Assembly: GCF_018069625.1 (NCBI RefSeq)
Contig: NZ_CP072941.1
Span: 434,001-498,000, forward strand
Length of the DNA: 64,000 bases
Source of the DNA: Streptomyces yatensis
Lineage (GTDB): Bacteria; Actinomycetota; Actinomycetes; Streptomycetales; Streptomycetaceae
Reading direction: 5' to 3'
The notes beneath the pieces are model-generated. The model was not told the origin of the DNA and made no database searches. It saw nothing but the letters and a program-made list of their open reading frames with translations. The position numbers were made by a program, and so were the translations under genes. Positions 1 to 64,000 of the stretch are shown piece after piece (the stretch's first letter is position 1; each line of letters starts with the position of its first letter).

Positions 1-42
1 CGGCACGTCACCGCGGGCCCCGAAGACCAAGGAGATACCTGT

Positions 43-312
43 ATGGCCGAAGCACGTCTCGGCCCCGGTGGAACCGGTGACGGCCGCGATGAGAGCCATC
101 CTCCTGTCGCGGCCGACCAGCACCTGGCCAACGGTGGAGACCACGACACCCCTTCCGCACCCGTCCGAAGCCGCCGGCATCCACGACGGCTTGAGGTCAA
201 CGTCGACGAACACGTCAGGTTCGCCCTCCTCGTCTCGCCCAAAGCGCTGCGGTGGGCCGGCGCCGTGTGCGTCACGCTGGGCAGCGCCGGCTGGTACTCG
301 CTGACGCACTGA
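43..312 (+). CDS. Small hypothetical protein with one C-terminal membrane segment
   Basis: An 89-residue protein I do not recognise. A strong ribosome binding site, AAGGAGA at 29-35, lies 7 nt before the ATG, which is the main reason to call it. The first 50 residues are polar and rich in Gly, Asp and Arg. Residues about 58-86 are hydrophobic and could form a single membrane helix ending at the C-terminus (motif SPKALRWAGAVCVTLGSAG). A long hairpin terminator starts 6 nt after the stop, which also fits a real transcribed gene. It converges on the metallophosphoesterase gene. No function can be given, and it could still be a chance frame. Confidence 0.5.
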   Translation: MAEARLGPGGTGDGRDESHPPVAADQHLANGGDHDTPSAPVRSRRHPRRLEVNVDEHVRFALLVSPKALRWAGAVCVTLGSAGWYSLTH

Positions 313-317
313 GCCCG

Positions 318-372
318 GGGCTCCGGGGGGCTCCAGGAAGGCCCGGGAGGGCCGCTGGAGCCCCCGGAGCCC
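318..372. terminator. Bidirectional hairpin terminator between convergent genes
   Basis: The left arm 318-336 and the right arm 355-372 pair over 18 bp with a single bulged G. The 18-nt loop can itself fold (GGCCC/GGGCC). It lies between the stops of the convergent genes at 312 and 377, so it probably ends transcripts from both sides. There is no T-tract, as is common in Streptomyces. Confidence 0.8.
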
Positions 373-376
373 TCGG

Positions 377-2263
377 TCAGGAGGTCATGAATTCGCGCAC
401 CGGGAGTGCCCGGTCCACGAGGCGGACGTCGCCGATCCAGCCACGCATGATCTGGTCGATCTTCCCGCCGTACTCATAGCCGCCCAGCAGCCAGGGCAGC
501 CCGAGGGTGGTGAGGCCGGTCGCCGGGGTTGAGGGATTGCGCGCCACCGGGCAGCCGTTCACATACAGCGTGGTGTGTCGTCCGTCGTTCACCACCGCCC
601 CATGCCACCACGTGTTCAGCGGCAGCTCATGGCTCCAGTTGGTGACCGCGCCGTCCTGGTTCAGCGGATAGACGGCCCACTGGAGCGCATGGCCGTCGGA
701 CAGCGAGAGGGTGACCACCGGCTCCTCCGTGTCACCGCCGGTCTTTCCGGCGTCGCCGCTGCGGCCCCGCCGGCCGAGCAGCGCGGCCCAGGCGTTGCGT
801 CCGCTGTCCCAGTCGGCGGGCAGTTTGAGGAACGCCTCGACGGTGTAACCGGAGCGGAAGGAGGCGCCGTTCAACGGGGCGCCGTCGGCCGTCCGCAGAT
901 AGGCGCCGCGCAGCGGGGACTTGTCGCCCTGGAAGACCAGGCTGCCGTGTCCCGGCTGGTCGGGGTGGTGGTCATCGGACCAGGTGAGGGCGTCGGCGGG
1001 GCTCCCGGGGACGGCGACCTTGGTGAGGTGGTTGCCACGCCCCGAGTGATCGGTGATCCGGACGGTGTCCTCGACGGGCGCGCCGTCCCGGCCGCCCTGG
1101 TCGAACCGCCAGTAGGCCACCGTACCGGGTATCACCAGCCGCGAGGCGGGCCGGGCCGGCCGCGGTGCGGCGGGGGCGAACCCGGCGAAGCGCCGCTCGA
1201 AGTCGATCGGGACGCTGAAGTAGTCCTGGGGACCGGTGCGTTCGATCTCGCCCCGCTCCAGCTCGTTGAGGTGGTCATCGGCGCGGTCCAGGATCCACGG
1301 GGAGAGCGTCCGGACGTCGATGGTGTGGCGGGCGAGGTCGAACTGGTAGAGGCGGATCATCCCGGCGCCGCCGTAGTAGCGGTCCTGGTAGTTGGTGATG
1401 TGCAGATGGACGTCGTGGCCCATGGTGTTCTTGCGGACGGTGCGGGCGGGCGGCCAGTAGTGGCCGTTGAGGGTCAGGAATATCTGGTCGTGGTCGGCTA
1501 TCAGTTCGTCCCACAGCCACTGTCCGTGGTCGGAGAAGCTCGCCTCCTCGCCCTCGTGGTCCGCGTAGACCAGCTCATGGGTGGTGAGGATGACCGGAGT
1601 CCTGGGGTGGTGGGCGATGACCTCCCGGGCCCAGGCGATGCCCTTCGCGGACGGGCGCCAGTCCAGGGCGAGCACCAGCCATTCCCGGCCCGCGGCGGAG
1701 AAGGTGTGGTACGTGTTGTAGCCGTCCGGGCTGGCGCCGCGGAACGAGGGCGAGGAGCGGAACCGCCGGGGGCCGAAGGCGTCCAGATAGGGCGTGCGGC
1801 CCCGCTGGTCGTCGGTGGACGAGTCGAGGTCGTGGTTTCCGGCCACCACGCTGTAGGCGGCGCCCCGCTCGTCCAGGAGGCGGAACGCCCCGCTGATCGG
1901 CCCGAATTCGGTGACCTTCCCATGCTCGGTGAGATCGCCGAGGTGGGACAGGAAGACGATGTTCTCCTCGCGTGCGTGGTTGAGGAGATAGCGGAAGGAC
2001 GCCTCCACCGGCGCCGGGTGGATGCTCTCGCCGTCGAAGAGGTACTGGGTGTCCGGCATGACGGCGAGGGTGAATCTGGGGCTTTCGGGGTCGGGGTGCC
2101 AGGCGGGCACGCCCGTGGCGCCGGATGCCGGTGCGGCAGCGGCGGGCGGCGCCAGCTCCAGCCCGGTCATGGCCACGCCCGCGCCGGCGAGTCCGGTGGT
2201 GCGCAGAAAGGTACGGCGGCGGGTTCCGGGCTGCGGCTCATGGGTCTGACGGGGGCTGCACAT
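377..2263 (-). CDS. Secreted metallophosphoesterase with C-terminal LamG-like domain
   Basis: A 628-residue exported protein. A twin-arginine signal (RRRTFLR, residues 15-21) precedes a hydrophobic stretch and an Ala-rich cleavage region. Residues about 64-340 form a calcineurin-like phosphoesterase domain with D-x-Q (DTQY, 71-74), GD (109-110), GNHD (142-145), a TTHE motif and NGHYWP, the usual bimetal ligands. From about residue 380 to the end there is a concanavalin-like LamG domain (GTVAYWRF and WRHTTLYVNG-like strands), which may bind a polymer. I chose the ATG at 2263, which has GGAG 9-10 nt upstream, over an upstream GTG at 2278. The substrate is unknown; it is likely an extracellular phosphodi- or monoester. 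Confidence 0.85.
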   Translation of the reverse strand: MCSPRQTHEPQPGTRRRTFLRTTGLAGAGVAMTGLELAPPAAAAPASGATGVPAWHPDPESPRFTLAVMPDTQYLFDGESIHPAPVEASFRYLLNHAREENIVFLSHLGDLTEHGKVTEFGPISGAFRLLDERGAAYSVVAGNHDLDSSTDDQRGRTPYLDAFGPRRFRSSPSFRGASPDGYNTYHTFSAAGREWLVLALDWRPSAKGIAWAREVIAHHPRTPVILTTHELVYADHEGEEASFSDHGQWLWDELIADHDQIFLTLNGHYWPPARTVRKNTMGHDVHLHITNYQDRYYGGAGMIRLYQFDLARHTIDVRTLSPWILDRADDHLNELERGEIERTGPQDYFSVPIDFERRFAGFAPAAPRPARPASRLVIPGTVAYWRFDQGGRDGAPVEDTVRITDHSGRGNHLTKVAVPGSPADALTWSDDHHPDQPGHGSLVFQGDKSPLRGAYLRTADGAPLNGASFRSGYTVEAFLKLPADWDSGRNAWAALLGRRGRSGDAGKTGGDTEEPVVTLSLSDGHALQWAVYPLNQDGAVTNWSHELPLNTWWHGAVVNDGRHTTLYVNGCPVARNPSTPATGLTTLGLPWLLGGYEYGGKIDQIMRGWIGDVRLVDRALPVREFMTS

Positions 2264-2426
2264 GCGCTTGCTCCACACGGTGGGACGGCGGGGATCGAGC
2301 GCACGTTATGAGGCCCATGAGAGCAAACGCAGGAAGATGTCCGGCAACGGACGGGGAAGAGCACATGAATGACCTCCCCTCCGTGTGCGGGGCCGGGCAG
2401 CGCCGGGCGACCGCCCGTCGCGGGCG

Positions 2427-3800
2427 TCAGTGGTGGAGGTCCTCGGCGGTGAGAGTGTCACGCGTCTCCGGCGCCCAGGCCAGGCTGACGACCGTGCCGA
2501 GCAACAGCACCAGCGCCATCCAGCCCATCGACCACCCCGCGCCGAAGTGGCTCAGGCTGACCGGCAGCACGAAGGTGCCGAGGGCGGAAGCCACCCTGCT
2601 GGTGCCGTTGAGGAAGCCGACCCCGGAGCCGCGCAGCGCGGTGGGGAAGAGCTCGGCCGGATAGACCTGGGTGATGGTGGAGGCACCGGCCATGACGAAG
2701 GTGTAGATCAGGAAGGGGACCATCAGCGCCCCGCTGGAGGCGCCGCTGAGTACGGCCATCGCCGCCAGACAGAGCGTGAGGATCGTGAAGGTGCCGATGG
2801 TGAACGGCCTGCGCCCCAGGCGCTGCACCGGCCACAGTCCGATCACCCCGCCGAGCAGCAGGGCCAGGTTGAGCACCAGGTTCTGGGGGTCGGCGCCGGA
2901 GATCCGCAAGGTGGCCAGGATCTGCGGCATGAAGGTGTAGATGGCGAAGTAGGGCAGCACCTGGGCGCTGTAGAAGATGACGCCGAACCAGGTCTTGGTC
3001 GCCTGACCGGGGGCGAAGAGCTCGCGGTACCGGGCGGCGGGCGGCTGCTTCGCGGCCGCGGCCTCCGCGTCGGCGGCGGTGGCCTCGGACTGCCCCAGGT
3101 AGGTGCGGCGGATCTTCGCGGCCTCGGCGGCCCGGCCGCGGGCGGCCAGCCAGCTCGGGGATTCGGGGATACCGATCCGCAGCAGCAGCACCAGCAGAGC
3201 GGGCACCGCTCCGCTGGCCAGCAGCCAGTACGCGGAGGTGCCGTTGATCGGGATGTAGGTGCCCAGGACGTTGGCGAGGACGTAGCCGACGGTCCACAGC
3301 ACGGTGAGGGAGCCCAGGAGAACGCCGCGCAGCCGGCTGGGGACGAACTCGGAGAGCAGGGTCGGGCCGACGGCGTAGTCGGCGCCCAGACCGAAGCCGA
3401 TCGCCAGCCGGAGCAGGAAGAGGACCAGCGGGCTGTGGGCCCAGAACTGGGCGGCGGAGGCGACGGCGATCAGGACGAAGTTGTACAGGTACAGCTTCTG
3501 GCGCCCGATGACGTCGGCCACCCGCCCCAGCAGGATGCTGCCGAAGAACAGGCCGATCAGGGCGGAGGCGCCGAGCAGGCCTTGCCAGACGCCGGACAGG
3601 TGCATATCGGTGCCGAGCGCGGGCAGCACCGCGCCGATGACCCCGAGGGCGTAGCCGTCGGAGAAGTTCGCCCCGAAGGTGGTGGCCGTCACCCGGATGT
3701 GGAAGCCGGTGAGCGGTTCCTTCGGGGCGGTGCCCGGCACAGGCGCCGCATCCCGGTCCCCCGCCGTCCGCGCGTCCGCCGCCTCCGTGTGCACTGCCAC
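2427..3800 (-). CDS. MFS transporter, sugar/acid porter type
   Basis: About 457 residues and 12 predicted membrane helices. Major facilitator signatures are visible: the loop 2-3 motif GRVADVIGRQK, PESPSWL after helix 6, and PETRDT near the C-terminus. These are typical of metabolite:H+ symporters of the sugar-porter/aromatic-acid type. The first 45 residues are a charged cytoplasmic tail. A GTG at 3800 sits 5 nt behind GGGAGG, so I prefer it to the GTG at 3821. It is divergent from the SRPBCC gene, and the shared 5' region carries two nested palindromes. The substrate cannot be read from sequence. It resembles the transporter at 10535-11899 in layout. Confidence 0.85.
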   Translation of the reverse strand: MAVHTEAADARTAGDRDAAPVPGTAPKEPLTGFHIRVTATTFGANFSDGYALGVIGAVLPALGTDMHLSGVWQGLLGASALIGLFFGSILLGRVADVIGRQKLYLYNFVLIAVASAAQFWAHSPLVLFLLRLAIGFGLGADYAVGPTLLSEFVPSRLRGVLLGSLTVLWTVGYVLANVLGTYIPINGTSAYWLLASGAVPALLVLLLRIGIPESPSWLAARGRAAEAAKIRRTYLGQSEATAADAEAAAAKQPPAARYRELFAPGQATKTWFGVIFYSAQVLPYFAIYTFMPQILATLRISGADPQNLVLNLALLLGGVIGLWPVQRLGRRPFTIGTFTILTLCLAAMAVLSGASSGALMVPFLIYTFVMAGASTITQVYPAELFPTALRGSGVGFLNGTSRVASALGTFVLPVSLSHFGAGWSMGWMALVLLLGTVVSLAWAPETRDTLTAEDLHH

Positions 3801-3839
3801 GCCTGCCTCCCGACCGTTCACATTCGGACGGCGCCAGCA

Positions 3840-3875
3840 TGCATGAATTCATGCAGTCAAACAATAGGTTGACTG
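3840..3875. promoter_or_regulatory. Two overlapping palindromes in a divergent intergenic region
   Basis: A perfect 16-bp palindrome, TGCATGAATTCATGCA, lies at 3840-3855. It overlaps a 7-bp inverted repeat, CAGTCAA (3854-3860) and TTGACTG (3869-3875), with an 8-nt centre. The stretch is AT-rich and lies between the divergent MFS and SRPBCC genes, as expected for an operator. No regulator gene is adjacent. Confidence 0.5.
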
Positions 3876-3964
3876 TAGATTCTCATTCACGGAGGAGGAA
3901 GATCCATCTGGCGACCCGCTGGTCGGGCGGTGACACTGAGGGCAGATCTGGAGACAGGTGGGCC

Positions 3965-4486
3965 ATGAACACCATCGAAGAGACGGTCGAGGTCGCGGTC
4001 CCGGTACGCACTGCCTACAACCAATGGACCCAGTTCAAGAGCTTTCCGCGGTTCATGTCCGCGGTGAAGCGGGTCGAGCAGATCAGACCCGCGATCACCC
4101 ACTGGGTCATCCGGTGCGGCCCGGTGCGCTGTGCGTTCCAGGCCGAGATCGTGCACCAGCGGCCGGACTCCTTGGTGGTGTGGCGTTGCCTCCAGCGCCG
4201 CCCCTCCCACTGGGGTGAGGCGTCGTTCCGCCCCACGGCACCGGACCGCGCCCAGGTCACCGTGCGCATACAGAGCGCTCCGGGCAAAGTCGCGTCCCTC
4301 CTCACCCACGCATCCTCCGGGCTCACCGCCCGTGTGGTCCAAAGGGAACTCGGGCACTTCAAGGAGTTCATCGAGGGTCTGGGCGAGGAGACCGGTGCCT
4401 GGCGGGGGTCCATCCACAACGGGCACGTACAGCCGACGGAGCCGGAACCGCCGAGAAGCCGGGTTGCTCGCTGGCCCGTGGGCTGA
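3965..4486 (+). CDS. SRPBCC-fold (polyketide cyclase/dehydrase-like) protein
   Basis: A 173-residue protein. It starts with the N-terminal strand typical of cyclase/dehydrase or START-like ligand-binding proteins (NTIEETVEVAVPVRTAYNQW, then FPRFMSAVKRVEQI). Residues about 1-145 cover the fold; the C-terminus is disordered and basic. The ATG at 3965 is preceded by GGAGA at 3950-3954. Such proteins bind hydrophobic ligands or act as stress-associated chaperone-like factors; nothing here fixes the ligand. It lies 29 nt upstream of the YdeP-type oxidoreductase on the same strand, so the two are probably co-transcribed. Confidence 0.75.
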   Translation: MNTIEETVEVAVPVRTAYNQWTQFKSFPRFMSAVKRVEQIRPAITHWVIRCGPVRCAFQAEIVHQRPDSLVVWRCLQRRPSHWGEASFRPTAPDRAQVTVRIQSAPGKVASLLTHASSGLTARVVQRELGHFKEFIEGLGEETGAWRGSIHNGHVQPTEPEPPRSRVARWPVG

Positions 4487-4515
4487 CCCTCGTCCAAGAG
4501 AGCGAGACACACCTG

Positions 4516-6807
4516 ATGAAGAAGGCGCCGAGACACGAGCCGGATGAACGGCTCTCCGCCACGCCGCCCAAGAAGTGGGCGGCGGGAGTGCCCGCGGTGA
4601 CCCATGCGCTGGAGTACTCCCTGGAGGAGACGACGGTCCGGCGCACCGCCACGACGCTGCTGACCATGAACCAGGTGGCGGGCATCGACTGTCCCGGCTG
4701 CGCCTGGGCCGACCCCGCCCCCGGCCACCGGCACCGCAACGAATACTGCGAGAACGGCGCCAAGCACATCAACGACGAGGCGACGGCGCGGCGCGTCACC
4801 GCCGACTTCTTCCGTACGCATGCGGTCTCCGAACTCGGCCGCCGTTCCGACCTGTGGCTGAACCAGCAGGGCCGGCTCACCGGACCGATGGTCAAGCGGC
4901 CGGACGCGGATCACTACGAGCCGATCAGCTGGCATGACGCCCTGAAGCTGATCGCCGCGGAGCTGACATCGCTGGATTCCCCCGACGAGGCGGTCTTCTA
5001 CACCTCGGGGCGCGCCAGCAACGAGGCCGCCTTCGTGCTGCAGCTCTTCGCCAGGGCCTACGGCACCAACAACCTGCCCGACTGCAGCAATATGTGCCAT
5101 GAGTCCAGCGGCTTCGCGCTGCACGAGACGTTGGGCACGGGCAAGGGCACGGTGAGCCTGGACGATCTGCACCAGGCCGACCTGATCTTCCTGGTGGGCC
5201 AGAATCCCGGCACCAACCATCCGCGACAGCTCTCCGCGCTGGAGCAGGCGAAGATCAACGGCGGCCACATCATCGCGGTGAACACGCTGCCGGAGGCCGG
5301 ACTGCTCCGGTTCAAGAACCCGCAGCGGGCCCGCGGGGTGATCGGGCCCGGCACCCGTATCGCCGATCGTTTCCTCCACATCCGCAGCGGCGGCGACCTC
5401 GCGCTGTTCCAGGGCCTGAACCGACTGCTGCTGGAGGCGGAGGACGCCCGGCCGGGCACCGTGCTCGACCACGATTTCATCCGCTCCAGCACCAGTGGGT
5501 TCGAGGAGTTCTCCCAGCACGTCCGCACCATCGCCTGGGACGACATCCTGACCGCGACCGGACTGACCCTCCGCGAGATCGAGGAGGTCCGGGACGCCGT
5601 CCTGGACAGCAAGCGCATCATCGTCTGCTGGGCCATGGGAGTGACACAGCACCGCCACGGTGTCCCCACCATCAGGGAGATCGTGAACTTCCTGATGCTG
5701 CGCGGAAACCTCGGCCGGGCCGGAGCCGGGGCCTGCCCGGTGCGCGGGCACAGCAATGTGCAGGGCGACCGCACGATGGGCATCTGGGAGCAGATGCCGG
5801 ACTCCTTCCTGGACGCGCTGCAGCGCGAGTTCGGCTTCGATCCGCCTCGCGCCCACGGACTGGACTCGGTGAACTCGATCAGGGCCATGCGCGAGGGCCG
5901 TATCAAGGTCTTCCTCTCGCTCGCGGGCAACTTCGTCCGGGCCGCTCCGGACAGTGCGGTCACCGAGGAAGCCATGCGGCGCTGCCGCCTCACCGTCCAC
6001 ATCTCCACCAAGCTCAACAGGTCCCATACGGTCTGCGGCCGGACCGCGCTCATCCTGCCGACCCTGGGCCGCACCGAACGGGACATCCAGTCCAGTGGCG
6101 AGCAGTTCGTCACCGTGGAGAACTCGATGAGCGAGGTGCACACGTCCTATGGGCGCCTGAAACCGGCCTCCAAGCTGCTGCTCAGCGAGGTGGCCATCCT
6201 GTGCCGGCTCGCCCGCCACACCCTCGGCGACAAGGCCGGCATCCCCTGGGAGAAGTTCGAGGCCGACTACGGGGCGATCCGCCACCGCATCGCCCACGTC
6301 GTTCCGGGGTTCCACGACTACAACCGGCGGGTGGCCCGTCCCAGTGGCATCAGGCTGCCCAATCCGGTCAACGAGGGGGTCTTCGCCACCCCCGCCGGCA
6401 AGGCCCTGTTCACCCGCAACGCCTGGGACATGCTGCGGGCCCCCGAAGGACATCTGCTGCTGCAGACCCTGCGCTCCCACGACCAGTGGAACACCATTCC
6501 CTACACGGACAACGACCGCTACCGGGGCATCCACGGACGACGCAGGGTGGTACTGGTCAATCCCGCCGATATGGCCGAACTCGGTCTGGTCCAGGGGCAG
6601 TCCGTCGACCTCGTGGGCGTGTGGACCGACGATGTGGAGCGCCGCGCGGAGGACTTCGAGGTGGTCCCGTATCCGACCACCCGCGGCTGCGCCGCCACCT
6701 ACTACCCCGAGACCAACGTCCTGGTGCCGCTCGACAGCGTGGCCGAGATCAGCAACCAACCGACGTCGAAGGGGATCGTGGCCCGCCTGGAGGCCCGTGA
6801 CGGGTAG
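4516..6807 (+). CDS. FdhF/YdeP-family molybdopterin oxidoreductase
   Basis: A 763-residue member of the molybdopterin (DMSO reductase) superfamily, YdeP branch, usually about 750-770 residues. Near the N-terminus it has CPGC followed by a later YCENGAKH motif. Around residue 190 it has CSNMCHESSG, the conserved segment of this family. The C-terminal 120 residues (VNPADMAELGL, VPLDSVAEISNQPTSKG) match the molydopterin-dinucleotide-binding domain. It has no signal peptide, so it is cytoplasmic. Escherichia coli YdeP is linked to acid resistance, but its reaction is not established, and no formate dehydrogenase subunits or fdhD lie nearby. It follows the SRPBCC gene and ends at a short hairpin. 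Confidence 0.88.
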   Translation: MKKAPRHEPDERLSATPPKKWAAGVPAVTHALEYSLEETTVRRTATTLLTMNQVAGIDCPGCAWADPAPGHRHRNEYCENGAKHINDEATARRVTADFFRTHAVSELGRRSDLWLNQQGRLTGPMVKRPDADHYEPISWHDALKLIAAELTSLDSPDEAVFYTSGRASNEAAFVLQLFARAYGTNNLPDCSNMCHESSGFALHETLGTGKGTVSLDDLHQADLIFLVGQNPGTNHPRQLSALEQAKINGGHIIAVNTLPEAGLLRFKNPQRARGVIGPGTRIADRFLHIRSGGDLALFQGLNRLLLEAEDARPGTVLDHDFIRSSTSGFEEFSQHVRTIAWDDILTATGLTLREIEEVRDAVLDSKRIIVCWAMGVTQHRHGVPTIREIVNFLMLRGNLGRAGAGACPVRGHSNVQGDRTMGIWEQMPDSFLDALQREFGFDPPRAHGLDSVNSIRAMREGRIKVFLSLAGNFVRAAPDSAVTEEAMRRCRLTVHISTKLNRSHTVCGRTALILPTLGRTERDIQSSGEQFVTVENSMSEVHTSYGRLKPASKLLLSEVAILCRLARHTLGDKAGIPWEKFEADYGAIRHRIAHVVPGFHDYNRRVARPSGIRLPNPVNEGVFATPAGKALFTRNAWDMLRAPEGHLLLQTLRSHDQWNTIPYTDNDRYRGIHGRRRVVLVNPADMAELGLVQGQSVDLVGVWTDDVERRAEDFEVVPYPTTRGCAATYYPETNVLVPLDSVAEISNQPTSKGIVARLEARDG

Positions 6808-6816
6808 CGCGTCCGG

Positions 6817-6841
6817 CCGCTCGTTCGCCCGGCGCGAGCGG
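6817..6841 (+). terminator. Hairpin after the YdeP-type gene
   Basis: CCGCTCG (6817-6823) pairs perfectly with CGAGCGG (6835-6841) across an 11-nt loop, 10 nt after the stop codon. The stem is short and there is no T-tract, so this is a moderate call. Confidence 0.45.
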
Positions 6842-7346
6842 TCATCGGAGGCCGGGTGGGAGGGCTTCAACTGCCGGTTCTACGATCGGACATGACCGAG
6901 GTACATGCGCAGGCCAGCGGTTGTGTGCTGGACTGCCCACATCGTGCCGCGAGGCAGCCGCCCGCGAGGCGGAGGACCACAAGGGTGTGACGAGTGAGCG
7001 AACGCCGGGACGGCGCCCAGTGAGCGGCTGTCGCGGGCGCCGCTGCCGCGCCACAGAGAGCCGAAGACCCGCTGACCGGGGGTTTCCTGGAACGGGCTGC
7101 TCGGATTCGGGAAACCCGGGCCCCATGACCGGCCCCCGGCCCGTACGCCACGCGTCCTAGGCGCGGCACTCCTTCCCCCGCGGGAGTGCGACCGACGACC
7201 GCTTGGTGCGTCCGCGACCCCTGGACACCGAGCGGGTCACCTGGCGATGTGCGCGGGACTGCCGCGGAGCCAGGTGAGCGCCCTTCCCCGTTCACCAACG
7301 GACGGTTTCATCATCCACGTAACTCGGCCTCGACCAGGCCGGCATT
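6842..7346. other. Intergenic stretch with no convincing gene
   Basis: About 500 bases between the YdeP-type gene and the agmatinase leader. Open frames exist on both strands but lack a ribosome binding site, a family motif or a believable protein composition. Two small hairpins are visible: GCACTCC/GGAGTGC at 7166-7189, and GGGTTTCC/GGAAACCC around 7080-7110. I see nothing else in it. Confidence 0.5.
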
Positions 7347-7397
7347 CCCCCACACGGATCATCCCCCCACACGGATCATCCCCCTACACGATCGTTC
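7347..7397 (+). repeat. Three short direct repeats in the agmatinase leader
   Basis: A 17-bp unit with core CCCCCACACGGATCAT occurs at 7347-7363 and 7364-7380. A degenerate third copy lies at 7381-7397. The array ends 28 nt before the agmatinase start codon and just before its ribosome binding site. It could be a regulator-binding array or a slippage product in the leader. Confidence 0.6.
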
Positions 7398-7425
7398 CCC
7401 CCACAGAAGAAGGACTCGGCACCGC

Positions 7426-8424
7426 ATGACCGCGAACCCTCTCGACATGGCAATGCCCGTTCCGCCCCATGAGACCGATGCCACCCTGCACTTCACGGGC
7501 CCGGCGACCTTCGGCCGTGTCCCCCGTCTGGACCAGGTCGGCACCACCGATATCGCCGTGGTCGGGGTGCCGTTCGACGCGGGTGTCTCCTACCGGCCGG
7601 GCGCGCGCTTCGGCTCCAACGCCGTCCGGGAGGCCTCGCGCCAGCTGCGCCCCTACAACCCGGCCCAGGACGTGTACCCGTTTCACTACGCCCAGGTGGC
7701 GGACGCCGGTGACATCACGGCCAATCCGCACAACATCGACGCGGCCGTCGAGAGCATCGAGGAGGGCACGGACGCTCTGCTGTCCACGGGCGCGCAGCTG
7801 ATGACGCTGGGCGGCGACCACACCATCGCGCTGCCGATCCTGCGCTCGGTGGCCCGCCGGCACGGCCCGGTGGCGCTGCTGCACTTCGACGCGCACCTGG
7901 ACACCTGGGACTCCTACTTCGGCGCCCAGTACACCCATGGAACGCCGTTCCGCCGCGCGGCCGAGGAGGGCCTCCTGGACACCTCCGCGCTCTCACACGT
8001 CGGCACCCGCGGCTCGCTGTACAGCAAGGAAGACCTGGACGAGGACACCAAGCTGGGCTTCGGGATCGTCACCTCGGCCGATGTGATGCGGCGCGGGGTG
8101 GACGAGGTGGTGCAGCAGCTCAAGGAGCGCATCGGCAAGCGGCCGCTCTACATATCCGTGGACATAGACGTCCTGGATCCCGCACACGCCCCCGGCACCG
8201 GCACCCCCGAGGCGGGCGGCCTCACCTCGCGTGAACTCCTGGAGATCGTGCGCGGGCTCAGCGACTGCTATCTGGTCTCCGCCGACCTGGTCGAGGTCGC
8301 CCCTGCGTACGACCACGCCGAGATCACCTCCGTGGCCGCCTCGCACACCGCCTACGAGCTGATCTCCGTCATGTCCCGGCAGATCGCCTTCTTCCGCTGG
8401 CTCGAGGAGAACGGGCAGTCGTAG
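7426..8424 (+). CDS. speB: Agmatinase/ureohydrolase family enzyme
   Basis: A 332-residue arginase/agmatinase-family amidinohydrolase, cytoplasmic. All manganese-ligand motifs are present: GGDHT, DAHLD (in HFDAHLDTW) and SVDIDVLDP. The N-terminal VGVPFDAG..[15 protein letters not shown] stretch is close to agmatinases and guanidinobutyrases. It should release urea from agmatine (giving putrescine) or from a related guanidino acid; sequence alone does not separate these. The ATG at 7426 follows AGAAGGA with good spacing. The frame stays open upstream to 7186, but that part reads as low-complexity leader. It is probably monocistronic, ended by the hairpin at 8455-8481. Confidence 0.85.
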
Positions 8425-8454
8425 ACCGTAACCACCCGTCCCCCGTTGCGCCGA

Positions 8455-8481
8455 TGCCACGTCAGCCGGGCTGACGTGGCA
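8455..8481 (+). terminator. Hairpin terminator after the agmatinase gene
   Basis: TGCCACGTCAG (8455-8465) and CTGACGTGGCA (8471-8481) form a perfect 11-bp stem with a 5-nt loop, 30 nt after the agmatinase stop. Confidence 0.7.
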
Positions 8482-8521
8482 CGGGTGGGCACCGCATGTC
8501 GCACTTTCTGCCCCGATCCAG

Positions 8522-8692
8522 AGATCATTTGTCTTCGAATCCTCGCTTTCACCCGGGGAACCCTCGGACGCCGAGCGGGCGATGGGGCGGGCCTTCGCCA
8601 CGGCTGTCACCGCGTTCATCGTCGGCGCCTCTCCGGGCGACTGGCCGCCGTACGCGCCCGGGGCCATCGCACGGATCCGGCACTTCGACTGA
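8522..8692 (+). pseudogene. 3' relic of a type-B carboxylesterase gene
   Basis: The frame ending at the TGA at 8690-8692 reads about 56 residues that look like the extreme C-terminus of carboxylesterase/lipase type-B enzymes. It has FVFE, then an SDAERAMGRAFATAVTAF helix, a GASPGDWPPYAPG segment and a final RIRHFD. This order (FVF, loop, helix, GDP-like turn, WPxY, FD) is characteristic of that family. No start codon, catalytic Ser/Glu/His region or ribosome binding site is present upstream, where the agmatinase terminator lies. It therefore appears to be what is left after a deletion or insertion. The homology is my own recognition and is not confirmed by a search. Confidence 0.55.
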
Positions 8693-8862
8693 GACTCACG
8701 AAGCCCCTCACACGGACATCGGCGCGGGGCCACCACCGGCGTTTCCTGTCGCTATCCGTGGGATACAGGGCGCTATCGTCATGGCAAGCGAGCCGGCCGC
8801 CGCGCGAGGCTGTGGACAGTGCCCCACAGGGGCGTACTGCTACGGACACGGAGAGCGGACAC

Positions 8863-9510
8863 ATGACGACTGACACTGCTGTCGCGGCAGGCGTGAAGGT
8901 GCCGGGCACGACGCTGGCGCGCGAGGCCACGGAGCTGATCCGGGACACGACGAGCGAGCTCATCTATCACCATTCGCGGCGGGTGTACTTCTTCGGCAGC
9001 CTGCAGGGCCACCGGCGCGATCTGAGCTTCGACCCGGAGCTGCTGTACCTGGGCGCGATGTTCCACGACGTGGGCCTCAACGAGGCGTTCCATGGCAGTG
9101 GCCGCCGTTTCGAGGTGGACAGCGCGGCCGAGGCGAAGCGGTTTCTGCAGGCCCATGGCGTACCCGAGGACAGTATCCGCCGGGTCTGGACGGCGATCGC
9201 CCTGCACACCACTCCCGGGGTCCCCGAGTTCATGGAACCGGAAGTGGCGCTGGTGACGGCCGGTGTCGAGTACGACGTGCTCGGCATCGGGTACGAGGAT
9301 CTCTCCGCCGAGGACCGGGCGGCGGTCGTGGCGCTGCATCCGCGCCCCGACTTCAAGAACAGGATTCTGCGGGCGTTCGCCGATGGCATCCGCCCCAAGC
9401 CGCAGACCACGTTCGGCAACGTCAAGGCGGATGTCCTGGAGCACTTCGTCCCCGGCTTCGAGCGGGGGAACTTCGTCCGGACGATCCTGGATTCGCCGTG
9501 GACGGAATAG
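8863..9510 (+). CDS. HD-domain protein, cyanamide-hydratase-like
   Basis: A 215-residue soluble protein with an HD metal-dependent hydrolase domain. It has an early YHHSRRVYFFG motif, then the paired HD in GAMFHDVGL (about residue 70), and further His in IALHTT. The layout and the C-terminal GFERGNFVRTILDSPW match HD proteins related to fungal cyanamide hydratase, which hydrates small nitriles or cyanamide. That activity is not proven for bacterial members. The ATG at 8863 follows GGAGAGCGG. The upstream extension of the frame runs through the carboxylesterase relic and is not used. Its 3' end overlaps the GlxA-type regulator gene by 13 nt, so the two are translated together. Confidence 0.75.
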   Translation: MTTDTAVAAGVKVPGTTLAREATELIRDTTSELIYHHSRRVYFFGSLQGHRRDLSFDPELLYLGAMFHDVGLNEAFHGSGRRFEVDSAAEAKRFLQAHGVPEDSIRRVWTAIALHTTPGVPEFMEPEVALVTAGVEYDVLGIGYEDLSAEDRAAVVALHPRPDFKNRILRAFADGIRPKPQTTFGNVKADVLEHFVPGFERGNFVRTILDSPWTE

Positions 9511-10517
9511 CGCGCCCGGCGTCACCGGCACCCCGTGGCGGGCGCACCGTCGTGATCGTCGCGTTCGACGGGGTGCAGCTGCTGGATGTCACCGGCCCCG
9601 TGGAGGTCTTCACCACGGCCAACCACTACGGCGCCGACTACGACGTACGGGTGGTCTCCCTCGCCGGTGACGCCGTCACCACGTCCTCCGGGCTCGTGAT
9701 CGGCGCCGACGGCGATCCCGGCACGCTGCCACCACGCCTGGGCACCCTGCTGGTCCCGGGGAGGAGGGACTGGCGCTCGGCCGTGGCCGACACCGACCTG
9801 GTCGGGCTCGTGACGCGGCTGTCGGTGCGGGCGAAGCGCGTGGCATCCGTGTGCGCGGGCGCCTTCGTGCTGGCCGAGGCCGGCCTCCTGGACGGCCGCC
9901 GCGCCGCCACGCACTGGGAGCTGGCGGCGCAGCTGGCCACCGCCTACCCCCAGGTGCGCGTGGACGGCAATCCCGTCTTCGTCCGGGACGGCCATGTGGC
10001 CACCTCGGCCGGTATCACCGCGGGAATCGACCTCTCGCTGTCCCTGGTCGAGGAGGACTGGGGAGCGGAGGTGGCCCGCAACGTGGCCAGGCAGCTGGTG
10101 GTCTTCATGGCCCGCCCGGGCGGGCAGGCGCAGTTCAGCGCGCGGCTGGCCCCGCGTCAGCCACGGCATCCGGCGGTGCGCCGGGTGATGGACCGCGTCA
10201 CCGCGGACCCCGCGGGGTGCCACACCCGGGCCACGCTGGCCGCCTCGGGCGGTGTGAGCGCCCGCCACCTGGAGCGGCTGTTCCGCACCGAGGTGGGCAT
10301 CACGCCCGGCCGCTATGTCGAAGCCGTCCGTGTCGAGGCCGCCCAGGCACTGCTCGCGGACGGCACCGGCACGGTCGAGGAGGTGGCGCGGCAGGCGGGG
10401 TTCGGCTCCTCGGAGTCGCTGCGGCGGGTGTTCCAGCACACCCTCGGGGTCTCGCCGACGGTCTATCGCGCCCGTTTCCGCAGCACCGTCGGCGCACCCC
10501 GTCTCGCGGCCGGGTAG
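9498..10517 (+). CDS. GlxA-type regulator (DJ-1/PfpI domain plus AraC HTH)
   Basis: A 339-residue transcription factor. Residues about 15-190 form a DJ-1/PfpI class I amidotransferase-like domain with the nucleophile-elbow motif SVCAGAFVLAEAGLLDGRRA and the downstream THW. Residues about 225-325 are a two-helix-turn-helix AraC domain (LAASGGVSARHLERLFR and VARQAGFGSSESLRRVFQ). Such regulators sense small metabolites; some control betaine or nitrile metabolism. The GTG at 9498 lies inside the 3' end of the HD gene. It is convergent with the MFS gene at 10535, with only 17 bp between stops. Its likely target is its own operon. Confidence 0.88.
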   Translation: MDGIARPASPAPRGGRTVVIVAFDGVQLLDVTGPVEVFTTANHYGADYDVRVVSLAGDAVTTSSGLVIGADGDPGTLPPRLGTLLVPGRRDWRSAVADTDLVGLVTRLSVRAKRVASVCAGAFVLAEAGLLDGRRAATHWELAAQLATAYPQVRVDGNPVFVRDGHVATSAGITAGIDLSLSLVEEDWGAEVARNVARQLVVFMARPGGQAQFSARLAPRQPRHPAVRRVMDRVTADPAGCHTRATLAASGGVSARHLERLFRTEVGITPGRYVEAVRVEAAQALLADGTGTVEEVARQAGFGSSESLRRVFQHTLGVSPTVYRARFRSTVGAPRLAAG

Positions 10518-10534
10518 CCGGTCGCCGCCGGTCC

Positions 10535-11899
10535 CTACGCCCCTTCGCGGGCCGTTCGCGCCGCCCGGGCCAGGTCCAGGTCGGTGGTCTCCGGCGCCAG
10601 GAACTGGGACACCAGGGCGCCGACCACCAGCACTCCGGCGCCGATCAGGAGCACGAACTCCGCGCCGAAGTGGTCGAGCCCCATCGGCAGCAGGAACGTG
10701 CCGATCGCGGCGCCCACCCGGCTCATGGCCGTGGCGAAGCCGACGCCCGTGGTCCGCAGGGAGGTGGGGAACACCTCCAGCGGATAGACCGCGGTCAGTG
10801 CGCTGGAGGCGGCGTTGAGGAAGATGAAGAACAGGAAGCCGACGACGATGACGGGGGTGGAGGACGGCCACACCGCCACCAGGGCCAGACACGCGGCCGT
10901 GATCCAGAACGGCGGGATCAGCAGCTTGCGGCGGCCGATCCGGTCCACGACGAGGCATCCCGCGGTGACACCGGCCACGGCGGTGAAGGAGTAGACGAGC
11001 AGCGCGGCGACCGCGTTGTCCCCCATGTGCAGAGCCTCGAAGACCTCGGTCCAGAAGGTGCCGATGGCGAAGTACGGCAGCACCAGGGCGGCCCAGAAGA
11101 CACTGGCGAACACCGTGGAGCGCAGATGCTGCCGGCTGAAGAGCGCGCGGAACCCGTCCTGCCGCACCTCGTCGCGGTCGTCCAGCTCCGCTTCGACGTC
11201 CACCTCGATGCCGTACTTCTCGATCAGCGCTTCGGCCTCGTCCCGGCGCCCCCTGCTCAGCAGCCAGCGCGCGGACTCCGGAATGCCACCTCGCAGGGCC
11301 ACGCACACCACCGCGATCACCGCACTGCTCGCCAGGGACCAGCGCCAGCCGCCGTCGACGGAGGTGAACAGCGCTCCCACGACCGTGGCCAGCGCGTACC
11401 CCAGGTACCAGCTGATCTCCAGGCTCGCCAGCAGCCGCCCGCGGCCCAGCCGGCCCGCGTACTCCGACAGCAGCGGGGCGCCGATCGCGTACTCGCCGCC
11501 GATCGCCACGCCCATCACCAGCCGGATGAGGATGAGCTGGGGGCCGTCGGCGACGAAGAACTGGAGCACCGAGCCGATCAGGAAGATCAGCATGTCCATC
11601 AGGAACACCGGCCGGCGTCCGAACCGGTCGGCCAGCCGGCCGAAGAGCGGCCCTCCGATGAAGATCCCGATGAGCGGTGAGGCACCGACCAGGCCCTGTT
11701 CCATGGAGGACAGATGGAGGTCGTCGGTGATCGCCGACATCGCCAGGCCGATGCCGCCGATGATGTAGCCGTCGATTCCCTGGCCGATCTGGGTGGCCAG
11801 CTTCAGCTTGGTGTGCAGCCGCTTCCGTTCGCGTTCGGTGGCGGGTGCGCCCGGCGGTGTGCTGGGCTCGTTCTGCTCGGTCACAGGCGTCGTTGCCAT
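10535..11899 (-). CDS. MFS transporter of the IclR-linked catabolic cluster
   Basis: About 454 residues and 12 predicted helices. Sugar-porter-like major facilitator signatures are present: GRLADRFGRRP in loop 2-3, PESARWLLSRGR after helix 6, DRIGRRK in loop 8-9 and PETTDLDL at the end. It probably imports the substrate of the cluster by proton symport; the substrate is unknown. The ATG at 11899 has GAAGGA 7 nt upstream and is better than the GTG at 11914. It lies 128 nt downstream of the semialdehyde dehydrogenase gene on the same strand, and the pair is preceded by the palindrome at 13609-13627, so IclR control is likely. Confidence 0.87.
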   Translation of the reverse strand: MATTPVTEQNEPSTPPGAPATERERKRLHTKLKLATQIGQGIDGYIIGGIGLAMSAITDDLHLSSMEQGLVGASPLIGIFIGGPLFGRLADRFGRRPVFLMDMLIFLIGSVLQFFVADGPQLILIRLVMGVAIGGEYAIGAPLLSEYAGRLGRGRLLASLEISWYLGYALATVVGALFTSVDGGWRWSLASSAVIAVVCVALRGGIPESARWLLSRGRRDEAEALIEKYGIEVDVEAELDDRDEVRQDGFRALFSRQHLRSTVFASVFWAALVLPYFAIGTFWTEVFEALHMGDNAVAALLVYSFTAVAGVTAGCLVVDRIGRRKLLIPPFWITAACLALVAVWPSSTPVIVVGFLFFIFLNAASSALTAVYPLEVFPTSLRTTGVGFATAMSRVGAAIGTFLLPMGLDHFGAEFVLLIGAGVLVVGALVSQFLAPETTDLDLARAARTAREGA

Positions 11900-12027
11900 G
11901 CGCGGGTCCTTCACTGAGAGGGGGAGGAGACCGCTGCCCCCGGGAAAGAGCGGCCCGGGGAAGCGCGGCCCGAGAATGAGCGGCCCGGGAGGAGTGGCCC
12001 CGGGAGCAGCGGTGGGGGGAGGGGGAA

Positions 12028-13506
12028 TCAGTCGGTCGGCCAGTCGAGGGCGATGTACTGCGTCTCCAGGAAGGCCTCGATGCCCTCGCGGCCGCCCTCC
12101 CGGCCCAGGCCCGACTGCTTGACGCCGCCGAAAGGCGCGGCCGGGTCGGACAGCAGGCCCCGGTTGAGGCCGACCATGCCGGTCTCCAAGCGCTCGGACA
12201 GGCGCAGGGCCCGGCCCACGTCGCGCGAGTAGATGTACGAGGCGAGGCCGTGCACGGTGGCGTTGGCACGGGCCACCAGCTCGTCCTCGTCGGCGAAGGT
12301 GGCCAGGGGCGCGACCGGCCCGAAGACCTCCTCGTTCATGATCCGGGCGTCCTCGGGCACATCCACCAGGACGGTGGCCGGGTGGTAGCAGCCAGGGCCT
12401 TCGGGCACGCTGCCCCGCGCGGCGACCTTCGCGCCACGGGCGACCGCGTCGTCGACCAGGGAACGGATGGACTCCACGGCGGTCCGGTTGATCATCGGGC
12501 CGAGGGTGACGCCCTCCTCCAGACCCGCTCCGGCACGGACCGCGGTCATGGCCGCCGCGAACTTCTCGGTGAATTCGGCGGCGACGGACTCATGGACGTA
12601 GAACCGGTTGGCGGCGATGCAGACCTCGCCACCGCCCCGCATCTTGGCGTCCATCGCACCGCGCACCGCGGCGTCGACGTCGGCGTCCTCGCAGACGATG
12701 AAGGGGGCGTTGCCACCCAGCTCCATGGTCACGTTGACCACGTTCTCCGCCGCCTGCCCCAGGAGGGTGCGGCCGGTGGCGGTGGAGCCGGTGAAGGAGA
12801 ACTTGCGGACCCGCTCGTCGCGGAGCCAGGCGGAGACCACCTCGGGCGCGCGGTCGGTCGGCAGGACGTTCAGCAGCCCGTCGGGCAGGCCCGCCTCGCT
12901 CAGCAGGGCGGCGATGGCGAGGGCGGTGAAGGGGGTGTCGGGGGCCGGCTTGAGGAGCACCGGGCAGCCGGCGGCGAGCGCCGGGGCGATCTTCCGGGTG
13001 GCCATCGCGGCGGGGAAGTTCCACGGTGTGACGAAGGCGGTGACGCCCACCGGATGCCTGCGCACGACGTGCCGGAAGCCGCCACCGGGCGCGTCGCCGA
13101 ACGAGGAGCCGATCCGTACCGCCTCCTCGGCGAACCAGCGGAAGAACTCCGCCGCGTAGCCGACCTCGGACACCGCGTCCCGGTATGCCTTGCCGTTCTC
13201 CAGGACGATCAGGCGGGCGAGCGTGTCGGTGTGCTCGCGCATCAGCGCGAACGCCGTGTGCAGGACCTCCGAACGACGGCGGGCCGGCGTCGCCCGCCAC
13301 CCGGCGGCGGCCGCCTGGGCCGCGTCGACCGCCGCCATGGCGTCCGCCGGGCCGGCCGCGGACACCTCGCGGATCAGCTCCGCGGTGGCCGGGTCGTGCA
13401 CGGGGAACGTCCGTCCGTCCTCGGCCGCACACCAGCGGCCGGCGATGAACACATCGCCTTCGGCGAACGGCGCCTTGACGAGGGTTTCTATGCCGGGGAG
13501 GTTCAT
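12028..13506 (-). CDS. NAD(P)-dependent (succinate-)semialdehyde dehydrogenase
   Basis: A 492-residue aldehyde dehydrogenase of full family length. It shows the coenzyme motif TPWNFPAAMATRKIAPALAAG, FTGSTATG, the general-base Glu in MELGGNAPF and the catalytic Cys in GGGEVCIAANR. C-terminal motifs are EEVFGPV and FGGVKQSGLGREGG. The sequence is closest in style to GabD-type succinate-semialdehyde dehydrogenases, which oxidise C3-C5 semialdehydes. The residues just before the Cys (GGGEV) differ from the more usual GQ-type stretch. It should oxidise an aldehyde produced by the cluster. Its promoter region contains the 19-bp palindrome at 13609-13627. Confidence 0.87.
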   Translation of the reverse strand: MNLPGIETLVKAPFAEGDVFIAGRWCAAEDGRTFPVHDPATAELIREVSAAGPADAMAAVDAAQAAAAGWRATPARRRSEVLHTAFALMREHTDTLARLIVLENGKAYRDAVSEVGYAAEFFRWFAEEAVRIGSSFGDAPGGGFRHVVRRHPVGVTAFVTPWNFPAAMATRKIAPALAAGCPVLLKPAPDTPFTALAIAALLSEAGLPDGLLNVLPTDRAPEVVSAWLRDERVRKFSFTGSTATGRTLLGQAAENVVNVTMELGGNAPFIVCEDADVDAAVRGAMDAKMRGGGEVCIAANRFYVHESVAAEFTEKFAAAMTAVRAGAGLEEGVTLGPMINRTAVESIRSLVDDAVARGAKVAARGSVPEGPGCYHPATVLVDVPEDARIMNEEVFGPVAPLATFADEDELVARANATVHGLASYIYSRDVGRALRLSERLETGMVGLNRGLLSDPAAPFGGVKQSGLGREGGREGIEAFLETQYIALDWPTD

Positions 13507-13608
13507 GAGCTGCTCTTTTCTCCGTTCCGAACAGGGGCTGGTCCGGTTCGCGGTGAATTTACGAGCGCGTCATGCGGCCGACAAGACCACTTCTCGGATC
13601 GCAATGGT

Positions 13609-13627
13609 GGTTGCTGTCAGGGCAACT
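13609..13627. promoter_or_regulatory. Putative IclR operator, copy 2
   Basis: The palindrome GGTTGCTGTCAGGGCAACT lies about 100 bp before the semialdehyde dehydrogenase start, in the gap after the IclR gene. Its arms GTTGC/GCAAC are perfect. It matches the copy at 14600-14618 at 13 of 19 positions, including GGTTG and CAAC at the same spacing. Confidence 0.55.
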
Positions 13628-13678
13628 GCCCCGGCATGCCCGCCCCGCACCCGCATGGGCCGCGCGGCCCCCGCGCTG

Positions 13679-14560
13679 TCAGGTGAGCCGTGCCCTGGGG
13701 AAGGAGGTGTGCCGAGGCTCCCAGCCCAGCATCACGGAGACGCGTGCCGCCGCCTTGGCCGTCGTGCGGCCCGCCTGGTCCAGGCGGTCGCCGAGCCGGG
13801 ACTTGGGTGCCGAGATGTTGAGCGCCGCGACGACACGTCCCCGGAAGTCGCGTACGGGTGCGGAGACCCCGACCAGCCCGGTCTCGAACTCCTCGCTCAC
13901 CCTCGCGTAGCCCCGTCGCGAAGCCTCCTGGATCAGTGACCACAGCTCGGGGATCGGTGGCGTCGAGGCGGTGCCGAAGCGGACGTACAGCTCATCGGGG
14001 GTGGCATCGGCCAGCAGCACGCGTCCGGCCGAGGTCTGCCACGCGGGCACTCCGCGCCCCTCCCAGCCGTGGACGCGGAAGGAGTGTCCGGAGACCGAGA
14101 GCAGGGTGAGCACCTCGCGGTCGCTCAGGACACACAGATGGCTGGTCTCCTCCACGTCCGACGACAGCGCGTGCATCACCGGCTCGGCCATGCGCACCAG
14201 CCGGTTCTGCGAGGTCCGCGCGACGAGCGAGAAGAGCCGCCAGCCCAGGCGGTACTCCAGGGTGTCGGGGTCGCGTTCCACGATCCCCGCGGCGGCCAGG
14301 GCCTTGAGGGCCCGTGAGACCTGGGTCTTCTCCCGGCCCACCAGATGCGCCAGGCGTACGACGCCGAGCCCGCCGGCGTTCTGGGCCTCGTCGGAGGCGA
14401 GCGCCTCCAGCAGGTCGATGTCACGGCGCAGCCCGTGGCCGCGCGGGGCGGCGGTGTCCGCGGGACCGGCGGAGGCGGCGTCGGGGCCCGTGCCATGCGG
14501 ATCGGCGGGGTCCTCGGGACCGTCGGTGCCGCGAGGGGGGAGGTTCGTCACGCGCGACAT
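13679..14560 (-). CDS. IclR-family transcriptional regulator
   Basis: A regulator of about 293 residues. An N-terminal winged helix (LRRDIDLLEALASDEA, then VRLAHLVGREKTQVSRALKAL) is followed by the IclR effector-binding domain. That domain contains SHLCVLSDREVLTLLSV, WQTSAGRVLLAD and a final ALNISAPKSRL segment. The start at 14560 (SRVTNLPPRG after Met) is chosen because the upstream 21 codons run into the divergent promoter. It sits between the two transcription units of the cluster, divergent from the Fae operon and upstream of the dehydrogenase-transporter pair. It is the obvious regulator of both. The effector is unknown. Confidence 0.9.
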   Translation of the reverse strand: MSRVTNLPPRGTDGPEDPADPHGTGPDAASAGPADTAAPRGHGLRRDIDLLEALASDEAQNAGGLGVVRLAHLVGREKTQVSRALKALAAAGIVERDPDTLEYRLGWRLFSLVARTSQNRLVRMAEPVMHALSSDVEETSHLCVLSDREVLTLLSVSGHSFRVHGWEGRGVPAWQTSAGRVLLADATPDELYVRFGTASTPPIPELWSLIQEASRRGYARVSEEFETGLVGVSAPVRDFRGRVVAALNISAPKSRLGDRLDQAGRTTAKAAARVSVMLGWEPRHTSFPRARLT

Positions 14561-14599
14561 CCTAGGGCGCACACCGCGGAAGCCCCAGGTCAGCCGCCG

Positions 14600-14618
14600 G
14601 GTTGTCATGAGAGCAACC
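14600..14618. promoter_or_regulatory. Putative IclR operator, copy 1
   Basis: The palindrome GGTTGTCATGAGAGCAACC (arms GGTTG/CAACC) lies in the IclR-Fae divergent region, 25 bp upstream of the predicted -35 of the Fae operon and 40 bp from the IclR start. A related copy lies at 13609-13627. Confidence 0.6.
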
Positions 14619-14642
14619 GGCATTTCGATTCACCCCGACGGC

Positions 14643-14672
14643 TTGTCGACGGGGTGGCGGCGGTTCTAGATT
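14643..14672 (+). promoter_or_regulatory. Predicted promoter of the Fae operon
   Basis: TTGTCG (14643-14648) and TAGATT (14667-14672) are separated by 18 bp and fit the housekeeping sigma consensus. The start codon is 90 nt downstream, leaving a leader of about 85 nt. Confidence 0.5.
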
Positions 14673-14762
14673 CGCCGCATCGGACCGGAGAACTGCGGCG
14701 AATGCGCGGTTCCTCCCCTGTGGTCCGCCGATTCCCCGCTCCCGGAGATCCAGGAGATCCCC

Positions 14763-15302
14763 ATGCCATCGCCTTTTGCCCCGACCGCCCTCATCGGCGA
14801 GTCCTTCGCCGGGGAGGGTGCCAACGCCGCGCACACGAACGTCGTGATCGGACGCAAGGGCGGACCCGTCGAAACGGCCTGGGCCACGGCGCTGGCCACG
14901 CCCAGCGCCGGACACGTCCCCTTCGTGACGATCGTGCGGCCCTCGGTCCCGGTGAAGCCGCTGACGCTGTTCGTGCCGAAGGCCGCCGCGGAGGGTGAGC
15001 TGCACCAGCGCGCCACGTGGGGCTCCGCCCAGGCCGGTCTGGCGCAGGGGGTCGCGGACGCGGTCCGGGACGGTGTGCTGCCCGCCGAGGATGCCGACGA
15101 ACTGCTGATCATCGCCGCGATCTGGGTGAACCCGGCGGTCGACGACCTGGACGTGTCCTTCCGCAATCAGCGCGCCGCCGCCTACGAGGCGGTGCGGGCC
15201 GCGGTGACCGGCGCCCCGACCGTGGCCGATGTCCTCGCGGCCGCCGAGGAAGGCCCGGTCAACCCGTTCTACGCCCCCACCTCCGAGGTGCTCACCCGAT
15301 GA
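14763..15302 (+). CDS. Formaldehyde-activating enzyme (Fae) homologue
   Basis: A 179-residue protein alignable end to end with formaldehyde-activating enzymes, which join formaldehyde to tetrahydromethanopterin. Visible family motifs are GESFAGEGANAAHTNVVIG with the active-site-type His24, the P-x-x-P-x-KP-x-TL stretch around residue 60, the TWGSAQAGLAQGVADAV helix, and the C-terminal helical part. Some pterin-site residues differ from the methylotroph enzyme (KPLTL in place of KPNTL, WGSAQ in place of FGPAQ). Streptomyces is not known to make tetrahydromethanopterin, so the true reaction is probably different. It is first in an operon; its stop overlaps the next start (ATGA). Confidence 0.8.
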   Translation: MPSPFAPTALIGESFAGEGANAAHTNVVIGRKGGPVETAWATALATPSAGHVPFVTIVRPSVPVKPLTLFVPKAAAEGELHQRATWGSAQAGLAQGVADAVRDGVLPAEDADELLIIAAIWVNPAVDDLDVSFRNQRAAAYEAVRAAVTGAPTVADVLAAAEEGPVNPFYAPTSEVLTR

Positions 15303-16411
15303 AGATCACGGATATCACCCTGGACCGGCTGCGCCTGGAGCTGGACCCGCCGTTCCGGGCCGCGTGGGACCCCGAGCCACGGCGCCACTTCGACGCGACG
15401 ATCGTCCGCGTCCACACCGACGAGGGGATCACCGGTATCGGCTCCGGTGATCTGATGGACGGCTTCGACACCTACAAGCACCTGTTCGTCGGCGAGGACC
15501 CGCTCGACATCACCCGGCACGTCAAGGCCATCGAGACCGCCAACTTCCACGGCGCCCACTACTGGCCGCTGGAGGCGGCCCTGTGGGACATCATCGGCAA
15601 GGTCCACGGCCGCCCGGTGGCGGAGCTGTTCGGCAACGCGGCCAAGAAGCTGCCCGCCTACGCCTCCTGCGGTGAGCTCAAGGCGCCCCAGGAGCGTGTC
15701 GCCACCGCGCTGAAGGTCCGCGAAGCGGGCTTCCGCGCGATGAAGATCCGCATCGACCGCGACCGGGTCGACGAGGGGATCGCCGCGGTCCGCGCCGTAC
15801 GCGAGGAACTGGGCGCCGACTTCGAGATCATGGTGGACCTGAACCAGTCGTGGCGCATGGCGGGCGACACCGCGGGCGCCACCGACCTAGCCCGGACCCG
15901 CAAGACCATCGCGCGCCTGGCCGAGCTCGACGTGTTCTGGGTCGAGGAGCCACTGCCCTACGGCGACCTGGCGGGCTTCAAGCGCCTGCGGGCCGAGAAC
16001 CCCGGGGTACGCATCGCCGCCGGCGAGATGCACCACTCCCCCACCGAGTTGCTGCGCTACCTCGAAGAGGACGCCCTGGACATCTACCAGATGGACGTGG
16101 TGCTCGCGATCGGCATGCACCGCGCCCGCACCCTGGCGGAGATCGCCCAGCTCAAGCACCGCCACTTCACCCCGCACAGCTGGACCAACGGCATCGGCGT
16201 GCTCGCCAATCTGCACGTGGCGGCAGGGGTCGGCGGCGGCCCGTACTTCGAGTTCCCCTACGACCCGCCCGGGTGGACCCCGGAGCGCCGGGACTTCATG
16301 CTCGCCGACCCGGTGCGGGTGAACAGCGAGGGCGACCTCGAGATATCCGCGAGGCCGGGCCTCGGTATCGAGCTCGACGAAGACGCGATCGACCGCTGGA
16401 GGATCACATGA
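15299..16411 (+). CDS. Enolase-superfamily (mandelate racemase type) dehydratase
   Basis: A 370-residue protein with the N-terminal capping domain (residues about 1-125) and the TIM-barrel domain of mandelate racemase/muconate-lactonizing enzymes. The metal ligands are the Asp in VDLNQS, the Glu in VEEPLPY and the Glu in AAGEMHH. The second-strand base motif reads MKIRID (K-x-R). An Asp in YQMDV and the His in TPHSW suggest the mandelate-racemase His-Asp dyad. Members mostly dehydrate sugar acids. The start codon overlaps the Fae stop by 4 nt and the stop overlaps the next gene by 4 nt, so translation is coupled. The substrate is unknown, probably a small hydroxy or sugar acid. Confidence 0.85.
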   Translation: MKITDITLDRLRLELDPPFRAAWDPEPRRHFDATIVRVHTDEGITGIGSGDLMDGFDTYKHLFVGEDPLDITRHVKAIETANFHGAHYWPLEAALWDIIGKVHGRPVAELFGNAAKKLPAYASCGELKAPQERVATALKVREAGFRAMKIRIDRDRVDEGIAAVRAVREELGADFEIMVDLNQSWRMAGDTAGATDLARTRKTIARLAELDVFWVEEPLPYGDLAGFKRLRAENPGVRIAAGEMHHSPTELLRYLEEDALDIYQMDVVLAIGMHRARTLAEIAQLKHRHFTPHSWTNGIGVLANLHVAAGVGGGPYFEFPYDPPGWTPERRDFMLADPVRVNSEGDLEISARPGLGIELDEDAIDRWRIT

Positions 16412-17928
16412 CGCACGGCATCGACGCCCTGCTCGCCCGTTCGTACGACCAGTGGGTGGCCGCGGCCGGCACACTCACCGTCGAGACCCGGCTGTTCATC
16501 GACGGCCGCTTCACCGACGCCCTCTCCGGCGACACCTTCACCAGCGTCTCGCCGCGCGACGGTTCGGTGCTCGCCAAGGTGCAGGCGGCCGGGGCCGAGG
16601 ACGTGGACCGTGCCGTACGGGGCGCGCGCGCCGCCTTCGAGGACGGACGCTGGCGCGACCTGCCGCCCAAGGAGCGCAAGGGCGTCCTGCTGCGCTGGGC
16701 GGATCTGATCCGGGCGAACGCCGAGGAGCTGGCCCTCCTCGACACCCTGGAGATGGGCAAGCCCATCACCGAGTCCGTGCGGATCGACGTGGACAAGGCC
16801 GCCGAGACCATCGCCTGGTACGCCGAGGCCATCGACAAGACCTACGACGAGGTGGCGCCGACCCCCGGCGACGCGATCGCCCTGATCACCCGGGAACCCC
16901 TGGGCGTCATCGGCGCGGTCGTCCCGTGGAACTACGCGCTGCTGATCGCCAGTTGGAAGCTGGGTCCGGCGCTGGCCACCGGCAACAGCGTCGTCCTCAA
17001 GCCGGCCGAGCAGACCTCCCTGGCCGCTCTGCGCCTGGCCGCCCTCGCCTCCGAGGCGGGTCTGCCGGACGGGGTGTTCAACGTCCTCCCGGGCCGCGGC
17101 GAGGTCGCCGGACAGGCTCTGGGCCGCCACCCGGAGGTCGACAAGATCGCCTTCACCGGTTCGGCGGAGGTGGCCCGGCTCTTCCAGGTGTACGCGGGCG
17201 AGTCCAACGGCAAGCAGGTGGCCGTCGAGGCGGGTGGCAAGTCGCCCCAGCTGCTGTTGCCCGACGCCGACATCGAGGCCGCCGCGTCGGCGGTGGCCTG
17301 GGGCATCTTCTACAACGCCGGACAGACCTGCAACGCCGGTTCCCGCGTCGTGGTCCACGCCTCCGTCAAGGACCGGCTCCTGGACGCCCTGCGCCGGATC
17401 ACCGCGGAGACCTTCCGGGTGGGCGACCCGCTCGATCCGGCCACCGTCATGGGCCCCCTGGTCGACGAGACCCAGCTGGCCACGGTCCTCGGCTATATCG
17501 AGCGCGGTGTGGAGGACGGGGCGAGTGTGGTGTTCGGCGGTGGCCGCACCCTCGCCGAGTCGGGCGGCAGCTATGTCGAACCGACCGTCCTGGACGGGGT
17601 GGTGAACACCTCCGCCGTCGGCCAGGAGGAGATCTTCGGCCCGGTCCTGGCCATCGTGTCCTACGACGGCGACGCCGACGAGGGGATACGGCTGGCCAAC
17701 GAGAGCGACTTCGGGCTCGTCGCCTCCGTCTGGACACGTGATGTGGCCGTCGCCCACCGCGCCGCCAAGCGGCTGCGGGCCGGGACGGTCTGGATCAACA
17801 CCTTCGACGCCAGCGATGTCATCACCCCCTTCGGCGGCTTCAAGGCCACCGGCGCGGGCCGTGACAAGTCCCTGCACGCACTGGACGCGTACACGGCGCT
17901 GAAGACCACCTGGATCAACCTGGCCTGA
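16408..17928 (+). CDS. NAD(P)-dependent aldehyde dehydrogenase (PuuC-like)
   Basis: A full-length aldehyde dehydrogenase of 506 residues. It has VVPWNYALLIASWKLGPALATGN for cofactor binding, FTGSAEV, the Glu in VEAGGKSPQ, the catalytic Cys in GQTCNAGSR, EEIFGPV and PFGGFKATGAGRD. It resembles gamma-glutamyl-aminobutyraldehyde and similar omega-amino or hydroxy aldehyde dehydrogenases, but those assignments are loose. Its ATG overlaps the stop of the dehydratase gene (ATGA at 16408-16411). It should oxidise an aldehyde formed further up the same pathway. Confidence 0.87.
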   Translation: MTHGIDALLARSYDQWVAAAGTLTVETRLFIDGRFTDALSGDTFTSVSPRDGSVLAKVQAAGAEDVDRAVRGARAAFEDGRWRDLPPKERKGVLLRWADLIRANAEELALLDTLEMGKPITESVRIDVDKAAETIAWYAEAIDKTYDEVAPTPGDAIALITREPLGVIGAVVPWNYALLIASWKLGPALATGNSVVLKPAEQTSLAALRLAALASEAGLPDGVFNVLPGRGEVAGQALGRHPEVDKIAFTGSAEVARLFQVYAGESNGKQVAVEAGGKSPQLLLPDADIEAAASAVAWGIFYNAGQTCNAGSRVVVHASVKDRLLDALRRITAETFRVGDPLDPATVMGPLVDETQLATVLGYIERGVEDGASVVFGGGRTLAESGGSYVEPTVLDGVVNTSAVGQEEIFGPVLAIVSYDGDADEGIRLANESDFGLVASVWTRDVAVAHRAAKRLRAGTVWINTFDASDVITPFGGFKATGAGRDKSLHALDAYTALKTTWINLA

Positions 17929-18002
17929 ACCGGCCATGGCGCACGGACCTGTTCATCCCCTCCCCTCTTTACTTTTCTCTTCTCACCACAGCGAGGACAA
18001 CG

Positions 18003-18938
18003 ATGAGGATCGGTTTCATCGGCCTGGGCAACATGGGACGCCACATGGCCCGCCATCTCATCCACGCGGGCCACCTGGTCACCGTGCACGACACCCGGCC
18101 CGAGGCCGCCGCCGAGCATCTGGCGCTCGGCGCCCGCTGGGCCGACTCGCCCGCGACCTGTGCCGAAGGCGCGGAATTCCTGATCACGATGCTCCCCACC
18201 CCGCGGATCGTCGAGGACGTGCTGCTGCGCGGTGGCGCGGCCGAGGCCCTGCCGCCCGGCGCCCTGTGGATCGACATGTCGACCTCGACCCCCGCGGCCG
18301 CGGACCGGGTCGCCGCCGATGTGCTGAACGGGCGCGGGGTGCGCCGGCTCGACGCACCGGTCAGCGGGATGGCGCGGGGCGCCGAGGCCGGAGCGCTGCA
18401 GATCTTCGCCGGCGGTACGGACGACGACTTCCGCATCGCCCTGCCCGTCCTCGAGGCCATGGGCGATCCGGACCGGATTCTGCACGTCGGCCCGCCCGGC
18501 GCGGGCTACACGGTCAAGCTCATGCTCAACCTGCTCTGGTTCAGCCATGTGGTCGCCACCTCCGAGGTGCTCGCCATGGGCGTCAAGGCGGGCGTCGACC
18601 TCGGGACGCTGCGCAGCTCGCTGCTGGCGAGCCCGGCCGCCTCCGCCTTCGTCGAGAAGGACCTCATGTCCATCCTCGCCGACGGTGACTACGACGACTC
18701 GTTCGCCATGGCGCTGGCCTGCAAGGACCTGGGGCTCGCCGTCGACCTCGGCCGCGATCTGGGGGTGTCCACCGAACTGTCCGCCCTGGTCGAGCAGATC
18801 TACCGCCGCTCCAAGGCCCATCATGGCGAGCTCGCCGGTGAGATGAGCCCGGTCCGCCTCTACGAGGCCCTCGCCGGGCAGGAGTTCCGGCTGCCCGACC
18901 CGACCATCGCGCCGGCCGACGCGACCCTCGCGGTCTGA
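18003..18938 (+). CDS. NAD(P)-dependent beta-hydroxyacid dehydrogenase (HIBADH-like)
   Basis: A 311-residue oxidoreductase of the 3-hydroxyisobutyrate/tartronate-semialdehyde reductase family. It has an N-terminal Rossmann motif (IGFIGLGNMG), the substrate signature DAPVSGMARGAEAG, and the catalytic Lys in GAGYTVKLMLNLLW at about residue 170. It should interconvert a 3-hydroxyacid and its semialdehyde. It lies 74 nt after the aldehyde dehydrogenase and has GAGGA before the ATG. Its last seven codons and stop are part of a 20-bp tandem duplication (18920-18959), a sign of a recent local event; the protein end is unaffected. Confidence 0.87.
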   Translation: MRIGFIGLGNMGRHMARHLIHAGHLVTVHDTRPEAAAEHLALGARWADSPATCAEGAEFLITMLPTPRIVEDVLLRGGAAEALPPGALWIDMSTSTPAAADRVAADVLNGRGVRRLDAPVSGMARGAEAGALQIFAGGTDDDFRIALPVLEAMGDPDRILHVGPPGAGYTVKLMLNLLWFSHVVATSEVLAMGVKAGVDLGTLRSSLLASPAASAFVEKDLMSILADGDYDDSFAMALACKDLGLAVDLGRDLGVSTELSALVEQIYRRSKAHHGELAGEMSPVRLYEALAGQEFRLPDPTIAPADATLAV

Positions 18939-18959
18939 GCGCGACCCTCGCGGTCTGAG
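18920..18959 (+). repeat. Perfect 20-bp tandem duplication across a stop codon
   Basis: Positions 18920-18939 are repeated exactly at 18940-18959, and each copy contains an in-frame-looking CGGTCTGAG end. The first copy supplies the stop of the beta-hydroxyacid dehydrogenase; the second lies in the intergenic gap before the alcohol dehydrogenase gene. Confidence 0.95.
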
Positions 18960-19004
18960 AAGAAGCGAACGCCACCCCGCACCACGACGCCAGGAGCCGC
19001 ACCC

Positions 19005-20174
19005 ATGACCTCTTCCGGGCCCGGCGGCCCAACGCCGCTGAGCATCGACCCCACCTGTCGTATCGAGTTCGGCCCCGGCCGCATCGGCCAACTCCCCGCA
19101 CTGATCGCGGCCACCGGCCACGATCGCGCCTTCGTCGTCACCGACCACGGCCTGCGCGCCGCGGGCGTCCTCGAGCCCGTTCTCAAGATCCTCCGGGCCG
19201 CGGGGCTGGAGTACGCCGTCTACGACGAGGTGGCTCCCAACCCCTCCACCGCCAACGTCGACGCGGGTGCCGCACGGGCCCGTGCGTTCGGCACCGCCGC
19301 GGTCGTCGCCCTCGGTGGCGGCTCCGTACTCGACGCGGCGAAGGGCATATCCCTGCTGGTCGGCAACCCGAAGGCCATGGCCGGCGACGCCGACGAGCTC
19401 TGGGAGGCGGCCGACGGACTCCCGCTCGTCGCGATCCCCACCACCTCCGGCACCGGCGCCGAAACCAACGGCTTCGGGGTCATCGAGGACACCACCGCCT
19501 GCCGCAAGGTGTACATCGGCCACCCCTCCGTGAAGCCGCGCATCGCGCTGCTCGACCCGGAGCTCACCCTGGGGCTTCCCGCACCGGCCACCGCCGCCAC
19601 CGGTATCGACGCCCTGGTCCACGGCATCGAGTCACTCGCCTCGCGCGGCGCGAACCCGGTCTCCACCGCCTACGCCACCCAGGCCGTGACCATGGTCAGC
19701 CACGCCCTGCCCGCCGCGTACCGGGACGGCGCGGACCTGGATGCCCGCGCCGAGCTGATGCTGGGAGCCCATCTCGCGGGCCAGGCACTCAGCCTCTCCG
19801 GGCTCGGGCTGGTCCATGGCATCGGCCACGCGCTGACCGCGCACACCGGCACTCCCCACGGCGTCGCCCTCGCCGCCGTCCTCGAAGAGGTGATGGAGTT
19901 CAACGCCCCCGCCGCGCGGGGCGCCTATGAGCAGGTGGCGCGCGCCATGCGGCTGGCACCGCCCGCCGACGGGGACTGGGCGCGGGCCGCCATCGACGCG
20001 GTACGCGAGATCGCGGGCGCCGTCGAGGTGAAGCGCCCCCTGAGGACGCTCGGCACCGACCGCGGCATGCTGCCCGCCATCGCCGCCGGGGCGGTGGCGG
20101 ACGCGGTGACGACGAACAATCCCCTGTCCCCCGATCACACCCAGGTCCTGGAGATCCTCACCACCACCTACTGA
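19005..20174 (+). CDS. Iron-type alcohol dehydrogenase
   Basis: A 389-residue group III (iron-containing) alcohol dehydrogenase. It has ALGGGSVLDAAKG for NAD binding and IPTTSGTGAE. The metal ligands are Asp and His in GIDALVHGIE, and His in LVHGIGHAL and HTGTPHG. It acts on short alcohols, diols or lactate-like compounds, reducing or oxidising a carbonyl made by the neighbouring enzymes. AGGAG precedes the ATG. It is the last gene of the Fae operon; a 10-bp-stem hairpin follows at once. Confidence 0.88.
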   Translation: MTSSGPGGPTPLSIDPTCRIEFGPGRIGQLPALIAATGHDRAFVVTDHGLRAAGVLEPVLKILRAAGLEYAVYDEVAPNPSTANVDAGAARARAFGTAAVVALGGGSVLDAAKGISLLVGNPKAMAGDADELWEAADGLPLVAIPTTSGTGAETNGFGVIEDTTACRKVYIGHPSVKPRIALLDPELTLGLPAPATAATGIDALVHGIESLASRGANPVSTAYATQAVTMVSHALPAAYRDGADLDARAELMLGAHLAGQALSLSGLGLVHGIGHALTAHTGTPHGVALAAVLEEVMEFNAPAARGAYEQVARAMRLAPPADGDWARAAIDAVREIAGAVEVKRPLRTLGTDRGMLPAIAAGAVADAVTTNNPLSPDHTQVLEILTTTY

Positions 20175-20182
20175 CCGTGGCG

Positions 20183-20217
20183 CGCCACCGTGACCTGACG
20201 ATCCGGGCACGGTGGCG
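20183..20217 (+). terminator. Hairpin terminator ending the Fae operon
   Basis: CGCCACCGTG (20183-20192) pairs perfectly with CACGGTGGCG (20208-20217) over a 15-nt loop, 9 nt after the alcohol dehydrogenase stop and 6 nt before the next promoter. Confidence 0.65.
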
Positions 20218-20222
20218 ACCGC

Positions 20223-20249
20223 TGTCACATGCGCGGCCCCGGCGGTGTC
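20223..20249 (+). promoter_or_regulatory. Predicted ECF41-type promoter
   Basis: TGTCACA (20223-20229), a 16-bp spacer, then TGTC (20246-20249). ECF41 sigma factors are known to recognise TGTCACA and CGTC with this spacing. The site lies 37 nt before the start of a decarboxylase-like gene that is followed by an ECF41 gene. Confidence 0.75.
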
Positions 20250-20285
20250 TTCATGCCGAACAGGCAACCGCACAGGGAGAACACC

Positions 20286-20867
20286 ATGTCGCTACGCGTT
20301 CCGAAGGGGGAGCTCCCCACCGAGCTCCGGGAAATCCTGCTCAAGCAGCTCGGTGAGGTGCCCGAGCCCGACGAGGTGCTGTGGAACAACCCCAAGGTGG
20401 CCGAGGCGAACCGGGAGTTCGCGGCCAGGCTGGGTGCGTGGGACGCCGCCGACGCGAGCCTGAAGACGTTCGCGCATATGGCGGTCGCCGCGCAGATCGG
20501 GTGCAGCTGGTGCCTCGACATCAACTACTTCCTCGCGCTGAACCAGAAACTGGACCTGGCCAAGGCGAGCCAGGTGCCGCGCTGGCGGGAGTCGGAGGTG
20601 TTCACACCGCTGGAGCGGGACGTCCTGGAGTACGCCGAGGCCATGACGAACACACCGCCGACCGTCACCGATGAGCTGTCCGCGAGCCTGCTGGACCGGC
20701 TCGGCCCGGCGGCGCTGGTCGAACTCACCGTGTACATCGGCTTCGCCAACTTCGCGAGCAGGTCCAACATCGCGCACGGAATCACCTCGCAGGGCTACTC
20801 CGACGCCTGCGGGATTCCGCTGGCCGGGCGCCCCGCGCAGTCGTCCGGCGTAACGTCCACGGCATGA
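20286..20867 (+). CDS. Carboxymuconolactone decarboxylase-family (AhpD-like) protein
   Basis: A 193-residue, all-helical protein. Its central motif AHMAVAAQIGCSWCLDIN contains a CxxC pair, as in AhpD-type peroxidase-like members of the carboxymuconolactone decarboxylase family. The His usually found just after the second Cys is not visible. AGGGAGA precedes the ATG at 20286. Genes of this family are the classic neighbours and targets of ECF41 sigma factors. Here the stop overlaps the sigma factor start (ATGA), and the ECF41-type promoter lies upstream. It may reduce peroxides or quinone-like compounds; the substrate is not known. Confidence 0.82.
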   Translation: MSLRVPKGELPTELREILLKQLGEVPEPDEVLWNNPKVAEANREFAARLGAWDAADASLKTFAHMAVAAQIGCSWCLDINYFLALNQKLDLAKASQVPRWRESEVFTPLERDVLEYAEAMTNTPPTVTDELSASLLDRLGPAALVELTVYIGFANFASRSNIAHGITSQGYSDACGIPLAGRPAQSSGVTSTA

Positions 20868-21730
20868 CCGGGGATCCGTTCGTCGCCCATCGCAGCCTGC
20901 TGTTCACGGTCGCCTACGAGATGCTCGGGTCGGCCGCCGACGCGGAGGACGTGGTCCAGGAGTCCTGGCTGCGGTGGGCCGACGTCGACCGGTCGCGGGT
21001 GCGCGACCCGCGGGCGTACCTCGTCCGCACGGTCACCCGCCAGGCGCTCAACCGCCTGCGGACACTGTCGCGCCGCCGCGAGGAATACGTCGGCGAGTGG
21101 CTGCCGGAGCCGCTGCTGACCAGCCCCGATGTCGCCGAGGACGTCGAACTCGCGGAGAGCGTGTCGATCGCGATGCTGACCGTCCTGGAAACGCTCGGAC
21201 CGGCCGAGCGGGCGGTGTTCGTGCTGCGCGAGGTCTTCGACCTGCCGTACGGAGAGATCGCCGAGGCCATCGGGAAATCCGCGGCAACGGTGCGGCAGAT
21301 CGCCCGACGGGCCCGCGAGCATGTGGCGGCCAGGCGGCCGCGGATGCGGGTGAGCCGGTCGGAGCAGCAGGCCGTGGTGGAGCGGTTCCTGGCCGCGCTG
21401 CGGACCGGGCAGGTGCGGGAGCTGATGGAGATCATGGCGCCGGACGTGGTCATGATCGCCGACGGTGGCGGGGTGGTGGCCGCCGCGCGGGCTCCGATCC
21501 ACGGCGTCGAGGAAGTGGCGAAGTTGCTGGCGCGCGCGAACCAGGTGGTGGCCGCGTTCGAGACGACGCCCGTATGGCTCAACGGCGCGCCCGCGGGCCG
21601 GCTCGCCTTCGACGGCGAGCCGTCCGCGGTGAGCCTCCTGGTGGAGAACGGGCGCATCACCCGGATCTACGTGGTGAGAAACCCACGGAAGCTGACCCGG
21701 CTGGATGTACCGGCCGAACTGGCCAGGTAG
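20864..21730 (+). CDS. ECF41-family sigma factor (SigJ-like) with SnoaL-like C-terminal domain
   Basis: A 288-residue sigma factor. The sigma-2 region is at about residues 5-70 (FTVAYEMLGSAADAEDVVQE) and sigma-4 at about 100-155 (LPYGEIAEAIGKSAATVRQ). Between them is WLPEPL (79-84), the ECF41 linker signature. The C-terminal 120 residues form a SnoaL/NTF2-like domain with DGGGVV and NPRKL, both ECF41 hallmarks; in this group the domain regulates activity in place of an anti-sigma factor. It is translationally coupled to the upstream AhpD-like gene and probably drives its own operon from 20223-20249. Confidence 0.93.
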   Translation: MTGDPFVAHRSLLFTVAYEMLGSAADAEDVVQESWLRWADVDRSRVRDPRAYLVRTVTRQALNRLRTLSRRREEYVGEWLPEPLLTSPDVAEDVELAESVSIAMLTVLETLGPAERAVFVLREVFDLPYGEIAEAIGKSAATVRQIARRAREHVAARRPRMRVSRSEQQAVVERFLAALRTGQVRELMEIMAPDVVMIADGGGVVAAARAPIHGVEEVAKLLARANQVVAAFETTPVWLNGAPAGRLAFDGEPSAVSLLVENGRITRIYVVRNPRKLTRLDVPAELAR

Positions 21731-21751
21731 GCGCGCCCGCGGCTCTGGTGC

Positions 21752-21794
21752 CGTGGGTGTTCCGGGCGGTTTCACACCGCCCGGAACACCCACG
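21752..21794. terminator. Strong bidirectional hairpin terminator
   Basis: The arms 21752-21770 and 21776-21794 form a perfect 19-bp stem with the 5-nt loop TTCAC. The hairpin lies between the convergent ends of the ECF41 gene (21730) and a MarR-type gene (21817). Confidence 0.93.
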
Positions 21795-21816
21795 ACCACA
21801 CGGGGCCGGTCCCTCC

Positions 21817-22275
21817 CTAGTGGTGCCAGGCATGTCCGCCCGTGTTGTGGATGAAGCGCTGCAGCACCTTCATCGTCGTCAGGTACTCCTCGTCGGAGAT
21901 GCCTGCGTGCCGCTCCGTCCACAGCTCGTCCTGGAGGGCCGCGGCCTTGTCGAAGAAGGTTCTGCCCTCCGCCGTGAGTCCCAGACGTCCCTCGGCGTCC
22001 TCGGTGATCCAGCCCTGGGCGATGGTCCGGTCGATCTCCTCCTCCATGACCGCCGGGCCCGCTTCGAGATAGTTGCCGAGGAGGTCGGACACCTCCTCGC
22101 GGGTCTTGTCCGGGTCGGCGTGGGCGACCTGCGCGAGGACCCACCACTGTGGCTGGGTGGTACCGATCCCGGCGAGCGTGCTCTGGATGCGGGTGACAAC
22201 GGCTTTGTACGCCGCCCAACTCCAGTAGCCGATGGGCTGCCGTATCAGTTCGGCGTCGCTGTGGGAGTACTCCAT
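21817..22275 (-). CDS. MarR-type winged-helix regulator
   Basis: A 152-residue protein with a helix-rich N-terminus, then TTQPQWWVLAQV, a recognition region (KTREEVSDLLGNY) and the wing ITEDAEGRLGLTAEGRTFF. This is the MarR-family pattern of tests for small phenolic or drug-like ligands. The C-terminus is His-rich (NTGGHAWHH), which might bind metal. GGAGGGA precedes the ATG, and a good promoter lies at 22321-22349. It is downstream of the ArsR-like gene on the same strand, but has its own promoter. Its target is unknown. Confidence 0.78.
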   Translation of the reverse strand: MEYSHSDAELIRQPIGYWSWAAYKAVVTRIQSTLAGIGTTQPQWWVLAQVAHADPDKTREEVSDLLGNYLEAGPAVMEEEIDRTIAQGWITEDAEGRLGLTAEGRTFFDKAAALQDELWTERHAGISDEEYLTTMKVLQRFIHNTGGHAWHH

Positions 22276-22320
22276 GGCCGGTCCCTCCGTCGTTGCGTGA
22301 ACTCGTTCGACGAAATCGAC

Positions 22321-22349
22321 CGTAAAAGTTGAACCGAACGTGAAGTCAA
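22321..22349 (-). promoter_or_regulatory. Predicted housekeeping promoter of the MarR-type gene
   Basis: On the minus strand, TTGACT (22349-22344) and TTTACG (22326-22321) are separated by 17 bp, about 45 nt before the start codon at 22275. Confidence 0.55.
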
Positions 22350-22386
22350 GGACGTACGGGTGAGGCTCTGCCCCGCCGCCACGGCC

Positions 22387-23379
22387 TCACCCGTACGACC
22401 CGTCCGGGGCCGCGAGTCGGTCGCCGAGGGTGCTTCGCCGGTACAGCACCTGCCGTCCGTGGCGTGCCCGGGTGACCAGCCCCGTGGCATGCAGCACCCG
22501 CAGGTGCTGGGAGACGGCGCTCGGCGTCACCCTGAGGCGGCGGGCGAGCTCCACGGTGGGCAGTGGCTCCTCCAGGAGGCCGAGAAGCCTCGCCCTGGGC
22601 GCGCCGATGAGCGACACGAGAGCGGGCGCGGCGTCGGTGGGCGCCGAGGCCCAGAGCGTCGCCACTCCGCGGCTGGGATAGACCAGCGACGGTGCTTCCT
22701 CCGGGCTCAGCGGGGGCGCGGGCTTGTGCGCGAAGACCGAGGGCAGGAGGAGCAGTCCCCGGCCGGAAGCCGCGACATGGTGCCGGCTGATCATCTTGGC
22801 GATGTACAGCACCCCGTTGTGCCATCGCAGATCGGGGTGCATATCGGCGAAGAGCAAACGGGCGCCGCCCATGGCCAGTTGCCGCGCGCGATAGGTCATG
22901 TCCGCCTCCACGACCAGTCGCATCTGCGGCCACATCGGCTTGACGGCGATCTCCCAGTACTGCCGCAGGAGGGCGCAGATGGTGTCGCGGAGTGCCGCGA
23001 CGGGTGCGTCGTCGGCGGCGGTGGCGTCGCGCAGCGCCGGGGGCAGCGGATCCGGCGCGTGGGTGGCCGGCAGGTCGCGGCGGACCAGGCCGGGAGGGGT
23101 CCGGCGGACGACGGCCAGTTCGTCCTCGAAGGCCGGGGCGAAGCTCGCGGGCCGCGGAGTCAGAAAGTCCGGGAGGGTGCGTCTGCGCGCCACCAGGGAC
23201 ATCAGCAGGTCCGTGTCCAGGTCGCCGAGTCCGCCGAGCACGGACCTGCGCCACGGGAGGTGCACCGCCGACAGGCTCGGGTCGTGCAGCACCCGCAGGC
23301 TGAACACCGTCTCGTTCAAGGGCGATACGGCGAACCGCGTGTCCGCCAGGTCCTCGACATCGAGCGCGAAGCTGATCAT
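22387..23379 (-). CDS. ArsR-like regulator with large N-terminal domain (DUF5937 type)
   Basis: A 330-residue protein. The C-terminal 75 residues are a winged helix of the ArsR type (LPTVELARRLRVTPSAVSQHLRVLHATGLVTRARHG is the recognition region, given here by its ends LPTVELARRL and VSQHLRVLH). The N-terminal 250 residues match the actinobacterial domain that begins ISFALDVEDLADTRFAVSPL. The start at 23379 is the one family members use; the 62 upstream codons cover the divergent promoter. It is divergent from an MFS exporter gene, the usual arrangement for a repressor and its efflux pump. Confidence 0.8.
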   Translation of the reverse strand: MISFALDVEDLADTRFAVSPLNETVFSLRVLHDPSLSAVHLPWRRSVLGGLGDLDTDLLMSLVARRRTLPDFLTPRPASFAPAFEDELAVVRRTPPGLVRRDLPATHAPDPLPPALRDATAADDAPVAALRDTICALLRQYWEIAVKPMWPQMRLVVEADMTYRARQLAMGGARLLFADMHPDLRWHNGVLYIAKMISRHHVAASGRGLLLLPSVFAHKPAPPLSPEEAPSLVYPSRGVATLWASAPTDAAPALVSLIGAPRARLLGLLEEPLPTVELARRLRVTPSAVSQHLRVLHATGLVTRARHGRQVLYRRSTLGDRLAAPDGSYG

Positions 23380-23506
23380 TGAGCCGTACGCTACATCGAT
23401 TGGCAAGGGCACGCCGGTGCCATGGACTTCAGCCCATGACGCATCCCACGCATGCACAGGCGACGGCCGTGGCGACCGGTGCCACCGATGGCCGGTGGAC
23501 TGACGC

Positions 23507-24736
23507 ATGAGCCGCCGTATGGTCCTGATCCTCGCCATCACCTGCGCGGTGGCGGTGGGCAACATCTACTTCCCGCAGTCCATCGCCCCGCTGGTCGCCG
23601 ACGGGCTGCAGGTGTCAGCCGGCTCGGCCACCCTGGTGGTGACCGCCACCCAGGTCGGCTACACGGCCGGGATCGTCCTGCTGGTGCCGCTCGGCGACCG
23701 GATCCCGCACCGCACGTTCCTCGTCGTCCTGCTCGCCCTCACCGGCCTGGCCCTGCTCGCCGCGGGGTGCGCACCGGCCCTGCCGCCCCTCGTCGCCGCC
23801 AGTGCCCTCGTCGGCCTGACCACGGTGGCCGCGCAGATCGTGGGCCCGCTGGCGGCCGGACTGGTGGCCGCCGACCGCCGAGGAGCGGTGATCGGCACTC
23901 TGCTCAGCGGATCGACCGGAGGCATGCTGCTGGCCCGCACCTTCAGCGGCACGCTCGGCGAGTGGCTGGGCTGGCGGGCCCCCTATCTCGTGGCCGCGGT
24001 CCTGGCCCTGCTCCTCGCCGCCGTCCTGGCGTTCGCGGTGCCGGCCACGGCCCCGGGCTCCCGGCAGTCCTATCCCGCGCTGCTGGCCGAACCGCTGCGG
24101 CTCCTGCGCACCGAGCCGGAGCTGCGCCGCTCGTGTCTGTACCAGGCGACCGTCTTCGGTGGATTCTCGGCCGTCTGGACCTGTCTGGCGCTGCTCCTCA
24201 CCGGTCCGGCCTACGGGCTGGGCGCCCAGGCCGTCGGGATGCTCGCCCTGGTCGGCGCGGCGACCATGTTCTGCACCCCGCTCGCCGGCCGCCTGGTGGA
24301 CCGCCGAGGGCCCGATCCGGTGAACCTCGTCTGCATGCTCGGGGTCCTCGTCTCCGCCCTGATCCTCGCCGCGGGCGCCCGGGGCGGCACGCTGGGCCTG
24401 GCCGCCCTGACGGTCGGCACGCTGCTCCTGGACGTGGCGATGCAGTCCGGCATGGTCGCCAATCAGGCCCGCGTCTACGCCCTGCGCCCAAACGCCCGCA
24501 GCAGACTCAACACCGCCTATATGACCTGCGCCTATCTGGGCGGCAGCGCGGGTTCCTGGCTCGGGGTCCAGGTCTGGGCCCGGGCCGGCTGGTGGGGCGT
24601 GTGCGCACTCGTCACCGTCCTCACCGGGATCGCCCTGGTCCGCCACCTGACGCCGCGCCGATCCCGGGAGAGCCCGCCCCGTGCGGAGATCCCGGAGGGC
24701 CGCGTCATCGGTTCCGGCTCGGCCCCCGCGCCGTAG
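23507..24736 (+). CDS. MFS efflux transporter
   Basis: A 409-residue protein with 12 predicted helices. It begins RRMVLILAITCAVAVGNIYF, the start typical of the YnfM/arabinose-efflux-like subgroup of the major facilitator superfamily. Loop 2-3 has LGDRIPHRTF and the second half has AGRLVDRRGPD. It probably exports a toxic small molecule under control of the divergent ArsR-like gene 127 bp away. It is convergent with the isochorismatase-like gene; the stops are only 10 bp apart. Confidence 0.82.
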   Translation: MSRRMVLILAITCAVAVGNIYFPQSIAPLVADGLQVSAGSATLVVTATQVGYTAGIVLLVPLGDRIPHRTFLVVLLALTGLALLAAGCAPALPPLVAASALVGLTTVAAQIVGPLAAGLVAADRRGAVIGTLLSGSTGGMLLARTFSGTLGEWLGWRAPYLVAAVLALLLAAVLAFAVPATAPGSRQSYPALLAEPLRLLRTEPELRRSCLYQATVFGGFSAVWTCLALLLTGPAYGLGAQAVGMLALVGAATMFCTPLAGRLVDRRGPDPVNLVCMLGVLVSALILAAGARGGTLGLAALTVGTLLLDVAMQSGMVANQARVYALRPNARSRLNTAYMTCAYLGGSAGSWLGVQVWARAGWWGVCALVTVLTGIALVRHLTPRRSRESPPRAEIPEGRVIGSGSAPAP

Positions 24737-24746
24737 AACACGGCCG

Positions 24747-25385
24747 CTACACCCCGGAGCCCTCCCCCGGCAACGCGGTGAGGAGCTCGCTCGTGGTGAG
24801 GATGGCATGGGCGAACGTGGGGCCGTTCAGCTCATGCGCGGAATGCATCATCTCGGGTGTGGCGGCGGCGGTGGCGTCACGGACCAGCGTGACCTGGTAG
24901 CCGAGCTCCATGGCGAAGCGCCCGGTGGACTCGATGCAGGTGTTCGCCAGCAGTCCGACGAGGATCACATGGGTGATGCCGTGCTGCCTGAGCTGCATAT
25001 TCAGGTCGGTGTTGGCGAACCCGCTCTGCGCCCAGTGCTCATGGGCCACCACCTCCCCCGGCCGCGGCTGGAAGTCGGGATGGAACTCCCCGCCCCAGGT
25101 GCCCCGGGCGAAGCTGTGCCGGACCATGATGTTCCGCTGGGTCGGGTTGGGGTGGGTCCACGACTCGTAGTCACCCGGCTCCCAGCGGCGGTGCGGGACG
25201 AACACCACCCGCACCCCGGACTGCCGGGCGGTGCCGACGACGGCACGGAGGTTGTCGAGCAGACCGACCTTCTGGGCCACGCTCTGCACGACCGGCCAGA
25301 CCTTGCCTCCCTCGGAGAGGAAGTCGTTGTACGGGTCGACGAGCAGCACCGCCGTTCGCCGGGGGTCATAGGTCTCGGCTGCCAT
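24747..25385 (-). CDS. Isochorismatase-family cysteine hydrolase
   Basis: A 212-residue alpha/beta hydrolase. The catalytic triad elements are the Asp in LLVDPYNDFL, a central Lys/Arg region, and the Cys in HVILVGLLANTCIESTGR. The tail LVRDATAAATPEMMH is also typical. Members hydrolyse isochorismate, nicotinamide, biuret or similar amides or ethers; no specificity can be read here. The ATG at 25385 has a strong GGAGGAG 5 nt upstream, so the longer 228-residue version is not used. It is divergent from the TetR-EamA pair across a region with a TetR-type operator and may be part of that response. Confidence 0.85.
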   Translation of the reverse strand: MAAETYDPRRTAVLLVDPYNDFLSEGGKVWPVVQSVAQKVGLLDNLRAVVGTARQSGVRVVFVPHRRWEPGDYESWTHPNPTQRNIMVRHSFARGTWGGEFHPDFQPRPGEVVAHEHWAQSGFANTDLNMQLRQHGITHVILVGLLANTCIESTGRFAMELGYQVTLVRDATAAATPEMMHSAHELNGPTFAHAILTTSELLTALPGEGSGV

Positions 25386-25540
25386 GATCTCTCCTCCGCC
25401 CTCTGGAAGATCACCATCGCCCGAGCAGGCCACGTCCTGGCCCGTTCGAGTGCCCGCCGTTCTGCCGCTCAGTCGGCGACGGCCGTGGGGGCCGACCGCT
25501 GGTGAAACCCACTTCCCGGATCTCCCATCGCCCCTCTACA

Positions 25541-25558
25541 GTAGGTAGACCTACCTAC
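25541..25558. promoter_or_regulatory. TetR-type operator
   Basis: GTAGGTAG (25541-25548) and CTACCTAC (25551-25558) form a perfect 8-bp inverted repeat with a 2-bp centre, followed by another CTA. It lies 22 bp before the TetR start codon, in the region shared with the divergent isochorismatase-like gene. Confidence 0.8.
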
Positions 25559-25580
25559 CTAATCTGTCGGGGTGCATGCG

Positions 25581-26186
25581 ATGAGTGAGACCGGTACGAG
25601 GACGACGGATCCCGGCAGGCGGCGGCCCGCCCGGGAGCGCCTGCTGGCGGCCGCCGCGCGGCGCTTCTACGCCGACGGCGTGACGGCGACCGGAATCGAC
25701 ACGATCACCACCGAGGCCGGCGTGGCGAAGATGAGCCTGTACAACAACTTCTCCTCCAAGTCCGATCTCGTCAGGGCCTATCTCGATGCCCGGCACGAGG
25801 AGTGGCTCGCGCTGTACGCCTCCCGGCTGGAGCGGGCCCAGAACCCCCGCGAGGGTGTCCTCGCGGCCTTCGACGCCTACGCCGATCACGCGGCGTTCGC
25901 CTACGAGCGCGGCTTTCGCGGCTGCGGGCTGCTCAACGCGGCCGCCGAGCTGCCCGCCGGAGACGAAGGGCGGAGTGTCGTACGCCGCCACAAGGAGCAG
26001 GTCGAGCGCCTGATCGCCGGGCATCTCGAAGAGCTGCTGCCCGAGCGCCCCGACGACGTGCGCACCATGGCGGAGCACCTGTCGTTCCTGTTGGAGGGCG
26101 CGATGGCGCGGGCCGGGCTGGAAGGCGACGGCAGCCGGCTGCGGCACGCCCGCGCGATGGCGGCGGCCCTGCTGGACAGGCTGTGA
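25581..26186 (+). CDS. TetR-family regulator
   Basis: A 201-residue regulator. The N-terminal helix-turn-helix reads RLLAAAARRFYADG, then TGIDTITTEAGVAKMSLYNNF, a textbook TetR recognition region. The rest is a helical ligand-binding domain with LLEGAMARAGLEGD near the end. The ATG at 25581 has GGGG 8 nt upstream; a GTG 9 nt earlier is possible. Its stop overlaps the GTG start of the EamA transporter (GTGA). The palindrome at 25541-25558 lies directly upstream, so autorepression with control of the transporter is likely. Confidence 0.88.
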   Translation: MSETGTRTTDPGRRRPARERLLAAAARRFYADGVTATGIDTITTEAGVAKMSLYNNFSSKSDLVRAYLDARHEEWLALYASRLERAQNPREGVLAAFDAYADHAAFAYERGFRGCGLLNAAAELPAGDEGRSVVRRHKEQVERLIAGHLEELLPERPDDVRTMAEHLSFLLEGAMARAGLEGDGSRLRHARAMAAALLDRL

Positions 26187-27190
26187 GGCGGCCCACCGGA
26201 CACGGCGCCCGTTCGGCGGGCGCCGGATCGTTGTGTGTGCTCGCCGCGTCCGTGCTGTGGGGCACCACCGGCACCGCGGCGACCTTCGCCCCGGACGTCG
26301 GGCCCCTCGCCATCGGCGCCGTCGCCATGGGCCTGGGCGGGCTGCTCCAAGCCCTGGTCGCGGCCCCCCGCATCGCCCGTCAGGCCCCGCGGCTGCGGGC
26401 GCGGCGCGCCACCGTACTGCTCGGCGCGTTCGCGGTGGCGGTCTACCCCCTGGCGTTCTACAGCTCGATGCACCTGGCCGGAGTGGCGGTGGGAACCGTG
26501 GTGTCGATCGGCATGGCGCCACTGGCCTCAGCCGTGATCGAACGGGTCATGGACCGGCGCCGGCTGACGCGCCGCTGGACACTCGGCGCCGCCCTGGGCC
26601 TCCTCGGCACCCTCATGCTGTGCGCGGCCCAAGCCGCTCAGGCCCCCGGCGGCCGCGAGCAGCCATCCATGGCCGCCACGATGCTCGGCGTGGGGCTGGG
26701 CCTCATCGCGGCCACGACCTACGCCCTCTACTCCTGGGCGGCGCACCGGCTGATCACCCAAGGCATCGCCTCCCGCGCGGCGATGGGCGCGGTGTTCGGC
26801 CTGGGCGGACTGCTCCTCGTGCCCGTCCTCCTGGTCACCGGCGCGCCGCTGCTCGACTCCGGGTCCAATATGGCCGTCGGTGCCTACATGGCGGTGGTGC
26901 CCATGTTCGCCGGCTACGCGCTGTTCGGCTGGGGACTGGCACATGTACCCGCGAGTACGGCGACCACGCTCTCCCTGCTGGAGCCGGCCGTCGCCGCCGT
27001 GCTCGCCGTGCTGGTCATCGGCGAGCGCCTCCCCGCCGTCGGCTGGACCGGCATCGCGCTCGTCCTCGCCTGCCTGGCCGTCCTCACCGCGCCCACAGCC
27101 GTCCCCGGGCGGCGCCGGCAGCGGCCGGAAGGCGTGAGCACGGCAGCTGAGTACACCGTTGCCCGGACGGGCCCCGGGCGGGTGCCGTAG
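26183..27190 (+). CDS. EamA/DMT-superfamily transporter
   Basis: A 335-residue protein with ten predicted membrane helices in two EamA repeats. The first starts at SLCVLAASVLWGTTGTAATF and the second at GVGLGLIAATTYALYSWAAH. It ends with a cytoplasmic basic tail. The GTG start at 26183 overlaps the TetR stop by 4 nt, so the pair is translationally coupled. DMT carriers export amino acids, metabolites or drugs; here export of the TetR ligand is the simplest guess. A strong hairpin terminator follows. Confidence 0.82.
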   Translation: MRRPTGHGARSAGAGSLCVLAASVLWGTTGTAATFAPDVGPLAIGAVAMGLGGLLQALVAAPRIARQAPRLRARRATVLLGAFAVAVYPLAFYSSMHLAGVAVGTVVSIGMAPLASAVIERVMDRRRLTRRWTLGAALGLLGTLMLCAAQAAQAPGGREQPSMAATMLGVGLGLIAATTYALYSWAAHRLITQGIASRAAMGAVFGLGGLLLVPVLLVTGAPLLDSGSNMAVGAYMAVVPMFAGYALFGWGLAHVPASTATTLSLLEPAVAAVLAVLVIGERLPAVGWTGIALVLACLAVLTAPTAVPGRRRQRPEGVSTAAEYTVARTGPGRVP

Positions 27191-27209
27191 CCGCATCCGC
27201 CGACGGGCG

Positions 27210-27240
27210 GGGCGGGCGGCGGACACTCCGCCGCCCGTCC
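27210..27240. terminator. Bidirectional hairpin terminator
   Basis: CGGGCGGCGGA (27213-27223) and TCCGCCGCCCG (27227-27237) pair perfectly around a 3-nt loop, and the stem extends by up to three more pairs. It lies between the convergent ends at 27190 and 27243. Confidence 0.8.
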
Positions 27241-27242
27241 GC

Positions 27243-27584
27243 TCACTCCGCGGCGGAAAACCGCTTCGCGAGGTCGCGATGCCGGTCCGCGGCCAGCTTC
27301 GCCTGGGCCGTGCTGATGGTCGATCCGGGCATCCGCCCCAGCCGTTCGAGCTCGTCCGCGAAGCGCAGATGCTCCAGCCGCGCGTATTCACGGCAGGCAA
27401 GGCAGGTGACGTTCTCCGGCCGCGGAGAGGTCATCGCGTACGGCGCCCGCTGCCCGCATCCGGTGGCGATGTTGCTCGGCAGGTCACCGGCCAGCCCGAA
27501 GGTGGACGCCATCATGTTGCGGACGGCGGCGACGCCTCGGACCACCTTCGACTCCACATGGATATGCGGATCGTCCCCGCCCAT
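27243..27584 (-). CDS. Small hypothetical protein with CxxC zinc-binding candidate
   Basis: A 113-residue protein I cannot assign. It starts GGDDPHIHVESKVVRGVAAVRN after Met. In the middle it has GCGQRAPYAM and then VTCLACREY, giving a single-Cys/CxxC arrangement that may bind zinc. The C-terminal 45 residues are helical and charged. The ATG at 27584 has GGGGAGGG 5 nt upstream, which supports this start over the frame's first ATG. It is convergent with the EamA gene and downstream of the FAD-dehydrogenase gene's region on the opposite side; no operon partner is evident. Confidence 0.6.
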   Translation of the reverse strand: MGGDDPHIHVESKVVRGVAAVRNMMASTFGLAGDLPSNIATGCGQRAPYAMTSPRPENVTCLACREYARLEHLRFADELERLGRMPGSTISTAQAKLAADRHRDLAKRFSAAE

Positions 27585-27697
27585 GCACCCTCCCCTGCCC
27601 CCGGCGACTTGACGGGCCGGGATGCTCCCGGCCGCCCGCGGACCGCAGGAGGAGTCTGCCATGTGTCCGGTGCGCCACCGCCGCCGCGCCCGCCGGT

Positions 27698-29503
27698 TCA
27701 GGTCGCGGTCGCGGCCGCCGCCGCACGGCCCGCGGCGCGGCCCGAGAACAGGCAGCCGCCGAGGAAGGTGCCCTCCAGGGAGCGGTAGCCGTGCACTCCC
27801 CCGCCGCCGAAGCCCGAGACCTCACCGGCCGCGTACAGGCCGCTGATCGGGTTGCCGGAGGCGTCCAGGACCCGGCCGGTGAGGTCGGTCTGGAGGCCGC
27901 CGAGGGTCTTGCGGGTGAGGATGTTGAGGCGCACGGCGATCAGCGGTCCGGCGGACGGGTCCAGGATCCGGTGTGCGGAGGCGGTGCGGCTGAGCGTGTC
28001 CCCGGGGTAGGCGAGCGCGTTGCGGATGCCCATGACCTGGACGTCCTTGGTGTACGGGTTGGCGATCTCGCGGTCGCGGGCCTCGATCTGCCGGGTGAGG
28101 TCGGCCAGGTCGATGAGGTTGTCGCCGGTCAACTTGTTCATGCCCGCGACCAGTTGGGGCAGGGTGCCCGCGACGACGAAGTCCTCGCCCTTGTCCCGGA
28201 ACCGCTGGATCGGCTCGGGTGTCTGCCAGATGCGGGAGAGGAGCTGCAGGATGTCCTTGTTGGTCAGGTCCGGGTTCTGCTCGGAGCCCGAGAGCGCGAA
28301 CTCCTTGGCGATGATCTTCTGGGTGGTGACGAACCAGGAGTAGTCATAGCCGGTGGCGGTGATCGTCTCGAGGGTGTGCAGGGTGTCGTAGCCCGGGATG
28401 TCGGGGGTGGAGAAGCGCTTGCCCTTCGCGTCGAACCACATCGACGAGGGGCCCGGCAGAATGCGGATGCCGTGGCCGGGCCAGATCGGGTCGTAGTTTC
28501 TGAGGCCCTCGGTGTAGTGCCACATGCGGTCGGGGTTGACGATCCGTCCGCCCGCCTTCTCGGTGATCGCGAGCATCCGGCCGTCCACATACGCCGGGAC
28601 GCCGGTGACCATGAACTTCGGCGGTGAGCCGAGCCGGTCGGGCCAGTTCCGCCGTACGAGATCGTGGTTGGCGCCGATGCCGCCCGAGGTGACGATCACC
28701 ACCGGGGCGTTGAGCTCGAAGTGGCCGACCACGGTGCGCGAGGTGGGCTTGCCGCGGGCGGCGTCGCTGGGCTCCAGGATCGCGCCGCTGACCCCGGTGA
28801 CGGCACCGCCGGTGACCACCAGATCGTCCACCCGGTGCCGGAACGTGAAGGTCACCCGCCCGTCCTTCGCGGCGGCCCGCACCTTCTTCTCGAACGGCTC
28901 GACCACGGCCGGACCGGTGCCCCAGGTGACATGGAAACGCGGCACCGAGTTGCCGTGCCCGTCCGCGAGGCCGCCGCCGCGCTCGGCCCAGCCGACGATC
29001 GGGAACCACCGCACGCCGAGCCCGTGCAGCCAGGACCGCTTCTCCCCGGCGGCGAAGTCCACGTACGCCTCGGCCCATTTGCGGGCCCAGTAGTCCTGGC
29101 CGCCGGGATCAAAGACGCCACGGTCGAAGCCGGCCGTGCCGAGCCAGTCCTGCCAGGCCAGTTCATGGGTGTCCTTGATGCCCATCAGCCGCTGTTCCTC
29201 GGAGTCGACGAAGAACAGGCCGCCGAAGGACCAGAACGCCTGGCCGCCGAGGTTGCTCTCGGGCTCCTGGTCGAGGAGGAGCACCTTGCGTCCCGCGGCC
29301 GCCAGTTCCGCCGTGGCGACCAGCCCGGCGAGCCCGCCGCCGACCACGATGGCGTCCGCGTCCGAGGACGCCCCGGAGGCGGCGAAGGCCGGGACCGCCG
29401 CCTGGGCGAGCGCGGCACCGGCGAGCACACCGCCCGCCGCCGTCAGGGCGTGGCGGCGGCTGATCCCGGCCGGCGAGGCGGAATTCTCTGTGGAGTTCTC
29501 CAT
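27698..29503 (-). CDS. Exported FAD-binding dehydrogenase (fumarate reductase/KstD type)
   Basis: A 601-residue flavoprotein with a twin-arginine signal (ISRRHALTAAGG, then an Ala-rich hydrophobic segment to about residue 43). The FAD motif is DAIVVGGGLAGLVATAELAAAGRKVLLLD, given by its core GGGLAGLVAT. The C-terminus carries SGLYAAGEVSGFGGGGVHG and EGTFLGGCLFSGR, which close the FAD site in fumarate reductase/3-ketosteroid dehydrogenase-type enzymes. The substrate is unknown. The ATG at 29503 has GGAAGG 7 nt upstream. It lies 155 bp after the [2Fe-2S] protein gene on the same strand and could be read from the same transcript. Confidence 0.87.
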   Translation of the reverse strand: MENSTENSASPAGISRRHALTAAGGVLAGAALAQAAVPAFAASGASSDADAIVVGGGLAGLVATAELAAAGRKVLLLDQEPESNLGGQAFWSFGGLFFVDSEEQRLMGIKDTHELAWQDWLGTAGFDRGVFDPGGQDYWARKWAEAYVDFAAGEKRSWLHGLGVRWFPIVGWAERGGGLADGHGNSVPRFHVTWGTGPAVVEPFEKKVRAAAKDGRVTFTFRHRVDDLVVTGGAVTGVSGAILEPSDAARGKPTSRTVVGHFELNAPVVIVTSGGIGANHDLVRRNWPDRLGSPPKFMVTGVPAYVDGRMLAITEKAGGRIVNPDRMWHYTEGLRNYDPIWPGHGIRILPGPSSMWFDAKGKRFSTPDIPGYDTLHTLETITATGYDYSWFVTTQKIIAKEFALSGSEQNPDLTNKDILQLLSRIWQTPEPIQRFRDKGEDFVVAGTLPQLVAGMNKLTGDNLIDLADLTRQIEARDREIANPYTKDVQVMGIRNALAYPGDTLSRTASAHRILDPSAGPLIAVRLNILTRKTLGGLQTDLTGRVLDASGNPISGLYAAGEVSGFGGGGVHGYRSLEGTFLGGCLFSGRAAGRAAAAATAT

Positions 29504-29658
29504 GGGCTGCCTTCCGGAAGGGGTTCGGAGGGTGCGGGAGATGCGAAGGGGATTGCCGCGACGGCAACGTGTTACCGACGGTAGCCCACCGGGTGCGGGG
29601 CCGCCAGACTCCTGCCCCCGATGAGCAACTCCCGTACGCCGCAGGGAACTTCGGACGG

Positions 29659-30042
29659 TCAGCGCCCGCCGGATGTTGACTCGGGCGAGGCGCTCCGCCG
29701 TGGCGAGAAGGCGTACAGATCGAGGATGTCGGGCAGCGGTGCCACCCCGGGACCGCCCGCCGCGACCCAGGCCACGATGTCCTGCGTCGCGTCCGTGTCG
29801 TTGACCAGCCCGAGCCACACCGGCCTGCCCCCGGCGGCACGTCCAGCGGCCGACGGCTGCACCACGACCACATTGGCCTGATCGCAGACGTCCAGACACT
29901 CGGAGACGCGTACGGGCACCTCCTCACGGAGCCGCGCGAGCTGCGCCGCATGGTCGATTCCGGTCACCTTGGGGCTGCCGCAGCAGCAGTCCCGGCATAC
30001 GGTCACCCGGCAGGGCACCGGGTCGGTCGGCCTGACAGGCAT
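29659..30042 (-). CDS. Cobalamin-regulated [2Fe-2S] ferredoxin-like protein
   Basis: A 127-residue thioredoxin-fold [2Fe-2S] protein. The first ligands lie in VCRDCCCGSPK (residues about 14-22), and the second pair in SECLDVCDQANVVVV (about 48-56). The remainder (GRPVWLGLVN, IVAWVAAGG) completes the small ferredoxin fold. Such stand-alone proteins are electron carriers or redox sensors. A cobalamin riboswitch occupies the 5' leader (30095-30285), so the gene should be off when B12 is plentiful. That points to a role in cobalt/B12 metabolism or in a B12-independent alternative. I prefer the ATG at 30042, preceded by GGAGGAGG about 10 nt upstream. Confidence 0.82.
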   Translation of the reverse strand: MPVRPTDPVPCRVTVCRDCCCGSPKVTGIDHAAQLARLREEVPVRVSECLDVCDQANVVVVQPSAAGRAAGGRPVWLGLVNDTDATQDIVAWVAAGGPGVAPLPDILDLYAFSPRRSASPESTSGGR

Positions 30043-30094
30043 GGCGCATCGCCCTCCTCCGGGGAAGTCCGCCCCGGTTTGCGTCGAGGAGGCG

Positions 30095-30285
30095 ACCGCG
30101 TGAGTCTCCTGGCTCTCGGGTCGATGCTCGTCCCGGCCTTCCCACCCGCGCGTACGGGCAGTGGCCTGTTCGGGATCCGCTCGCCGATCACAGTGGCGGC
30201 ACCGCGCCGGATTCACACCGGCTTCCTCGTTCCGCCGTCGCCCTTGTCGCCCGGCATCATCGCATCCCGGGCACCGCCGCACCAT
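30095..30285 (-). promoter_or_regulatory. Cobalamin (AdoCbl-type) riboswitch
   Basis: Read on the minus strand, the leader contains the class hallmarks in order: GGTGCCCGGGATG at its 5' side (complement of about 30263-30275), GGAAGCCGGTG and GAATCCGGCGCGG (about 30202-30226), the B12 box GCCGCCACTGTGATCGG (30184-30200), and a downstream AGCCAGGAGACTCACG (about 30098-30113). About 55 nt later the [2Fe-2S] gene starts; its ribosome binding site lies in the likely expression platform. Confidence 0.92.
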
Positions 30286-30324
30286 GTGGCCCCCGCTCGC
30301 GGGAGGGCCACGGACGGGTCGGCG

Positions 30325-32301
30325 TCAGTCGCGGCGGGCCGCCGCCCCCGCGAGGATTTCGCCCAGGCCCTGGCGGGTGGCCGCCAGCACCACGCGGTCG
30401 TGCGGGCGCAGGACATAGCCGGGGTGCAGATCCCACACCAGGGCGGGCTCCTGGGTGGCGCCGTCGTCACGAGGCGCCGCGGCGAGGTCGCGTTGCCGGT
30501 CGGCGGGTTCCGCCGCGTCCAGCGCGATCACCCGCCAGGCGCCCGGCGCGAACGCCTCGGCGACGGTACGCCCCTCCAGTTGCGGATGCCCGGCGACATG
30601 CAGGGCGGCGAAGAGCAGCACCCTGCGCTCGACCGGTATGGCGCCCAGGATCTGACGCCCCATCATCGCCCCCGCGAACGCCGGTGCCGCCAGGCTGGAG
30701 ACGCTGCGGCTGCGGGTGAGGGCCCGCGGATGGGCCGCGCGCAGTGTGCGGTAGACGGCGGTGGCGAAGCGGTCGTCGTACAGGCGCAGCGCCACCCGCA
30801 GCCGGGGCTTGACCGAGCGGGCGTACAGCGTCGCCTCCAGGTTGGTGGTGTCGACGCTGGTCAGGGCGAGCAGGGAGTGTGCCCGCTGGATCTTGGCGGC
30901 CTCCAGGACGCCCTCCTGGGTGACATCGCCGATGACCGTCGGCACCCCCAGCCTGCGGGCCAGCGGGATGCCGCGCGCCCCGGGGTCCTCCTCCACGCAC
31001 ACCACGGGGATGTCCATCTCACGGAGTCTGGCCAGGACGCGGGTGCCGACCTTGCCGAGCCCGAGCAGCACGACATGGCCGGAGAGGCCGCGCGGAGGGC
31101 GGCGCAGCGCGGAGGCGGTGCGGAAGGTGCCCAGCGCTTCGAGCGCGGCGGCCACCAGGACGGGCAGCATCAGCAGTCCGATCAGCCCGGACAGCAGCTG
31201 GAGGACTTTGCGCCCGGTCGGCTCGTCCAGCGCCGGGTCGTCGATCGCCAGCACATCGAGCACCGTGAGGTAGGCGGCGCGGAGCAGACCCGCGCCGGTG
31301 AGCTGCCAGGAGGCGATGGTGAGGGCGAGCACGGCGATCGCCATTCCGGCGACGGACCAGCGCAGCCGGCGGGAGAACAGCGAGGCGAGGGGCAGTCTGC
31401 GGGTGCCGAGCCGCCGGGGCGGCAGCGGTGGTCCGGTGGCGGAGACGGCCTCCAGCACCACCGTGTCGCGCCCGGTGGCGGCGGCCACTTCCTCGTCTCC
31501 GGGCAGCAGCTTGGGCCCTTCGTCGCCGCTGCTGTCGGAGCCCTCGCTGCCGCCGGGGTCGCTGGTGGTGGACGAGAGCAGGGCGAGGGTGCACAGCCCC
31601 GGGCGGGCCACCTCGTCGGGGCCGGGCGGGGTGCGCTCGGCCGCGCGCAGCAGCAGCCCGTCGGCCTGCAGGACTTTGCTGGTGCCCGCGACGGCGGTGG
31701 CCGCCAGGGCGGGCGCCGCGGTGTCGGCGTCCGACAGTACGGTGGTGGTGGCGTCCAGCTCTGCCGGGTCCATACCGGGATCCGCCACCCGCGCCGCCTC
31801 GTCGAGGAGTTCCTCCAGATGCTGGCCGAGCTTGCGGTTGTAGAGCCGGATCACCAGCCGCAGCCGGGGGTTGAGGCGGCGGGCGCGGAGGGCGGCGTGG
31901 ATGTTCGCCTCGTCGTCGTCATGGACCAGGGCGAGCGCCGTCGCGTGCTCCGCGCCCGCCTCGGTCAGCACCTCTTCGTCGAGCGCCGGGACCTCCATGA
32001 CCCGCACTCCCCCGTCCGGAGCGGGGTCGTCCGCGGTCTGCCGGGGCAGCGGGACCCGTCCGACGGCCGCGCTGAACCGGCCGAAGAGCGCGGAGGTACG
32101 GCCGCCCGGCCACCATCCCGCCGCCCGCTGCCCGGCCGGGTCCGCCAGGGGCGCGCCGCCGGGGATGACGACCGTCACCCGGGTCCGGTAGACGTAGTGG
32201 AGTTCGGCGGCGAGGCGGTGGGCGAGCGCGTCGTCACCGCACACGACCATATGGGCCGCCCCCGAGGGGATCGGCGGGGCGGAGGTGGAGGTGGAGAACA
32301 C
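30325..32301 (-). CDS. Two-RCK (TrkA-N) channel-like membrane protein with degenerate filter
   Basis: A 658-residue protein. Residues about 15-270 form a first TrkA-N-like nucleotide-binding domain (HMVVCGDDALAHRLAAEL). Helices are at about 308-330 (WSVAGMAIAVLALTIASW) and 368-392 (LLSGLIGLLMLPVLVAAA), with a re-entrant-like stretch between them. A second TrkA-N domain starts GHVVLLGLGKVGTRVL and a TrkA-C-like part ends at the C-terminus. The inter-helix segment AAYLTVLDVLAIDDPALDE lines up with a potassium-channel pore loop, but the TVGYGD filter is missing. It is probably an ion-flux or regulatory protein of the membrane, not a classical potassium channel. The start is GTG; a later ATG at 32250 is possible. 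Confidence 0.75.
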   Translation of the reverse strand: MFSTSTSAPPIPSGAAHMVVCGDDALAHRLAAELHYVYRTRVTVVIPGGAPLADPAGQRAAGWWPGGRTSALFGRFSAAVGRVPLPRQTADDPAPDGGVRVMEVPALDEEVLTEAGAEHATALALVHDDDEANIHAALRARRLNPRLRLVIRLYNRKLGQHLEELLDEAARVADPGMDPAELDATTTVLSDADTAAPALAATAVAGTSKVLQADGLLLRAAERTPPGPDEVARPGLCTLALLSSTTSDPGGSEGSDSSGDEGPKLLPGDEEVAAATGRDTVVLEAVSATGPPLPPRRLGTRRLPLASLFSRRLRWSVAGMAIAVLALTIASWQLTGAGLLRAAYLTVLDVLAIDDPALDEPTGRKVLQLLSGLIGLLMLPVLVAAALEALGTFRTASALRRPPRGLSGHVVLLGLGKVGTRVLARLREMDIPVVCVEEDPGARGIPLARRLGVPTVIGDVTQEGVLEAAKIQRAHSLLALTSVDTTNLEATLYARSVKPRLRVALRLYDDRFATAVYRTLRAAHPRALTRSRSVSSLAAPAFAGAMMGRQILGAIPVERRVLLFAALHVAGHPQLEGRTVAEAFAPGAWRVIALDAAEPADRQRDLAAAPRDDGATQEPALVWDLHPGYVLRPHDRVVLAATRQGLGEILAGAAARRD

Positions 32302-32474
32302 GACGGCGAAGCCCCCCGTTGGTCCGTGATGCCGTGGGTCGTCCGGGCGGGGTACGGCGGCCGCGGTCTCCGGCGGCCGGCATCCGCGCTCCGGCGGTCA
32401 TGATCAGACCGTACCTGGTGGGCTGTCCAAGGGAGTTGGGCACCGGGGGCGGGCGGCCGGGGCGCCCCGTGCGC

Positions 32475-32708
32475 TCACTCCCTGGGGGCTCCGCAGCGCG
32501 CACAGCGGGCGAAGGACGCGGTGTCCTGGATCGCGCCGCAGTCGGCGCAGACCCGATCCAGCCAGCAGGCGGGCTCCCCGCCCTCGGGCTCGGCGCGCGC
32601 CGGGTCCGGGTCCGGGTCCGCCGATTCACTGTTCGCGATCTGCCGGTTCACCGTTTCCCGGTTCGCCGTCTCCCGGTCCGGGTCGCCGGGTCGAGCCATG
32701 CCGCTCAT
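32475..32708 (-). CDS. Small zinc-ribbon protein
   Basis: A 77-residue protein. The N-terminal half is disordered and Asp/Glu/Pro-rich. The C-terminal 30 residues contain CADCG and CARCG, 14 residues apart, a two-CxxC zinc ribbon of the double-zinc-ribbon kind. GGAGG lies 8 nt before the ATG at 32708. It is upstream of the TrkA-N gene on the same strand (173 bp apart). Function unknown; such ribbons often act in protein-protein contacts. Confidence 0.6.
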   Translation of the reverse strand: MSGMARPGDPDRETANRETVNRQIANSESADPDPDPARAEPEGGEPACWLDRVCADCGAIQDTASFARCARCGAPRE

Positions 32709-32857
32709 CGTGTGCGCCTCCCTGTCCGGACCGTACGCGGGTCCATCCGCCGACCCTCCACCCGTGGCTCCATCCCGGGAAGCGGTCCCACTATAGATCC
32801 GATCTCTCAACCGCCAATGACCCTTGACGGGGCGTAATGACGCCCGCCCCCTCCCCA

Positions 32858-32878
32858 GTTATCGGATGACTCGGTAAC
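32858..32878. promoter_or_regulatory. Imperfect palindrome upstream of the GH97 gene
   Basis: GTTATCGG and TCGGTAAC flank a short centre, giving GTTA-x-CG...CG-x-TAAC over 21 bp. It lies 23 bp before the GH97 start codon and looks like an operator for a sugar-responsive regulator. Confidence 0.4.
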
Positions 32879-32900
32879 GTATCCGCCTCGGGAGGCAACA

Positions 32901-34802
32901 ATGCCGAGATCTTACCGACGCTCCGCTGTGGCATTTCTGCTCTGCGGCGTCCTGGCCATGACGCTCTTCATCACCGGGCCCGCGCAGGCGAAGGACTCCG
33001 CCTGGACCGTGCGAGGCCCCTCACCCCACTCCGGTCCCCTCGCGCAGCTGCGGCTCGACGGAGCCTCAGGAGCGCTGACGCTCCAAGTGTCCCGGGGCGG
33101 ACGGACCGTGGTCGAACCCTCGCCCGTGGGCATCGTCACCGAACGGGCGGATCTGTCGCACGGGCTGCGCTACCTGGGGCGCCACGACCGCACCGTCGTG
33201 GAGCGCTACCGGTCGACGGTCGGCAAGGAGCGCTCGCGCACGGCGCGGATGACCGAGACCCGCTTCCGGTTCCGGGGCAGCGGGAGCGCCCGGCTGGACC
33301 TCGTGGTGCGGGTCTCGGACGACGGGGTCGCCTATCGCTATGTCCTGCCCTCCGGCAGCGGCGATGTCCTCGGCGAGACCTCGGCGTTCACCCTGCCCGC
33401 GGACGCGGCCGCATGGCTGGGCGACTACCGCAAGGACAACGAGAACCTGTTCAAGGAGTACACCGCCGCGACCGCGCCCACCGGTGAGTACATGTCCCAG
33501 GCGCTCTTCGAGACGGCGGGCGGCTACGCCCTGATCGCCGAGTCGGATCTCAGCGGCCGCTACTCCGCCGCCCGGCTGATCCATCAGCAGGGGCAGCCCA
33601 CGTACCGCATCGGGCTCTGGGACCAGCGGGTCGCGTCCGACGGACCGCTCAGCACACCCTGGCGCGCGATGATCGTGGGCGATCTGCCGACCGTCACCGA
33701 GTCCACCTTCACCGACGATCTGGCCCCCGCGTCGCGGGTCGCCGACACCTCGTGGATCCGGCCCGGGCCCGCGCTGTGGACCTGGCTCGCGGGCGGCAAG
33801 CCGGCCGGGCAGAGCCTGTCGATGCAGAAGGGGTACGTGGACTACGCGACCCAGCGCGGCTGGCCGTATGTGGTGGTGGACGCGGGCTGGTACTTCGACC
33901 CCGACCAGTGGGACGTCACCGACCCCGACTGGCCGCGGAACAGCTGGATTCCGCAGCTCGTGGACTACGCGCGCGAGCGCCATGTGGGCATCCAGGTCTG
34001 GATCCACCACCGCGACCTCGACACCGCCGAGGAGCGCGAGCTGTGGCTGCCCACACTGGAGAAGTGGGGGGTGAAGGGCGTGAAGATCGACTTCATGGAC
34101 TCCGAGGCCCAGGAGACGCTGCGCTGGTACGACGAGATCCTCAAGGCCACCGCGGACCACCATCTGCTCGTCAACTTCCACGGCTCGACCATCCCCAAGG
34201 GCATCCAGCGCACCTGGCCGCAGGTGATGTCGATGGAGGGGGTGAACGGCGAGGAGAAGCGGACCAACACCCCGCAGCATCTGGCGACGCTGCCCTTCAC
34301 CCGCAATGTCATCGGCTCCATGGACTTCACCCCCGGGGCCTTCCACCGGGCCGAGCGCCCCAACGCGGGCTCGGACGCGGGGGAAGTCGGCCTGTCGGTG
34401 CTCTACGAGTCCGGTATCCAGGATCTGGCGGGCACCCCGGAGTCCTATGACGCCCGTCCGCTCGCCCGCCGCTTCCTGGAGCAGATCCCCGCCACCTGGG
34501 ACCGCACCCGGCTGCTGACCGGGCGGCCCGGTGAGAGCGCGGTGCTGGCCCGCGCCGACGGCTCGCGGTGGTTCATCGGCGGTACGTTCACCGGCCCCGC
34601 GCACACCGCCGAGGTGCCGCTGCGGCTGGAGCCGGGCCGCTGGCTCGTCGATCTGATCCTGGACGGCCCCAACGGTCTGGTCCGCACGCCCACGGTGGTG
34701 CGCGGCGGGCAGACGCTGTCCGTGCCGGTGACGGCGGACGGCGGGTTCGCCGCCATCGCCTGCCGCTGGCGGCCCGGTCTGTCGACCTGCGACCGTCCCT
34801 GA
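32901..34802 (+). CDS. Secreted glycoside hydrolase family 97 enzyme
   Basis: A 633-residue exported enzyme with a Sec signal peptide (RRSAVAFLLCGVLAMTLF, cleavage after AQA at residue 30). The N-terminal beta-sandwich is at about 35-270. The barrel starts near GYVDYATQRGWPYVVVDAGW and carries VKGVKIDFMDSE, NFHGSTIPKGIQRTWP and MSMEGVNGEEKR, the GH97 signatures; a C-terminal beta domain follows. The Asp in KIDFM fits the nucleophile of the retaining (alpha-galactosidase-like) branch; inverting alpha-glucosidases lack it. That assignment is inference. GGGAGG precedes the ATG. The stop lies inside a 10-bp tandem repeat and is 7 bp from the convergent peptidase gene. Confidence 0.88.
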   Translation: MPRSYRRSAVAFLLCGVLAMTLFITGPAQAKDSAWTVRGPSPHSGPLAQLRLDGASGALTLQVSRGGRTVVEPSPVGIVTERADLSHGLRYLGRHDRTVVERYRSTVGKERSRTARMTETRFRFRGSGSARLDLVVRVSDDGVAYRYVLPSGSGDVLGETSAFTLPADAAAWLGDYRKDNENLFKEYTAATAPTGEYMSQALFETAGGYALIAESDLSGRYSAARLIHQQGQPTYRIGLWDQRVASDGPLSTPWRAMIVGDLPTVTESTFTDDLAPASRVADTSWIRPGPALWTWLAGGKPAGQSLSMQKGYVDYATQRGWPYVVVDAGWYFDPDQWDVTDPDWPRNSWIPQLVDYARERHVGIQVWIHHRDLDTAEERELWLPTLEKWGVKGVKIDFMDSEAQETLRWYDEILKATADHHLLVNFHGSTIPKGIQRTWPQVMSMEGVNGEEKRTNTPQHLATLPFTRNVIGSMDFTPGAFHRAERPNAGSDAGEVGLSVLYESGIQDLAGTPESYDARPLARRFLEQIPATWDRTRLLTGRPGESAVLARADGSRWFIGGTFTGPAHTAEVPLRLEPGRWLVDLILDGPNGLVRTPTVVRGGQTLSVPVTADGGFAAIACRWRPGLSTCDRP

Positions 34803-34810
34803 CCGTCCCT
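34791..34810 (+). repeat. 10-bp tandem duplication over the GH97 stop codon
   Basis: GACCGTCCCT at 34791-34800 is repeated exactly at 34801-34810. The junction of the two copies contains the GH97 stop codon, and the second copy touches the end of the peptidase gene. Confidence 0.85.
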
Positions 34811-35997
34811 CACTCGGACACCCCGTCCAGGACGCCCGTCCAGATCCCGATCGCCGGAATACAGACGCCGGCCGCGAAGACCCATGCGGCGGCGACGGCA
34901 CGGGCGTAGGGGGCGGGGTGGCCGCCGGTCCATCCGCGGGAGAGGGCCAGCAGCCGATCGGCCTTCTGCCGCGTCGGGTTCTTCTCCTGCTGATGGGTGA
35001 GGAAGGCGGACAGCCGGTCCGCCGACTCCGCGTCCGTGACCGCCTCGGCGTCCGCCCGCATCTCCATCAGCGTGACCAGGACCCGGCCCGCGCGGCTGTT
35101 GGCGTAGAGGCCGCAGGTCAGGGTGAGGAGGAAGACGGTGATCGACGTGACAGTCTGCGCCGAGGTCTCCACGGGGGTGACGGCGAGGGCCGTCACCCCG
35201 TCGTAGAACACGGCGGCCTTCCCCGCCGCCGGCGCATGACGCAGATAGCGCCGACGCATCGGATCACCGTGGCGCAGATGCGAGATCTCGTGCCGGAGCA
35301 GGACCGCCCCGGCCGGGCTTCTGAGCAGGGTGCGCCAGCTGCGCGGGATGGCGACATGCACGGTGGGCCTGCGGATGTTCAGGGTGACCGCGTGGTAGAC
35401 AAAGGTGCCCGCGACCGCCCAGAGCGCGGCGACCAGGATGATCGCGGGCACCAGGAGACGCTTCCCGTCGAACGGCAGGGAGATCCGGTCCTGCAGTACG
35501 GCGAAGGCCAGTCCGCCCGCGGCGCCGACGGCCCAGACGGACTTGCGGCGCTGCAGTCGCGTCCCCCAGTCCTCCATCCGGCCCAGCCGTCCCGGGGACG
35601 GCTGGGGGACGTGGACCACCTTCAGGTCGGCCACCGGGGACCAGCTGGAGACCGCGTCCAGCCGGGCGGTGTCCAGTCCGGCGGAGTGGAAGGTGTCCCG
35701 GACGGGCACCCAGCCCTTCGCCGACCAGTCGACCGGGTGCGGCGCCTCCTCGGCCTCACGACCGCTGAGGGAGTCGGCCCGCCACTCGTTGACGAGGGGC
35801 AGCAGGAAGACGACGAGGAGGACGAGGACGGCCAGGAACGCGGTGGCGCCGACCGCGGCCGGCGCGGACAGCCGATTCTCCCCTGTGGTCAGCACGCTCG
35901 CCCCGGTGGCGGGCGCCGCGCACAGCGGCCCGATGAGCACGGTCCAGCAGGTCCGCTCGGCCCGGCGCAGCCGGCGGACCGGGGACGCGGCGGTCAT
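34810..35997 (-). CDS. Integral-membrane zinc metallopeptidase (M48/M56-like)
   Basis: A 395-residue membrane protein with helices at about 25-70, 155-200, 280-300 and 365-385. The zinc site is HEISHLRHGD (HExxH, residues about 237-241), with the likely third ligand in MEMRADAEAV about 75 residues later. It resembles M48/M56 peptidases acting on membrane or regulatory proteins, although one segment is highly divergent. Its ATG overlaps the stop of the acidic upstream gene (ATGA at 35994-35997), so the two form one unit. Confidence 0.72.
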   Translation of the reverse strand: MTAASPVRRLRRAERTCWTVLIGPLCAAPATGASVLTTGENRLSAPAAVGATAFLAVLVLLVVFLLPLVNEWRADSLSGREAEEAPHPVDWSAKGWVPVRDTFHSAGLDTARLDAVSSWSPVADLKVVHVPQPSPGRLGRMEDWGTRLQRRKSVWAVGAAGGLAFAVLQDRISLPFDGKRLLVPAIILVAALWAVAGTFVYHAVTLNIRRPTVHVAIPRSWRTLLRSPAGAVLLRHEISHLRHGDPMRRRYLRHAPAAGKAAVFYDGVTALAVTPVETSAQTVTSITVFLLTLTCGLYANSRAGRVLVTLMEMRADAEAVTDAESADRLSAFLTHQQEKNPTRQKADRLLALSRGWTGGHPAPYARAVAAAWVFAAGVCIPAIGIWTGVLDGVSE

Positions 35998-36572
35998 GGA
36001 CGGCCGGGCCCGGCGGGGTCCGTACCGTCGTCGGCGTCGCTGTCGTTTTCGCCGTCGCTGTCGTTTTCGTCGTCGGCGCCGGGTTCGGAGCGGATGAGCG
36101 CTTCCGCCTGGATCCGTACGACGGCCCGTACCGTGTCCGGGTCCACCTCCGGGGGGAGCAGTAACTCCACCGTCACCCGCCGGGCGAGCCCGGCCGTGCT
36201 GTCCTCGTCCTCCTCGGTGTCCGTCCCGCCGGTGGCGGCGTCGCCGCGCAGGCAGCGCCTGAGATAGCCGACGGCGTCCCGCAGTCCGCGCTGGACGGCC
36301 ATGTCGGTCGCGGTCGAGAGCACCGTGAAGGCGATCTGGCCGAGCACGGACAGCCCGATGGTGAGATACACATGGGTGTCGACCGCGGGCGCCCCGCTGA
36401 GGTCGTCGAAGAACTCCCCGGCGCCGGGCACCCGCCGGCGGGCGCGCGTCTCCTCGGCGAACTCCTCGAAGAGCTCCTCGTGTTCGTCCTCGGCGACGGC
36501 GCGCGCCGAGGCGTCGACCATCGTCAGGATCCGCTCGATGGCGGCGTCGTCCAGCTCACCCATGTCCGTCAT
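35994..36572 (-). CDS. Hypothetical acidic protein coupled to a metallopeptidase
   Basis: A 192-residue protein I do not recognise. The N-terminal half is helical and acidic (DDAAIERILTMVDASARAVA, EELFEEFAEET). There is a hydrophobic segment at about 62-82 (VYLTIGLSVLGQIAFTVL), then RVTVELLLPPEVDPDTVRAVVRIQAEALI. The last 30 residues are almost all Asp, Glu, Asn, Gly and Ser. The ATG at 36572 is preceded by GGGGGGAACGC. It overlaps the peptidase start by 4 nt and probably partners with or is a substrate of that peptidase. Confidence 0.65.
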   Translation of the reverse strand: MTDMGELDDAAIERILTMVDASARAVAEDEHEELFEEFAEETRARRRVPGAGEFFDDLSGAPAVDTHVYLTIGLSVLGQIAFTVLSTATDMAVQRGLRDAVGYLRRCLRGDAATGGTDTEEDEDSTAGLARRVTVELLLPPEVDPDTVRAVVRIQAEALIRSEPGADDENDSDGENDSDADDGTDPAGPGRP

Positions 36573-36724
36573 GCGTTCCCCCCGGTGCGCCACACCCCCG
36601 GCGGGGCGTGCGACGCCTGTACGGTAGTCCGGCCGGGGGAGATGATGTAAGGACTTACCGCAAATAGCTGATTGCATCGTGCATTTCGCGTATGGCCGCC
36701 GATGCGCACGGCTGAGGGAGGCCG

Positions 36725-37762
36725 TCAGCTCGCACGGCGCGGGGGCCGGCGCGTGCGGGTCCACTCCACCAGCTGGCGCGCCGTCCAGGTGGTGATGACG
36801 CGCTCCGCCGGCACCCCGCATTGCACGGCCCGGGCGCATCCGTTGCGCTGCCAGTCGAGCTGGCCGGGCGCGTGGGCGTCGGTGTCGATGGAGAAGAAGG
36901 TCCCCGCCCGGACGGCCTCGCGCAACAGCCTGCGCGGGGGATCCAGCCGCTCCGGACGGCAGTTGATCTCCACGGCGGTGCCCGCCTCCGCGCAGGCGCC
37001 GAAGACCTCCTCATGGTCGAAGGCGGACTCGGGGCGCTTTCCGCCGAGCAGCCGTCCGGTGCAGTGGCCCAGCACATCGACCAGCGGATCGCTGACAGCG
37101 GTGACCATCCGGCGGGTCATGGGGCGGGCGTCCATCCGCAGCTTGGAGTGGACCGAGGCCACCACCACGTCCAGCCGGTCCAGCAGCTCCGGCTCCTGGT
37201 CCAGGGAGCCGTCCGGGAGGATGTCCACCTCGATCCCGGTGAGCAGCTCGAAGGGTGCCAGCTTCGGGCGCAGCTCCGCCACCACGTCCAGTTGGGCGCG
37301 CAGCCGGTCCGCCGAGAGGCCGCGGGCCACCGTCAGCCGCGGGGAATGGTCGGTGAGCACCGCCCATGCGTGTCCCAGCCGCGCCGCCGTACGGGCCATC
37401 AGCTCGATCGGGGAACCGCCGTCGGACCAGTCGGAGTGCATATGGCAGTCCCCGCGCAGCGCGGCGCACAGCTTCGCCGCGTCCTCGTCGGGCTCCGACT
37501 CGGCCTCGGCGGCCTCGGCCTCCAGCTTCGCCAGGTACCCGGGCACCTGGCCCTGCAGCGCCTCCTGGACCACCTGGGAGGTCTTCGGTCCGAGCCCCTT
37601 GAGCGACCGGAGGGTGCCGTTCGCGGCACGCCGCTCGACCTCCTGGGGGTCCAGACCGGCGAGCACCGCCTGGGCCGTGCGGAAGGCACGCACCCGGTAG
37701 GTCGGCGCCTGGGCGCGCTCCAGGAGAAACGCGATCCGGTCCAGGGCCTCCAGAGGGTCCAT
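36725..37762 (-). CDS. PHP-domain protein with PolX-like N-terminal helix-hairpin-helix
   Basis: A 345-residue protein. Residues about 1-75 resemble the N-terminal 8-kDa/HhH part of X-family polymerases (RVRAFRTAQAVLAGL, SLKGLGPKTSQVV). Residues about 105-330 are a PHP phosphoesterase domain with DCHMHSDWSDGG, LTDHS, GIEVDIL, ASVHSK, LGHCTG and DTDAHAP, a full set of metal ligands. There is no polymerase palm between them. Candidate roles are a histidinol-phosphatase-like enzyme or a DNA-end-processing phosphoesterase. GAGGAG precedes the ATG. It follows GH65 on the same strand by 66 bp. Confidence 0.85.
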   Translation of the reverse strand: MDPLEALDRIAFLLERAQAPTYRVRAFRTAQAVLAGLDPQEVERRAANGTLRSLKGLGPKTSQVVQEALQGQVPGYLAKLEAEAAEAESEPDEDAAKLCAALRGDCHMHSDWSDGGSPIELMARTAARLGHAWAVLTDHSPRLTVARGLSADRLRAQLDVVAELRPKLAPFELLTGIEVDILPDGSLDQEPELLDRLDVVVASVHSKLRMDARPMTRRMVTAVSDPLVDVLGHCTGRLLGGKRPESAFDHEEVFGACAEAGTAVEINCRPERLDPPRRLLREAVRAGTFFSIDTDAHAPGQLDWQRNGCARAVQCGVPAERVITTWTARQLVEWTRTRRPPRRAS

Positions 37763-37828
37763 CGCGCGCTCCTCGCTGTGTGGGACGTCCTCGCGTGTGT
37801 CCGGCGTCGCCGTGTGTGCCTCCGCGGC

Positions 37829-40174
37829 TCAGGCGCGGCGGTTCGGGCGTCGGCCGGGGGGCTGGTGGGGTTCGGGACGTGCCGTCAGCTCGGCGATCTC
37901 GCAGGTCTGGGGGTTCTTCTGGGAGACGGTGATGGGCCGGCCGTAGTGCCGGATCTCCATGGGGGCGCCCTCGGCCAGGGAGTAGGTGACACTGCGGCCG
38001 GTGATCTCCACGCGCAGCCTGCGGCCCAGCACCTGCATGGTGAAGGCGAGCCGGGCCAGCTTCTCGGGCAGCTTGGGCGAGAACTCCAGCCTGCCGTCGC
38101 GGTGCCGCATTCCGCCGAACCCGGCGACCAGGGCGATCCAGGTGCCGGCGAGCGAGGCGATGTGCAGACCGTCTCGGGTGTTGTGTTCCAGGTCCTTCAG
38201 GTCCATCAGGGCCGCCTCGCCCAAGTAGTCGTAGGCGAGCCGCAGATGGCCGACCTCGGCGGCCATGACGGCCTGGGTGCACGCGGACAGGGAGGAGTCC
38301 CGGACCGTGAGCCGTTCGTAGTAGTCGAAGTTGCGTGCCTTCTGCTCCTCGGTGAAGCACTCGCCGCGCAGATACATCGCGAGCACCAGGTCGGCCTGTT
38401 TGACGACCTGTTTGCGGTACAGGTCGAAGTAGGGGAAGTTGAGCATCAGCGGGTACTGGTCGGCGCGGGTGCCCTGGAAGTCCCACTCCTGGTGGCCGGT
38501 GAAGTCCGCTGACTGCTCGTGGACGCCCAGGGCCTTGTTGTACGGGACCGACATGGACTCGGCCGCGTCCCGCCAGGCGGCGGCCTCCTCGTCGTCGACG
38601 CCCAGTTCGGCGCCCTTGTCCGGATGGCGTTCGATGATGTCCGCGGCGGCCCGCAGGTTCGACTGGGCCATGAGGTTGGTGTAGACGTTGTCGTCGGCGA
38701 TGGCGCTGTACTCGTCGGGGCCGGTCACCCCGTCGATATGAAAGCGGCCGTGGTGGTCGTGGTGGCCGAGGGAGCGCCACAGCCGGGCGGTCTCCACCAG
38801 CAGTTCCACACCGGTCTCGCGCTCGAACTCCTCGTCGCCGGTGGCGGCCACGTAGCGCACCACCGCGTCCGCCACATCGGCGTTGACGTGGAAGGCCGCG
38901 GTGCCGGCCGGCCAGTATCCGGAGCATTCGGAGCCCTCGATGGTGCGCCAGGGAAAGGTGGCGCCGTCGTGGCCCAGTTGCTGGGCCCGCTCCCGGGCGG
39001 CGGGCAGGATGGACTGGCGCCAGCGCAGCGCCTCGGCCACGGACTCGGGGAAGGTGTAGGTGAGCAGGGGCAGGACGAAGGTGTCGGTGTCCCAGAAGGT
39101 GTGGCCGTCGTAGCCGGAGCCGGTGAGGCCCTTGGCGGGGATGGCCCGTTCCTCGGCGCGGGCGCCGGCCTGCAGGACGTGGAAGAGCGCGAAGCGCACG
39201 GCCTGCTGGATCTCGGCGTCGCCCTCGACCTCCACATCGGCGCGGGACCAGAAGTCCTCCAGCCAGGCGCGCTGCTGGTCCACCAGGCCCCGCCAACCGG
39301 TGCTGGCGGCCCCGGCGAGCGCGGCCTCGACCTGGTCCCGTACGGCGGGCAGCGAGCGGGCGCCCGACCAGCCGTAGGCCACCAGCTTCTCCAGCCGCAG
39401 GACCTGGCCCGGCTCCAGCACCGAGGTGATGGTCAGGCGGGCGACGTCGTCGGCGCTCTCGCTGGCGTGGCGGGTGGGCGGCGGCCCGGTGATGAGGTGG
39501 TCGGCGGCGACCGCGACGCGCAGGTCGCTGGCCTCGGTGCAGTGGATCAGCCGCAGCCGCTTGTCGTTGGCGGCGTTCTCCTCGGGGTTCAGCGGGGACT
39601 CCAGGGCCTCGGCCACCCGGGGGTCGCCGGCGCGCTCGGGAAGCTGCTCGTTGGCGACCAGTTCGGACTGGACGACGACGCGGATCTGGGCGTCGACGGC
39701 CTCCACCTCGTAGGCGACGGCGGCGATGGCCCGCTGGGTGAGGGAGACCAGCCGGGTGGAGCGGACCCGCACACTGGTGCCGGAGGGGGAGGTCCATTCG
39801 CAGGTGCGGTGCAGCACCCCGGCGCGCAGGTCGAGCACGCGCTCATGGGAGCGCAGCCGTCCGTAGCGCAGGTCGAAGGGCTCGTCGTCCACCAGCAGCC
39901 GGATGATCTTGCCGTTGGTGACGTTGATCATGGTCTGGCCGGCCTCGGGATAGCCGAATCCGGCCTCGGCGTAGGGCAGCGGACGCCGTTCGTAGACGCC
40001 GTTGAGATAGGAGCCGGGGAGGCCGTGGGGCTCCCCCTCGTCGAGATTGGCGCGCCAGCCGATGTGGCCGTTGGAGAGCGCGAAGACCGATTCGCTCTGG
40101 GGCAGCAGATCGAGCCGGAGATCGATCTCCCGCAGCATCCAGGGGTCGACGACATATGAGGAATCGGTGATCAC
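37829..40174 (-). CDS. Glycoside hydrolase family 65 phosphorylase-like enzyme
   Basis: A 781-residue enzyme of GH65, whose members include maltose, trehalose and kojibiose phosphorylases. The N-terminal super-sandwich domain starts ESVFALSNGHIGWRANLDEGEP (core SNGHIG). The helical barrel carries KGLTGSGYDGHTFWDTDTF and VTGPDEYSAIADDNVYTN, with the general-acid Glu of GPDEY at about residue 487. A C-terminal beta-jelly-roll follows. Its GTG start overlaps the HAD gene's stop (GTGA at 40171-40174). The HAD partner is beta-phosphoglucomutase-like, so phosphorolysis to beta-glucose 1-phosphate and then glucose 6-phosphate is the natural reading. A hydrolase or different disaccharide specificity is possible. 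Confidence 0.88.
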   Translation of the reverse strand: MITDSSYVVDPWMLREIDLRLDLLPQSESVFALSNGHIGWRANLDEGEPHGLPGSYLNGVYERRPLPYAEAGFGYPEAGQTMINVTNGKIIRLLVDDEPFDLRYGRLRSHERVLDLRAGVLHRTCEWTSPSGTSVRVRSTRLVSLTQRAIAAVAYEVEAVDAQIRVVVQSELVANEQLPERAGDPRVAEALESPLNPEENAANDKRLRLIHCTEASDLRVAVAADHLITGPPPTRHASESADDVARLTITSVLEPGQVLRLEKLVAYGWSGARSLPAVRDQVEAALAGAASTGWRGLVDQQRAWLEDFWSRADVEVEGDAEIQQAVRFALFHVLQAGARAEERAIPAKGLTGSGYDGHTFWDTDTFVLPLLTYTFPESVAEALRWRQSILPAARERAQQLGHDGATFPWRTIEGSECSGYWPAGTAAFHVNADVADAVVRYVAATGDEEFERETGVELLVETARLWRSLGHHDHHGRFHIDGVTGPDEYSAIADDNVYTNLMAQSNLRAAADIIERHPDKGAELGVDDEEAAAWRDAAESMSVPYNKALGVHEQSADFTGHQEWDFQGTRADQYPLMLNFPYFDLYRKQVVKQADLVLAMYLRGECFTEEQKARNFDYYERLTVRDSSLSACTQAVMAAEVGHLRLAYDYLGEAALMDLKDLEHNTRDGLHIASLAGTWIALVAGFGGMRHRDGRLEFSPKLPEKLARLAFTMQVLGRRLRVEITGRSVTYSLAEGAPMEIRHYGRPITVSQKNPQTCEIAELTARPEPHQPPGRRPNRRA

Positions 40175-40914
40175 GAGTCGTCCTCCAGCAGCTCGGCGAG
40201 ATCCTTGACCACGATGTCCGCGCCGTGTGCGCGCAGCGCGTCGGCCTGGCCCACCCGGTCCACGCCGACGACACAGCCGAAGTGCCCCGCGCGCCCGGCC
40301 TCCATGCCCGCCAGGGCGTCCTCGAAGACGGCGGCCGCCTCGGGCGGGGTGTCCAGCTCCCGTCCGGCCTCCAGGAAGGTGTCGGGGTGCGGTTTGCCGG
40401 GCAGTTTGCGCTCGGCCGCGACCACACCGTCGATCCGCACCTCGAAGAGGTCCTCGATACCGGCGGCGATCAGCACATCGCGGCAGTTGGCGCTGGAGGA
40501 GACGACCGCGGTCCGCAGCCCCTCGGCGCGCGCGGCCTCCACGAAGCGCACCGAGCCCGGGTACGCCTCGACTCCCTCCTCGCGGATCTTCTCCAGGACC
40601 AGGATGTTCTTGCGGTTGCCCAGGCCGTGCACGGTGTCCGCGTCGGGCGGATCGTCCGGTCCGCCCTCGGGCAGGTCGATGTGCCGGGAGGCCAGGAAGG
40701 TGCGCACCCCGTCGGCGCGCGGGCGGCCGTCCACGTACTCGTCGTAGTCGCGGGCCGAGTCGAAGGGACGGTAGGAGGGGCCGTCGCGCCGCCGCAGGAA
40801 CTCGTCGAACATCTGTTTCCACGCCGCCGCGTGCACCACGGCGGTCCTGGTCAGCACGCCATCGAGGTCGAACAGGCAGGCCCGGACGGAATCGGGCAGG
40901 CTGAGCTTGGTCAT
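40171..40914 (-). CDS. HAD-family beta-phosphoglucomutase-like protein
   Basis: A 247-residue HAD hydrolase, subfamily IA. Motif I is LFDLDGVLT (Asp nucleophile about residue 16), motif II VSSSAN, motif III the Lys in GKPHPDTF, and motif IV FEDALAGMEAG. The cap region with GLGNRKNILVLEKIREEGV is typical of beta-phosphoglucomutases. It should convert beta-glucose 1-phosphate from the coupled GH65 enzyme to glucose 6-phosphate. A fused version of HAD and GH65 exists in mycobacterial OtsB1-type proteins, which supports the link. Its ATG lies 89 bp after the Gfo/Idh/MocA gene. Confidence 0.87.
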   Translation of the reverse strand: MTKLSLPDSVRACLFDLDGVLTRTAVVHAAAWKQMFDEFLRRRDGPSYRPFDSARDYDEYVDGRPRADGVRTFLASRHIDLPEGGPDDPPDADTVHGLGNRKNILVLEKIREEGVEAYPGSVRFVEAARAEGLRTAVVSSSANCRDVLIAAGIEDLFEVRIDGVVAAERKLPGKPHPDTFLEAGRELDTPPEAAAVFEDALAGMEAGRAGHFGCVVGVDRVGQADALRAHGADIVVKDLAELLEDDS

Positions 40915-40915
40915 G

Positions 40916-40973
40916 GGCCCCGATTCCCCCGGGAACGCCGGAATATGCGGGGCGTGACGGTGAGATCGGGGCC
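40916..40973. other. Inverted repeat between two sugar-metabolism genes
   Basis: GGCCCCGAT (40916-40924) and ATCGGGGCC (40965-40973) are perfect 9-bp arms with a 40-nt centre, in the gap before the HAD gene. It may be an attenuating hairpin or an operator; the long centre makes either uncertain. Confidence 0.3.
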
Positions 40974-41003
40974 TTTCGCCACTCAGCGCGGCGCGGCGGT
41001 CAC

Positions 41004-41903
41004 TCAGCGCGGTACGACGGTGCGCCCCTCGCGCCGGGAGCGGTCGGCGGCCTCCAGGACGGCGACGACCTCGCGGCCGAACCGGACGTCGCAGGGGTCG
41101 GCCGCGCCCCCGTTACGGGCGCCGCTCAGCAGTCGGTCGACGGCCACGGCGAAGGCCGCCACCGCGCTGGTCCCGGCGTCGGGGACTACGGCGATCCCCC
41201 GCTCGCCGTAGAAGTCGCAGGAGAAGCCCTGGGCGGCGGGCCGGGCATCCAGGGTGAGCGCGAGCGTGCCGATGGCGCCGGACTGGTGGCGCAGCAGTAC
41301 GTGCGCGGCGCCGCGCGGCCCGTCCACGGCGGTGACCTCGGCCACCGGGCCGAGGACCGGGAGCAGGACGGACAGGGAGTGCGGGCCGACGTCCCACAGT
41401 CCGCCGCGCTCCCGCCGCCAGTGGGATCCGCCGTAGTGGCCGCCGGGCTGGAAGATCGAGGCGAAGGCGGTGGCACGGCCACCGTCCCAGCCACCGGCCG
41501 CCGCGGTCTCCCGGAGGAAGGTCTCGACGGGCGCCGCGAAGCGGTTGGTGAAGAACACCACCGAGGCCAGGGCGCGCTCGTCGACGGCGCGCACGATCCG
41601 GTCGGCCTCCTCGGTGCCGAACGCCAGCGGCTTGTCCAGGAGCAGATGGCGCCCGGCCAGCGCGGCCCGCTCGGCGAGGCCGCTCTGGATGTCCGGTGGG
41701 AGGGCGATGGCCACGGCGTCCACGTCGGCGATCAGCGCGTCGGCGTCCGCGTGGGCGCGGGTGCCCCAGCGGTCCGCCAGCGCCCGCGCCTTCGCGGGGT
41801 CGCGGCCCCAGATCCCGGCCAGTTCGGCCTCGGGGTGCGCGGCGAGCGCCGCCGCGTGGGTCTCGGCCGCCCAGTGTCCGGTGCCCAGCAGTCCGAACCG
41901 CAC
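41004..41903 (-). CDS. Gfo/Idh/MocA-family oxidoreductase
   Basis: A 299-residue NAD(P)-dependent dehydrogenase. The N-terminal Rossmann domain reads RFGLLGTGHWAAETHAAAL with the glycine motif; the signature LLLDKPLAFG (Lys of the EKP-like motif) lies near residue 90; the C-terminal domain has FTNRF and GGLWDVGPHSLSVL with the catalytic Asp/His region. It acts on sugars, inositols or sugar acids; specificity is not readable. The start is GTG at 41903 with GGAGGGGG upstream. It is the first gene of the run that continues with HAD, GH65 and PHP genes. Confidence 0.85.
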   Translation of the reverse strand: MRFGLLGTGHWAAETHAAALAAHPEAELAGIWGRDPAKARALADRWGTRAHADADALIADVDAVAIALPPDIQSGLAERAALAGRHLLLDKPLAFGTEEADRIVRAVDERALASVVFFTNRFAAPVETFLRETAAAGGWDGGRATAFASIFQPGGHYGGSHWRRERGGLWDVGPHSLSVLLPVLGPVAEVTAVDGPRGAAHVLLRHQSGAIGTLALTLDARPAAQGFSCDFYGERGIAVVPDAGTSAVAAFAVAVDRLLSGARNGGAADPCDVRFGREVVAVLEAADRSRREGRTVVPR

Positions 41904-42117
41904 TGTCCGTCCCCCTCCGCGCGAAGTGCCGGGGCCTTCCCCCGAGTCGGCCGCGATCCTACGCCCGTGCGGCCCACCCGCTTCGGCCGAGGGCGGTACG
42001 CCCCTCCCCCGCTTGGCCGCCGGCGGATGCCGGTGGGCGGGGGCGGTGCCAGGGTGAGGCCATGGCCGGCCACGGTGCGGGTGACGGCCGAAGCCCACCC
42101 TCACGCTGGAGGAACCC

Positions 42118-43368
42118 GTGGCCCGTGGCTCGTCCCGCTCCCACTCCCGCGCGCTCCGGCGGCGCGCCACGGTCCGGGCGGCGGCGGTCCTGCTGCTGTG
42201 CGGGGCCGCGGTACCGTCCTGCGCCTCCACCAACGAGCACCGGCCGGACCGGGCGGAGTCGGCTTCGGCGCGGCAGAGCGCGCTGAAGGCGGCCGCTTCG
42301 GCGAAGGCCGCGGCGAAGAGGAAGGCCGCGCTGGCGCAACTGCTGCCGGGGATGCCGCCCCCGCTGAACCCCCATGACCTCTACGCCGCCGACCGGCCGG
42401 GGAAGCTGGCCCGGGCGGTGAAGGACTTCCCGTCGCGGGTGTACGTGCCCAATACGCTCTCGGACACGGTGAGCGTCATCGATCCGAAGAAGTTCAAGGT
42501 CGTCCGCACCATCCAGGTGGGCCATCAGCCGCAGCACGTGGTGCCCTCGTGGGATCTGAGGACGCTGTGGGTCAACAACGACCTGGGCAACACCCTCACC
42601 CCCATCGACCCCGCCAACGGCCGGGTCGGCCGCCCGGTGGACGTCCATGACCCGTACAACCTCTACTTCACCCCGGACGGAAAGTACGCCGTGGTGATGG
42701 CCTCCATGGACCGGGCGCTGGTCTTCCGGGACGCGCACACCATGAAGGTGGTCAAGTCGGTGCCGGTGGACTGCTACGGCGTCAACCACGCCGACTTCTC
42801 GCCGGACGGGCGCTACTTCATCGTCTCGTGCGAGTTCTCCGGTGAGCTGCTGAAGGTGGACACCGCGAAGAAGAAGGTGGTCGCCAAGCAGCGGCTGCCG
42901 ATCGCCGGGGCCATGCCGCAGGACGTCAAGATCTCGCCCAACGGCAAGACGTGGTACATCGCCGACATGGTGGCGAACGGCCTGTGGGTGCTCAACGGCG
43001 ACACCTTCGGCAAGCCGAAGCTGCTGCCCACCGGAAAGGGCACCCACGGCCTCTACGTCAGCCGCGACTCCCGCTCGATGTACATCTCCAACCGCGGCGA
43101 GGGCACCATCTCGGTGCTGTCGTTCAAGACCGGCAAGCTGGTGCAGCGGTGGCGGCTGCCCGGCGGCGGAAGCCCCGACATGGGCGGGGTGTCCAGCGAC
43201 GGCAAGGTGCTGTGGCTCTCGGGCCGCTACAACGCGGAGGTCTACGCGATCGACACCCGCAACGGCCGGCTGCGCGCCCGGATCCCGGTCGGCGGCGGTC
43301 CGCACGGGCTCGCGGTCTATCCCCAGCCCGGCCGCTACTCCCTCGGCCACACCGGAATCTTCCGCTGA
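42118..43368 (+). CDS. YncE-like beta-propeller lipoprotein
   Basis: A 416-residue protein with an N-terminal basic region, a hydrophobic segment and a lipobox-like AVPSC (Cys about residue 40), so it is probably a surface lipoprotein. A Lys/Ala-rich helix follows. From about residue 105 there are repeated propeller blades of the YVTN/YncE kind (VYVPNTLSDTVSVIDPKKFK, YAVVMASMDRALVF, MYISNRGEGTISVLSF, VLWLSGRYNAEVYAID). Blades contain S/N-x-x-x-x-T-V-S-V-I strands. Such proteins bind ligands or scaffold complexes. The GTG start follows GGAGGAA with short spacing. Function unknown. Confidence 0.8.
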   Translation: MARGSSRSHSRALRRRATVRAAAVLLLCGAAVPSCASTNEHRPDRAESASARQSALKAAASAKAAAKRKAALAQLLPGMPPPLNPHDLYAADRPGKLARAVKDFPSRVYVPNTLSDTVSVIDPKKFKVVRTIQVGHQPQHVVPSWDLRTLWVNNDLGNTLTPIDPANGRVGRPVDVHDPYNLYFTPDGKYAVVMASMDRALVFRDAHTMKVVKSVPVDCYGVNHADFSPDGRYFIVSCEFSGELLKVDTAKKKVVAKQRLPIAGAMPQDVKISPNGKTWYIADMVANGLWVLNGDTFGKPKLLPTGKGTHGLYVSRDSRSMYISNRGEGTISVLSFKTGKLVQRWRLPGGGSPDMGGVSSDGKVLWLSGRYNAEVYAIDTRNGRLRARIPVGGGPHGLAVYPQPGRYSLGHTGIFR

Positions 43369-43429
43369 GGCGGCCTTCCCGCGCGCGCCGTGGGCGGCTG
43401 TGAGGCTCTGCACAGCCAGCTGCATAGGC

Positions 43430-43445
43430 TGCCTATATAGAGGCA
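43430..43445. promoter_or_regulatory. Putative MarR operator
   Basis: TGCCTATATAGAGGCA is an inverted repeat with 7 of 8 matching arm positions, 16 nt before the MarR gene's start codon. It overlaps an AT-rich stretch (TATATAG) that could serve as a -10 element, so binding would block transcription. Confidence 0.55.
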
Positions 43446-43461
43446 TGATATAAATCTAGAT

Positions 43462-43965
43462 GTGGAATACACACAGCAGTCCGGCCCCCGGGAACCCGAC
43501 GTCCCCGCGACCCGTGAGCAGGTCGCGGAGGCGCTGGAACAGCTGGCGTTCCTCGCGGTGCGCCATCTGACCAACCGGGACATCAGCTTCACCACGGCCT
43601 CGACCCTCGGCCGGCTCAGCCGGGAGGGGCCGTCCCGGCTGACGGCCCTGGCCGCCGACGAGGGTGTCACCCAGCCCTCGATGACCCAGCTGATCCAGCG
43701 GCTGGAGCGGCAGGGGCTGGTGACCCGGGTCGACGATCCGCACGACGGGCGGGTGGTGCTGGTGGCGATCACCGACGCCGGCCGGGAGCTGCTCGCCGAG
43801 CGGCGCCGCGGCCGTACGAACCGGCTCGCCGAACTGCTGGCCACCCTCTCCCCCGAGGACCAACAGGCACTCGCCACCGCCGTCCACGCCGCCGCCCCCG
43901 CCTTCCAGCGGCTGGTCGACAGCGCGGCACGGGCACGGAAGTCCCCGGGGAGTACCGCTTCCTGA
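43462..43965 (+). CDS. MarR-family regulator
   Basis: A 167-residue regulator with the MarR winged helix: TASTLGRLSREGPSRLTALAADEGVTQPSMTQLIQRLERQGLV (core VTQPSMTQLI) and the wing DDPHDGRVVLVAITDAGREL. The start is GTG at 43462. It is followed 73 bp downstream by an MFS exporter gene on the same strand, the usual repressor-pump pair. The palindrome at 43430-43445 is the likely autoregulatory site; the ligand is unknown. Confidence 0.88.
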   Translation: MEYTQQSGPREPDVPATREQVAEALEQLAFLAVRHLTNRDISFTTASTLGRLSREGPSRLTALAADEGVTQPSMTQLIQRLERQGLVTRVDDPHDGRVVLVAITDAGRELLAERRRGRTNRLAELLATLSPEDQQALATAVHAAAPAFQRLVDSAARARKSPGSTAS

Positions 43966-44038
43966 TCAACCGGCACCCTGCCGCGCCACGGCATTGCCAT
44001 GTCGTCACGGCTGGGACCCTGAAACGACGGAGCATCTT

Positions 44039-45304
44039 TTGTCCGCTCATCCCAGCGCCCCCAACCCCTTCAAGCAGCCGAAGGCCGTATGGGCGGTCGC
44101 CTTCGCCTGCGTGATCTCCTTCATGGGCATCGGCCTCGTGGACCCGATCCTGCCCTCCCTCTCCTCCCAGTTGCATGCCACACCGAGCCAGGTGTCGCTG
44201 TTGTTCACCAGCTATCTGGTGGTCACCGCCGTCGCCATGCTGGTCACCGGATTCGTCTCCAGCCGCATCGGCGCCAAGCGCACCCTGGTGGTCGGTCTGG
44301 TGCTCATCGTGCTGTTCAGCGCGGCGGCCGGGGCGTCCGGCAGCATCGACGGGATCGTCGGCTTCCGGGCCGGATGGGGCCTGGGCAACGCCCTGTTCAT
44401 CGCCACCTCGCTCGCCGTCATCGTCGGCTCGGCCAGCGGTGGCTTCGCGGGCGCGATCATCCTCTACGAGACCGCCCTGGGCATCGGCATCGCGATCGGG
44501 CCGCTGCTGGGCGGTGAGCTCGGCGGGATCAGTTGGCGCGGACCGTTCTTCGGCGTCTCGGCCCTGATGGCCATCGCGCTGATCGCGACCATCGTGCTGG
44601 TCCAGCCCACCCCGACCCCGGCGCGCCGGGCCTCGATCGCCGACCCGATCAAGGCACTGCGCCACCGCGGGCTGCTCACCATGGGGCTGACCGCGCTCTG
44701 CTACAACTGGGGCTTCTTCACGGTGCTGGGCTATGCGCCGTTCCCGATGGACCTGGGCACCCATGAGCTCGGCTATGTCTTCACCGGCTGGGGTCTGCTC
44801 GTCGCCTTCTTCTCGGTCTTCGGCGCCCCGTGGCTACAGTCGCGGCTCGGCATAGCCCGCTCCCTGTATCTGAACCTCGCGCTGTTCGCGCTCGACATCC
44901 TCGTCATCGGCCTGTTCACCGACTCGAAGACGACGCTGATCGTGGCGGTGATCGTGGCCGGTGCCTTCATCGGCATCAACAACACCATCACCACCCAGGC
45001 GGTGATGACCGTCGCCCCCGTGGAGCGGCCCGTCGCCTCCGCCTCCTATGGCTTCGTCCGCTTCATCGGCGGCGGTCTGGCCCCGTACGCCGCGGGCAAG
45101 ATCGCCGAGCACAGCGGCGTACACCTGCCCTTCTACATCGGGGCCGCGGCGGTCGCACTGGGCATCGGCGTCCTGGCCAGCGGGCATTCGCTGCTCGCCG
45201 AGGCCGAGCGGGTCCAGGCGGCGGAGGCGGCCGGACACACCCCGGCCGAGGAGCGGCGGGAGACGCTGGAGAAGCAGGCGCTGGAACTCGGCTCGGCCGG
45301 CTGA
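44039..45304 (+). CDS. MFS efflux transporter paired with MarR
   Basis: A 421-residue, 12-helix major facilitator protein of the drug-exporter (DHA1/YfmO-like) kind. It begins SAHPSAPNPFKQPKAVWAVA after the initiator and has FMGIGLVDPILPSL in helix 1 and SSRIGAKRTLVVG in loop 2-3. I use the TTG at 44039, which has GGAG 6 nt upstream; the frame is open further but has no better start. It follows the MarR gene and should be induced by the regulator's ligand. Confidence 0.85.
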   Translation: MSAHPSAPNPFKQPKAVWAVAFACVISFMGIGLVDPILPSLSSQLHATPSQVSLLFTSYLVVTAVAMLVTGFVSSRIGAKRTLVVGLVLIVLFSAAAGASGSIDGIVGFRAGWGLGNALFIATSLAVIVGSASGGFAGAIILYETALGIGIAIGPLLGGELGGISWRGPFFGVSALMAIALIATIVLVQPTPTPARRASIADPIKALRHRGLLTMGLTALCYNWGFFTVLGYAPFPMDLGTHELGYVFTGWGLLVAFFSVFGAPWLQSRLGIARSLYLNLALFALDILVIGLFTDSKTTLIVAVIVAGAFIGINNTITTQAVMTVAPVERPVASASYGFVRFIGGGLAPYAAGKIAEHSGVHLPFYIGAAAVALGIGVLASGHSLLAEAERVQAAEAAGHTPAEERRETLEKQALELGSAG

Positions 45305-45408
45305 CGCGAGGGACGGGCCCGGCACGATACGCGGGCAGGTATGGACCAATTCGAGGGGCTCCAGTACGGTGCGCACACCATCGAACGGGGGCCCTTCCGA
45401 GGAGTGGC

Positions 45409-46143
45409 ATGGCTTCCTTACGGTCCACCCAGCGCATCGCCGGGCTCGGGTTCGCCCTACCCGCGGCCGTGGCGGTCGCGGGTCTCGCGTTCGCCTGGCC
45501 CGCGGACGCCGCGTTCATCTGGGACGGCGACGCCTCCGGCGGCACCAAGATCTACGGCCTGCTGAACTGCGACTCCCCCGGCAGCGTCACCGCCGTCTCG
45601 GACGCGCAGCGCGGCAGGATCTGGAAGTACGACAAGCCGAGCGGCAGCAATCGCTGCGAAAGCCACGGCATCGCCGTGGACGGCTCGAAATACGCCTTCC
45701 GGAACGGCGGGACCTACTGGTTCGGCTGGTCGAGCAAGCTCTCCAGCACGGTCGACAACAACGCCACGTTCCAGTGGAAGTCCTACGGGGATCACATCCA
45801 GAACTGGCCGGTGGTCCTGAAGACGCTCGGCGGCCGGACCACGATGATCCAGCGGCAGCCCGGCAACCAGGTCTTCACCATCTGGTCGACCCCGGCCACG
45901 GCGAACACGTGGAACCACTACACCATCGGGCTGCATCTGTCCGACGAGACCAAGGGCGGCTGGGTCGAGCTCTGGGTCAACGGTCGGCAGCAGCAGTTCG
46001 GCGACGGCACCACCCGGTGGGCCTGCCGCACCTTCGACAGCAGCAATGACCCCAAGTGGGGGGTGTACGGGGCCGAGAACAGCCGGGTGGTCAACTACAT
46101 CGACGACCTCAAGGTCGGCACCGCACGCGGCGACGTCGACTGA
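45409..46143 (+). CDS. Secreted polysaccharide-lyase-like protein with a TTA codon
   Basis: A 244-residue exported protein. A Sec signal peptide runs to about residue 34 (LAFAWPADA, then AFIWDG). The mature part resembles the heparin-lyase-I/glucuronan-lyase jelly-roll: FRNGGTYWFGWSSKL, VFTIWSTPATANTWNHYTI, GGWVELWVNGRQQQFG and VVNYIDDLKVG. Such proteins cleave uronic-acid polymers by beta-elimination; the catalytic residues cannot be confirmed by eye. Codon 4 (45418-45420) is TTA, so expression should depend on the bldA tRNA. GAGGAG lies a few nt before the ATG. It converges on the toxin-antitoxin pair. Confidence 0.7.
   Translation: MASLRSTQRIAGLGFALPAAVAVAGLAFAWPADAAFIWDGDASGGTKIYGLLNCDSPGSVTAVSDAQRGRIWKYDKPSGSNRCESHGIAVDGSKYAFRNGGTYWFGWSSKLSSTVDNNATFQWKSYGDHIQNWPVVLKTLGGRTTMIQRQPGNQVFTIWSTPATANTWNHYTIGLHLSDETKGGWVELWVNGRQQQFGDGTTRWACRTFDSSNDPKWGVYGAENSRVVNYIDDLKVGTARGDVD
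45418..45420 (+). other. TTA leucine codon (bldA-dependent switch)
   Basis: Codon 4 of the secreted lyase-like gene reads TTA (ATG GCT TCC TTA). I found no other in-frame TTA in the called genes. In Streptomyces such codons are read by the developmentally regulated bldA tRNA. Confidence 0.9.
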
Positions 46144-46187
46144 CCCCGAGGCCCGTGCCTGAAAGCCCCCGCCGGTCCGTTTCCCGC

Positions 46188-46565
46188 TCAGATCCGCCAG
46201 GAGCGGATGCGGCCGGCCGCGTCGAACACATCGGCCTTGCTGGAGAGGATGTCGCGGACCAGGTCGATCAGCGCCCCGTACGGCGGGTCGATGCCCTCGC
46301 CCGAAGCGTGCATATAGGCGACCGCGGTCGCGGCGGCGAACCGCGCGTTGCTCGCCGGGAGCGGTCTGAGCAGCGCGATGGTGTGCAGCAGGGCCGCGGC
46401 CCGCCACGCCGGATCGGGATCGACCCCCAGGCGCGGCGGGTCCACCCGGTGGCGGGCGACCGCGGCGACCAGACCCGAGAAGTCCGAGATGGCCGGCTGT
46501 TCCGGCATGACCTCCTCATGGCGCTGCAGCAGCCAGGGGACGTCGATATGCAGCAGCGGGGCCAT
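46188..46565 (-). CDS. Doc-type (Fic-fold) toxin
   Basis: A 125-residue helical protein with the size and layout of Doc-type toxins. The helix WRAAALLHTIALLRP is followed by LPASNARFAAATAVAYMHASGEGI, which sits where Fic/Doc proteins carry HPFxxGN-R. The catalytic His and the Gly-rich loop are not conserved (PLPASNARF), as is common in Streptomyces Doc-like proteins. Doc of phage P1 phosphorylates EF-Tu; whether this one is active is open. It begins 2 nt after the antitoxin stop, forming one operon. Confidence 0.72.
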   Translation of the reverse strand: MAPLLHIDVPWLLQRHEEVMPEQPAISDFSGLVAAVARHRVDPPRLGVDPDPAWRAAALLHTIALLRPLPASNARFAAATAVAYMHASGEGIDPPYGALIDLVRDILSSKADVFDAAGRIRSWRI

Positions 46566-46567
46566 GG

Positions 46568-46807
46568 TCAGGCGGCCTGCCCGGGATGGCGGTGCTCATC
46601 GTCGGGGAACGCGTCCGCGAAGGCGTCCGCGTTGTCCGCGAAGAACCGCCGGAAGACCTCGGCACCCTCCTGCAGAGCGCGGTGCCGCGCGATGTCGGCC
46701 ACGGTCGCCTCCCGGACGAGGGCCTTCATCGTCGTACCGCGTTCCTTGGCGATCTGGCGGAGGTCCTCAAGTTCCCGATCGCTGAATTCCACGTTGAGTG
46801 CTGACAT
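46568..46807 (-). CDS. Antitoxin of the Doc-type pair (ribbon-helix-helix)
   Basis: A 79-residue protein. The N-terminal 45 residues form a ribbon-helix-helix: LNVEFSDRELEDLRQIAKERGTTMKALVREAT, with a first strand, DRELEDLRQIA helix and a TTMKALVRE recognition helix. The C-terminal part (RRFFADNADAFADAFPDD) is acidic and should bind and block the toxin. It is upstream of the toxin gene, the usual order. The start at 46807 is chosen over 46843, whose extra residues do not fit the fold. An inverted repeat, TTTGT/ACAAA at 46866-46884, may be its operator. Confidence 0.78.
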   Translation of the reverse strand: MSALNVEFSDRELEDLRQIAKERGTTMKALVREATVADIARHRALQEGAEVFRRFFADNADAFADAFPDDEHRHPGQAA

Positions 46808-46865
46808 GCGGGACACCCTACTCACCAGGTACCCCGTCAGCAATCGCCCCAGCTCAGATCATGTT

Positions 46866-46884
46866 TTTGTAGGTACTTGACAAA
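46866..46884. promoter_or_regulatory. Inverted repeat upstream of the toxin-antitoxin operon
   Basis: TTTGT (46866-46870) and ACAAA (46880-46884) flank a 9-nt AT-rich centre, about 60 bp before the antitoxin start. Ribbon-helix-helix antitoxins repress their own operons through such sites. Confidence 0.35.
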
Positions 46885-46896
46885 CCGTTCCCGCCA

Positions 46897-47865
46897 TTAC
46901 GGAAGGCTGCGGCCGGGGACCGGTCCGCCCTCGGGTCCCAGCCGGATGAAGGGTTCGCGCACCTCACGGCCCGTCAGGCTCCGGTAGGCGGCGGGGCGGC
47001 GGAAGGCGTCCCCCCAGGTTTCCCGGCGCCGGTAGTCGCGCAGCGCGTCGAGGTCGAAGACCGCAGGATAGACCCCCGCGGCCTCACCCGCCTCGACCAC
47101 CAGGGTGTCCCGCGACCGGCCGTCGGCGAAGGCGATGCCGTCGTGGGCGACGGAGTGGCCCCAGCCGGGACCGGCGTAGTTGGCCAGGGCCATACCGGTC
47201 ATGTTCTCCCCGGCGCGGGAGCGGAACTGGGAGAGCCGGTTGATCTCCAGCTCGCAGGCGTTCGGGGTGAGGACGATCTCGGCACCGGCGAGCATCAGGG
47301 CGCGGGCGCTCTCCGGGAACTCGCGGTCGTAACAGATCATCGCCCCGGTCATCACCTCGCCCACCGCCGTGTCCAGGGCGCACACCTCGAACCCCTCCCC
47401 CGGGGTCAGCGCGGCCTCGGGCAGGTCGAAGACGCAGGTGTGCACCTTGGCGTAGGTCAGGACCAGACGGCCGTGCCGGTCGATGAGGGACAGGGTGTTG
47501 CGCGGCGCCCCGTCCCAGCGCTCCAGATAGGTGAGCGCGATGGCCATCTCCAGCTCGGCGGCCAGTTCACGGAAGCGGGTGACGAAGGGCGAGTCGCGGG
47601 TGACCGGCTCGCCGAGCCAGACGGCCCGGGGCCGCGGCGCCGCCGAGGCCTCGTCCCACAGCGACGGATGGCGGTAGCGATCGCCGCGGGCGAAGTCGTC
47701 CGGGACGGAGCAGCTGTAGCCGTTGCTCCACATCTCGGGGAAGAGCGCGATGTCGGCGCCCATGGCCGCGGCCCGCCGGCAGGCCGCCTCGCCGAGGGCG
47801 AGGTTCACGGACAACTTGGGCCCGGGCGGGGCGAGTTGCAGCAGGGCGACGGTGAGGGTGGTCAT
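46897..47865 (-). CDS. Nitrilase-family carbon-nitrogen hydrolase
   Basis: A 322-residue cytoplasmic enzyme. The catalytic triad is visible: Glu in LFPEMWSNGY (about residue 43), Lys in TYAKVHTC and Cys in ICYDREFPESAR (about residue 178). It belongs to the amidase/nitrilase superfamily, which hydrolyses amides such as N-carbamoyl compounds or deaminated glutathione. True nitrile activity is not implied. AAGGAGG lies 8 nt before the ATG. It is divergent from the ManD-like gene. Confidence 0.85.
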   Translation of the reverse strand: MTTLTVALLQLAPPGPKLSVNLALGEAACRRAAAMGADIALFPEMWSNGYSCSVPDDFARGDRYRHPSLWDEASAAPRPRAVWLGEPVTRDSPFVTRFRELAAELEMAIALTYLERWDGAPRNTLSLIDRHGRLVLTYAKVHTCVFDLPEAALTPGEGFEVCALDTAVGEVMTGAMICYDREFPESARALMLAGAEIVLTPNACELEINRLSQFRSRAGENMTGMALANYAGPGWGHSVAHDGIAFADGRSRDTLVVEAGEAAGVYPAVFDLDALRDYRRRETWGDAFRRPAAYRSLTGREVREPFIRLGPEGGPVPGRSLP

Positions 47866-48110
47866 GGCGGAGGCCTCCTTCGGTATCTGATGGCGTGCGG
47901 ACGGCGCGAAGGAGGTGTCCGGGCGGGCCCCGGGGGCGGGGCGGGTGTCACAGCATGCCGCCACGCTACCCGCGGGCGTGGGAGTTGACGAGGGGGCGGG
48001 AGGCGGGCCGTCGCCCCCGGATCCCGGCGGCGGGAAGCGGGTAGGGCTGCCCGTACGGCGTGATCGCCGGAACGGACCGAGCAAGCGGAACAAGGGGAAT
48101 GGGGTATGCG

Positions 48111-49352
48111 GTGAGGATCGAGTCGGCCGAGGTCGTCATCACCAGTCCGGGGCGCAATTTCGTCACCCTGCGCATCGTCACCGAGGACGGTGTCACGGGT
48201 CTGGGGGACGCCACGCTCAACGGCCGTGAGCTGGCCGTCGCCTCGTATCTGCGGGACCACGTGGTGCCGCTGCTGCTGAACCGGGACGCCTCGCGCATCG
48301 AGGACACCTGGCAGTATCTGTACCGCGGGGCGTACTGGCGGCGGGGTCCGGTGACCATGGCCGCCATCGCGGCCGTCGACACGGCGCTGTGGGACATCAA
48401 GGCCAAGGCCGCCGGGATGCCGCTGTACCAGCTGCTGGGCGGGGCCTCGCGCACCGGGGCGCTGGCCTACGGACACGCCTCCGGCCGGGACGTCCCCGAG
48501 CTGCTCGACTCTATCCGTGCCCATCTGGAGCGGGGCTATCGCGCGATCCGCGTGCAGACCGGCGTCCCCGGGCTGGCCTCGGTCTACGGGGTGGCCTCCG
48601 CCAGCGCGGGCGGCGGGGAGCGCTACGACTACGAACCCGCGCGCCGGGGGTCGGGGCCCCGGGTGCTGCCCGCCGAGGAGAGTTGGGACACCCGGGCCTA
48701 TCTGCGCCATGTGCCGACGGTGTTCGAGGCCGTACGGCAGGAGTTCGGCCCGGAGCTGCCGCTGCTGCACGACGGCCACCACCGGATGACGCCCATCCAG
48801 GCGGCCCGGCTCGGCAAGGCGCTGGAGCCGTACGACCTGTTCTGGCTGGAGGACGCCACGCCCGGCGAGGACCAGGCGGCGCTGCGGCTCATCCGGCAGC
48901 ACACCACCACCCCGCTGGCCATCGGCGAGGTCTTCAACCACGTCCACGACTACACCACCCTGCTGAGCGAGCGGCTGATCGACTATGTGCGCTCGGCGGT
49001 GACCCACACCGGCGGGGTCACCGCCATGCGCAAACTGCTGGACCTGGCCGCGGTCTACGGGATCAAGTCCGGCATCCACGGCCCGACCGACATCTCCCCG
49101 GTGGGCATGGCCGCGGCGCTCCACCTGGATCTGGCCGTCCACAACTTCGGCATACAGGAGTACATGCCGCACACCGCCGACACCCTGGAGGTCTTCCGCA
49201 CCTCCTTCCGCTTCGAGGAGGGGCTGCTGCACCCGTCCGACACCCCGGGCCTGGGCGTCGAGCTGGACACCGAGGCCGCCGGACGGTTCCCGTACCAGCC
49301 CGCCTACCTGCCGGTGAACCGGCTGGCGGACGGCACGGTGCACGACTGGTGA
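48111..49352 (+). CDS. D-mannonate dehydratase-like enolase-superfamily enzyme
   Basis: A 413-residue enzyme of the ManD/RspA group, close to the family length of about 400. It begins [21 protein letters not shown] after the initiator, the typical ManD start. Metal ligands are the Asp in LLHDGHHRM, the Glu in WLEDATP and the Glu in AIGEVF. The second-strand motif reads RAIRVQTG, as in ManD, and the C-terminus contains [15 protein letters not shown]. It should dehydrate D-mannonate or a related sugar acid to the 2-keto-3-deoxy acid; some members have low activity. I use the GTG at 48111 with GGGG 6 nt upstream. The aldo/keto reductase follows 42 bp later. Confidence 0.87.
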
Positions 49353-49394
49353 GCGGGGGTACGGTGAGCGTCGCAGCAGGAGAGAAGAGGGAGC

Positions 49395-50378
49395 ATGGAG
49401 CAGCGTGAGTTCGGCCGGCTCGGCCGGAAGGTCTCGGTCGTGGGCCTGGGCACCTGGCAGCTGGGCGCGGACTGGGGCGAGGTCGGCGAGCAGGACGCCC
49501 TGGCCGTGCTGGACGCGGCCGTCGAAGCGGGCGTGACGTTCTTCGACACCGCCGATGTGTACGGGGACGGGCGCAGCGAGCGGCTCATCGGGCGGTATCT
49601 GCGGGAGCGGCCGGACGCCGGGATCTTCGTGGCGACCAAGATGGGGCGGCGGCTGCCGCAGCTCGAGGAGAACTACACCCTGGACAACTTCCGCGCGTGG
49701 ACCGACCGGTCGCGGGCCAACCTGGGGGTGGACACCCTGGATCTGGTGCAGCTGCACTGCCCGCCGTCCCCGGTGCACTCCTCGGAGGCGGTCTTCGACG
49801 CGCTGGACACGCTGGTGGCCGAGGAGCGCGTGGCGGCGTACGGGGTGAGCGTCGAGACGTGTGCGGAGGCGCTGGCGGCGATCGCGCGGCCCGGCACGGC
49901 GAGCGTGCAGATCATCCTCAACCCGTTCCGGCTCAAGCCGCTGGAGGAGGTGGTGCCGGCGGCGCGGGAGGCCGGTGTGGGGATCATCGCGCGGGTGCCA
50001 CTGGCGTCCGGGCTGCTGTCGGGGAAGTACACCAGGGACACCGTCTTCGCCGAGAACGACCACCGCACCTTCAACCGGCACGGCGAGGCGTTCGACCAGG
50101 GCGAGACCTTCTCCGGTGTGGGCTTCGAGGAGGGTCTCGAGGCGGCGGTGGAGTTCGCGGAGCTGGCGCCCGAGGGAGCCACCCCCGCGCAGACGGCGCT
50201 GCGGTGGATCGTCCAGCAGCCGGGCGTGACCTCGGTCATCCCGGGGGCGCGTTCGCCCGAGCAGGCTCGGGCGAACGCGGACGCGGCGGGGCTGCCCCCG
50301 CTGCCCGCCGCCACGCTGGAGGCCGTCGGCGACCTGTACGACCGGCGGCTCCGGGCCCGGGTGCACCCTCGCTGGTAG
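49395..50378 (+). CDS. Aldo/keto reductase
   Basis: A 327-residue NADPH-dependent oxidoreductase with the full AKR layout: REFGRLGRKVSVVGLGTWQLG, the Asp and Tyr in FFDTADVYGDGRSE, the Lys in FVATKMG, the His-region in DLVQLHCPP, and TSVIPGARSPEQ near the end for cofactor binding. It probably reduces a sugar or keto-acid aldehyde made next to ManD. It shares an operon with ManD (42 bp gap). It converges on the GH5 gene, 16 bp between ends. Confidence 0.88.
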   Translation: MEQREFGRLGRKVSVVGLGTWQLGADWGEVGEQDALAVLDAAVEAGVTFFDTADVYGDGRSERLIGRYLRERPDAGIFVATKMGRRLPQLEENYTLDNFRAWTDRSRANLGVDTLDLVQLHCPPSPVHSSEAVFDALDTLVAEERVAAYGVSVETCAEALAAIARPGTASVQIILNPFRLKPLEEVVPAAREAGVGIIARVPLASGLLSGKYTRDTVFAENDHRTFNRHGEAFDQGETFSGVGFEEGLEAAVEFAELAPEGATPAQTALRWIVQQPGVTSVIPGARSPEQARANADAAGLPPLPAATLEAVGDLYDRRLRARVHPRW

Positions 50379-50394
50379 CGGTGGCATCAGAGGC

Positions 50395-52335
50395 TCAGAA
50401 ACCCGCGTCCGCCGCCCACGCCGTCAGTTCGCGCTGGGCGGCGGCGCGCAGCTCCGCCGAGGGGGCGGCGGTGCCGTCGGCGATCAGCGCGTAGTGCACG
50501 GTGCCCGCGTCGGCCGGGGCGGAGAGCACCAGCCGGCGCGCGTCGGTGACGCCGGGCTCCGCGGCGGTGGCGATGGGGTGGTCGGCGGTATGGCCGTGCG
50601 CGGTGTACGCGGGCGGCCCGGTGACGGTGCCCAGATCGGAGACGACGGTGGTCCGGGCGGGGTCGAAGTCGCGGGGCAGACGCAGTTCGGTGGGCGCTTC
50701 GGTACCGCCGTCGGAGCGCCACACCAGCATGCCGTAACGGCCGGAGCCGGTCAGCTCGGCCACGTTCGGCAGGCTGCCGGGGATGCGGTTCCAGCTGAGC
50801 GTGGTGGCGCCGTCGCGTGAGCGGTCCTCGAAGGTGAAGGCGAGGGTGCGGCCCGCGACGGCGCGCGGATACAGCCGGTCGAGCAGCCGTGCGTCCTGGC
50901 GCAGCCCGGCGTTGCCGGAGTCGTCGAGGCGGACGGCCGAAAGGTCCTCGCCGTTCCACGCGTCGCCCTCGGTGAGGACCTTGCCGGTGTTGCCGTTCAT
51001 GGCCTCGTGGTGGCGGCCGCTGTAGATGTCCCACTGCCACTGGGTGGAGGAGAGCACGGCGCCGGAGGCGGCCGGCCGGGTCCACCAGGTGGCGCCGGGG
51101 AGCCGGGAGTCCAGCGCCTGGTACATGCCCTTGACGACGGTGGGGGCCTTGTCGGAGGTGAAGCCGGTCAGCGGATGGCCGAACTCGCTCATGACGGCCG
51201 GAAGGTCCAGGGCGGTGGAGCGGTCGCGCAGGGCACCGAAGTCGCCCGCGTACTGCCCGTCGGCCGCCTTGCCGGGCATGAAGATGCCGGAGATGGCCTT
51301 CTGGTCGTAGTAGTGGGTGTTGAAGACATAGTCGGGGCCGGGCTTTCCGGCGTCGAGGAGTCCGCCCTCCTGGCGCTGGAAGTCCAGGTTGGAGTTCCAG
51401 AACATATTGGGCTCCACGAACGCGGGCTTGTCCTGCCAGCCCGCGGCGTCCATACGGGCGCGGAACTTCTCGTAGAAGGGCCACAGCACGCTCTTCTCCC
51501 AGGTGCGGCTGTTCTGGCCGTCGTCGTACGCGCCCGCGTACGGCTCGTTGAGCGGGTCGAAGCCGGCGACGCGGGTGAACTGCTCGTCGGTGAGGTGCCG
51601 GGCGAGGTAGGTCATGGTCGTCCCGGCGGTGGCCAGGAAGGCGTCCTGGACGCGGACGGTGCCCGCGCCGGTGGTCAGGGCGCGGTTGCGCCAGAAGTCG
51701 CGGGTGGCGTCTCGGACCGCCTGGTTCTGGGTGATGTTCTGGCCCCAGTGGACGCAGATGCCGCAGGACTCCTTGGGGTATCCGCCCGCGTCGATGACCC
51801 ATTGCGGCGCGCCGTCGCCGCTGTACCAGCTGTCCTTGTCGAAGAGACGGCCGGAGTACAGGTCCTGGTGGAAGTCGGGGAAGACCCGGATTCCGGCGTC
51901 CAGGAACGCCTTCATCTGCGCGGTGGCCTTCTCCAGATAGCCGGTGTCCACCCGGCCGGGCTCGGGCTCGGCATGGGCCCAGGACAGCAGGAAGCGCACC
52001 GCGTTGGCTCCGGTCAGGTTCCGCATGGCGGCGGCGGATGTCCTGGCGTCGGCGGTGGTGGCGAACGGGAGCCCGCCGTTCTCCTCCAGTTTGGTCTCGC
52101 CGGACACGTTGAAGCCGCGCAGCACGACCTCGCGGCCGTGTCCGTCGGTGAACCGGGTGCCGTCCACGGCCATCCGGTCCGCCGCGCGGCCGTCGAACCA
52201 GGGCGCCTCGGCCGCGGCCGCCGGAGTGCCCGGGGCCGCGGCCGCCGCCAGCAACGCGGCGGCCACCCCGAGCAACCGGGTGCGACCCGGTCGGGGGCGG
52301 CCGATCCGTATCCCTCGCGTCTGATGAGTCGGCAT
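50395..52335 (-). CDS. Secreted GH5-type glycoside hydrolase
   Basis: A 646-residue exported enzyme. A Sec signal peptide reaches about residue 43 (RTRLLGVAAALLAAAAAPG). The (beta/alpha)8 domain shows LRGFNVSGE, the acid/base Glu in FDPLNEPYAGAY and the nucleophile Glu in AVMSEFGHP, spaced as in GH5 enzymes. The first part is like endoglycoceramidase-related GH5 subfamilies. The last 150 residues are beta-rich. It should cleave a beta-glycoside such as glucan, mannan or a glycolipid. The start has only a weak ribosome binding site. It lies downstream of the FG-GAP gene, 94 bp away on the same strand. Confidence 0.85.
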   Translation of the reverse strand: MPTHQTRGIRIGRPRPGRTRLLGVAAALLAAAAAPGTPAAAAEAPWFDGRAADRMAVDGTRFTDGHGREVVLRGFNVSGETKLEENGGLPFATTADARTSAAAMRNLTGANAVRFLLSWAHAEPEPGRVDTGYLEKATAQMKAFLDAGIRVFPDFHQDLYSGRLFDKDSWYSGDGAPQWVIDAGGYPKESCGICVHWGQNITQNQAVRDATRDFWRNRALTTGAGTVRVQDAFLATAGTTMTYLARHLTDEQFTRVAGFDPLNEPYAGAYDDGQNSRTWEKSVLWPFYEKFRARMDAAGWQDKPAFVEPNMFWNSNLDFQRQEGGLLDAGKPGPDYVFNTHYYDQKAISGIFMPGKAADGQYAGDFGALRDRSTALDLPAVMSEFGHPLTGFTSDKAPTVVKGMYQALDSRLPGATWWTRPAASGAVLSSTQWQWDIYSGRHHEAMNGNTGKVLTEGDAWNGEDLSAVRLDDSGNAGLRQDARLLDRLYPRAVAGRTLAFTFEDRSRDGATTLSWNRIPGSLPNVAELTGSGRYGMLVWRSDGGTEAPTELRLPRDFDPARTTVVSDLGTVTGPPAYTAHGHTADHPIATAAEPGVTDARRLVLSAPADAGTVHYALIADGTAAPSAELRAAAQRELTAWAADAGF

Positions 52336-52429
52336 GGACCTACCGTCCAGTAGATCTGAGGGATCGTCAACTGTTCACGCACGGAGTCCAGTTCGGCCCT
52401 GCGGTGATGCGGTCGCGGCCGGAATCCGG

Positions 52430-53884
52430 CTACTGCTGGAACTCCGCGCCCAGGGCCGCACCGGCCTCCGGCGCCCCGAGGGAGTCGGGCCCGAAGGACA
52501 CGACACCGCTCGTGGTGAGGCCGCCCGACTGGCCACGCAGCACCCATGCCGCACCGCTGGTGGAATGGGCGCCGTCCTCGTCGGGCGCGCCCACCGCCAG
52601 GTCGTCCTTGCCGTCGCCGTCGGTGTCGGCGAGCCGGACGGCCATGCCGAAGTGATCGTCCGCCTCCGCGGCGCCGGGGACACCGGCGGTGTCCTGGGTG
52701 AACGCCTGGGCTCCGGTGCCGGACAGCCCGCCCCGGCCGCCGTAGAGCTGGACGACGCTGCCGGCCGCCTTCTGGCCGGCCTCAAGGGCCTCATACGGGA
52801 TGCCGACGGAGATGTCCGCGTAGCCGTCGCCGTTGACGTCGCCGGAGCTGAGCGAGTAGCCGAACTGGTCGCCGTCCTCGTTGACGCCCGGGACGCCCGC
52901 GGTGTTCTGGTCGATGGTCGTGGTGCGGGTGGTGCTCGGCCCCGAGGCGGTGCCGTAGAGGACCTTCAGGGTGCCGTGGTCGTACGGCAGGTCCTCGACG
53001 ACGTTCCCCGGGACCGTGCGCAGCACCAGATCGCCGTGGCCGTCCTTGTCGACGTCGCCGATGGTCGCGGAGGCGGCGTCGGTGAGGTCCTTGACCTTCG
53101 GCGACAGGCCCTTGTCGTCCCCCTTGAAGAACAGGCTGGACTGGGACATCTCCTCGAAGGCGTGGGTGGAGACGAGGTCGTCCTTGCCGTCGCCGGTGAT
53201 GTCGCCCGCGGTCAGACTGGTCGGCCCGTCGAACCTGCCGGTGTCCGAGAAGGAGCTGCCCGCCTCCTTGCCGTCGCGGGTGAACGGGCCGAGACGGACG
53301 CGCAGGCCGGTCTTCTCCTCATCCGAGCCCTCGTCGACGGTGACCACATCGACCAGGTCGGCCTTGCCGTCGCCGTTGAAGTCACCGCCCACGATGTCGC
53401 TGGAGCCCCAGTGGTCGCCGTTGCCGGCGGGCAGCTGGGTGCCGCCGGTCAGGCCGTTCGCCGAACCCCACAGGACCGTGATGGCCGGGGAGTCACCGGC
53501 CTGGACCGCCAGATCGGTGTAGCCGTCGCCGTCCAGGTCGCGGGCGACCGTATGGGCCCCGAAGTACGTCGACGCGGTGGGGTCGCCGGGGACGCCCGCG
53601 GTGGCCTGGCTGACGACCTGGCGGTGGGCGGTGTCCGCGCCGGAGGCGGAGCCGTAGACCACGGCGACATAGCCCGCCTTGGCCTTGCCGTCCACCGTGC
53701 CGGCGGGGGCGGAGACGGCGAGGTCGGCGCGTCCGTCCTTGTTGAAGTCGACCTTGGGGGCGGCGGCCGCGGCGGCGCGGGCCTCGGCGGCGCCCGCCGA
53801 GGGCAGGGCGAGCACAGCGGGGGTGGTCACAAGTGCCACCACGGTCGCGCAGCGCACGACGGTGGTGAGGGAACGGGAGCGCAC
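52430..53884 (-). CDS. Secreted FG-GAP/VCBS-repeat protein
   Basis: A 484-residue exported protein. A signal peptide runs to about residue 33 (VVALVTTPAVLALPSAGA). Seven calcium-binding FG-GAP units follow, each with the D-x-[DN]-x-DG-x-x-D loop: DFNKDGRADL, DLDGDGYTDL, DFNGDGKADL, DITGDGKDDL, DVDKDGHGDL, DVNGDGYADI and DTDGDGKDDL. They build an integrin-alpha-like propeller. Its role is adhesion or ligand binding at the surface; no catalytic domain is visible. The start is GTG at 53884 with AGGAGG 4 nt upstream, preferred to a GTG 45 nt earlier. Confidence 0.87.
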   Translation of the reverse strand: MRSRSLTTVVRCATVVALVTTPAVLALPSAGAAEARAAAAAAPKVDFNKDGRADLAVSAPAGTVDGKAKAGYVAVVYGSASGADTAHRQVVSQATAGVPGDPTASTYFGAHTVARDLDGDGYTDLAVQAGDSPAITVLWGSANGLTGGTQLPAGNGDHWGSSDIVGGDFNGDGKADLVDVVTVDEGSDEEKTGLRVRLGPFTRDGKEAGSSFSDTGRFDGPTSLTAGDITGDGKDDLVSTHAFEEMSQSSLFFKGDDKGLSPKVKDLTDAASATIGDVDKDGHGDLVLRTVPGNVVEDLPYDHGTLKVLYGTASGPSTTRTTTIDQNTAGVPGVNEDGDQFGYSLSSGDVNGDGYADISVGIPYEALEAGQKAAGSVVQLYGGRGGLSGTGAQAFTQDTAGVPGAAEADDHFGMAVRLADTDGDGKDDLAVGAPDEDGAHSTSGAAWVLRGQSGGLTTSGVVSFGPDSLGAPEAGAALGAEFQQ

Positions 53885-53980
53885 AAATCCTCCTGCTCGT
53901 TGATGAGCGTTTACCTCATGTACACCCACCAGGACCCGTGACGCCGCCTCAGGGTTGCACCACCATTTCCAGGGATTTCC

Positions 53981-55060
53981 CTAGTCCGCCTCGTCCACAT
54001 AGCGGAGCACGCCCATCATGTGCGTGTCGTCGACCTCTTCCGCGGGTGCCGCCACGCACTCGACCAGCCGCTTGGTGAGGGTGTCGGCGTCGATCCCGGT
54101 GCCGATCATCACCAGCTGGGTGGTGCGCGGCTCATCGCGCTCCCAGGGCGAGGGCTGGAAGCGGAGATACGAGCCGACCGCGTGCAGGGTGAACTTCCGC
54201 TCCCGGCCCGCGCCCGCGAAATGGAGGAACCCCTTGGCCCGGTAGAGGCCCGCCGGGAGGCTGTCGAGGAAGGCCATCAGCCGGCGCGGATGGAGCGGCT
54301 CGGCCGCGGTGAACTCCATGCTCTCGTACGCGGCGTGGAGGTGCCGGCCGTGGTCATGGCCGTCGCCGCACCCGTCCTCGCCGCACCCGCCCCCGGCATC
54401 CACCTCGTCGCCCCACACATCGGCGAACGAGAGCTGCCGGAAGCCTTCCCCGGAGGTCTCGCGGGGCCGGTGGTCGAAGAGGAGCGCGGGGTCGACACGC
54501 CCGTGCGCCGCGGTCAGGACCGGCGCACCGGGGGCGATCTCCTGGATGTTCTCCACCAGATCCCGCCGTTCGTCCTCGGCGACGCGGTCGGTCTTGTTGA
54601 GCACGATGAGGTCCGCGGCGCGGACATGGCGGTCGAGCTCGGGGTGGCGGACGCGGGTGTCCGGGAACTCCGCGGCGTCCACGACCTCCACCAGGCCGCC
54701 GTAGACGATCCGCTCATTGGTGCTGGACAGCAGCGTACGGATCATGCTCTGCGGCTCGGCGAGGCCACTGGCCTCGATCACCACGACATCGATGCGCAGC
54801 TCCGGATCGGTGAGCCGGTCGAGCATCTCGTCCATCTCGGAGGCGTCGGCCGCGCAGCACAGACAGCCGTTCTCGATCGGGATCATCGAATCGACCTGCC
54901 CGGCGACGGCCATGGCGTCGATGTTGATGGATCCGAAGTCATTGACGATGACGCCGATGCGGGTGTCCGCGCTGTCCCGCATCAGATGGTTGAGCATCGT
55001 CGTTTTCCCGGAGCCCAGAAAACCCGTGACGAGAATGACCGGAATCCGTTGTGTGGCCAA
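53981..55060 (-). CDS. CobW/COG0523-family GTPase with His-rich insert
   Basis: A 359-residue G3E GTPase. It has the Walker A motif GFLGSGKTT, the metal-binding CxCC motif GCLCC (about residue 66), VIEASGLAEP and the NKTD guanine-specificity motif. A loop near residue 235 is Cys/Asp/His-rich (GCGEDGCGDGHDHGRHLH), and the C-terminal CobW_C domain follows (KGFLHFAG, SYLRFQPSPW). This family inserts or delivers Zn or Co. The start is TTG at 55060, with GGAGA 8 nt upstream. It has no cobalamin riboswitch or Zur-like box that I can see. Confidence 0.88.
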   Translation of the reverse strand: MATQRIPVILVTGFLGSGKTTMLNHLMRDSADTRIGVIVNDFGSINIDAMAVAGQVDSMIPIENGCLCCAADASEMDEMLDRLTDPELRIDVVVIEASGLAEPQSMIRTLLSSTNERIVYGGLVEVVDAAEFPDTRVRHPELDRHVRAADLIVLNKTDRVAEDERRDLVENIQEIAPGAPVLTAAHGRVDPALLFDHRPRETSGEGFRQLSFADVWGDEVDAGGGCGEDGCGDGHDHGRHLHAAYESMEFTAAEPLHPRRLMAFLDSLPAGLYRAKGFLHFAGAGRERKFTLHAVGSYLRFQPSPWERDEPRTTQLVMIGTGIDADTLTKRLVECVAAPAEEVDDTHMMGVLRYVDEAD

Positions 55061-55116
55061 GGTTGCGTCTCCGTGCGGCGGTTCGTGGCGGTCTCGGGTG
55101 ACCGCTCATGCTATCC

Positions 55117-55151
55117 GTCCGCGGACCGGGCCGGTCCCCGGCCCGCGGACG
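55117..55151 (-). terminator. Hairpin between two minus-strand genes
   Basis: CGTCCGCGG (55117-55125) and CCGCGGACG (55143-55151) form a perfect 9-bp stem with a 17-nt loop that can pair internally. It lies 13 bp after the aldo/keto reductase stop, before the CobW gene. Confidence 0.6.
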
Positions 55152-55164
55152 TCGGCGAACCCCG

Positions 55165-56172
55165 TCAGGGAATCTCGATGCCCGCCTCGGCCGAGAGGCG
55201 GTCGATCTCGGCCAGCTCGGCGTCGCTGAAGGCGGGCGAGTCCAGCACCGAGACGTTCTGCTCCAGCTGGGCGACGCTGCTCGCGCCGATCAGCACCGAG
55301 ACCACCCGGGGGTCGCGCAGCACCCAGGCGAGCGCCAGCTGGGCGAGGGTCTGGCCGCGCCCCTGCGCGAGCTTGTTGAGGGCGTGCAGCAGGGACAGCC
55401 GCTCCTCGGTGAGCGTCTCTCGCTTGAGGAAGTGGCCGAGCGCCATGCGCGAATCGGCCGGCACCCCGTGGAGGTACCGGTCGGTGAGCTGTCCCTGCGC
55501 CAGCGGCGAGAAGGCGATGACCCCGACGCCCGCCTCGGCGGACGCCTGCAGCACCCCGCCCTCGACCCCGCGCTGGAGGATCGAGTACGGATGCTGGTTG
55601 ATCAGATACGGGGTGCGCAGGTCCTTCAGGATCGCGGCGGCCTCGGCGATCGCCTCCGGCGGGTAGTTGGACAGGCCCGCGTAGAGCGCCTTGCCCTGGC
55701 GCACCGCGCTGTCGAGGGCGCCCATCGTCTCCTCGAGCGGGGTGTCCGGGTCGAAGCGGTGGGAGTAGAAGACATCGACGTAGTCCAGCCCCATCCGGGA
55801 CAGCGACTGGTCGAGGCTGGCCAGGACGTATTTGCGCGAGCCCCACTCGCCGTACGGCCCCGGCCACATGAGGTATCCGGCCTTGCTGGCGATGAAGAGC
55901 TCATCGCGATAGGGGCGGAAGTCCTGGGCGAAGATCGAGCCGAAGTTGGTCTCGGCGCTCCCGGGCGGCGGACCGTAGTTGTTGGCCAGATCGATATGGG
56001 TGACACCGAGGTCGAAGGCGCGGCGCAGCACGGCGCGCTGGGTTTCCAGGGGGTGGGTGTCGCCGAAGTTGTGCCACAGGCCGAGCGAGACCTTCGGGAG
56101 CAGCACACCACTGCGCCCGCAGCGCTGGTACTGCATGGAGTCGTAGCGGTTCTCGGCGGCGAGGTGGACCAT
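55165..56172 (-). CDS. Aldo/keto reductase (YghZ-like)
   Basis: A 335-residue AKR. It has YQRCGRSGVLLPKVSLGLWHNFG, the Asp and Tyr in THIDLANNYGPPPGSAE, the Lys in FIASKAGY, YVDVFYSHRFDPDTPLEE and VSVLIGASS for cofactor binding. This is close to YghZ-type L-glyceraldehyde 3-phosphate/methylglyoxal reductases. It probably reduces small toxic or sugar aldehydes. I use the ATG at 56172 with AAGGACG upstream; the ATG at 56136 is an alternative. It sits between the GH127 and CobW genes and is likely an independent transcript ended by the hairpin at 55117-55151. Confidence 0.88.
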   Translation of the reverse strand: MVHLAAENRYDSMQYQRCGRSGVLLPKVSLGLWHNFGDTHPLETQRAVLRRAFDLGVTHIDLANNYGPPPGSAETNFGSIFAQDFRPYRDELFIASKAGYLMWPGPYGEWGSRKYVLASLDQSLSRMGLDYVDVFYSHRFDPDTPLEETMGALDSAVRQGKALYAGLSNYPPEAIAEAAAILKDLRTPYLINQHPYSILQRGVEGGVLQASAEAGVGVIAFSPLAQGQLTDRYLHGVPADSRMALGHFLKRETLTEERLSLLHALNKLAQGRGQTLAQLALAWVLRDPRVVSVLIGASSVAQLEQNVSVLDSPAFSDAELAEIDRLSAEAGIEIP

Positions 56173-56246
56173 GCGCGTCGTCCTTGTCCGTACGGTGCGG
56201 TTGGGAGCGGGCGTGGCCGTGGGGACGGCCCGCCCGCCTGAGCTTG

Positions 56247-58790
56247 TCAGCTTCGGGCCAAAGTGGCGACCTCATTCCCGCTGAGTGTTCTGCCGTAGAC
56301 GCGGAAGTCGTCGAAGGCGGCCTCGAGGTACGGGTCCGGGTACTGCGACCTGCCGAGGTACCCGGCCCGGATGTGGTTGCCGAAGTGGACGGGCTCGACG
56401 GTGATGGCGGTGTTGCGTCCCACCTCGCGCCCGCCGACGTAGAGGACGGCGGTGCCGGTGCCGTAGGCGACGGCGACATGGACCCACTGGCCGGTGGGCA
56501 GCGGGGCGGCCTCGACGCGCTGCTCGGCTCCGCCGCCGCCCGCGGTGATGGCGAAGCGCAGCTTCCCCGAGTCGGCGACGGGGGTGAGGAACATATTGGC
56601 GGTGACCCCGGTGCCGATGTCGAAGATCCGGGTCCAGGTGGCGGGGGTGCCGTCCAGCCGGACCCAGGTGGCCAGGGTGTACGCCCGGGCGCCGGCCAGC
56701 AGGTCGTCGGCGAGGACGACATGCCCGTCCGTGCCGTTCAGGGCGACCGCGCCACCGGTCCTGCCCGCCGTCCAGGAGGCGCCGCCGGTGAGCCGGGCGG
56801 TCTTGCCGCGGCCGGTGGCGTCGGCGGCGGCGGTGCCGGAGGTCTCGTCGAAGCGGTGCCAGGCGGCGAAGGCGGGCGGCGGGGTGGGCGGCTGCCCGGT
56901 CAGCCAGTACACGTTGTAGTGCTGGTGGTGGACGCGGGCGACCGGCAGCAGGGTCACGCTCTCGCCACTGGCCGTGGCGCCGAACCGCATGGGGCTGGTG
57001 GCGCTCTGGGTCACGGATCCCCTGTCCAGGCGCGGCATGGTCATTCCGGTGCGGCCGCCGTACGCCCCGGCGAGTACGACGGGCCCGTAGAGCACGGCCG
57101 GGACGTCGGGGTCGTCGGGGGTGGGGTCGAACGTCAGCTTCATCGGCAGGGTCACCTCGACCCGGTCGCCGGTCTTCCACTGGCGGTCGATGATCAGCCA
57201 GCTGCCGGGGGCCGGCCGGTCGGCGAGTGCGGCGCCGTTGAGCGTGGCGCGGGCCCCCGCCGCCCAGGAGGGGATGCGGACGCGCAGTTCGAGGGAGGCA
57301 CCGCCGGAGGCGACGGTGAGGGTGGTGGTCTGCTGGTCGGGGAAGCCGGTGGTCTGGCGCCAGGTGATGCCCTTGTCCTGCCAGCGCAGCTCGGAGGGGA
57401 TGAAGAGGTTCACCAGCAGGCTGCGGTCGGCGTGGGTGTAGATGGTGTCGGCGAACTTGGCCTGGGTCTCCATGCCACTGCCGTGGTCGCAGGAGAAGTT
57501 GTCGTAGTCGGTGGAGTACTGGTTGGGGTCGGTGCCCATGAAGGACGGCTGCTGCTTGAAGGAGCCGGGGGCGAGACCGGTGTAGTAGATGTTGAAGCCG
57601 TGGGCCGAGTCCGGGTCCTGCTCGCCGAGCATCTGGTTGAGCAGGGTGCGCTCGTAGTAGTCGAGCAGATCCGTGCGCTCCGGGGCGTGGAAGTGGATCA
57701 GCCGGGTGAGCTTGAGCATGTTGTAGCTGTTGCAGTTCTCGCAACAGGTGTTGGAGAGCTGGGCGGCGATGGCGTCGGGCTCGTGGAACGCCTCCCCGTT
57801 GCTGTTCCCGCCGATGACATAGGTGTGGTGATCGGTGACGATCTTCCAGAAGTTCTCGCCGATGGTGCGGTAGCGGCTGTCGAGCCCCTCCTCCCACAGC
57901 CGGATGGCGCCGACCATCTTGGGGATCTGGGTATTCGCGTGCAGTCCGGCGAGCCGGTCCTCGTTCCGGGCGAGCGGGTCGAAGACGCGGGCGTGGGTGA
58001 AGCGTTCGGCGACCGTCAGCCAGCGGCTGTCGCCGGTGATCGCGTGCAGATCGGCGAGGACGTCGTTCATGCCGCCGAACTCGGTCTGCAGCACCCGCTG
58101 CATCTGGTCGTAGCTGAGCTTCCCGGTGCGGGCGTCGACCCAGGCGGCCTGGCGCAGCACGGTCTGCAGGGCCTCGGTGTCGCCCGCGAGCCGGTACTGG
58201 TCGACGAGCCCGGCCATGATCTTGTGAAGGGTGTAGTACGGGGCCCACACCCCGGTGCCCGCCTCCAGCCGGTCGAAGAAGCTCTCGGGGAACGCCGAGA
58301 GATAGCCCTGGCCGTAGCCGGCGGCCGGGGACCTGGCCTGGCAGGCGGCGAGCGCCGAGACCAGTGCGCGGCCCTTGTCGCGCAGTGCGGTGTCACCGGT
58401 GGCCGCGTAGGTGAGGGCCAGTCCGGACAGGAGGTGGCCGGTGCTGTGGCCGCGCAGTTCCGTGGTGGGGCTCTCCCAGCCGCCGCAGGGCTGGGCGGCG
58501 CTGGGGAGGCCGACATTGAGGCGGAAGGTGTGCAGCAGCCGGTCGATGTCCACGAAGCGCAGATAGGCGGTGTTGCGGGACTGGTTGTCCTGGAAGGCGC
58601 CGGGGAGCAGGGTCACGGCGGTGAGCGGAAAGGGCTGGACGCCGGTCAGCGCCTTGGGCCCCCGATGGGCCGGGGTGGCGCCCGGGGGCGCCGCCGCGGC
58701 GGTGGATCCGGCCGCGACGGTGAGCGCCACGGCCGCGGCGCCTGTGGCGGTGGTGGTGATGAAGTGCCGTCTGTCGACTGGTTCGCTCAT
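56247..58790 (-). CDS. Exported GH127 beta-L-arabinofuranosidase-like enzyme with LamG domain
   Basis: An 847-residue enzyme with a twin-arginine signal (DRRHFITTTATGAAAV). Residues about 50-560 form the GH127 (alpha/alpha)6 barrel; the zinc/Cys active site is SNTCCENCNSYN (adjacent Cys pair) with a Glu upstream in GEAFHEPDA. The beta-sandwich domains follow. The last 160 residues form a LamG-like concanavalin domain (WHRFDETSG, WTRIFDIGTG, GRTLSGNEVA). It should release L-arabinofuranose from arabinan or glycoproteins. The ATG at 58790 has GGGGG upstream. It is in the same strand group as two GH43 genes and shares a promoter motif with them. Confidence 0.88.
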   Translation of the reverse strand: MSEPVDRRHFITTTATGAAAVALTVAAGSTAAAAPPGATPAHRGPKALTGVQPFPLTAVTLLPGAFQDNQSRNTAYLRFVDIDRLLHTFRLNVGLPSAAQPCGGWESPTTELRGHSTGHLLSGLALTYAATGDTALRDKGRALVSALAACQARSPAAGYGQGYLSAFPESFFDRLEAGTGVWAPYYTLHKIMAGLVDQYRLAGDTEALQTVLRQAAWVDARTGKLSYDQMQRVLQTEFGGMNDVLADLHAITGDSRWLTVAERFTHARVFDPLARNEDRLAGLHANTQIPKMVGAIRLWEEGLDSRYRTIGENFWKIVTDHHTYVIGGNSNGEAFHEPDAIAAQLSNTCCENCNSYNMLKLTRLIHFHAPERTDLLDYYERTLLNQMLGEQDPDSAHGFNIYYTGLAPGSFKQQPSFMGTDPNQYSTDYDNFSCDHGSGMETQAKFADTIYTHADRSLLVNLFIPSELRWQDKGITWRQTTGFPDQQTTTLTVASGGASLELRVRIPSWAAGARATLNGAALADRPAPGSWLIIDRQWKTGDRVEVTLPMKLTFDPTPDDPDVPAVLYGPVVLAGAYGGRTGMTMPRLDRGSVTQSATSPMRFGATASGESVTLLPVARVHHQHYNVYWLTGQPPTPPPAFAAWHRFDETSGTAAADATGRGKTARLTGGASWTAGRTGGAVALNGTDGHVVLADDLLAGARAYTLATWVRLDGTPATWTRIFDIGTGVTANMFLTPVADSGKLRFAITAGGGGAEQRVEAAPLPTGQWVHVAVAYGTGTAVLYVGGREVGRNTAITVEPVHFGNHIRAGYLGRSQYPDPYLEAAFDDFRVYGRTLSGNEVATLARS

Positions 58791-58806
58791 GACTGCCCCC
58801 ACTGAG

Positions 58807-58834
58807 GTTCGAGATTACGAACAATGTCCGACAT
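58807..58834 (-). promoter_or_regulatory. Promoter-region motif shared with the GH43 operon
   Basis: On the plus strand this is GTTCGAGATTA (58807-58817) followed by TCCGACA (58827-58833); ATGTCCGACAT (58824-58834) is an inverted repeat. The same two words, slightly spaced out, occur at 62686-62719 upstream of the GH43 operon. On the coding strand both include TAATCT, a possible -10 element. Confidence 0.45.
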
Positions 58835-58884
58835 CATGTGCACGGTGAAGGTACCGGCCGAACGGGACCACGGACACCCGCGCG

Positions 58885-60771
58885 TCACACCGTCTCCTTG
58901 AGGACGGTGAAGTGGCGGGCGAATCCGGTGAGCCCGGGCAGCTCCCGGATCGGCGTCCAGGTCCGGAAGCCGTCGAGGCTGTCGCTGTAGTAGTACTTCT
59001 GCTCGGTGTAGCCGTCGAAGTAGATCCGCCAGCCGCCGTTGTCCAGCCGCGCCAGCGCCGGTCCCTCGCGCCAGCTGCCCCAGCCCGCCCAGTCGCCGGT
59101 GCCGCGGAAGGTGTACGGCCCGCCGAGGCTGTTCGCGGTCGCGTGCTCGATGTACTTGGTGGTCTCCTGCTTGGTGAAGGCGTGGTACTGCCCGGCGTGG
59201 CGGACGACGAAGGTGTCGATGTAGTTGGACGTGTCCAGGCCCCGCAGCGGGGTCGGCGTGGTCCAGGACGACAGCGACGCGTCGGTGGCGGTGAGCAGAT
59301 GCGGCCGGAAGATGTAGTCGGGGGTGGAGGCGGTGTCCAGCGAGACGATGATGTTGACCCTGCCGCCGTCGTCCACGAAGAACTCCGGCGCCCAGGTGCG
59401 CTCGAGACCGGCCACCGGCAGGGTGTGATTGCGGACGAAGGTCCAGGTGAGGCGGTCGCGGCTGCGCGCGAACCCGATGGTGTTCCCGGTCCAGTTCGTC
59501 GTGTAGACGATGTAGTAATAGCCGTCGGTGTGCTTGATGACGCTGGGGTCGCGGATGAGCCCGGACGGCGGGGTGTAGGCGGGTCCCTTGAGCAGCGTGT
59601 ACGTGGTCGCGTCGGACGACTGGTAGACGTACATGTTCGACTCGCTGCTGTTGGTGAACGCCGTCATGGTGTAGCGGGTGGCGGCCGTGGTGTCCCTGGC
59701 GGGCGCGTCGGCCACCGGCACCCCGAAGTCCGGGGTGCCGTCGGCCTTCCAGCCGAGGGCCTGGACGCGGGTGTGCCGGTTGGGGTCGTTCAGCGGGTCG
59801 CCGGTGATGTCCTTGTACTGGCGGGCGTGGTAGACGAGGAGGTCGGTGTGGCCGTCCTCGGCGACGGTGAAGGAGTTGTGGCCGGGCCCGTACTGCTGGG
59901 TGGTGTCATTGCTGGTGAAGACCGGCCGCGGGCTCTTCTTCCAGGATGCGGCGGCGAGCAGGTCACTCCCGGCCGAGGCGGCCAGCAGCCCCATGCAGTA
60001 GTTGGCGTCGGTGGCGCTGGCGGAGTAGGTGAGGAACACACGGCCGTTCCGCTGCAGGACCGAGGGGCCCTCGTTGACCTTGAAGCCACGGGTCTCCCAG
60101 TCGTACGTCGGCCGGGAGATCTCCACCTGGGGCCCGGTGATGCTCCATGGGCTCGCCATCCGGGCGAGGTAGATGCTCGAGTTGTTGCCGACGTCCGGAT
60201 TGCTCTGCGCCCAGACGAGATAGCGGGTGCCCTGGTGGGTGAAGGTGGAGGCGTCCAGGGAGAAGGAGTCGATGGGCGTGACGATGCGGCCCTTCTCGGT
60301 CCAGGTCCCGGCGAGGGGGTTGGCGCTCGCGTTCTCCAGCACCCACATCCGGATCTTCCAGACGTCGTTCGCGGGCGCCGAGGCGAAGTAGAGGTACCAC
60401 TTGCCGTCGATGAAGTGGATTTCCGGGGCCCATATGTGGGCGCCCATGTCACCGCTGGTGTGCTTCTTCCAGATCACCGACTCGGCGGCGGTGGCCAGGC
60501 CGCCGATGGTCCTGGAGCGCCGCAGGACGATGCGGTCGTACTCGGGGACGGTGGCGGTGAAGTAGTAGTAGCCGTCGGTGTGTTTGAGGATGTGCGGATC
60601 GGCGCGCTGGCGCACCAGCGGATTGGCGTACGAGGGTGCCTTGGCGGCGGCATGTGATGCGGCGGGGGTGGCGGCCTGTGCGATCCCGGGTGTTCCGGCG
60701 GCCGCCCCCAGGGCGAGGGCGCCCATTATCACGCGTCTGCGGCTGGGCTGGTGTTCCGCGCTGCGGCTCAT
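58885..60771 (-). CDS. Exported two-domain GH43 arabinanase/arabinofuranosidase-like enzyme (order B-A)
   Basis: A 628-residue enzyme with a twin-arginine signal (SRRRVIMGALALG). The first domain, about residues 45-310, is a classic GH43 five-blade propeller with catalytic-type RADPHILKHTDGYYYFTA (Asp), MGAHIWAPEIHFIDGKWYLYF (Glu region) and FKVNEGPSVLQRNG (Glu). The second domain, about 325-628, starts RYTMTAFTNSSESNMYVY and contains YTPPSGLIRDPSVIKHTDGYYYIVYT and WAPEFFVDDGGRVNI. The upstream gene has the same two domain types in reverse order. The ATG overlaps the upstream stop (ATGA at 60768-60771). It should degrade arabinan or arabinoxylan side chains. Confidence 0.88.
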   Translation of the reverse strand: MSRSAEHQPSRRRVIMGALALGAAAGTPGIAQAATPAASHAAAKAPSYANPLVRQRADPHILKHTDGYYYFTATVPEYDRIVLRRSRTIGGLATAAESVIWKKHTSGDMGAHIWAPEIHFIDGKWYLYFASAPANDVWKIRMWVLENASANPLAGTWTEKGRIVTPIDSFSLDASTFTHQGTRYLVWAQSNPDVGNNSSIYLARMASPWSITGPQVEISRPTYDWETRGFKVNEGPSVLQRNGRVFLTYSASATDANYCMGLLAASAGSDLLAAASWKKSPRPVFTSNDTTQQYGPGHNSFTVAEDGHTDLLVYHARQYKDITGDPLNDPNRHTRVQALGWKADGTPDFGVPVADAPARDTTAATRYTMTAFTNSSESNMYVYQSSDATTYTLLKGPAYTPPSGLIRDPSVIKHTDGYYYIVYTTNWTGNTIGFARSRDRLTWTFVRNHTLPVAGLERTWAPEFFVDDGGRVNIIVSLDTASTPDYIFRPHLLTATDASLSSWTTPTPLRGLDTSNYIDTFVVRHAGQYHAFTKQETTKYIEHATANSLGGPYTFRGTGDWAGWGSWREGPALARLDNGGWRIYFDGYTEQKYYYSDSLDGFRTWTPIRELPGLTGFARHFTVLKETV

Positions 60772-62651
60772 GCGGTTCTCTCCTGCTCTGGCTGGTGGTG
60801 CGCCTGGGACCGGACGGGCGTGATGCCGGCCTGCGTCGGGCGGATCCGCTGGATGGTGCCGTCGGGGTCGAACCGCATCCGGTCGATGGCGACTTCGCGA
60901 TGGGTGCCGTCGCCGCCGGGGCGGGCGAAGCGGTGGTAGACGATGTACCACTCGTCGCGGCCCGGGACCTGGATGACGGAGTTGTGGCCGGTGCCGAGGA
61001 TCTGATCGCCGGTGTCCTTGGCCAGCACCGGATTGCCCGCCGCCTTGGTGAAGGGGCCGAGCGGTGAGTCGGAGATTCCATAGGCCACGCGGTAGTCGGG
61101 GCTGCGGGTGTCGTCCTCCGACCACATCGCGTAGTAGCGGCCCGCGCGCTTGAAGACGGTCGGCGCCTCGTTGTAGCCGGGCGGGGTGATCTTCACCGGC
61201 CGGGTGGCGAAGGAGACCATGTCGTCGTTCAGCCTGACCGCCTCGAGGGCGCCCTGCCCGAAGTAGAGGTAGGGGGTGCCGTCGTCGTCGATGAAGGCGT
61301 CCGGGTCGATCGACTGGTGGCCGAACTGCCCCTTGGCGACGAGCGGTTCGCCGAGTGCGTCGGTGAACGGTCCCCCAGGGCTCGCGGACTTGGCGACACC
61401 GATGGACTGGCAGGCGCTGAAGTACATCCAGTAGGTGTCGCCCTTTCTGACCACCGAGGGGGCCCAGGCGTTCTCGTGGCACCAGGAGACCTCGGCGAGG
61501 TCGAGGGCGGGGCCATGGTCGGCCCAGTGGACGAGGTCGGGTGAGGAGAAGCCGTTGAAGCGGGTGCCGCTCCAGCCGGGGTGGCCGTCCTCGGTGGGAT
61601 AGATCCAGTACCGGCCCTCTGCGTACAGCACATCGGGGTCGGCGTGGTAGCCGGGCAGGGCGGGGTTGGAGTCGCCGGGCCGCACGGTGGCGGTCTCCCG
61701 GATGACGGTGCCGTGGCGGACGACACCCGACAGGCCGGGCAGCTCCCGTTTGGGCGTCCAGTGCTCCAGGTCGGCGCTGTCGCTGTAGTAGTACTTCTTG
61801 ACGGTGTAGCCGTCCATGAACATGCGATAGCCGCCGCCGGGGAGGGCGACGATCGTCTGACCCTCCAGCAGGCTGCCCCATCCCGCCCAGTCGCCCTTCC
61901 CGGTGAAGCGGTACGGACCGGTGATGCGGTCGGCGACGGCGTGCTCGATGAGTTCGCCCGTGGCGTTCTTGGTGAACGCGTGGTAGGCGGTGCCCTTGCG
62001 GACCACGAAGGTGTCGATGTAGCCGTTGTAGTCGCTCTCGCTCGGCGAGATGCCCTCGAGCGGCTCGGGCTCGCTCCACCGGGTGAGCGTGTCGTCGAGC
62101 GCGGTGAGGACGTAGGGCTGGAAGTGCCGGTAGGCGGTGGGCCCGGTGGACAGCGAGACGACGATACGGACCTTCCCGTCGGGCGCGTCGGTGAAGAACT
62201 CCGGTGCCCAGGTGTTGTTGGCGGCCACGCCGTGGTCGATGTCGGCGAGATGGGTCCAGGTGCGGCGGTCGTCGCTGACGGCGAGGCCGAAGGTGCTGCC
62301 GGTCCATCCGGTGGTGTACGCGACGTAGTAGCGGCCGCCGCGGTGGATGACGCTGGGGTCGCGGACGAGACCGGAGGGCGGGGTGTACGCCTTGTCCTGG
62401 ACCGACCAGAAGTCGCGCGCGTCGTCGGACCCGTAGACGTACATATTGCTCTCGCCGCTGTTCGTGAAGGCGGTGAACAGATAGCGCGAGACCGTGGTGG
62501 ACTGCCGCACGGCGGGTCCGCTCCCGTGGCTCCGGTCGTGCTCCGCGGCGTGCACACGGCTCGCGGTGAGGGGAACCACGAGAGCGAGGGCGGCCAGCAG
62601 CGCGAGCAGCGCTGCCGGCGCTCTCCGGGGTCGGGTGGCATGCGGGGGCAT
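60768..62651 (-). CDS. Secreted two-domain GH43 enzyme (order A-B)
   Basis: A 627-residue exported enzyme with a Sec signal peptide (LLALLAALALVVPLTASRVHA, cleavage near residue 35). Domain A, about 55-325, begins RYLFTAFTNSGESNMYVYG and has YTPPSGLVRDPSVIHRGGRYYVAYT and WAPEFFTDAPDGKVRIVV. Domain B, about 335-600, is a classic GH43 propeller with YHADPDVLYAEGRYWIYPT (Asp), HENAWAPSVVRKGDTYWMYF and YNEAPTVFKRAGRYY (Glu). It probably cleaves arabinan, xylan or arabinogalactan side chains. It begins a coupled two-gene operon; CAGGAG precedes the ATG, and a shared motif lies at 62686-62719. Confidence 0.9.
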   Translation of the reverse strand: MPPHATRPRRAPAALLALLAALALVVPLTASRVHAAEHDRSHGSGPAVRQSTTVSRYLFTAFTNSGESNMYVYGSDDARDFWSVQDKAYTPPSGLVRDPSVIHRGGRYYVAYTTGWTGSTFGLAVSDDRRTWTHLADIDHGVAANNTWAPEFFTDAPDGKVRIVVSLSTGPTAYRHFQPYVLTALDDTLTRWSEPEPLEGISPSESDYNGYIDTFVVRKGTAYHAFTKNATGELIEHAVADRITGPYRFTGKGDWAGWGSLLEGQTIVALPGGGYRMFMDGYTVKKYYYSDSADLEHWTPKRELPGLSGVVRHGTVIRETATVRPGDSNPALPGYHADPDVLYAEGRYWIYPTEDGHPGWSGTRFNGFSSPDLVHWADHGPALDLAEVSWCHENAWAPSVVRKGDTYWMYFSACQSIGVAKSASPGGPFTDALGEPLVAKGQFGHQSIDPDAFIDDDGTPYLYFGQGALEAVRLNDDMVSFATRPVKITPPGYNEAPTVFKRAGRYYAMWSEDDTRSPDYRVAYGISDSPLGPFTKAAGNPVLAKDTGDQILGTGHNSVIQVPGRDEWYIVYHRFARPGGDGTHREVAIDRMRFDPDGTIQRIRPTQAGITPVRSQAHHQPEQERTA

Positions 62652-62685
62652 CAGAGGGCTCCTGCGATCCGAAGTGATCGAATTT

Positions 62686-62719
62686 GTTCGGAGATTAAGG
62701 GTTCTGATGACTTCCGACA
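62686..62719 (-). promoter_or_regulatory. Promoter-region motif of the GH43 operon
   Basis: GTTCGGAGATTA (62686-62697) and TCCGACA (62713-62719) repeat the two words found upstream of GH127. On the coding strand TGTCGG and TAATCT are 16 bp apart, a possible -35/-10 pair, 35-70 bp before the start codon. Confidence 0.45.
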
Positions 62720-62824
62720 GCCCCTGGAGAGGGTGCGAAAGTTTCGAAAACCGGGGAGCCCTGGAAGACGCGCGATGGGGTGGTGCGGTGAGGTGAGCGG
62801 ATCAGCGACGCGGCGAGGGGCGGA

Positions 62825-63856
62825 TCAGACGAAGGTCTGACGCTGCAGCCAGAGGTCCCTGGCGGTTCCGCTGCCCTGGATGAAGACGTAGAGCAGATTC
62901 TCCTCGTTGAGGATGGGGACGCCGACGCCCGCGGAGCCGATGACCCCGCCCAGGGACTGGAAGCCGCTGTAGCTCGTGCCGTTCTCCGTGGTCTGGACGG
63001 CGACCCACAGGGCGTTGTCGGTGGCCTTGATGAACACGTTGACCCGGCCGTCCTGGGCCAGGGCGCAGGTGGGCCGCCAGACGATCTGTGCGCCGAGGCT
63101 CACGGGGGCGCCGAACGTGGTGTAGTCGTCGCTCTGTCCGACGCGCCGGACGGTCCCGTCGGAACCCCGGTAGAAGATCTGCACCCGGCCGGCCGCGTCC
63201 AGGCATACCGACGGGCGGCTGGTCACGTTGGAGGCGTCGAGGGTGAAGGGCCCCCAGACGGCGGCGTTCTCCGTCTGCTGCTGGATGGTGTACAGGGTCT
63301 CGCCCGCACCCTTGACCGCCACCACGATCCGCCCTCCCCCGTCGAGGATGGGCGACGGCGTGGCGAAGATGGCACCGCCCAGCGATGTGGCGGCGGTGTA
63401 GGTCTCGTACTGCAGGTCCTGGTTGCGGAGGTACCACAGGGCGTCGTCGGTGCCGGGGAAGAACACGTAGATGCGGCCGTCGGCGCCGAGCGCCGCGGCC
63501 GGGTCGTCCCCGATGCCGGTGGCCAGGATCTGCGGTGGTCCGTACCCGGAGTTGATGGAGGTCTGGGTGATGACCTCCAGATTGTTGCCCGGGGTGCGGT
63601 AGAAGACCCGGACCTTGCCGTCCTTGCCCCGGATCGGCGCGGGGATGCCGTCGACGGACAGGCCCGCGTATTGCTGCCACGGACCCCAACTGCCGTCGCG
63701 GGCCTCCACCCTGCTCCACAGGACGTTGGACCCGCCCCGGATGAAGACCTGCACCCGGTCGTCGGCGAACGTGACCGGGGCGGGCTCGGAGTGGATGCCG
63801 CCCTGCAGATTGATCCAGGTGCCCCAGACGGTGCCGGGGGTGGTGGAAACGGTCAT
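62825..63856 (-). CDS. Propeller-lectin-like (PLL/DUF346-type) protein
   Basis: A 343-residue protein made of repeated blades of about 45-50 residues. Each has the pattern D-G-R-x-x-V-F-x-x-G/T-x-D-x-A-L-W-x-x-x-Q; examples are VQVFIRGGSNVLWSRVEA, IYVFFPGTDDALWYLRNQ and VNVFIKATDNALWVAVQT. This is the repeat of PLL-like seven-bladed lectins that bind fucose or other sugars. There is no signal peptide or membrane segment after the start at 63856 (GGGAGG 8 nt upstream), so it is cytoplasmic or exported by another route. It lies upstream of the GH43 operon, 173 bp away. Confidence 0.75.
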   Translation of the reverse strand: MTVSTTPGTVWGTWINLQGGIHSEPAPVTFADDRVQVFIRGGSNVLWSRVEARDGSWGPWQQYAGLSVDGIPAPIRGKDGKVRVFYRTPGNNLEVITQTSINSGYGPPQILATGIGDDPAAALGADGRIYVFFPGTDDALWYLRNQDLQYETYTAATSLGGAIFATPSPILDGGGRIVVAVKGAGETLYTIQQQTENAAVWGPFTLDASNVTSRPSVCLDAAGRVQIFYRGSDGTVRRVGQSDDYTTFGAPVSLGAQIVWRPTCALAQDGRVNVFIKATDNALWVAVQTTENGTSYSGFQSLGGVIGSAGVGVPILNEENLLYVFIQGSGTARDLWLQRQTFV

Positions 63857-64000
63857 GAGAGGACCTCCCTCTTCTCGTGGAGCCATGGGACTGCACGGAT
63901 ACACCGTCAATTCCCGGGAAAGCATGGCGGATACCCGAAGAAAGGAAGATGTACGGATATGACTGATTCATTGTTATGAGAGACTGATGTCAGATTAAAT
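63857..64000. other. AT-rich end of the window, no gene seen
   Basis: The last 140 bases include the leader of the propeller-lectin gene and, from about 63940, an unusually AT-rich stretch with many short stops. I see no coding sequence in it. It may hold the promoter of the lectin gene or the start of a neighbouring element beyond the window. Confidence 0.4.

What the first reader, a model, noticed from the sequence alone, without database searches (positions are those of the whole stretch)
10535..20174. IclR-governed catabolic cluster built around a formaldehyde-activating-enzyme homologue
Seen: in one strand run, a Fae-like gene, an enolase-superfamily dehydratase, an aldehyde dehydrogenase, a beta-hydroxyacid dehydrogenase and an iron alcohol dehydrogenase; on the other side of an IclR gene, a semialdehyde dehydrogenase and an MFS porter. 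Known: Fae condenses formaldehyde with tetrahydromethanopterin, a cofactor not known in Streptomyces, which detoxify formaldehyde with mycothiol. Inference: this Fae-type protein has another job, perhaps handling an aldehyde released by the dehydratase product, in a sugar-acid or small-aldehyde pathway that has not been described.
Basis: partly seen in the sequence, partly recalled or inferred. Interest (0 to 1): 0.78.

Follow-up and report, generated by a model that had tools for sequence, protein, structure and literature searches.

The report
Methanopterin-free Fae catabolic gene cluster
A soil Streptomyces carries a conserved catabolic gene set built around a changed formaldehyde-activating enzyme, and comparison with relatives suggests, without proof so far, that it breaks down glycerol-ether compounds with a charged nitrogen, such as the head groups of algal and fungal betaine lipids.

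Summary
Window 10535-20174 is an IclR-governed cluster; its Fae is a true PF08714 member in a Streptomyces without methanopterin genes. Of 80 named loci fetched (79 Actinomycetota, 1 Chloroflexota), 74 also hold IclR, 72 HIBDH and 65 SSADH; a shorter form lies on Pseudomonadota plasmids. All 91 such Fae rows keep the catalytic His/Lys/Gln but have Asn where 22 of 22 methylotroph-type rows have Asp, and they form a separate lineage. MCH was found in 0 of 45 Fae-positive genomes tested. The core is Fae + an alcohol dehydrogenase (HIBDH; AKR or NDMA-type in other lineages) + SSADH. It is joined either to Eno-ALDH-FeADH (as here) or to SDR + FGGY kinase + a flavoenzyme that retains the catalytic residues of alkyl-DHAP synthase. 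The alternative transporter is betaine-type with conserved cation-pi tyrosines. Best reading (inferred, 0.45): both modules open the glycerol ether of a betaine-lipid head group (DGTS most likely), and the core consumes the released homoserine betaine, with Fae recruited to split off trimethylamine. No activity has been shown.

The parts
14763..15302 (+). Fae-family protein (N-type), 179 aa; keeps His24, Lys73, Gln90; Asn26 replaces the canonical Asp
   Evidence: PF08714, TIGR03126; site and tree; model; nearest fold Fae 1y5y/1y60, TMq 0.77-0.83
15299..16411 (+). Eno: mandelate-racemase-subgroup dehydratase; K149, R151, D180, E216, E243, D266, H293; module A
   Evidence: K, D, E, E, D, H in 59 of 59 relatives (R151 in 58); ATGA overlap with Fae
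16408..17928 (+). ALDH (PuuC/betaine-aldehyde-dehydrogenase-like, below cut-offs), 506 aa; module A
   Evidence: ATGA overlap with Eno
18003..18938 (+). HIBDH: beta-hydroxyacid dehydrogenase, core; its place is taken by AKR or NDMA-type ADH in some other lineages
   Evidence: HIBDH in 69 of 71 loci; replacement
19005..20174 (+). FeADH: iron-type alcohol dehydrogenase; module A; end of the conserved cluster
12028..13506 (-). SSADH-type semialdehyde dehydrogenase, core
   Evidence: held with Fae in 64 of 71 loci
10535..11914 (-). MFS transporter; an OpuAC/ProVWX-type ABC importer takes its place in other lineages
   Evidence: nearest solved: GlcP 100.9 bits, organic cation/carnitine transporter 2 78.7 bits; MFS in 31, OpuAC in 34, neither in 6 of 71 loci
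13679..14623 (-). IclR-family regulator (true start probably further in, near 14560)
   Evidence: in 74 of 80 named loci
14601..14619 (+). candidate IclR operator GTTGNCNNNANNGCAACCG
   Evidence: one match in the window, none in 100 shuffles; motif in 21 of 80 named loci

Best explanation
The cluster is a catabolic pathway for a two-part, charged molecule: a glycerol ether of a quaternary-ammonium acid, most likely the deacylated head group of the betaine lipid DGTS (glyceryl-O-trimethylhomoserine), or free homoserine betaine where only the core is present. SHOWN by sequence: gene content and modular swapping, separate Fae lineage, retained catalytic residues, no MCH found. INFERRED steps: (1) uptake by the MFS porter here, or by a betaine-type ABC importer elsewhere. 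(2) Ether opening, in two interchangeable ways. Module A (this window): FeADH and ALDH oxidise the free glycerol end to a 3-O-substituted glycerate, and Eno beta-eliminates the alkoxide, giving pyruvate + R-OH. Module B (relatives): FGGY kinase phosphorylates, the SDR makes the C2 ketone, and the alkyl-DHAP-synthase-like flavoenzyme runs ether-lipid synthesis backwards to DHAP + R-OH. (3) Core: HIBDH (or AKR, or NDMA-type ADH) oxidises R-OH (trimethylhomoserine) to the aldehyde; the N-type Fae acts on the C-N bond and releases trimethylamine by elimination; SSADH oxidises the resulting C4 semialdehyde to a TCA acid. IclR controls the set. Fae as a C-N lyase is the least certain step.
For: Transporter: 42 OpuAC proteins of the clusters keep both cation-pi tyrosines of the choline/nicotine binder (Tyr65 equivalent 42 of 42, Tyr357 equivalent 41 of 42; the place of Tyr357 is my mapping). 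Ether chemistry: the module-B flavoenzyme's best solved match is alkyl-DHAP synthase (180.6 bits); Arg419 is kept in 17 of 17, Tyr578 and His615-617 in 16 of 16 readable copies. All 8 copies of module B that stand apart from an ordinary N-type cluster have a glycerol-3-phosphate antiterminator beside them; the 16 copies embedded in named Fae clusters have none, as if IclR took over. Equivalence of modules: of 71 loci with >17 kb held, 53 have A only, 13 B only, 1 both, 4 neither; on a Fae tree of 63 rows (52 A, 11 B) the label needs 4 changes, at least 2 forced. Trans test: of twelve genomes or records with neither module seen at the Fae locus, G543, G571, G580 and the S. clavuligerus plasmid carry a complete B elsewhere, G581's B is split by contig ends, and G453 carries A on another contig; the close flavoenzyme was found in 1 of 394 class genomes, itself Fae-positive. 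In 392 Streptomyces, 3 of 6 flavoenzyme-positive and 21 of 386 negative genomes have Fae, p = 0.0036, uncorrected for kinship. Fae: 91 of 91 Asn vs 22 of 22 Asp; His, Lys, Gln kept. MCH 0 of 45. A review states that enzymes breaking the DGTS ether bond are not identified but presumed to exist (PMC9892843, passages).
Against: No activity, growth or expression data. HIBDH, ALDH, FeADH and SSADH of the window reach no NCBIfam cut-off, so their substrates are open. HIBDH's nearest solved relative acts on a 2-hydroxymethyl acid (3cky), which fits the DGTA head group as well as or better than DGTS. Three of six Streptomyces with the close flavoenzyme have no Fae, so B is not tied only to this substrate. 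G224 and G579 have Fae but neither module was found; four Caballeronia, Burkholderia and Ensifer plasmid records have neither, though their chromosomes were not searched. Seven of 71 loci have no SSADH recognised nearby. No C-N lyase activity is known to me for any Fae. The MFS is closer to a glucose porter (100.9 bits) than to the organic cation transporter (78.7). Some loci have a peptide-type SBP_bac_5 importer beside the genes.
Confidence: 0.45

Rival explanations
1. Same two-part logic, but another betaine-lipid head group: DGTA (2-hydroxymethyl-trimethyl-beta-alanine ether) or DGCC. HIBDH would oxidise a true 3-hydroxyisobutyrate analogue; loss of trimethylamine and a one-carbon unit would follow, which would give Fae a formaldehyde-like step.
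For: HIBDH-family enzyme in 69 of 71 clusters, nearest solved relative 2-hydroxymethylglutarate dehydrogenase; Fae's one-carbon ancestry. Structures of DGTA and DGCC are recalled.
Against: The accompanying dehydrogenase is SSADH-like, above the SSADH subfamily cut-off in Caballeronia (699 vs 646 bits), which suits a C4 semialdehyde; HIBDH's place is taken by AKR or NDMA-ADH in some lineages; soil hosts fit DGTS (green algae, lichens, mosses, ferns, some fungi and bacteria) better.
Confidence: 0.15
2. Fae still handles free formaldehyde, using a different carrier (folate, thiol or an unknown amine), formaldehyde being made by N-demethylation or by retro-aldol cleavage of a product of the pathway.
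For: Catalytic His, Lys and Gln are kept. A far relative in Azospirillum lies beside a Rieske oxygenase and a glycine-betaine binding protein, although that protein lacks the catalytic His. If Eno made 4-hydroxy-2-oxobutyrate, formaldehyde could be released.
Against: No demethylase or aldolase among the conserved cluster genes that I annotated; the core is the same in actinobacteria and proteobacteria, which use different thiols (recalled); Eno is absent from type-B and minimal loci; a recalled pterin-contact Asp is Asn in 91 of 91.
Confidence: 0.17
3. A sugar-acid or small-aldehyde pathway as proposed by the first reader: ALDH makes an aldonate, Eno dehydrates it, and Fae, HIBDH, SSADH and FeADH deal with the small aldehydes.
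For: Eno has the full acid-sugar dehydratase residue set; ALDH and FeADH pair; MFS resembles sugar porters; IclR's weak profile matches include KdgR, second to PcaR.
Against: Core without dehydratase in 17 of 71 loci and on Pseudomonadota plasmids; betaine-type importer with intact cation-pi tyrosines; module B's alkyl-DHAP-synthase-like enzyme has no evident role in a sugar-acid route; no aldolase among the conserved genes annotated.
Confidence: 0.12
4. Core and modules A/B are separate pathways that merely share a niche or regulator; the Fae core degrades one compound, module B another glycerol derivative.
For: Module B stands alone with its own MFS and antiterminator in three Fae-negative Streptomyces.
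Against: Near-exclusive alternation of A and B at the same place, recovery of B or A in trans in Fae genomes that lack both locally, and contiguous Fae-HIBDH-SSADH-SDR-FADox-FGGY order in Umezawaea, Nocardioides and Microbacteriaceae.
Confidence: 0.11

Closest known systems
Formaldehyde-activating enzyme Fae (EC 4.2.1.147; Methylobacterium extorquens, PDB 1y5y/1y60)
   Same: PF08714/TIGR03126 match, same fold, His22/Lys71/Gln88 equivalents kept
   Different: Asp24 is Asn in all 91 rows, Thr73 is Ala in 78 of 91 (Thr kept in 2); 20 of 45 well-conserved columns fixed differently; no MCH found; different operon
Alkyl-dihydroxyacetone-phosphate synthase (AGPS; PDB 4bby, 2uuu), for the alternative module B
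   Same: Arg419, Tyr578, His615-617 kept
   Different: About 490-500 aa, in a bacterial catabolic operon with FGGY kinase and SDR; proposed to run towards ether cleavage
Enolase-superfamily dehydratases, incl. 3,6-anhydro-L-galactonate cycloisomerase (PDB 5xd7)
   Same: Lys, Asp/Glu/Glu and Asp-His residues; the cycloisomerase is (recalled) a precedent for eliminating an ether oxygen
   Different: Second lysine is Arg; only 65.6-67 bits to 5xd7/5xd9, best solved match 3sjn (function not given) 122 bits; NCBIfam equivalog scores far below cut-off
Choline and glycine betaine catabolism (GbsAB, BetAB) and OpuB/OpuC/ProX uptake
   Same: Alcohol then aldehyde oxidation of a quaternary ammonium compound; OpuAC cage residues
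   Different: Two-part substrate proposed; Fae, Eno or ether-lipid-type enzymes; no demethylase among the genes annotated
Bacterial phospholipid head-group catabolism (Phaeobacter, PMC10132767; passages seen)
   Same: Use of lipid head groups as nutrients
   Different: Phosphate-ester head groups (phosphocholine, phosphorylethanolamine), not ether-linked betaine head groups

Membership tests
Canonical Fae (H4MPT-dependent) | Sequence family match above curated cut-offs | tested here: met
   PF08714 174.9 (27); TIGR03126 131.4 (118.05)
Canonical Fae (H4MPT-dependent) | Fae fold | tested here: met
   AlphaFold model pLDDT 74.7; five matches at E <= 0.001, all Fae chains, TMq 0.77-0.83
Canonical Fae (H4MPT-dependent) | Catalytic His22, Lys71, Gln88 | tested here: met
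   kept in all 91 N-type and 22 D-type rows; (site list recalled)
Canonical Fae (H4MPT-dependent) | Pterin-contact Asp24 and Thr73 | tested here: not met
   window: Asn and Ala; Asn in 91 of 91 N-type rows against Asp in 22 of 22; Thr in 2 of 91 against 22 of 22; (site list recalled, not from a call)
Canonical Fae (H4MPT-dependent) | Host makes and uses tetrahydromethanopterin | tested here: not met
   MCH 0 of 1 own and 0 of 45 relatives (some are incomplete MAGs); beta-RFAP synthase 0 of 1 own
Canonical Fae (H4MPT-dependent) | Formaldehyde + H4MPT condensation activity | not testable with these tools
   needs purified enzyme
Alkyl-DHAP synthase (module B flavoenzyme of relatives) | Catalytic Arg419, Tyr578, His615-617 | tested here: met
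   17 of 17, 16 of 16, 16 of 16 readable (one copy cut short)
Alkyl-DHAP synthase (module B flavoenzyme of relatives) | Acts on 1-O-substituted DHAP | not testable with these tools
   not assayed
Betaine/choline ABC binding protein (OpuAC) of relatives | Cation-pi tyrosines of the binding pocket | tested here: met
   42 of 42 and 41 of 42; residues named in PMC8820738 (passages); the Tyr357 place is my own mapping
Enolase superfamily, mandelate racemase subgroup dehydratase | Lys on strand 2, Asp/Glu/Glu metal site, Asp-His dyad | tested here: met
   59 of 59; (role assignment recalled)
Enolase superfamily, mandelate racemase subgroup dehydratase | Known acid-sugar specificity (equivalog) | tested here: not met
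   best NCBIfam 109.7 bits against cut-off 500
DGTS head-group catabolic system | Growth on, or conversion of, glyceryl-trimethylhomoserine | not tested
   no experiment; no such system among the listed papers (6 of 6; 25 of 242; 30 of 214), open-access library only

The most novel reading that the evidence does not exclude
This is the first genetic system for catabolising ether-linked betaine-lipid head groups: two unrelated, interchangeable ether-opening modules (an enolase-superfamily eliminase route and an alkyl-DHAP synthase running backwards) feed a shared core in which a formaldehyde-activating enzyme has lost its methanopterin partner and become a carbon-nitrogen lyase that releases trimethylamine.
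Probability: 0.35. Interest if true: 0.92.

Novelty: new variant of a known kind. Interest (0 to 1): 0.8.

Why it matters
DGTS is found in green algae, lichens, mosses, ferns, some fungi and some bacteria, and a 2023 review says that enzymes breaking its ether bond are unidentified but presumed to exist (PMC9892843, passages). The modular swapping gives concrete candidate genes for that step in two unrelated chemistries, plus a test case for how a one-carbon enzyme is reused without its cofactor. It also suggests that labels such as '5,6,7,8-tetrahydromethanopterin hydro-lyase', seen on several of the 120 listed close homologues, are wrong for the Asn-type lineage, which can be recognised by one residue.

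Tried and rejected
Considered and dropped: tetronate route (Eno giving 4-hydroxy-2-oxobutyrate, then pyruvate + formaldehyde), because core loci lack Eno; vitamin B6 pathway II, because no ring-opening enzyme was seen; simple glycerol catabolism for module B, because kinase + flavoenzyme would do and the SDR and the kept AGPS residues would be idle; mycothiol/glutathione formaldehyde handling, because hosts with different thiols (recalled) share the core.

Paper searches brought no description of this cluster among the papers listed; several lists were capped (20 of 41, 20 of 1,170, 20 of 24, 25 of 242, 30 of 214, 15 of 2,415), only titles and abstract starts were seen, and most subscription journals are not held. 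One search served to find the binding-pocket paper; (contact residues of Fae, ether cleavage) found 0 papers. Passages were read in PMC8820738, PMC9892843, PMC4744692 (which mentions Fae in passing and says marine roseobacters lack it), PMC13403184 and PMC10132767; no paper was read whole. The intergenic alignment gave only the operator candidate. The AlphaFold model is moderate (residues 45-65 below pLDDT 50) and was used only for the fold.

Limits: the gene caller was home-made; identity thresholds were my choice; the named loci are the best 80 of 128 and rich in Microbacteriaceae and Streptomyces; canonical Fae rows are proteobacterial only, no archaeal ones; only the three best first-look candidates per genome were scored; the Streptomyces Fisher test ignores kinship.
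Full report
WHAT IS THERE. The window lies in a 10.36-Mb Streptomyces chromosome; close Fae relatives are in S. asiaticus, S. antioxidans, S. malaysiensis, S. niphimycinicus and other Streptomyces. The cluster is MFS-SSADH-IclR on the minus strand and Fae-Eno-ALDH-HIBDH-FeADH on the plus strand; Fae-Eno and Eno-ALDH overlap by 4 bases. Fae matches PF08714 with 174.9 bits and TIGR03126 above its cut-off; the AlphaFold model's five matches at E <= 0.001 are all Fae chains (1y5y/1y60). The genome has one Fae, and neither methenyl-H4MPT cyclohydrolase nor beta-RFAP synthase was found. Fae is a minority gene: 24 of 392 Streptomyces (9 of 150), 10 of 394 genomes of the class.

A SEPARATE FAE LINEAGE. 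In an alignment of 114 rows, 91 have Asn at the position of M. extorquens Asp24 and 22 have Asp; one Azospirillum oryzae protein has neither (by its full sequence it has Glu there and Met in place of the catalytic His). The 22 Asp rows are methylotroph-type proteins (17), one of them beside mch and a beta-RFAP-synthase-family gene, plus Phyllobacterium (2), Azospirillum lipoferum (1) and Methylocystis (2) proteins. His22, Lys71 and Gln88 are invariant in both groups; Thr73 is kept in 22 of 22 Asp rows but in 2 of 91 Asn rows, where it is Ala in 78. Of 45 columns conserved at 90% or more in both groups, 25 agree and 20 differ. A tree of 79 rows separates the groups by one branch (support 100/100, length 4.27). 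The list of contact residues (22, 24, 53, 71, 73, 88) is recalled from database annotation of the M. extorquens enzyme and comes from no call. I searched for MCH in the genomes of 45 of the 80 named loci and found 0 of 45; some of these are incomplete MAGs.

THE NEIGHBOURHOOD IS MODULAR. I fetched 80 named loci (the best 80 of 128). Presence within the held DNA, short contigs included: Fae 80, IclR 74, HIBDH 72, SSADH 65, Eno 60, ALDH 56, FeADH 56, OpuAC 38, MFS 31, SDR 17, FADox 16, FGGY 16, NDMA-ADH 3. Of the 71 loci with more than 17 kb, 53 carry module A (at least two of Eno, ALDH, FeADH) and not B; 13 carry module B (at least two of SDR, FADox, FGGY kinase) and not A; 1 carries both; 4 carry neither (L033, L051, L062, L086; L051 is cut inside module B). 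Seven of the 71 have no SSADH recognised; HIBDH is in 69, NDMA-ADH instead in 1 (L065), none recognised in 1 (L054). On a Fae tree of 63 typed rows the A/B label needs 4 changes, at least 2 of them forced by well-supported branches; the MFS/OpuAC label needs 2. Both types occur in Streptomyces. Two unnamed actinobacteria with genomes of 1.3-1.4 Mb (G208, G505) carry type A with the ABC importer. A Chloroflexota MAG has Fae-Eno-ALDH-FeADH-NDMA-ADH-SSADH.

THE CORE. Caballeronia and Burkholderia plasmids have Fae-AKR-SSADH-MFS, with an annotated IclR gene nearby in Caballeronia grimmiae; an Ensifer plasmid has AKR-Fae-SSADH; S. clavuligerus has ABC-Fae-HIBDH-SSADH. So three unrelated oxidoreductases (HIBDH, AKR, NDMA-type ADH) seem to fill one slot beside Fae and SSADH, and the smallest recurring set is Fae + one such oxidoreductase + SSADH. 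A Streptomyces (G021) with a very divergent Fae (28% identity to the window, still Asn-type) has MFS, SSADH, IclR, NDMA-ADH and module B around it; its place on the tree is unsure because of its long branch.

WHAT MODULE B SAYS. Its flavoenzyme matches alkyl-DHAP synthase best among solved proteins (180.6 bits). Arg419, Tyr578 and His615-617 of that enzyme (numbered by the printed chain positions) fall on conserved residues in 17 of 17 copies (Arg) and 16 of 16 readable copies (others; one copy is cut short). With an FGGY kinase and an SDR this is the enzyme set of ether-lipid synthesis read backwards. The module also exists alone: antiterminator-MFS-SDR-FADox-FGGY in three Fae-negative Streptomyces (L165-L167). 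A glycerol-3-phosphate antiterminator (PF04309, identified in L094) lies beside the module in all 8 copies that stand apart from an ordinary cluster (L135, L136, L137, L138, L141, L165, L166, L167; L141 overlaps L094) and in none of the 16 copies embedded in named Fae clusters. So stand-alone copies look controlled by a glycerol-phosphate signal, and embedded ones probably by IclR.

A PREDICTION TESTED. If A and B are alternative ways to finish the same job, Fae genomes with neither at the Fae locus should have one elsewhere. Sixteen genomes or records were searched for the flavoenzyme and for Eno. In twelve of them neither module was seen at the Fae locus: G543, G571, G580 and the S. clavuligerus plasmid have a complete module B elsewhere; G581's module B is split by contig ends; G453, whose Fae contig starts just before Fae, has FeADH-ALDH-Eno on another contig; G224 and G579 (the latter a 3.4-kb Fae contig) have neither; four Pseudomonadota plasmid records have neither, but their chromosomes were not searched. 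The other four (G021, G561, G570, G575) already had Eno or module B at the locus. By contrast the close flavoenzyme (745 bits) occurs in 1 of 394 class genomes, which is Fae-positive; ten others match only at 206-214 bits. In 392 Streptomyces, 6 have the close flavoenzyme and 3 of these have Fae, against 21 of 386 (p = 0.0036, no correction for kinship). The three without Fae show that B is not exclusive to this pathway.

WHAT THE TRANSPORTERS SAY. The ABC binding protein of L060 belongs to PF04069; its solved matches are acetylcholine/nicotine sensors derived from a choline/betaine binder, osmoprotectant, choline and carnitine binders, and ergothioneine binders. The two tyrosines that make cation-pi contacts in that binder (named in PMC8820738, passages) are conserved in 42 of 42 and 41 of 42 cluster proteins (the place of Tyr357 is my own mapping through the printed numbering). 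The MFS matches a glucose porter (100.9 bits) and then the organic cation/carnitine transporter OCTN2 (78.7 bits), so it does not decide. L067, L093 and the Ensifer locus L103 have a peptide-type SBP_bac_5 importer beside the genes.

PUTTING IT TOGETHER (inference). A substrate that is cationic or zwitterionic, contains glycerol in ether linkage, and leaves a short hydroxy-acid whose oxidation ends at a semialdehyde is the deacylated head group of a betaine lipid. For DGTS, module B would give DHAP and module A pyruvate, each releasing N,N,N-trimethylhomoserine; the core would oxidise its alcohol, lose trimethylamine, and oxidise the C4 semialdehyde. Fae is the only core protein without an assigned step, and its ancestral chemistry makes a carbon-nitrogen bond without metal or Schiff base (recalled), so a carbon-nitrogen lyase role is the natural guess; it is a guess. 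For DGTA the HIBDH step would fit even better. Homoserine betaine also occurs free as an osmolyte (PMC13403184, passages), which could explain minimal clusters. A review states that DGTS's ether-cleaving enzymes are not yet identified (PMC9892843, passages). Structures of DGTA and DGCC, the anhydrogalactonate cycloisomerase precedent and the AGPS mechanism are recalled.

REGULATION. The motif GTTGNCNNNANNGCAACCG occurs once in the window (14601-14619), never in 100 shuffles, and in 21 of 80 named loci; in the sequences aligned that show it, it lies in the IclR-Fae gap, whereas in L026 it lies on the far side of IclR. It also lies between IclR and an Eno gene 85% identical to the window's, without a neighbouring Fae, in G021. 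It overlaps the annotated IclR start, so the true start is probably further in.

VERDICT. Observation confirmed. A conserved, modular catabolic system with a repurposed Fae lineage, not described in the papers I could search, is well supported; its substrate and the Fae reaction are inferred.

Noticed in passing
window 14601-14619: Conserved imperfect palindrome, candidate IclR operator, overlapping the annotated IclR start codon; also upstream of a lone Eno gene in G021 (L139:9047-9065).
   Followed up: partly
L120 (Azospirillum oryzae plasmid) 3253-16369: A far Fae relative (Met in place of the catalytic His, Glu at the Asp24 position) beside a Rieske oxygenase, an OpuAC binding protein, a BKACE-type protein and a 3-hydroxyacyl-CoA dehydrogenase, i.e. 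what looks like a quaternary-amine catabolic region.
   Followed up: partly
L165:5944-11953, L166:6160-12080, L167:297-6219: Stand-alone operon in Fae-negative Streptomyces: glycerol-3-phosphate antiterminator, MFS, SDR, alkyl-DHAP-synthase-like flavoenzyme, FGGY kinase; possibly a general glyceryl-ether catabolic unit.
   Followed up: partly
L095, L096 (G208, G505): Two actinobacterial genomes of only 1.3-1.4 Mb carry the type-A genes with the betaine-type ABC importer plus an EamA-family gene; no SSADH was seen nearby.
   Followed up: partly
L067:6215-10707 and L048:766-3375: A Thermoleophilia MAG and another actinobacterial MAG place Fae after an NDMA-type alcohol dehydrogenase and near an Amidohydro_2-like protein; L067 also has a PALP-family protein; perhaps a further variant of the pathway.
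   Followed up: no
window 4516-10517: Upstream of the cluster: molybdopterin oxidoreductase, arginase-family protein, HD-domain protein and a DJ-1/AraC regulator; close relatives conserve parts of this but distant ones do not, so it was not counted as part of the cluster.
   Followed up: partly
window 20229-21730: Carboxymuconolactone-decarboxylase-family protein followed by a sigma-70-family factor with a SnoaL-like domain, directly downstream of FeADH; among the named loci the pair was seen in this place only in L014.
   Followed up: no
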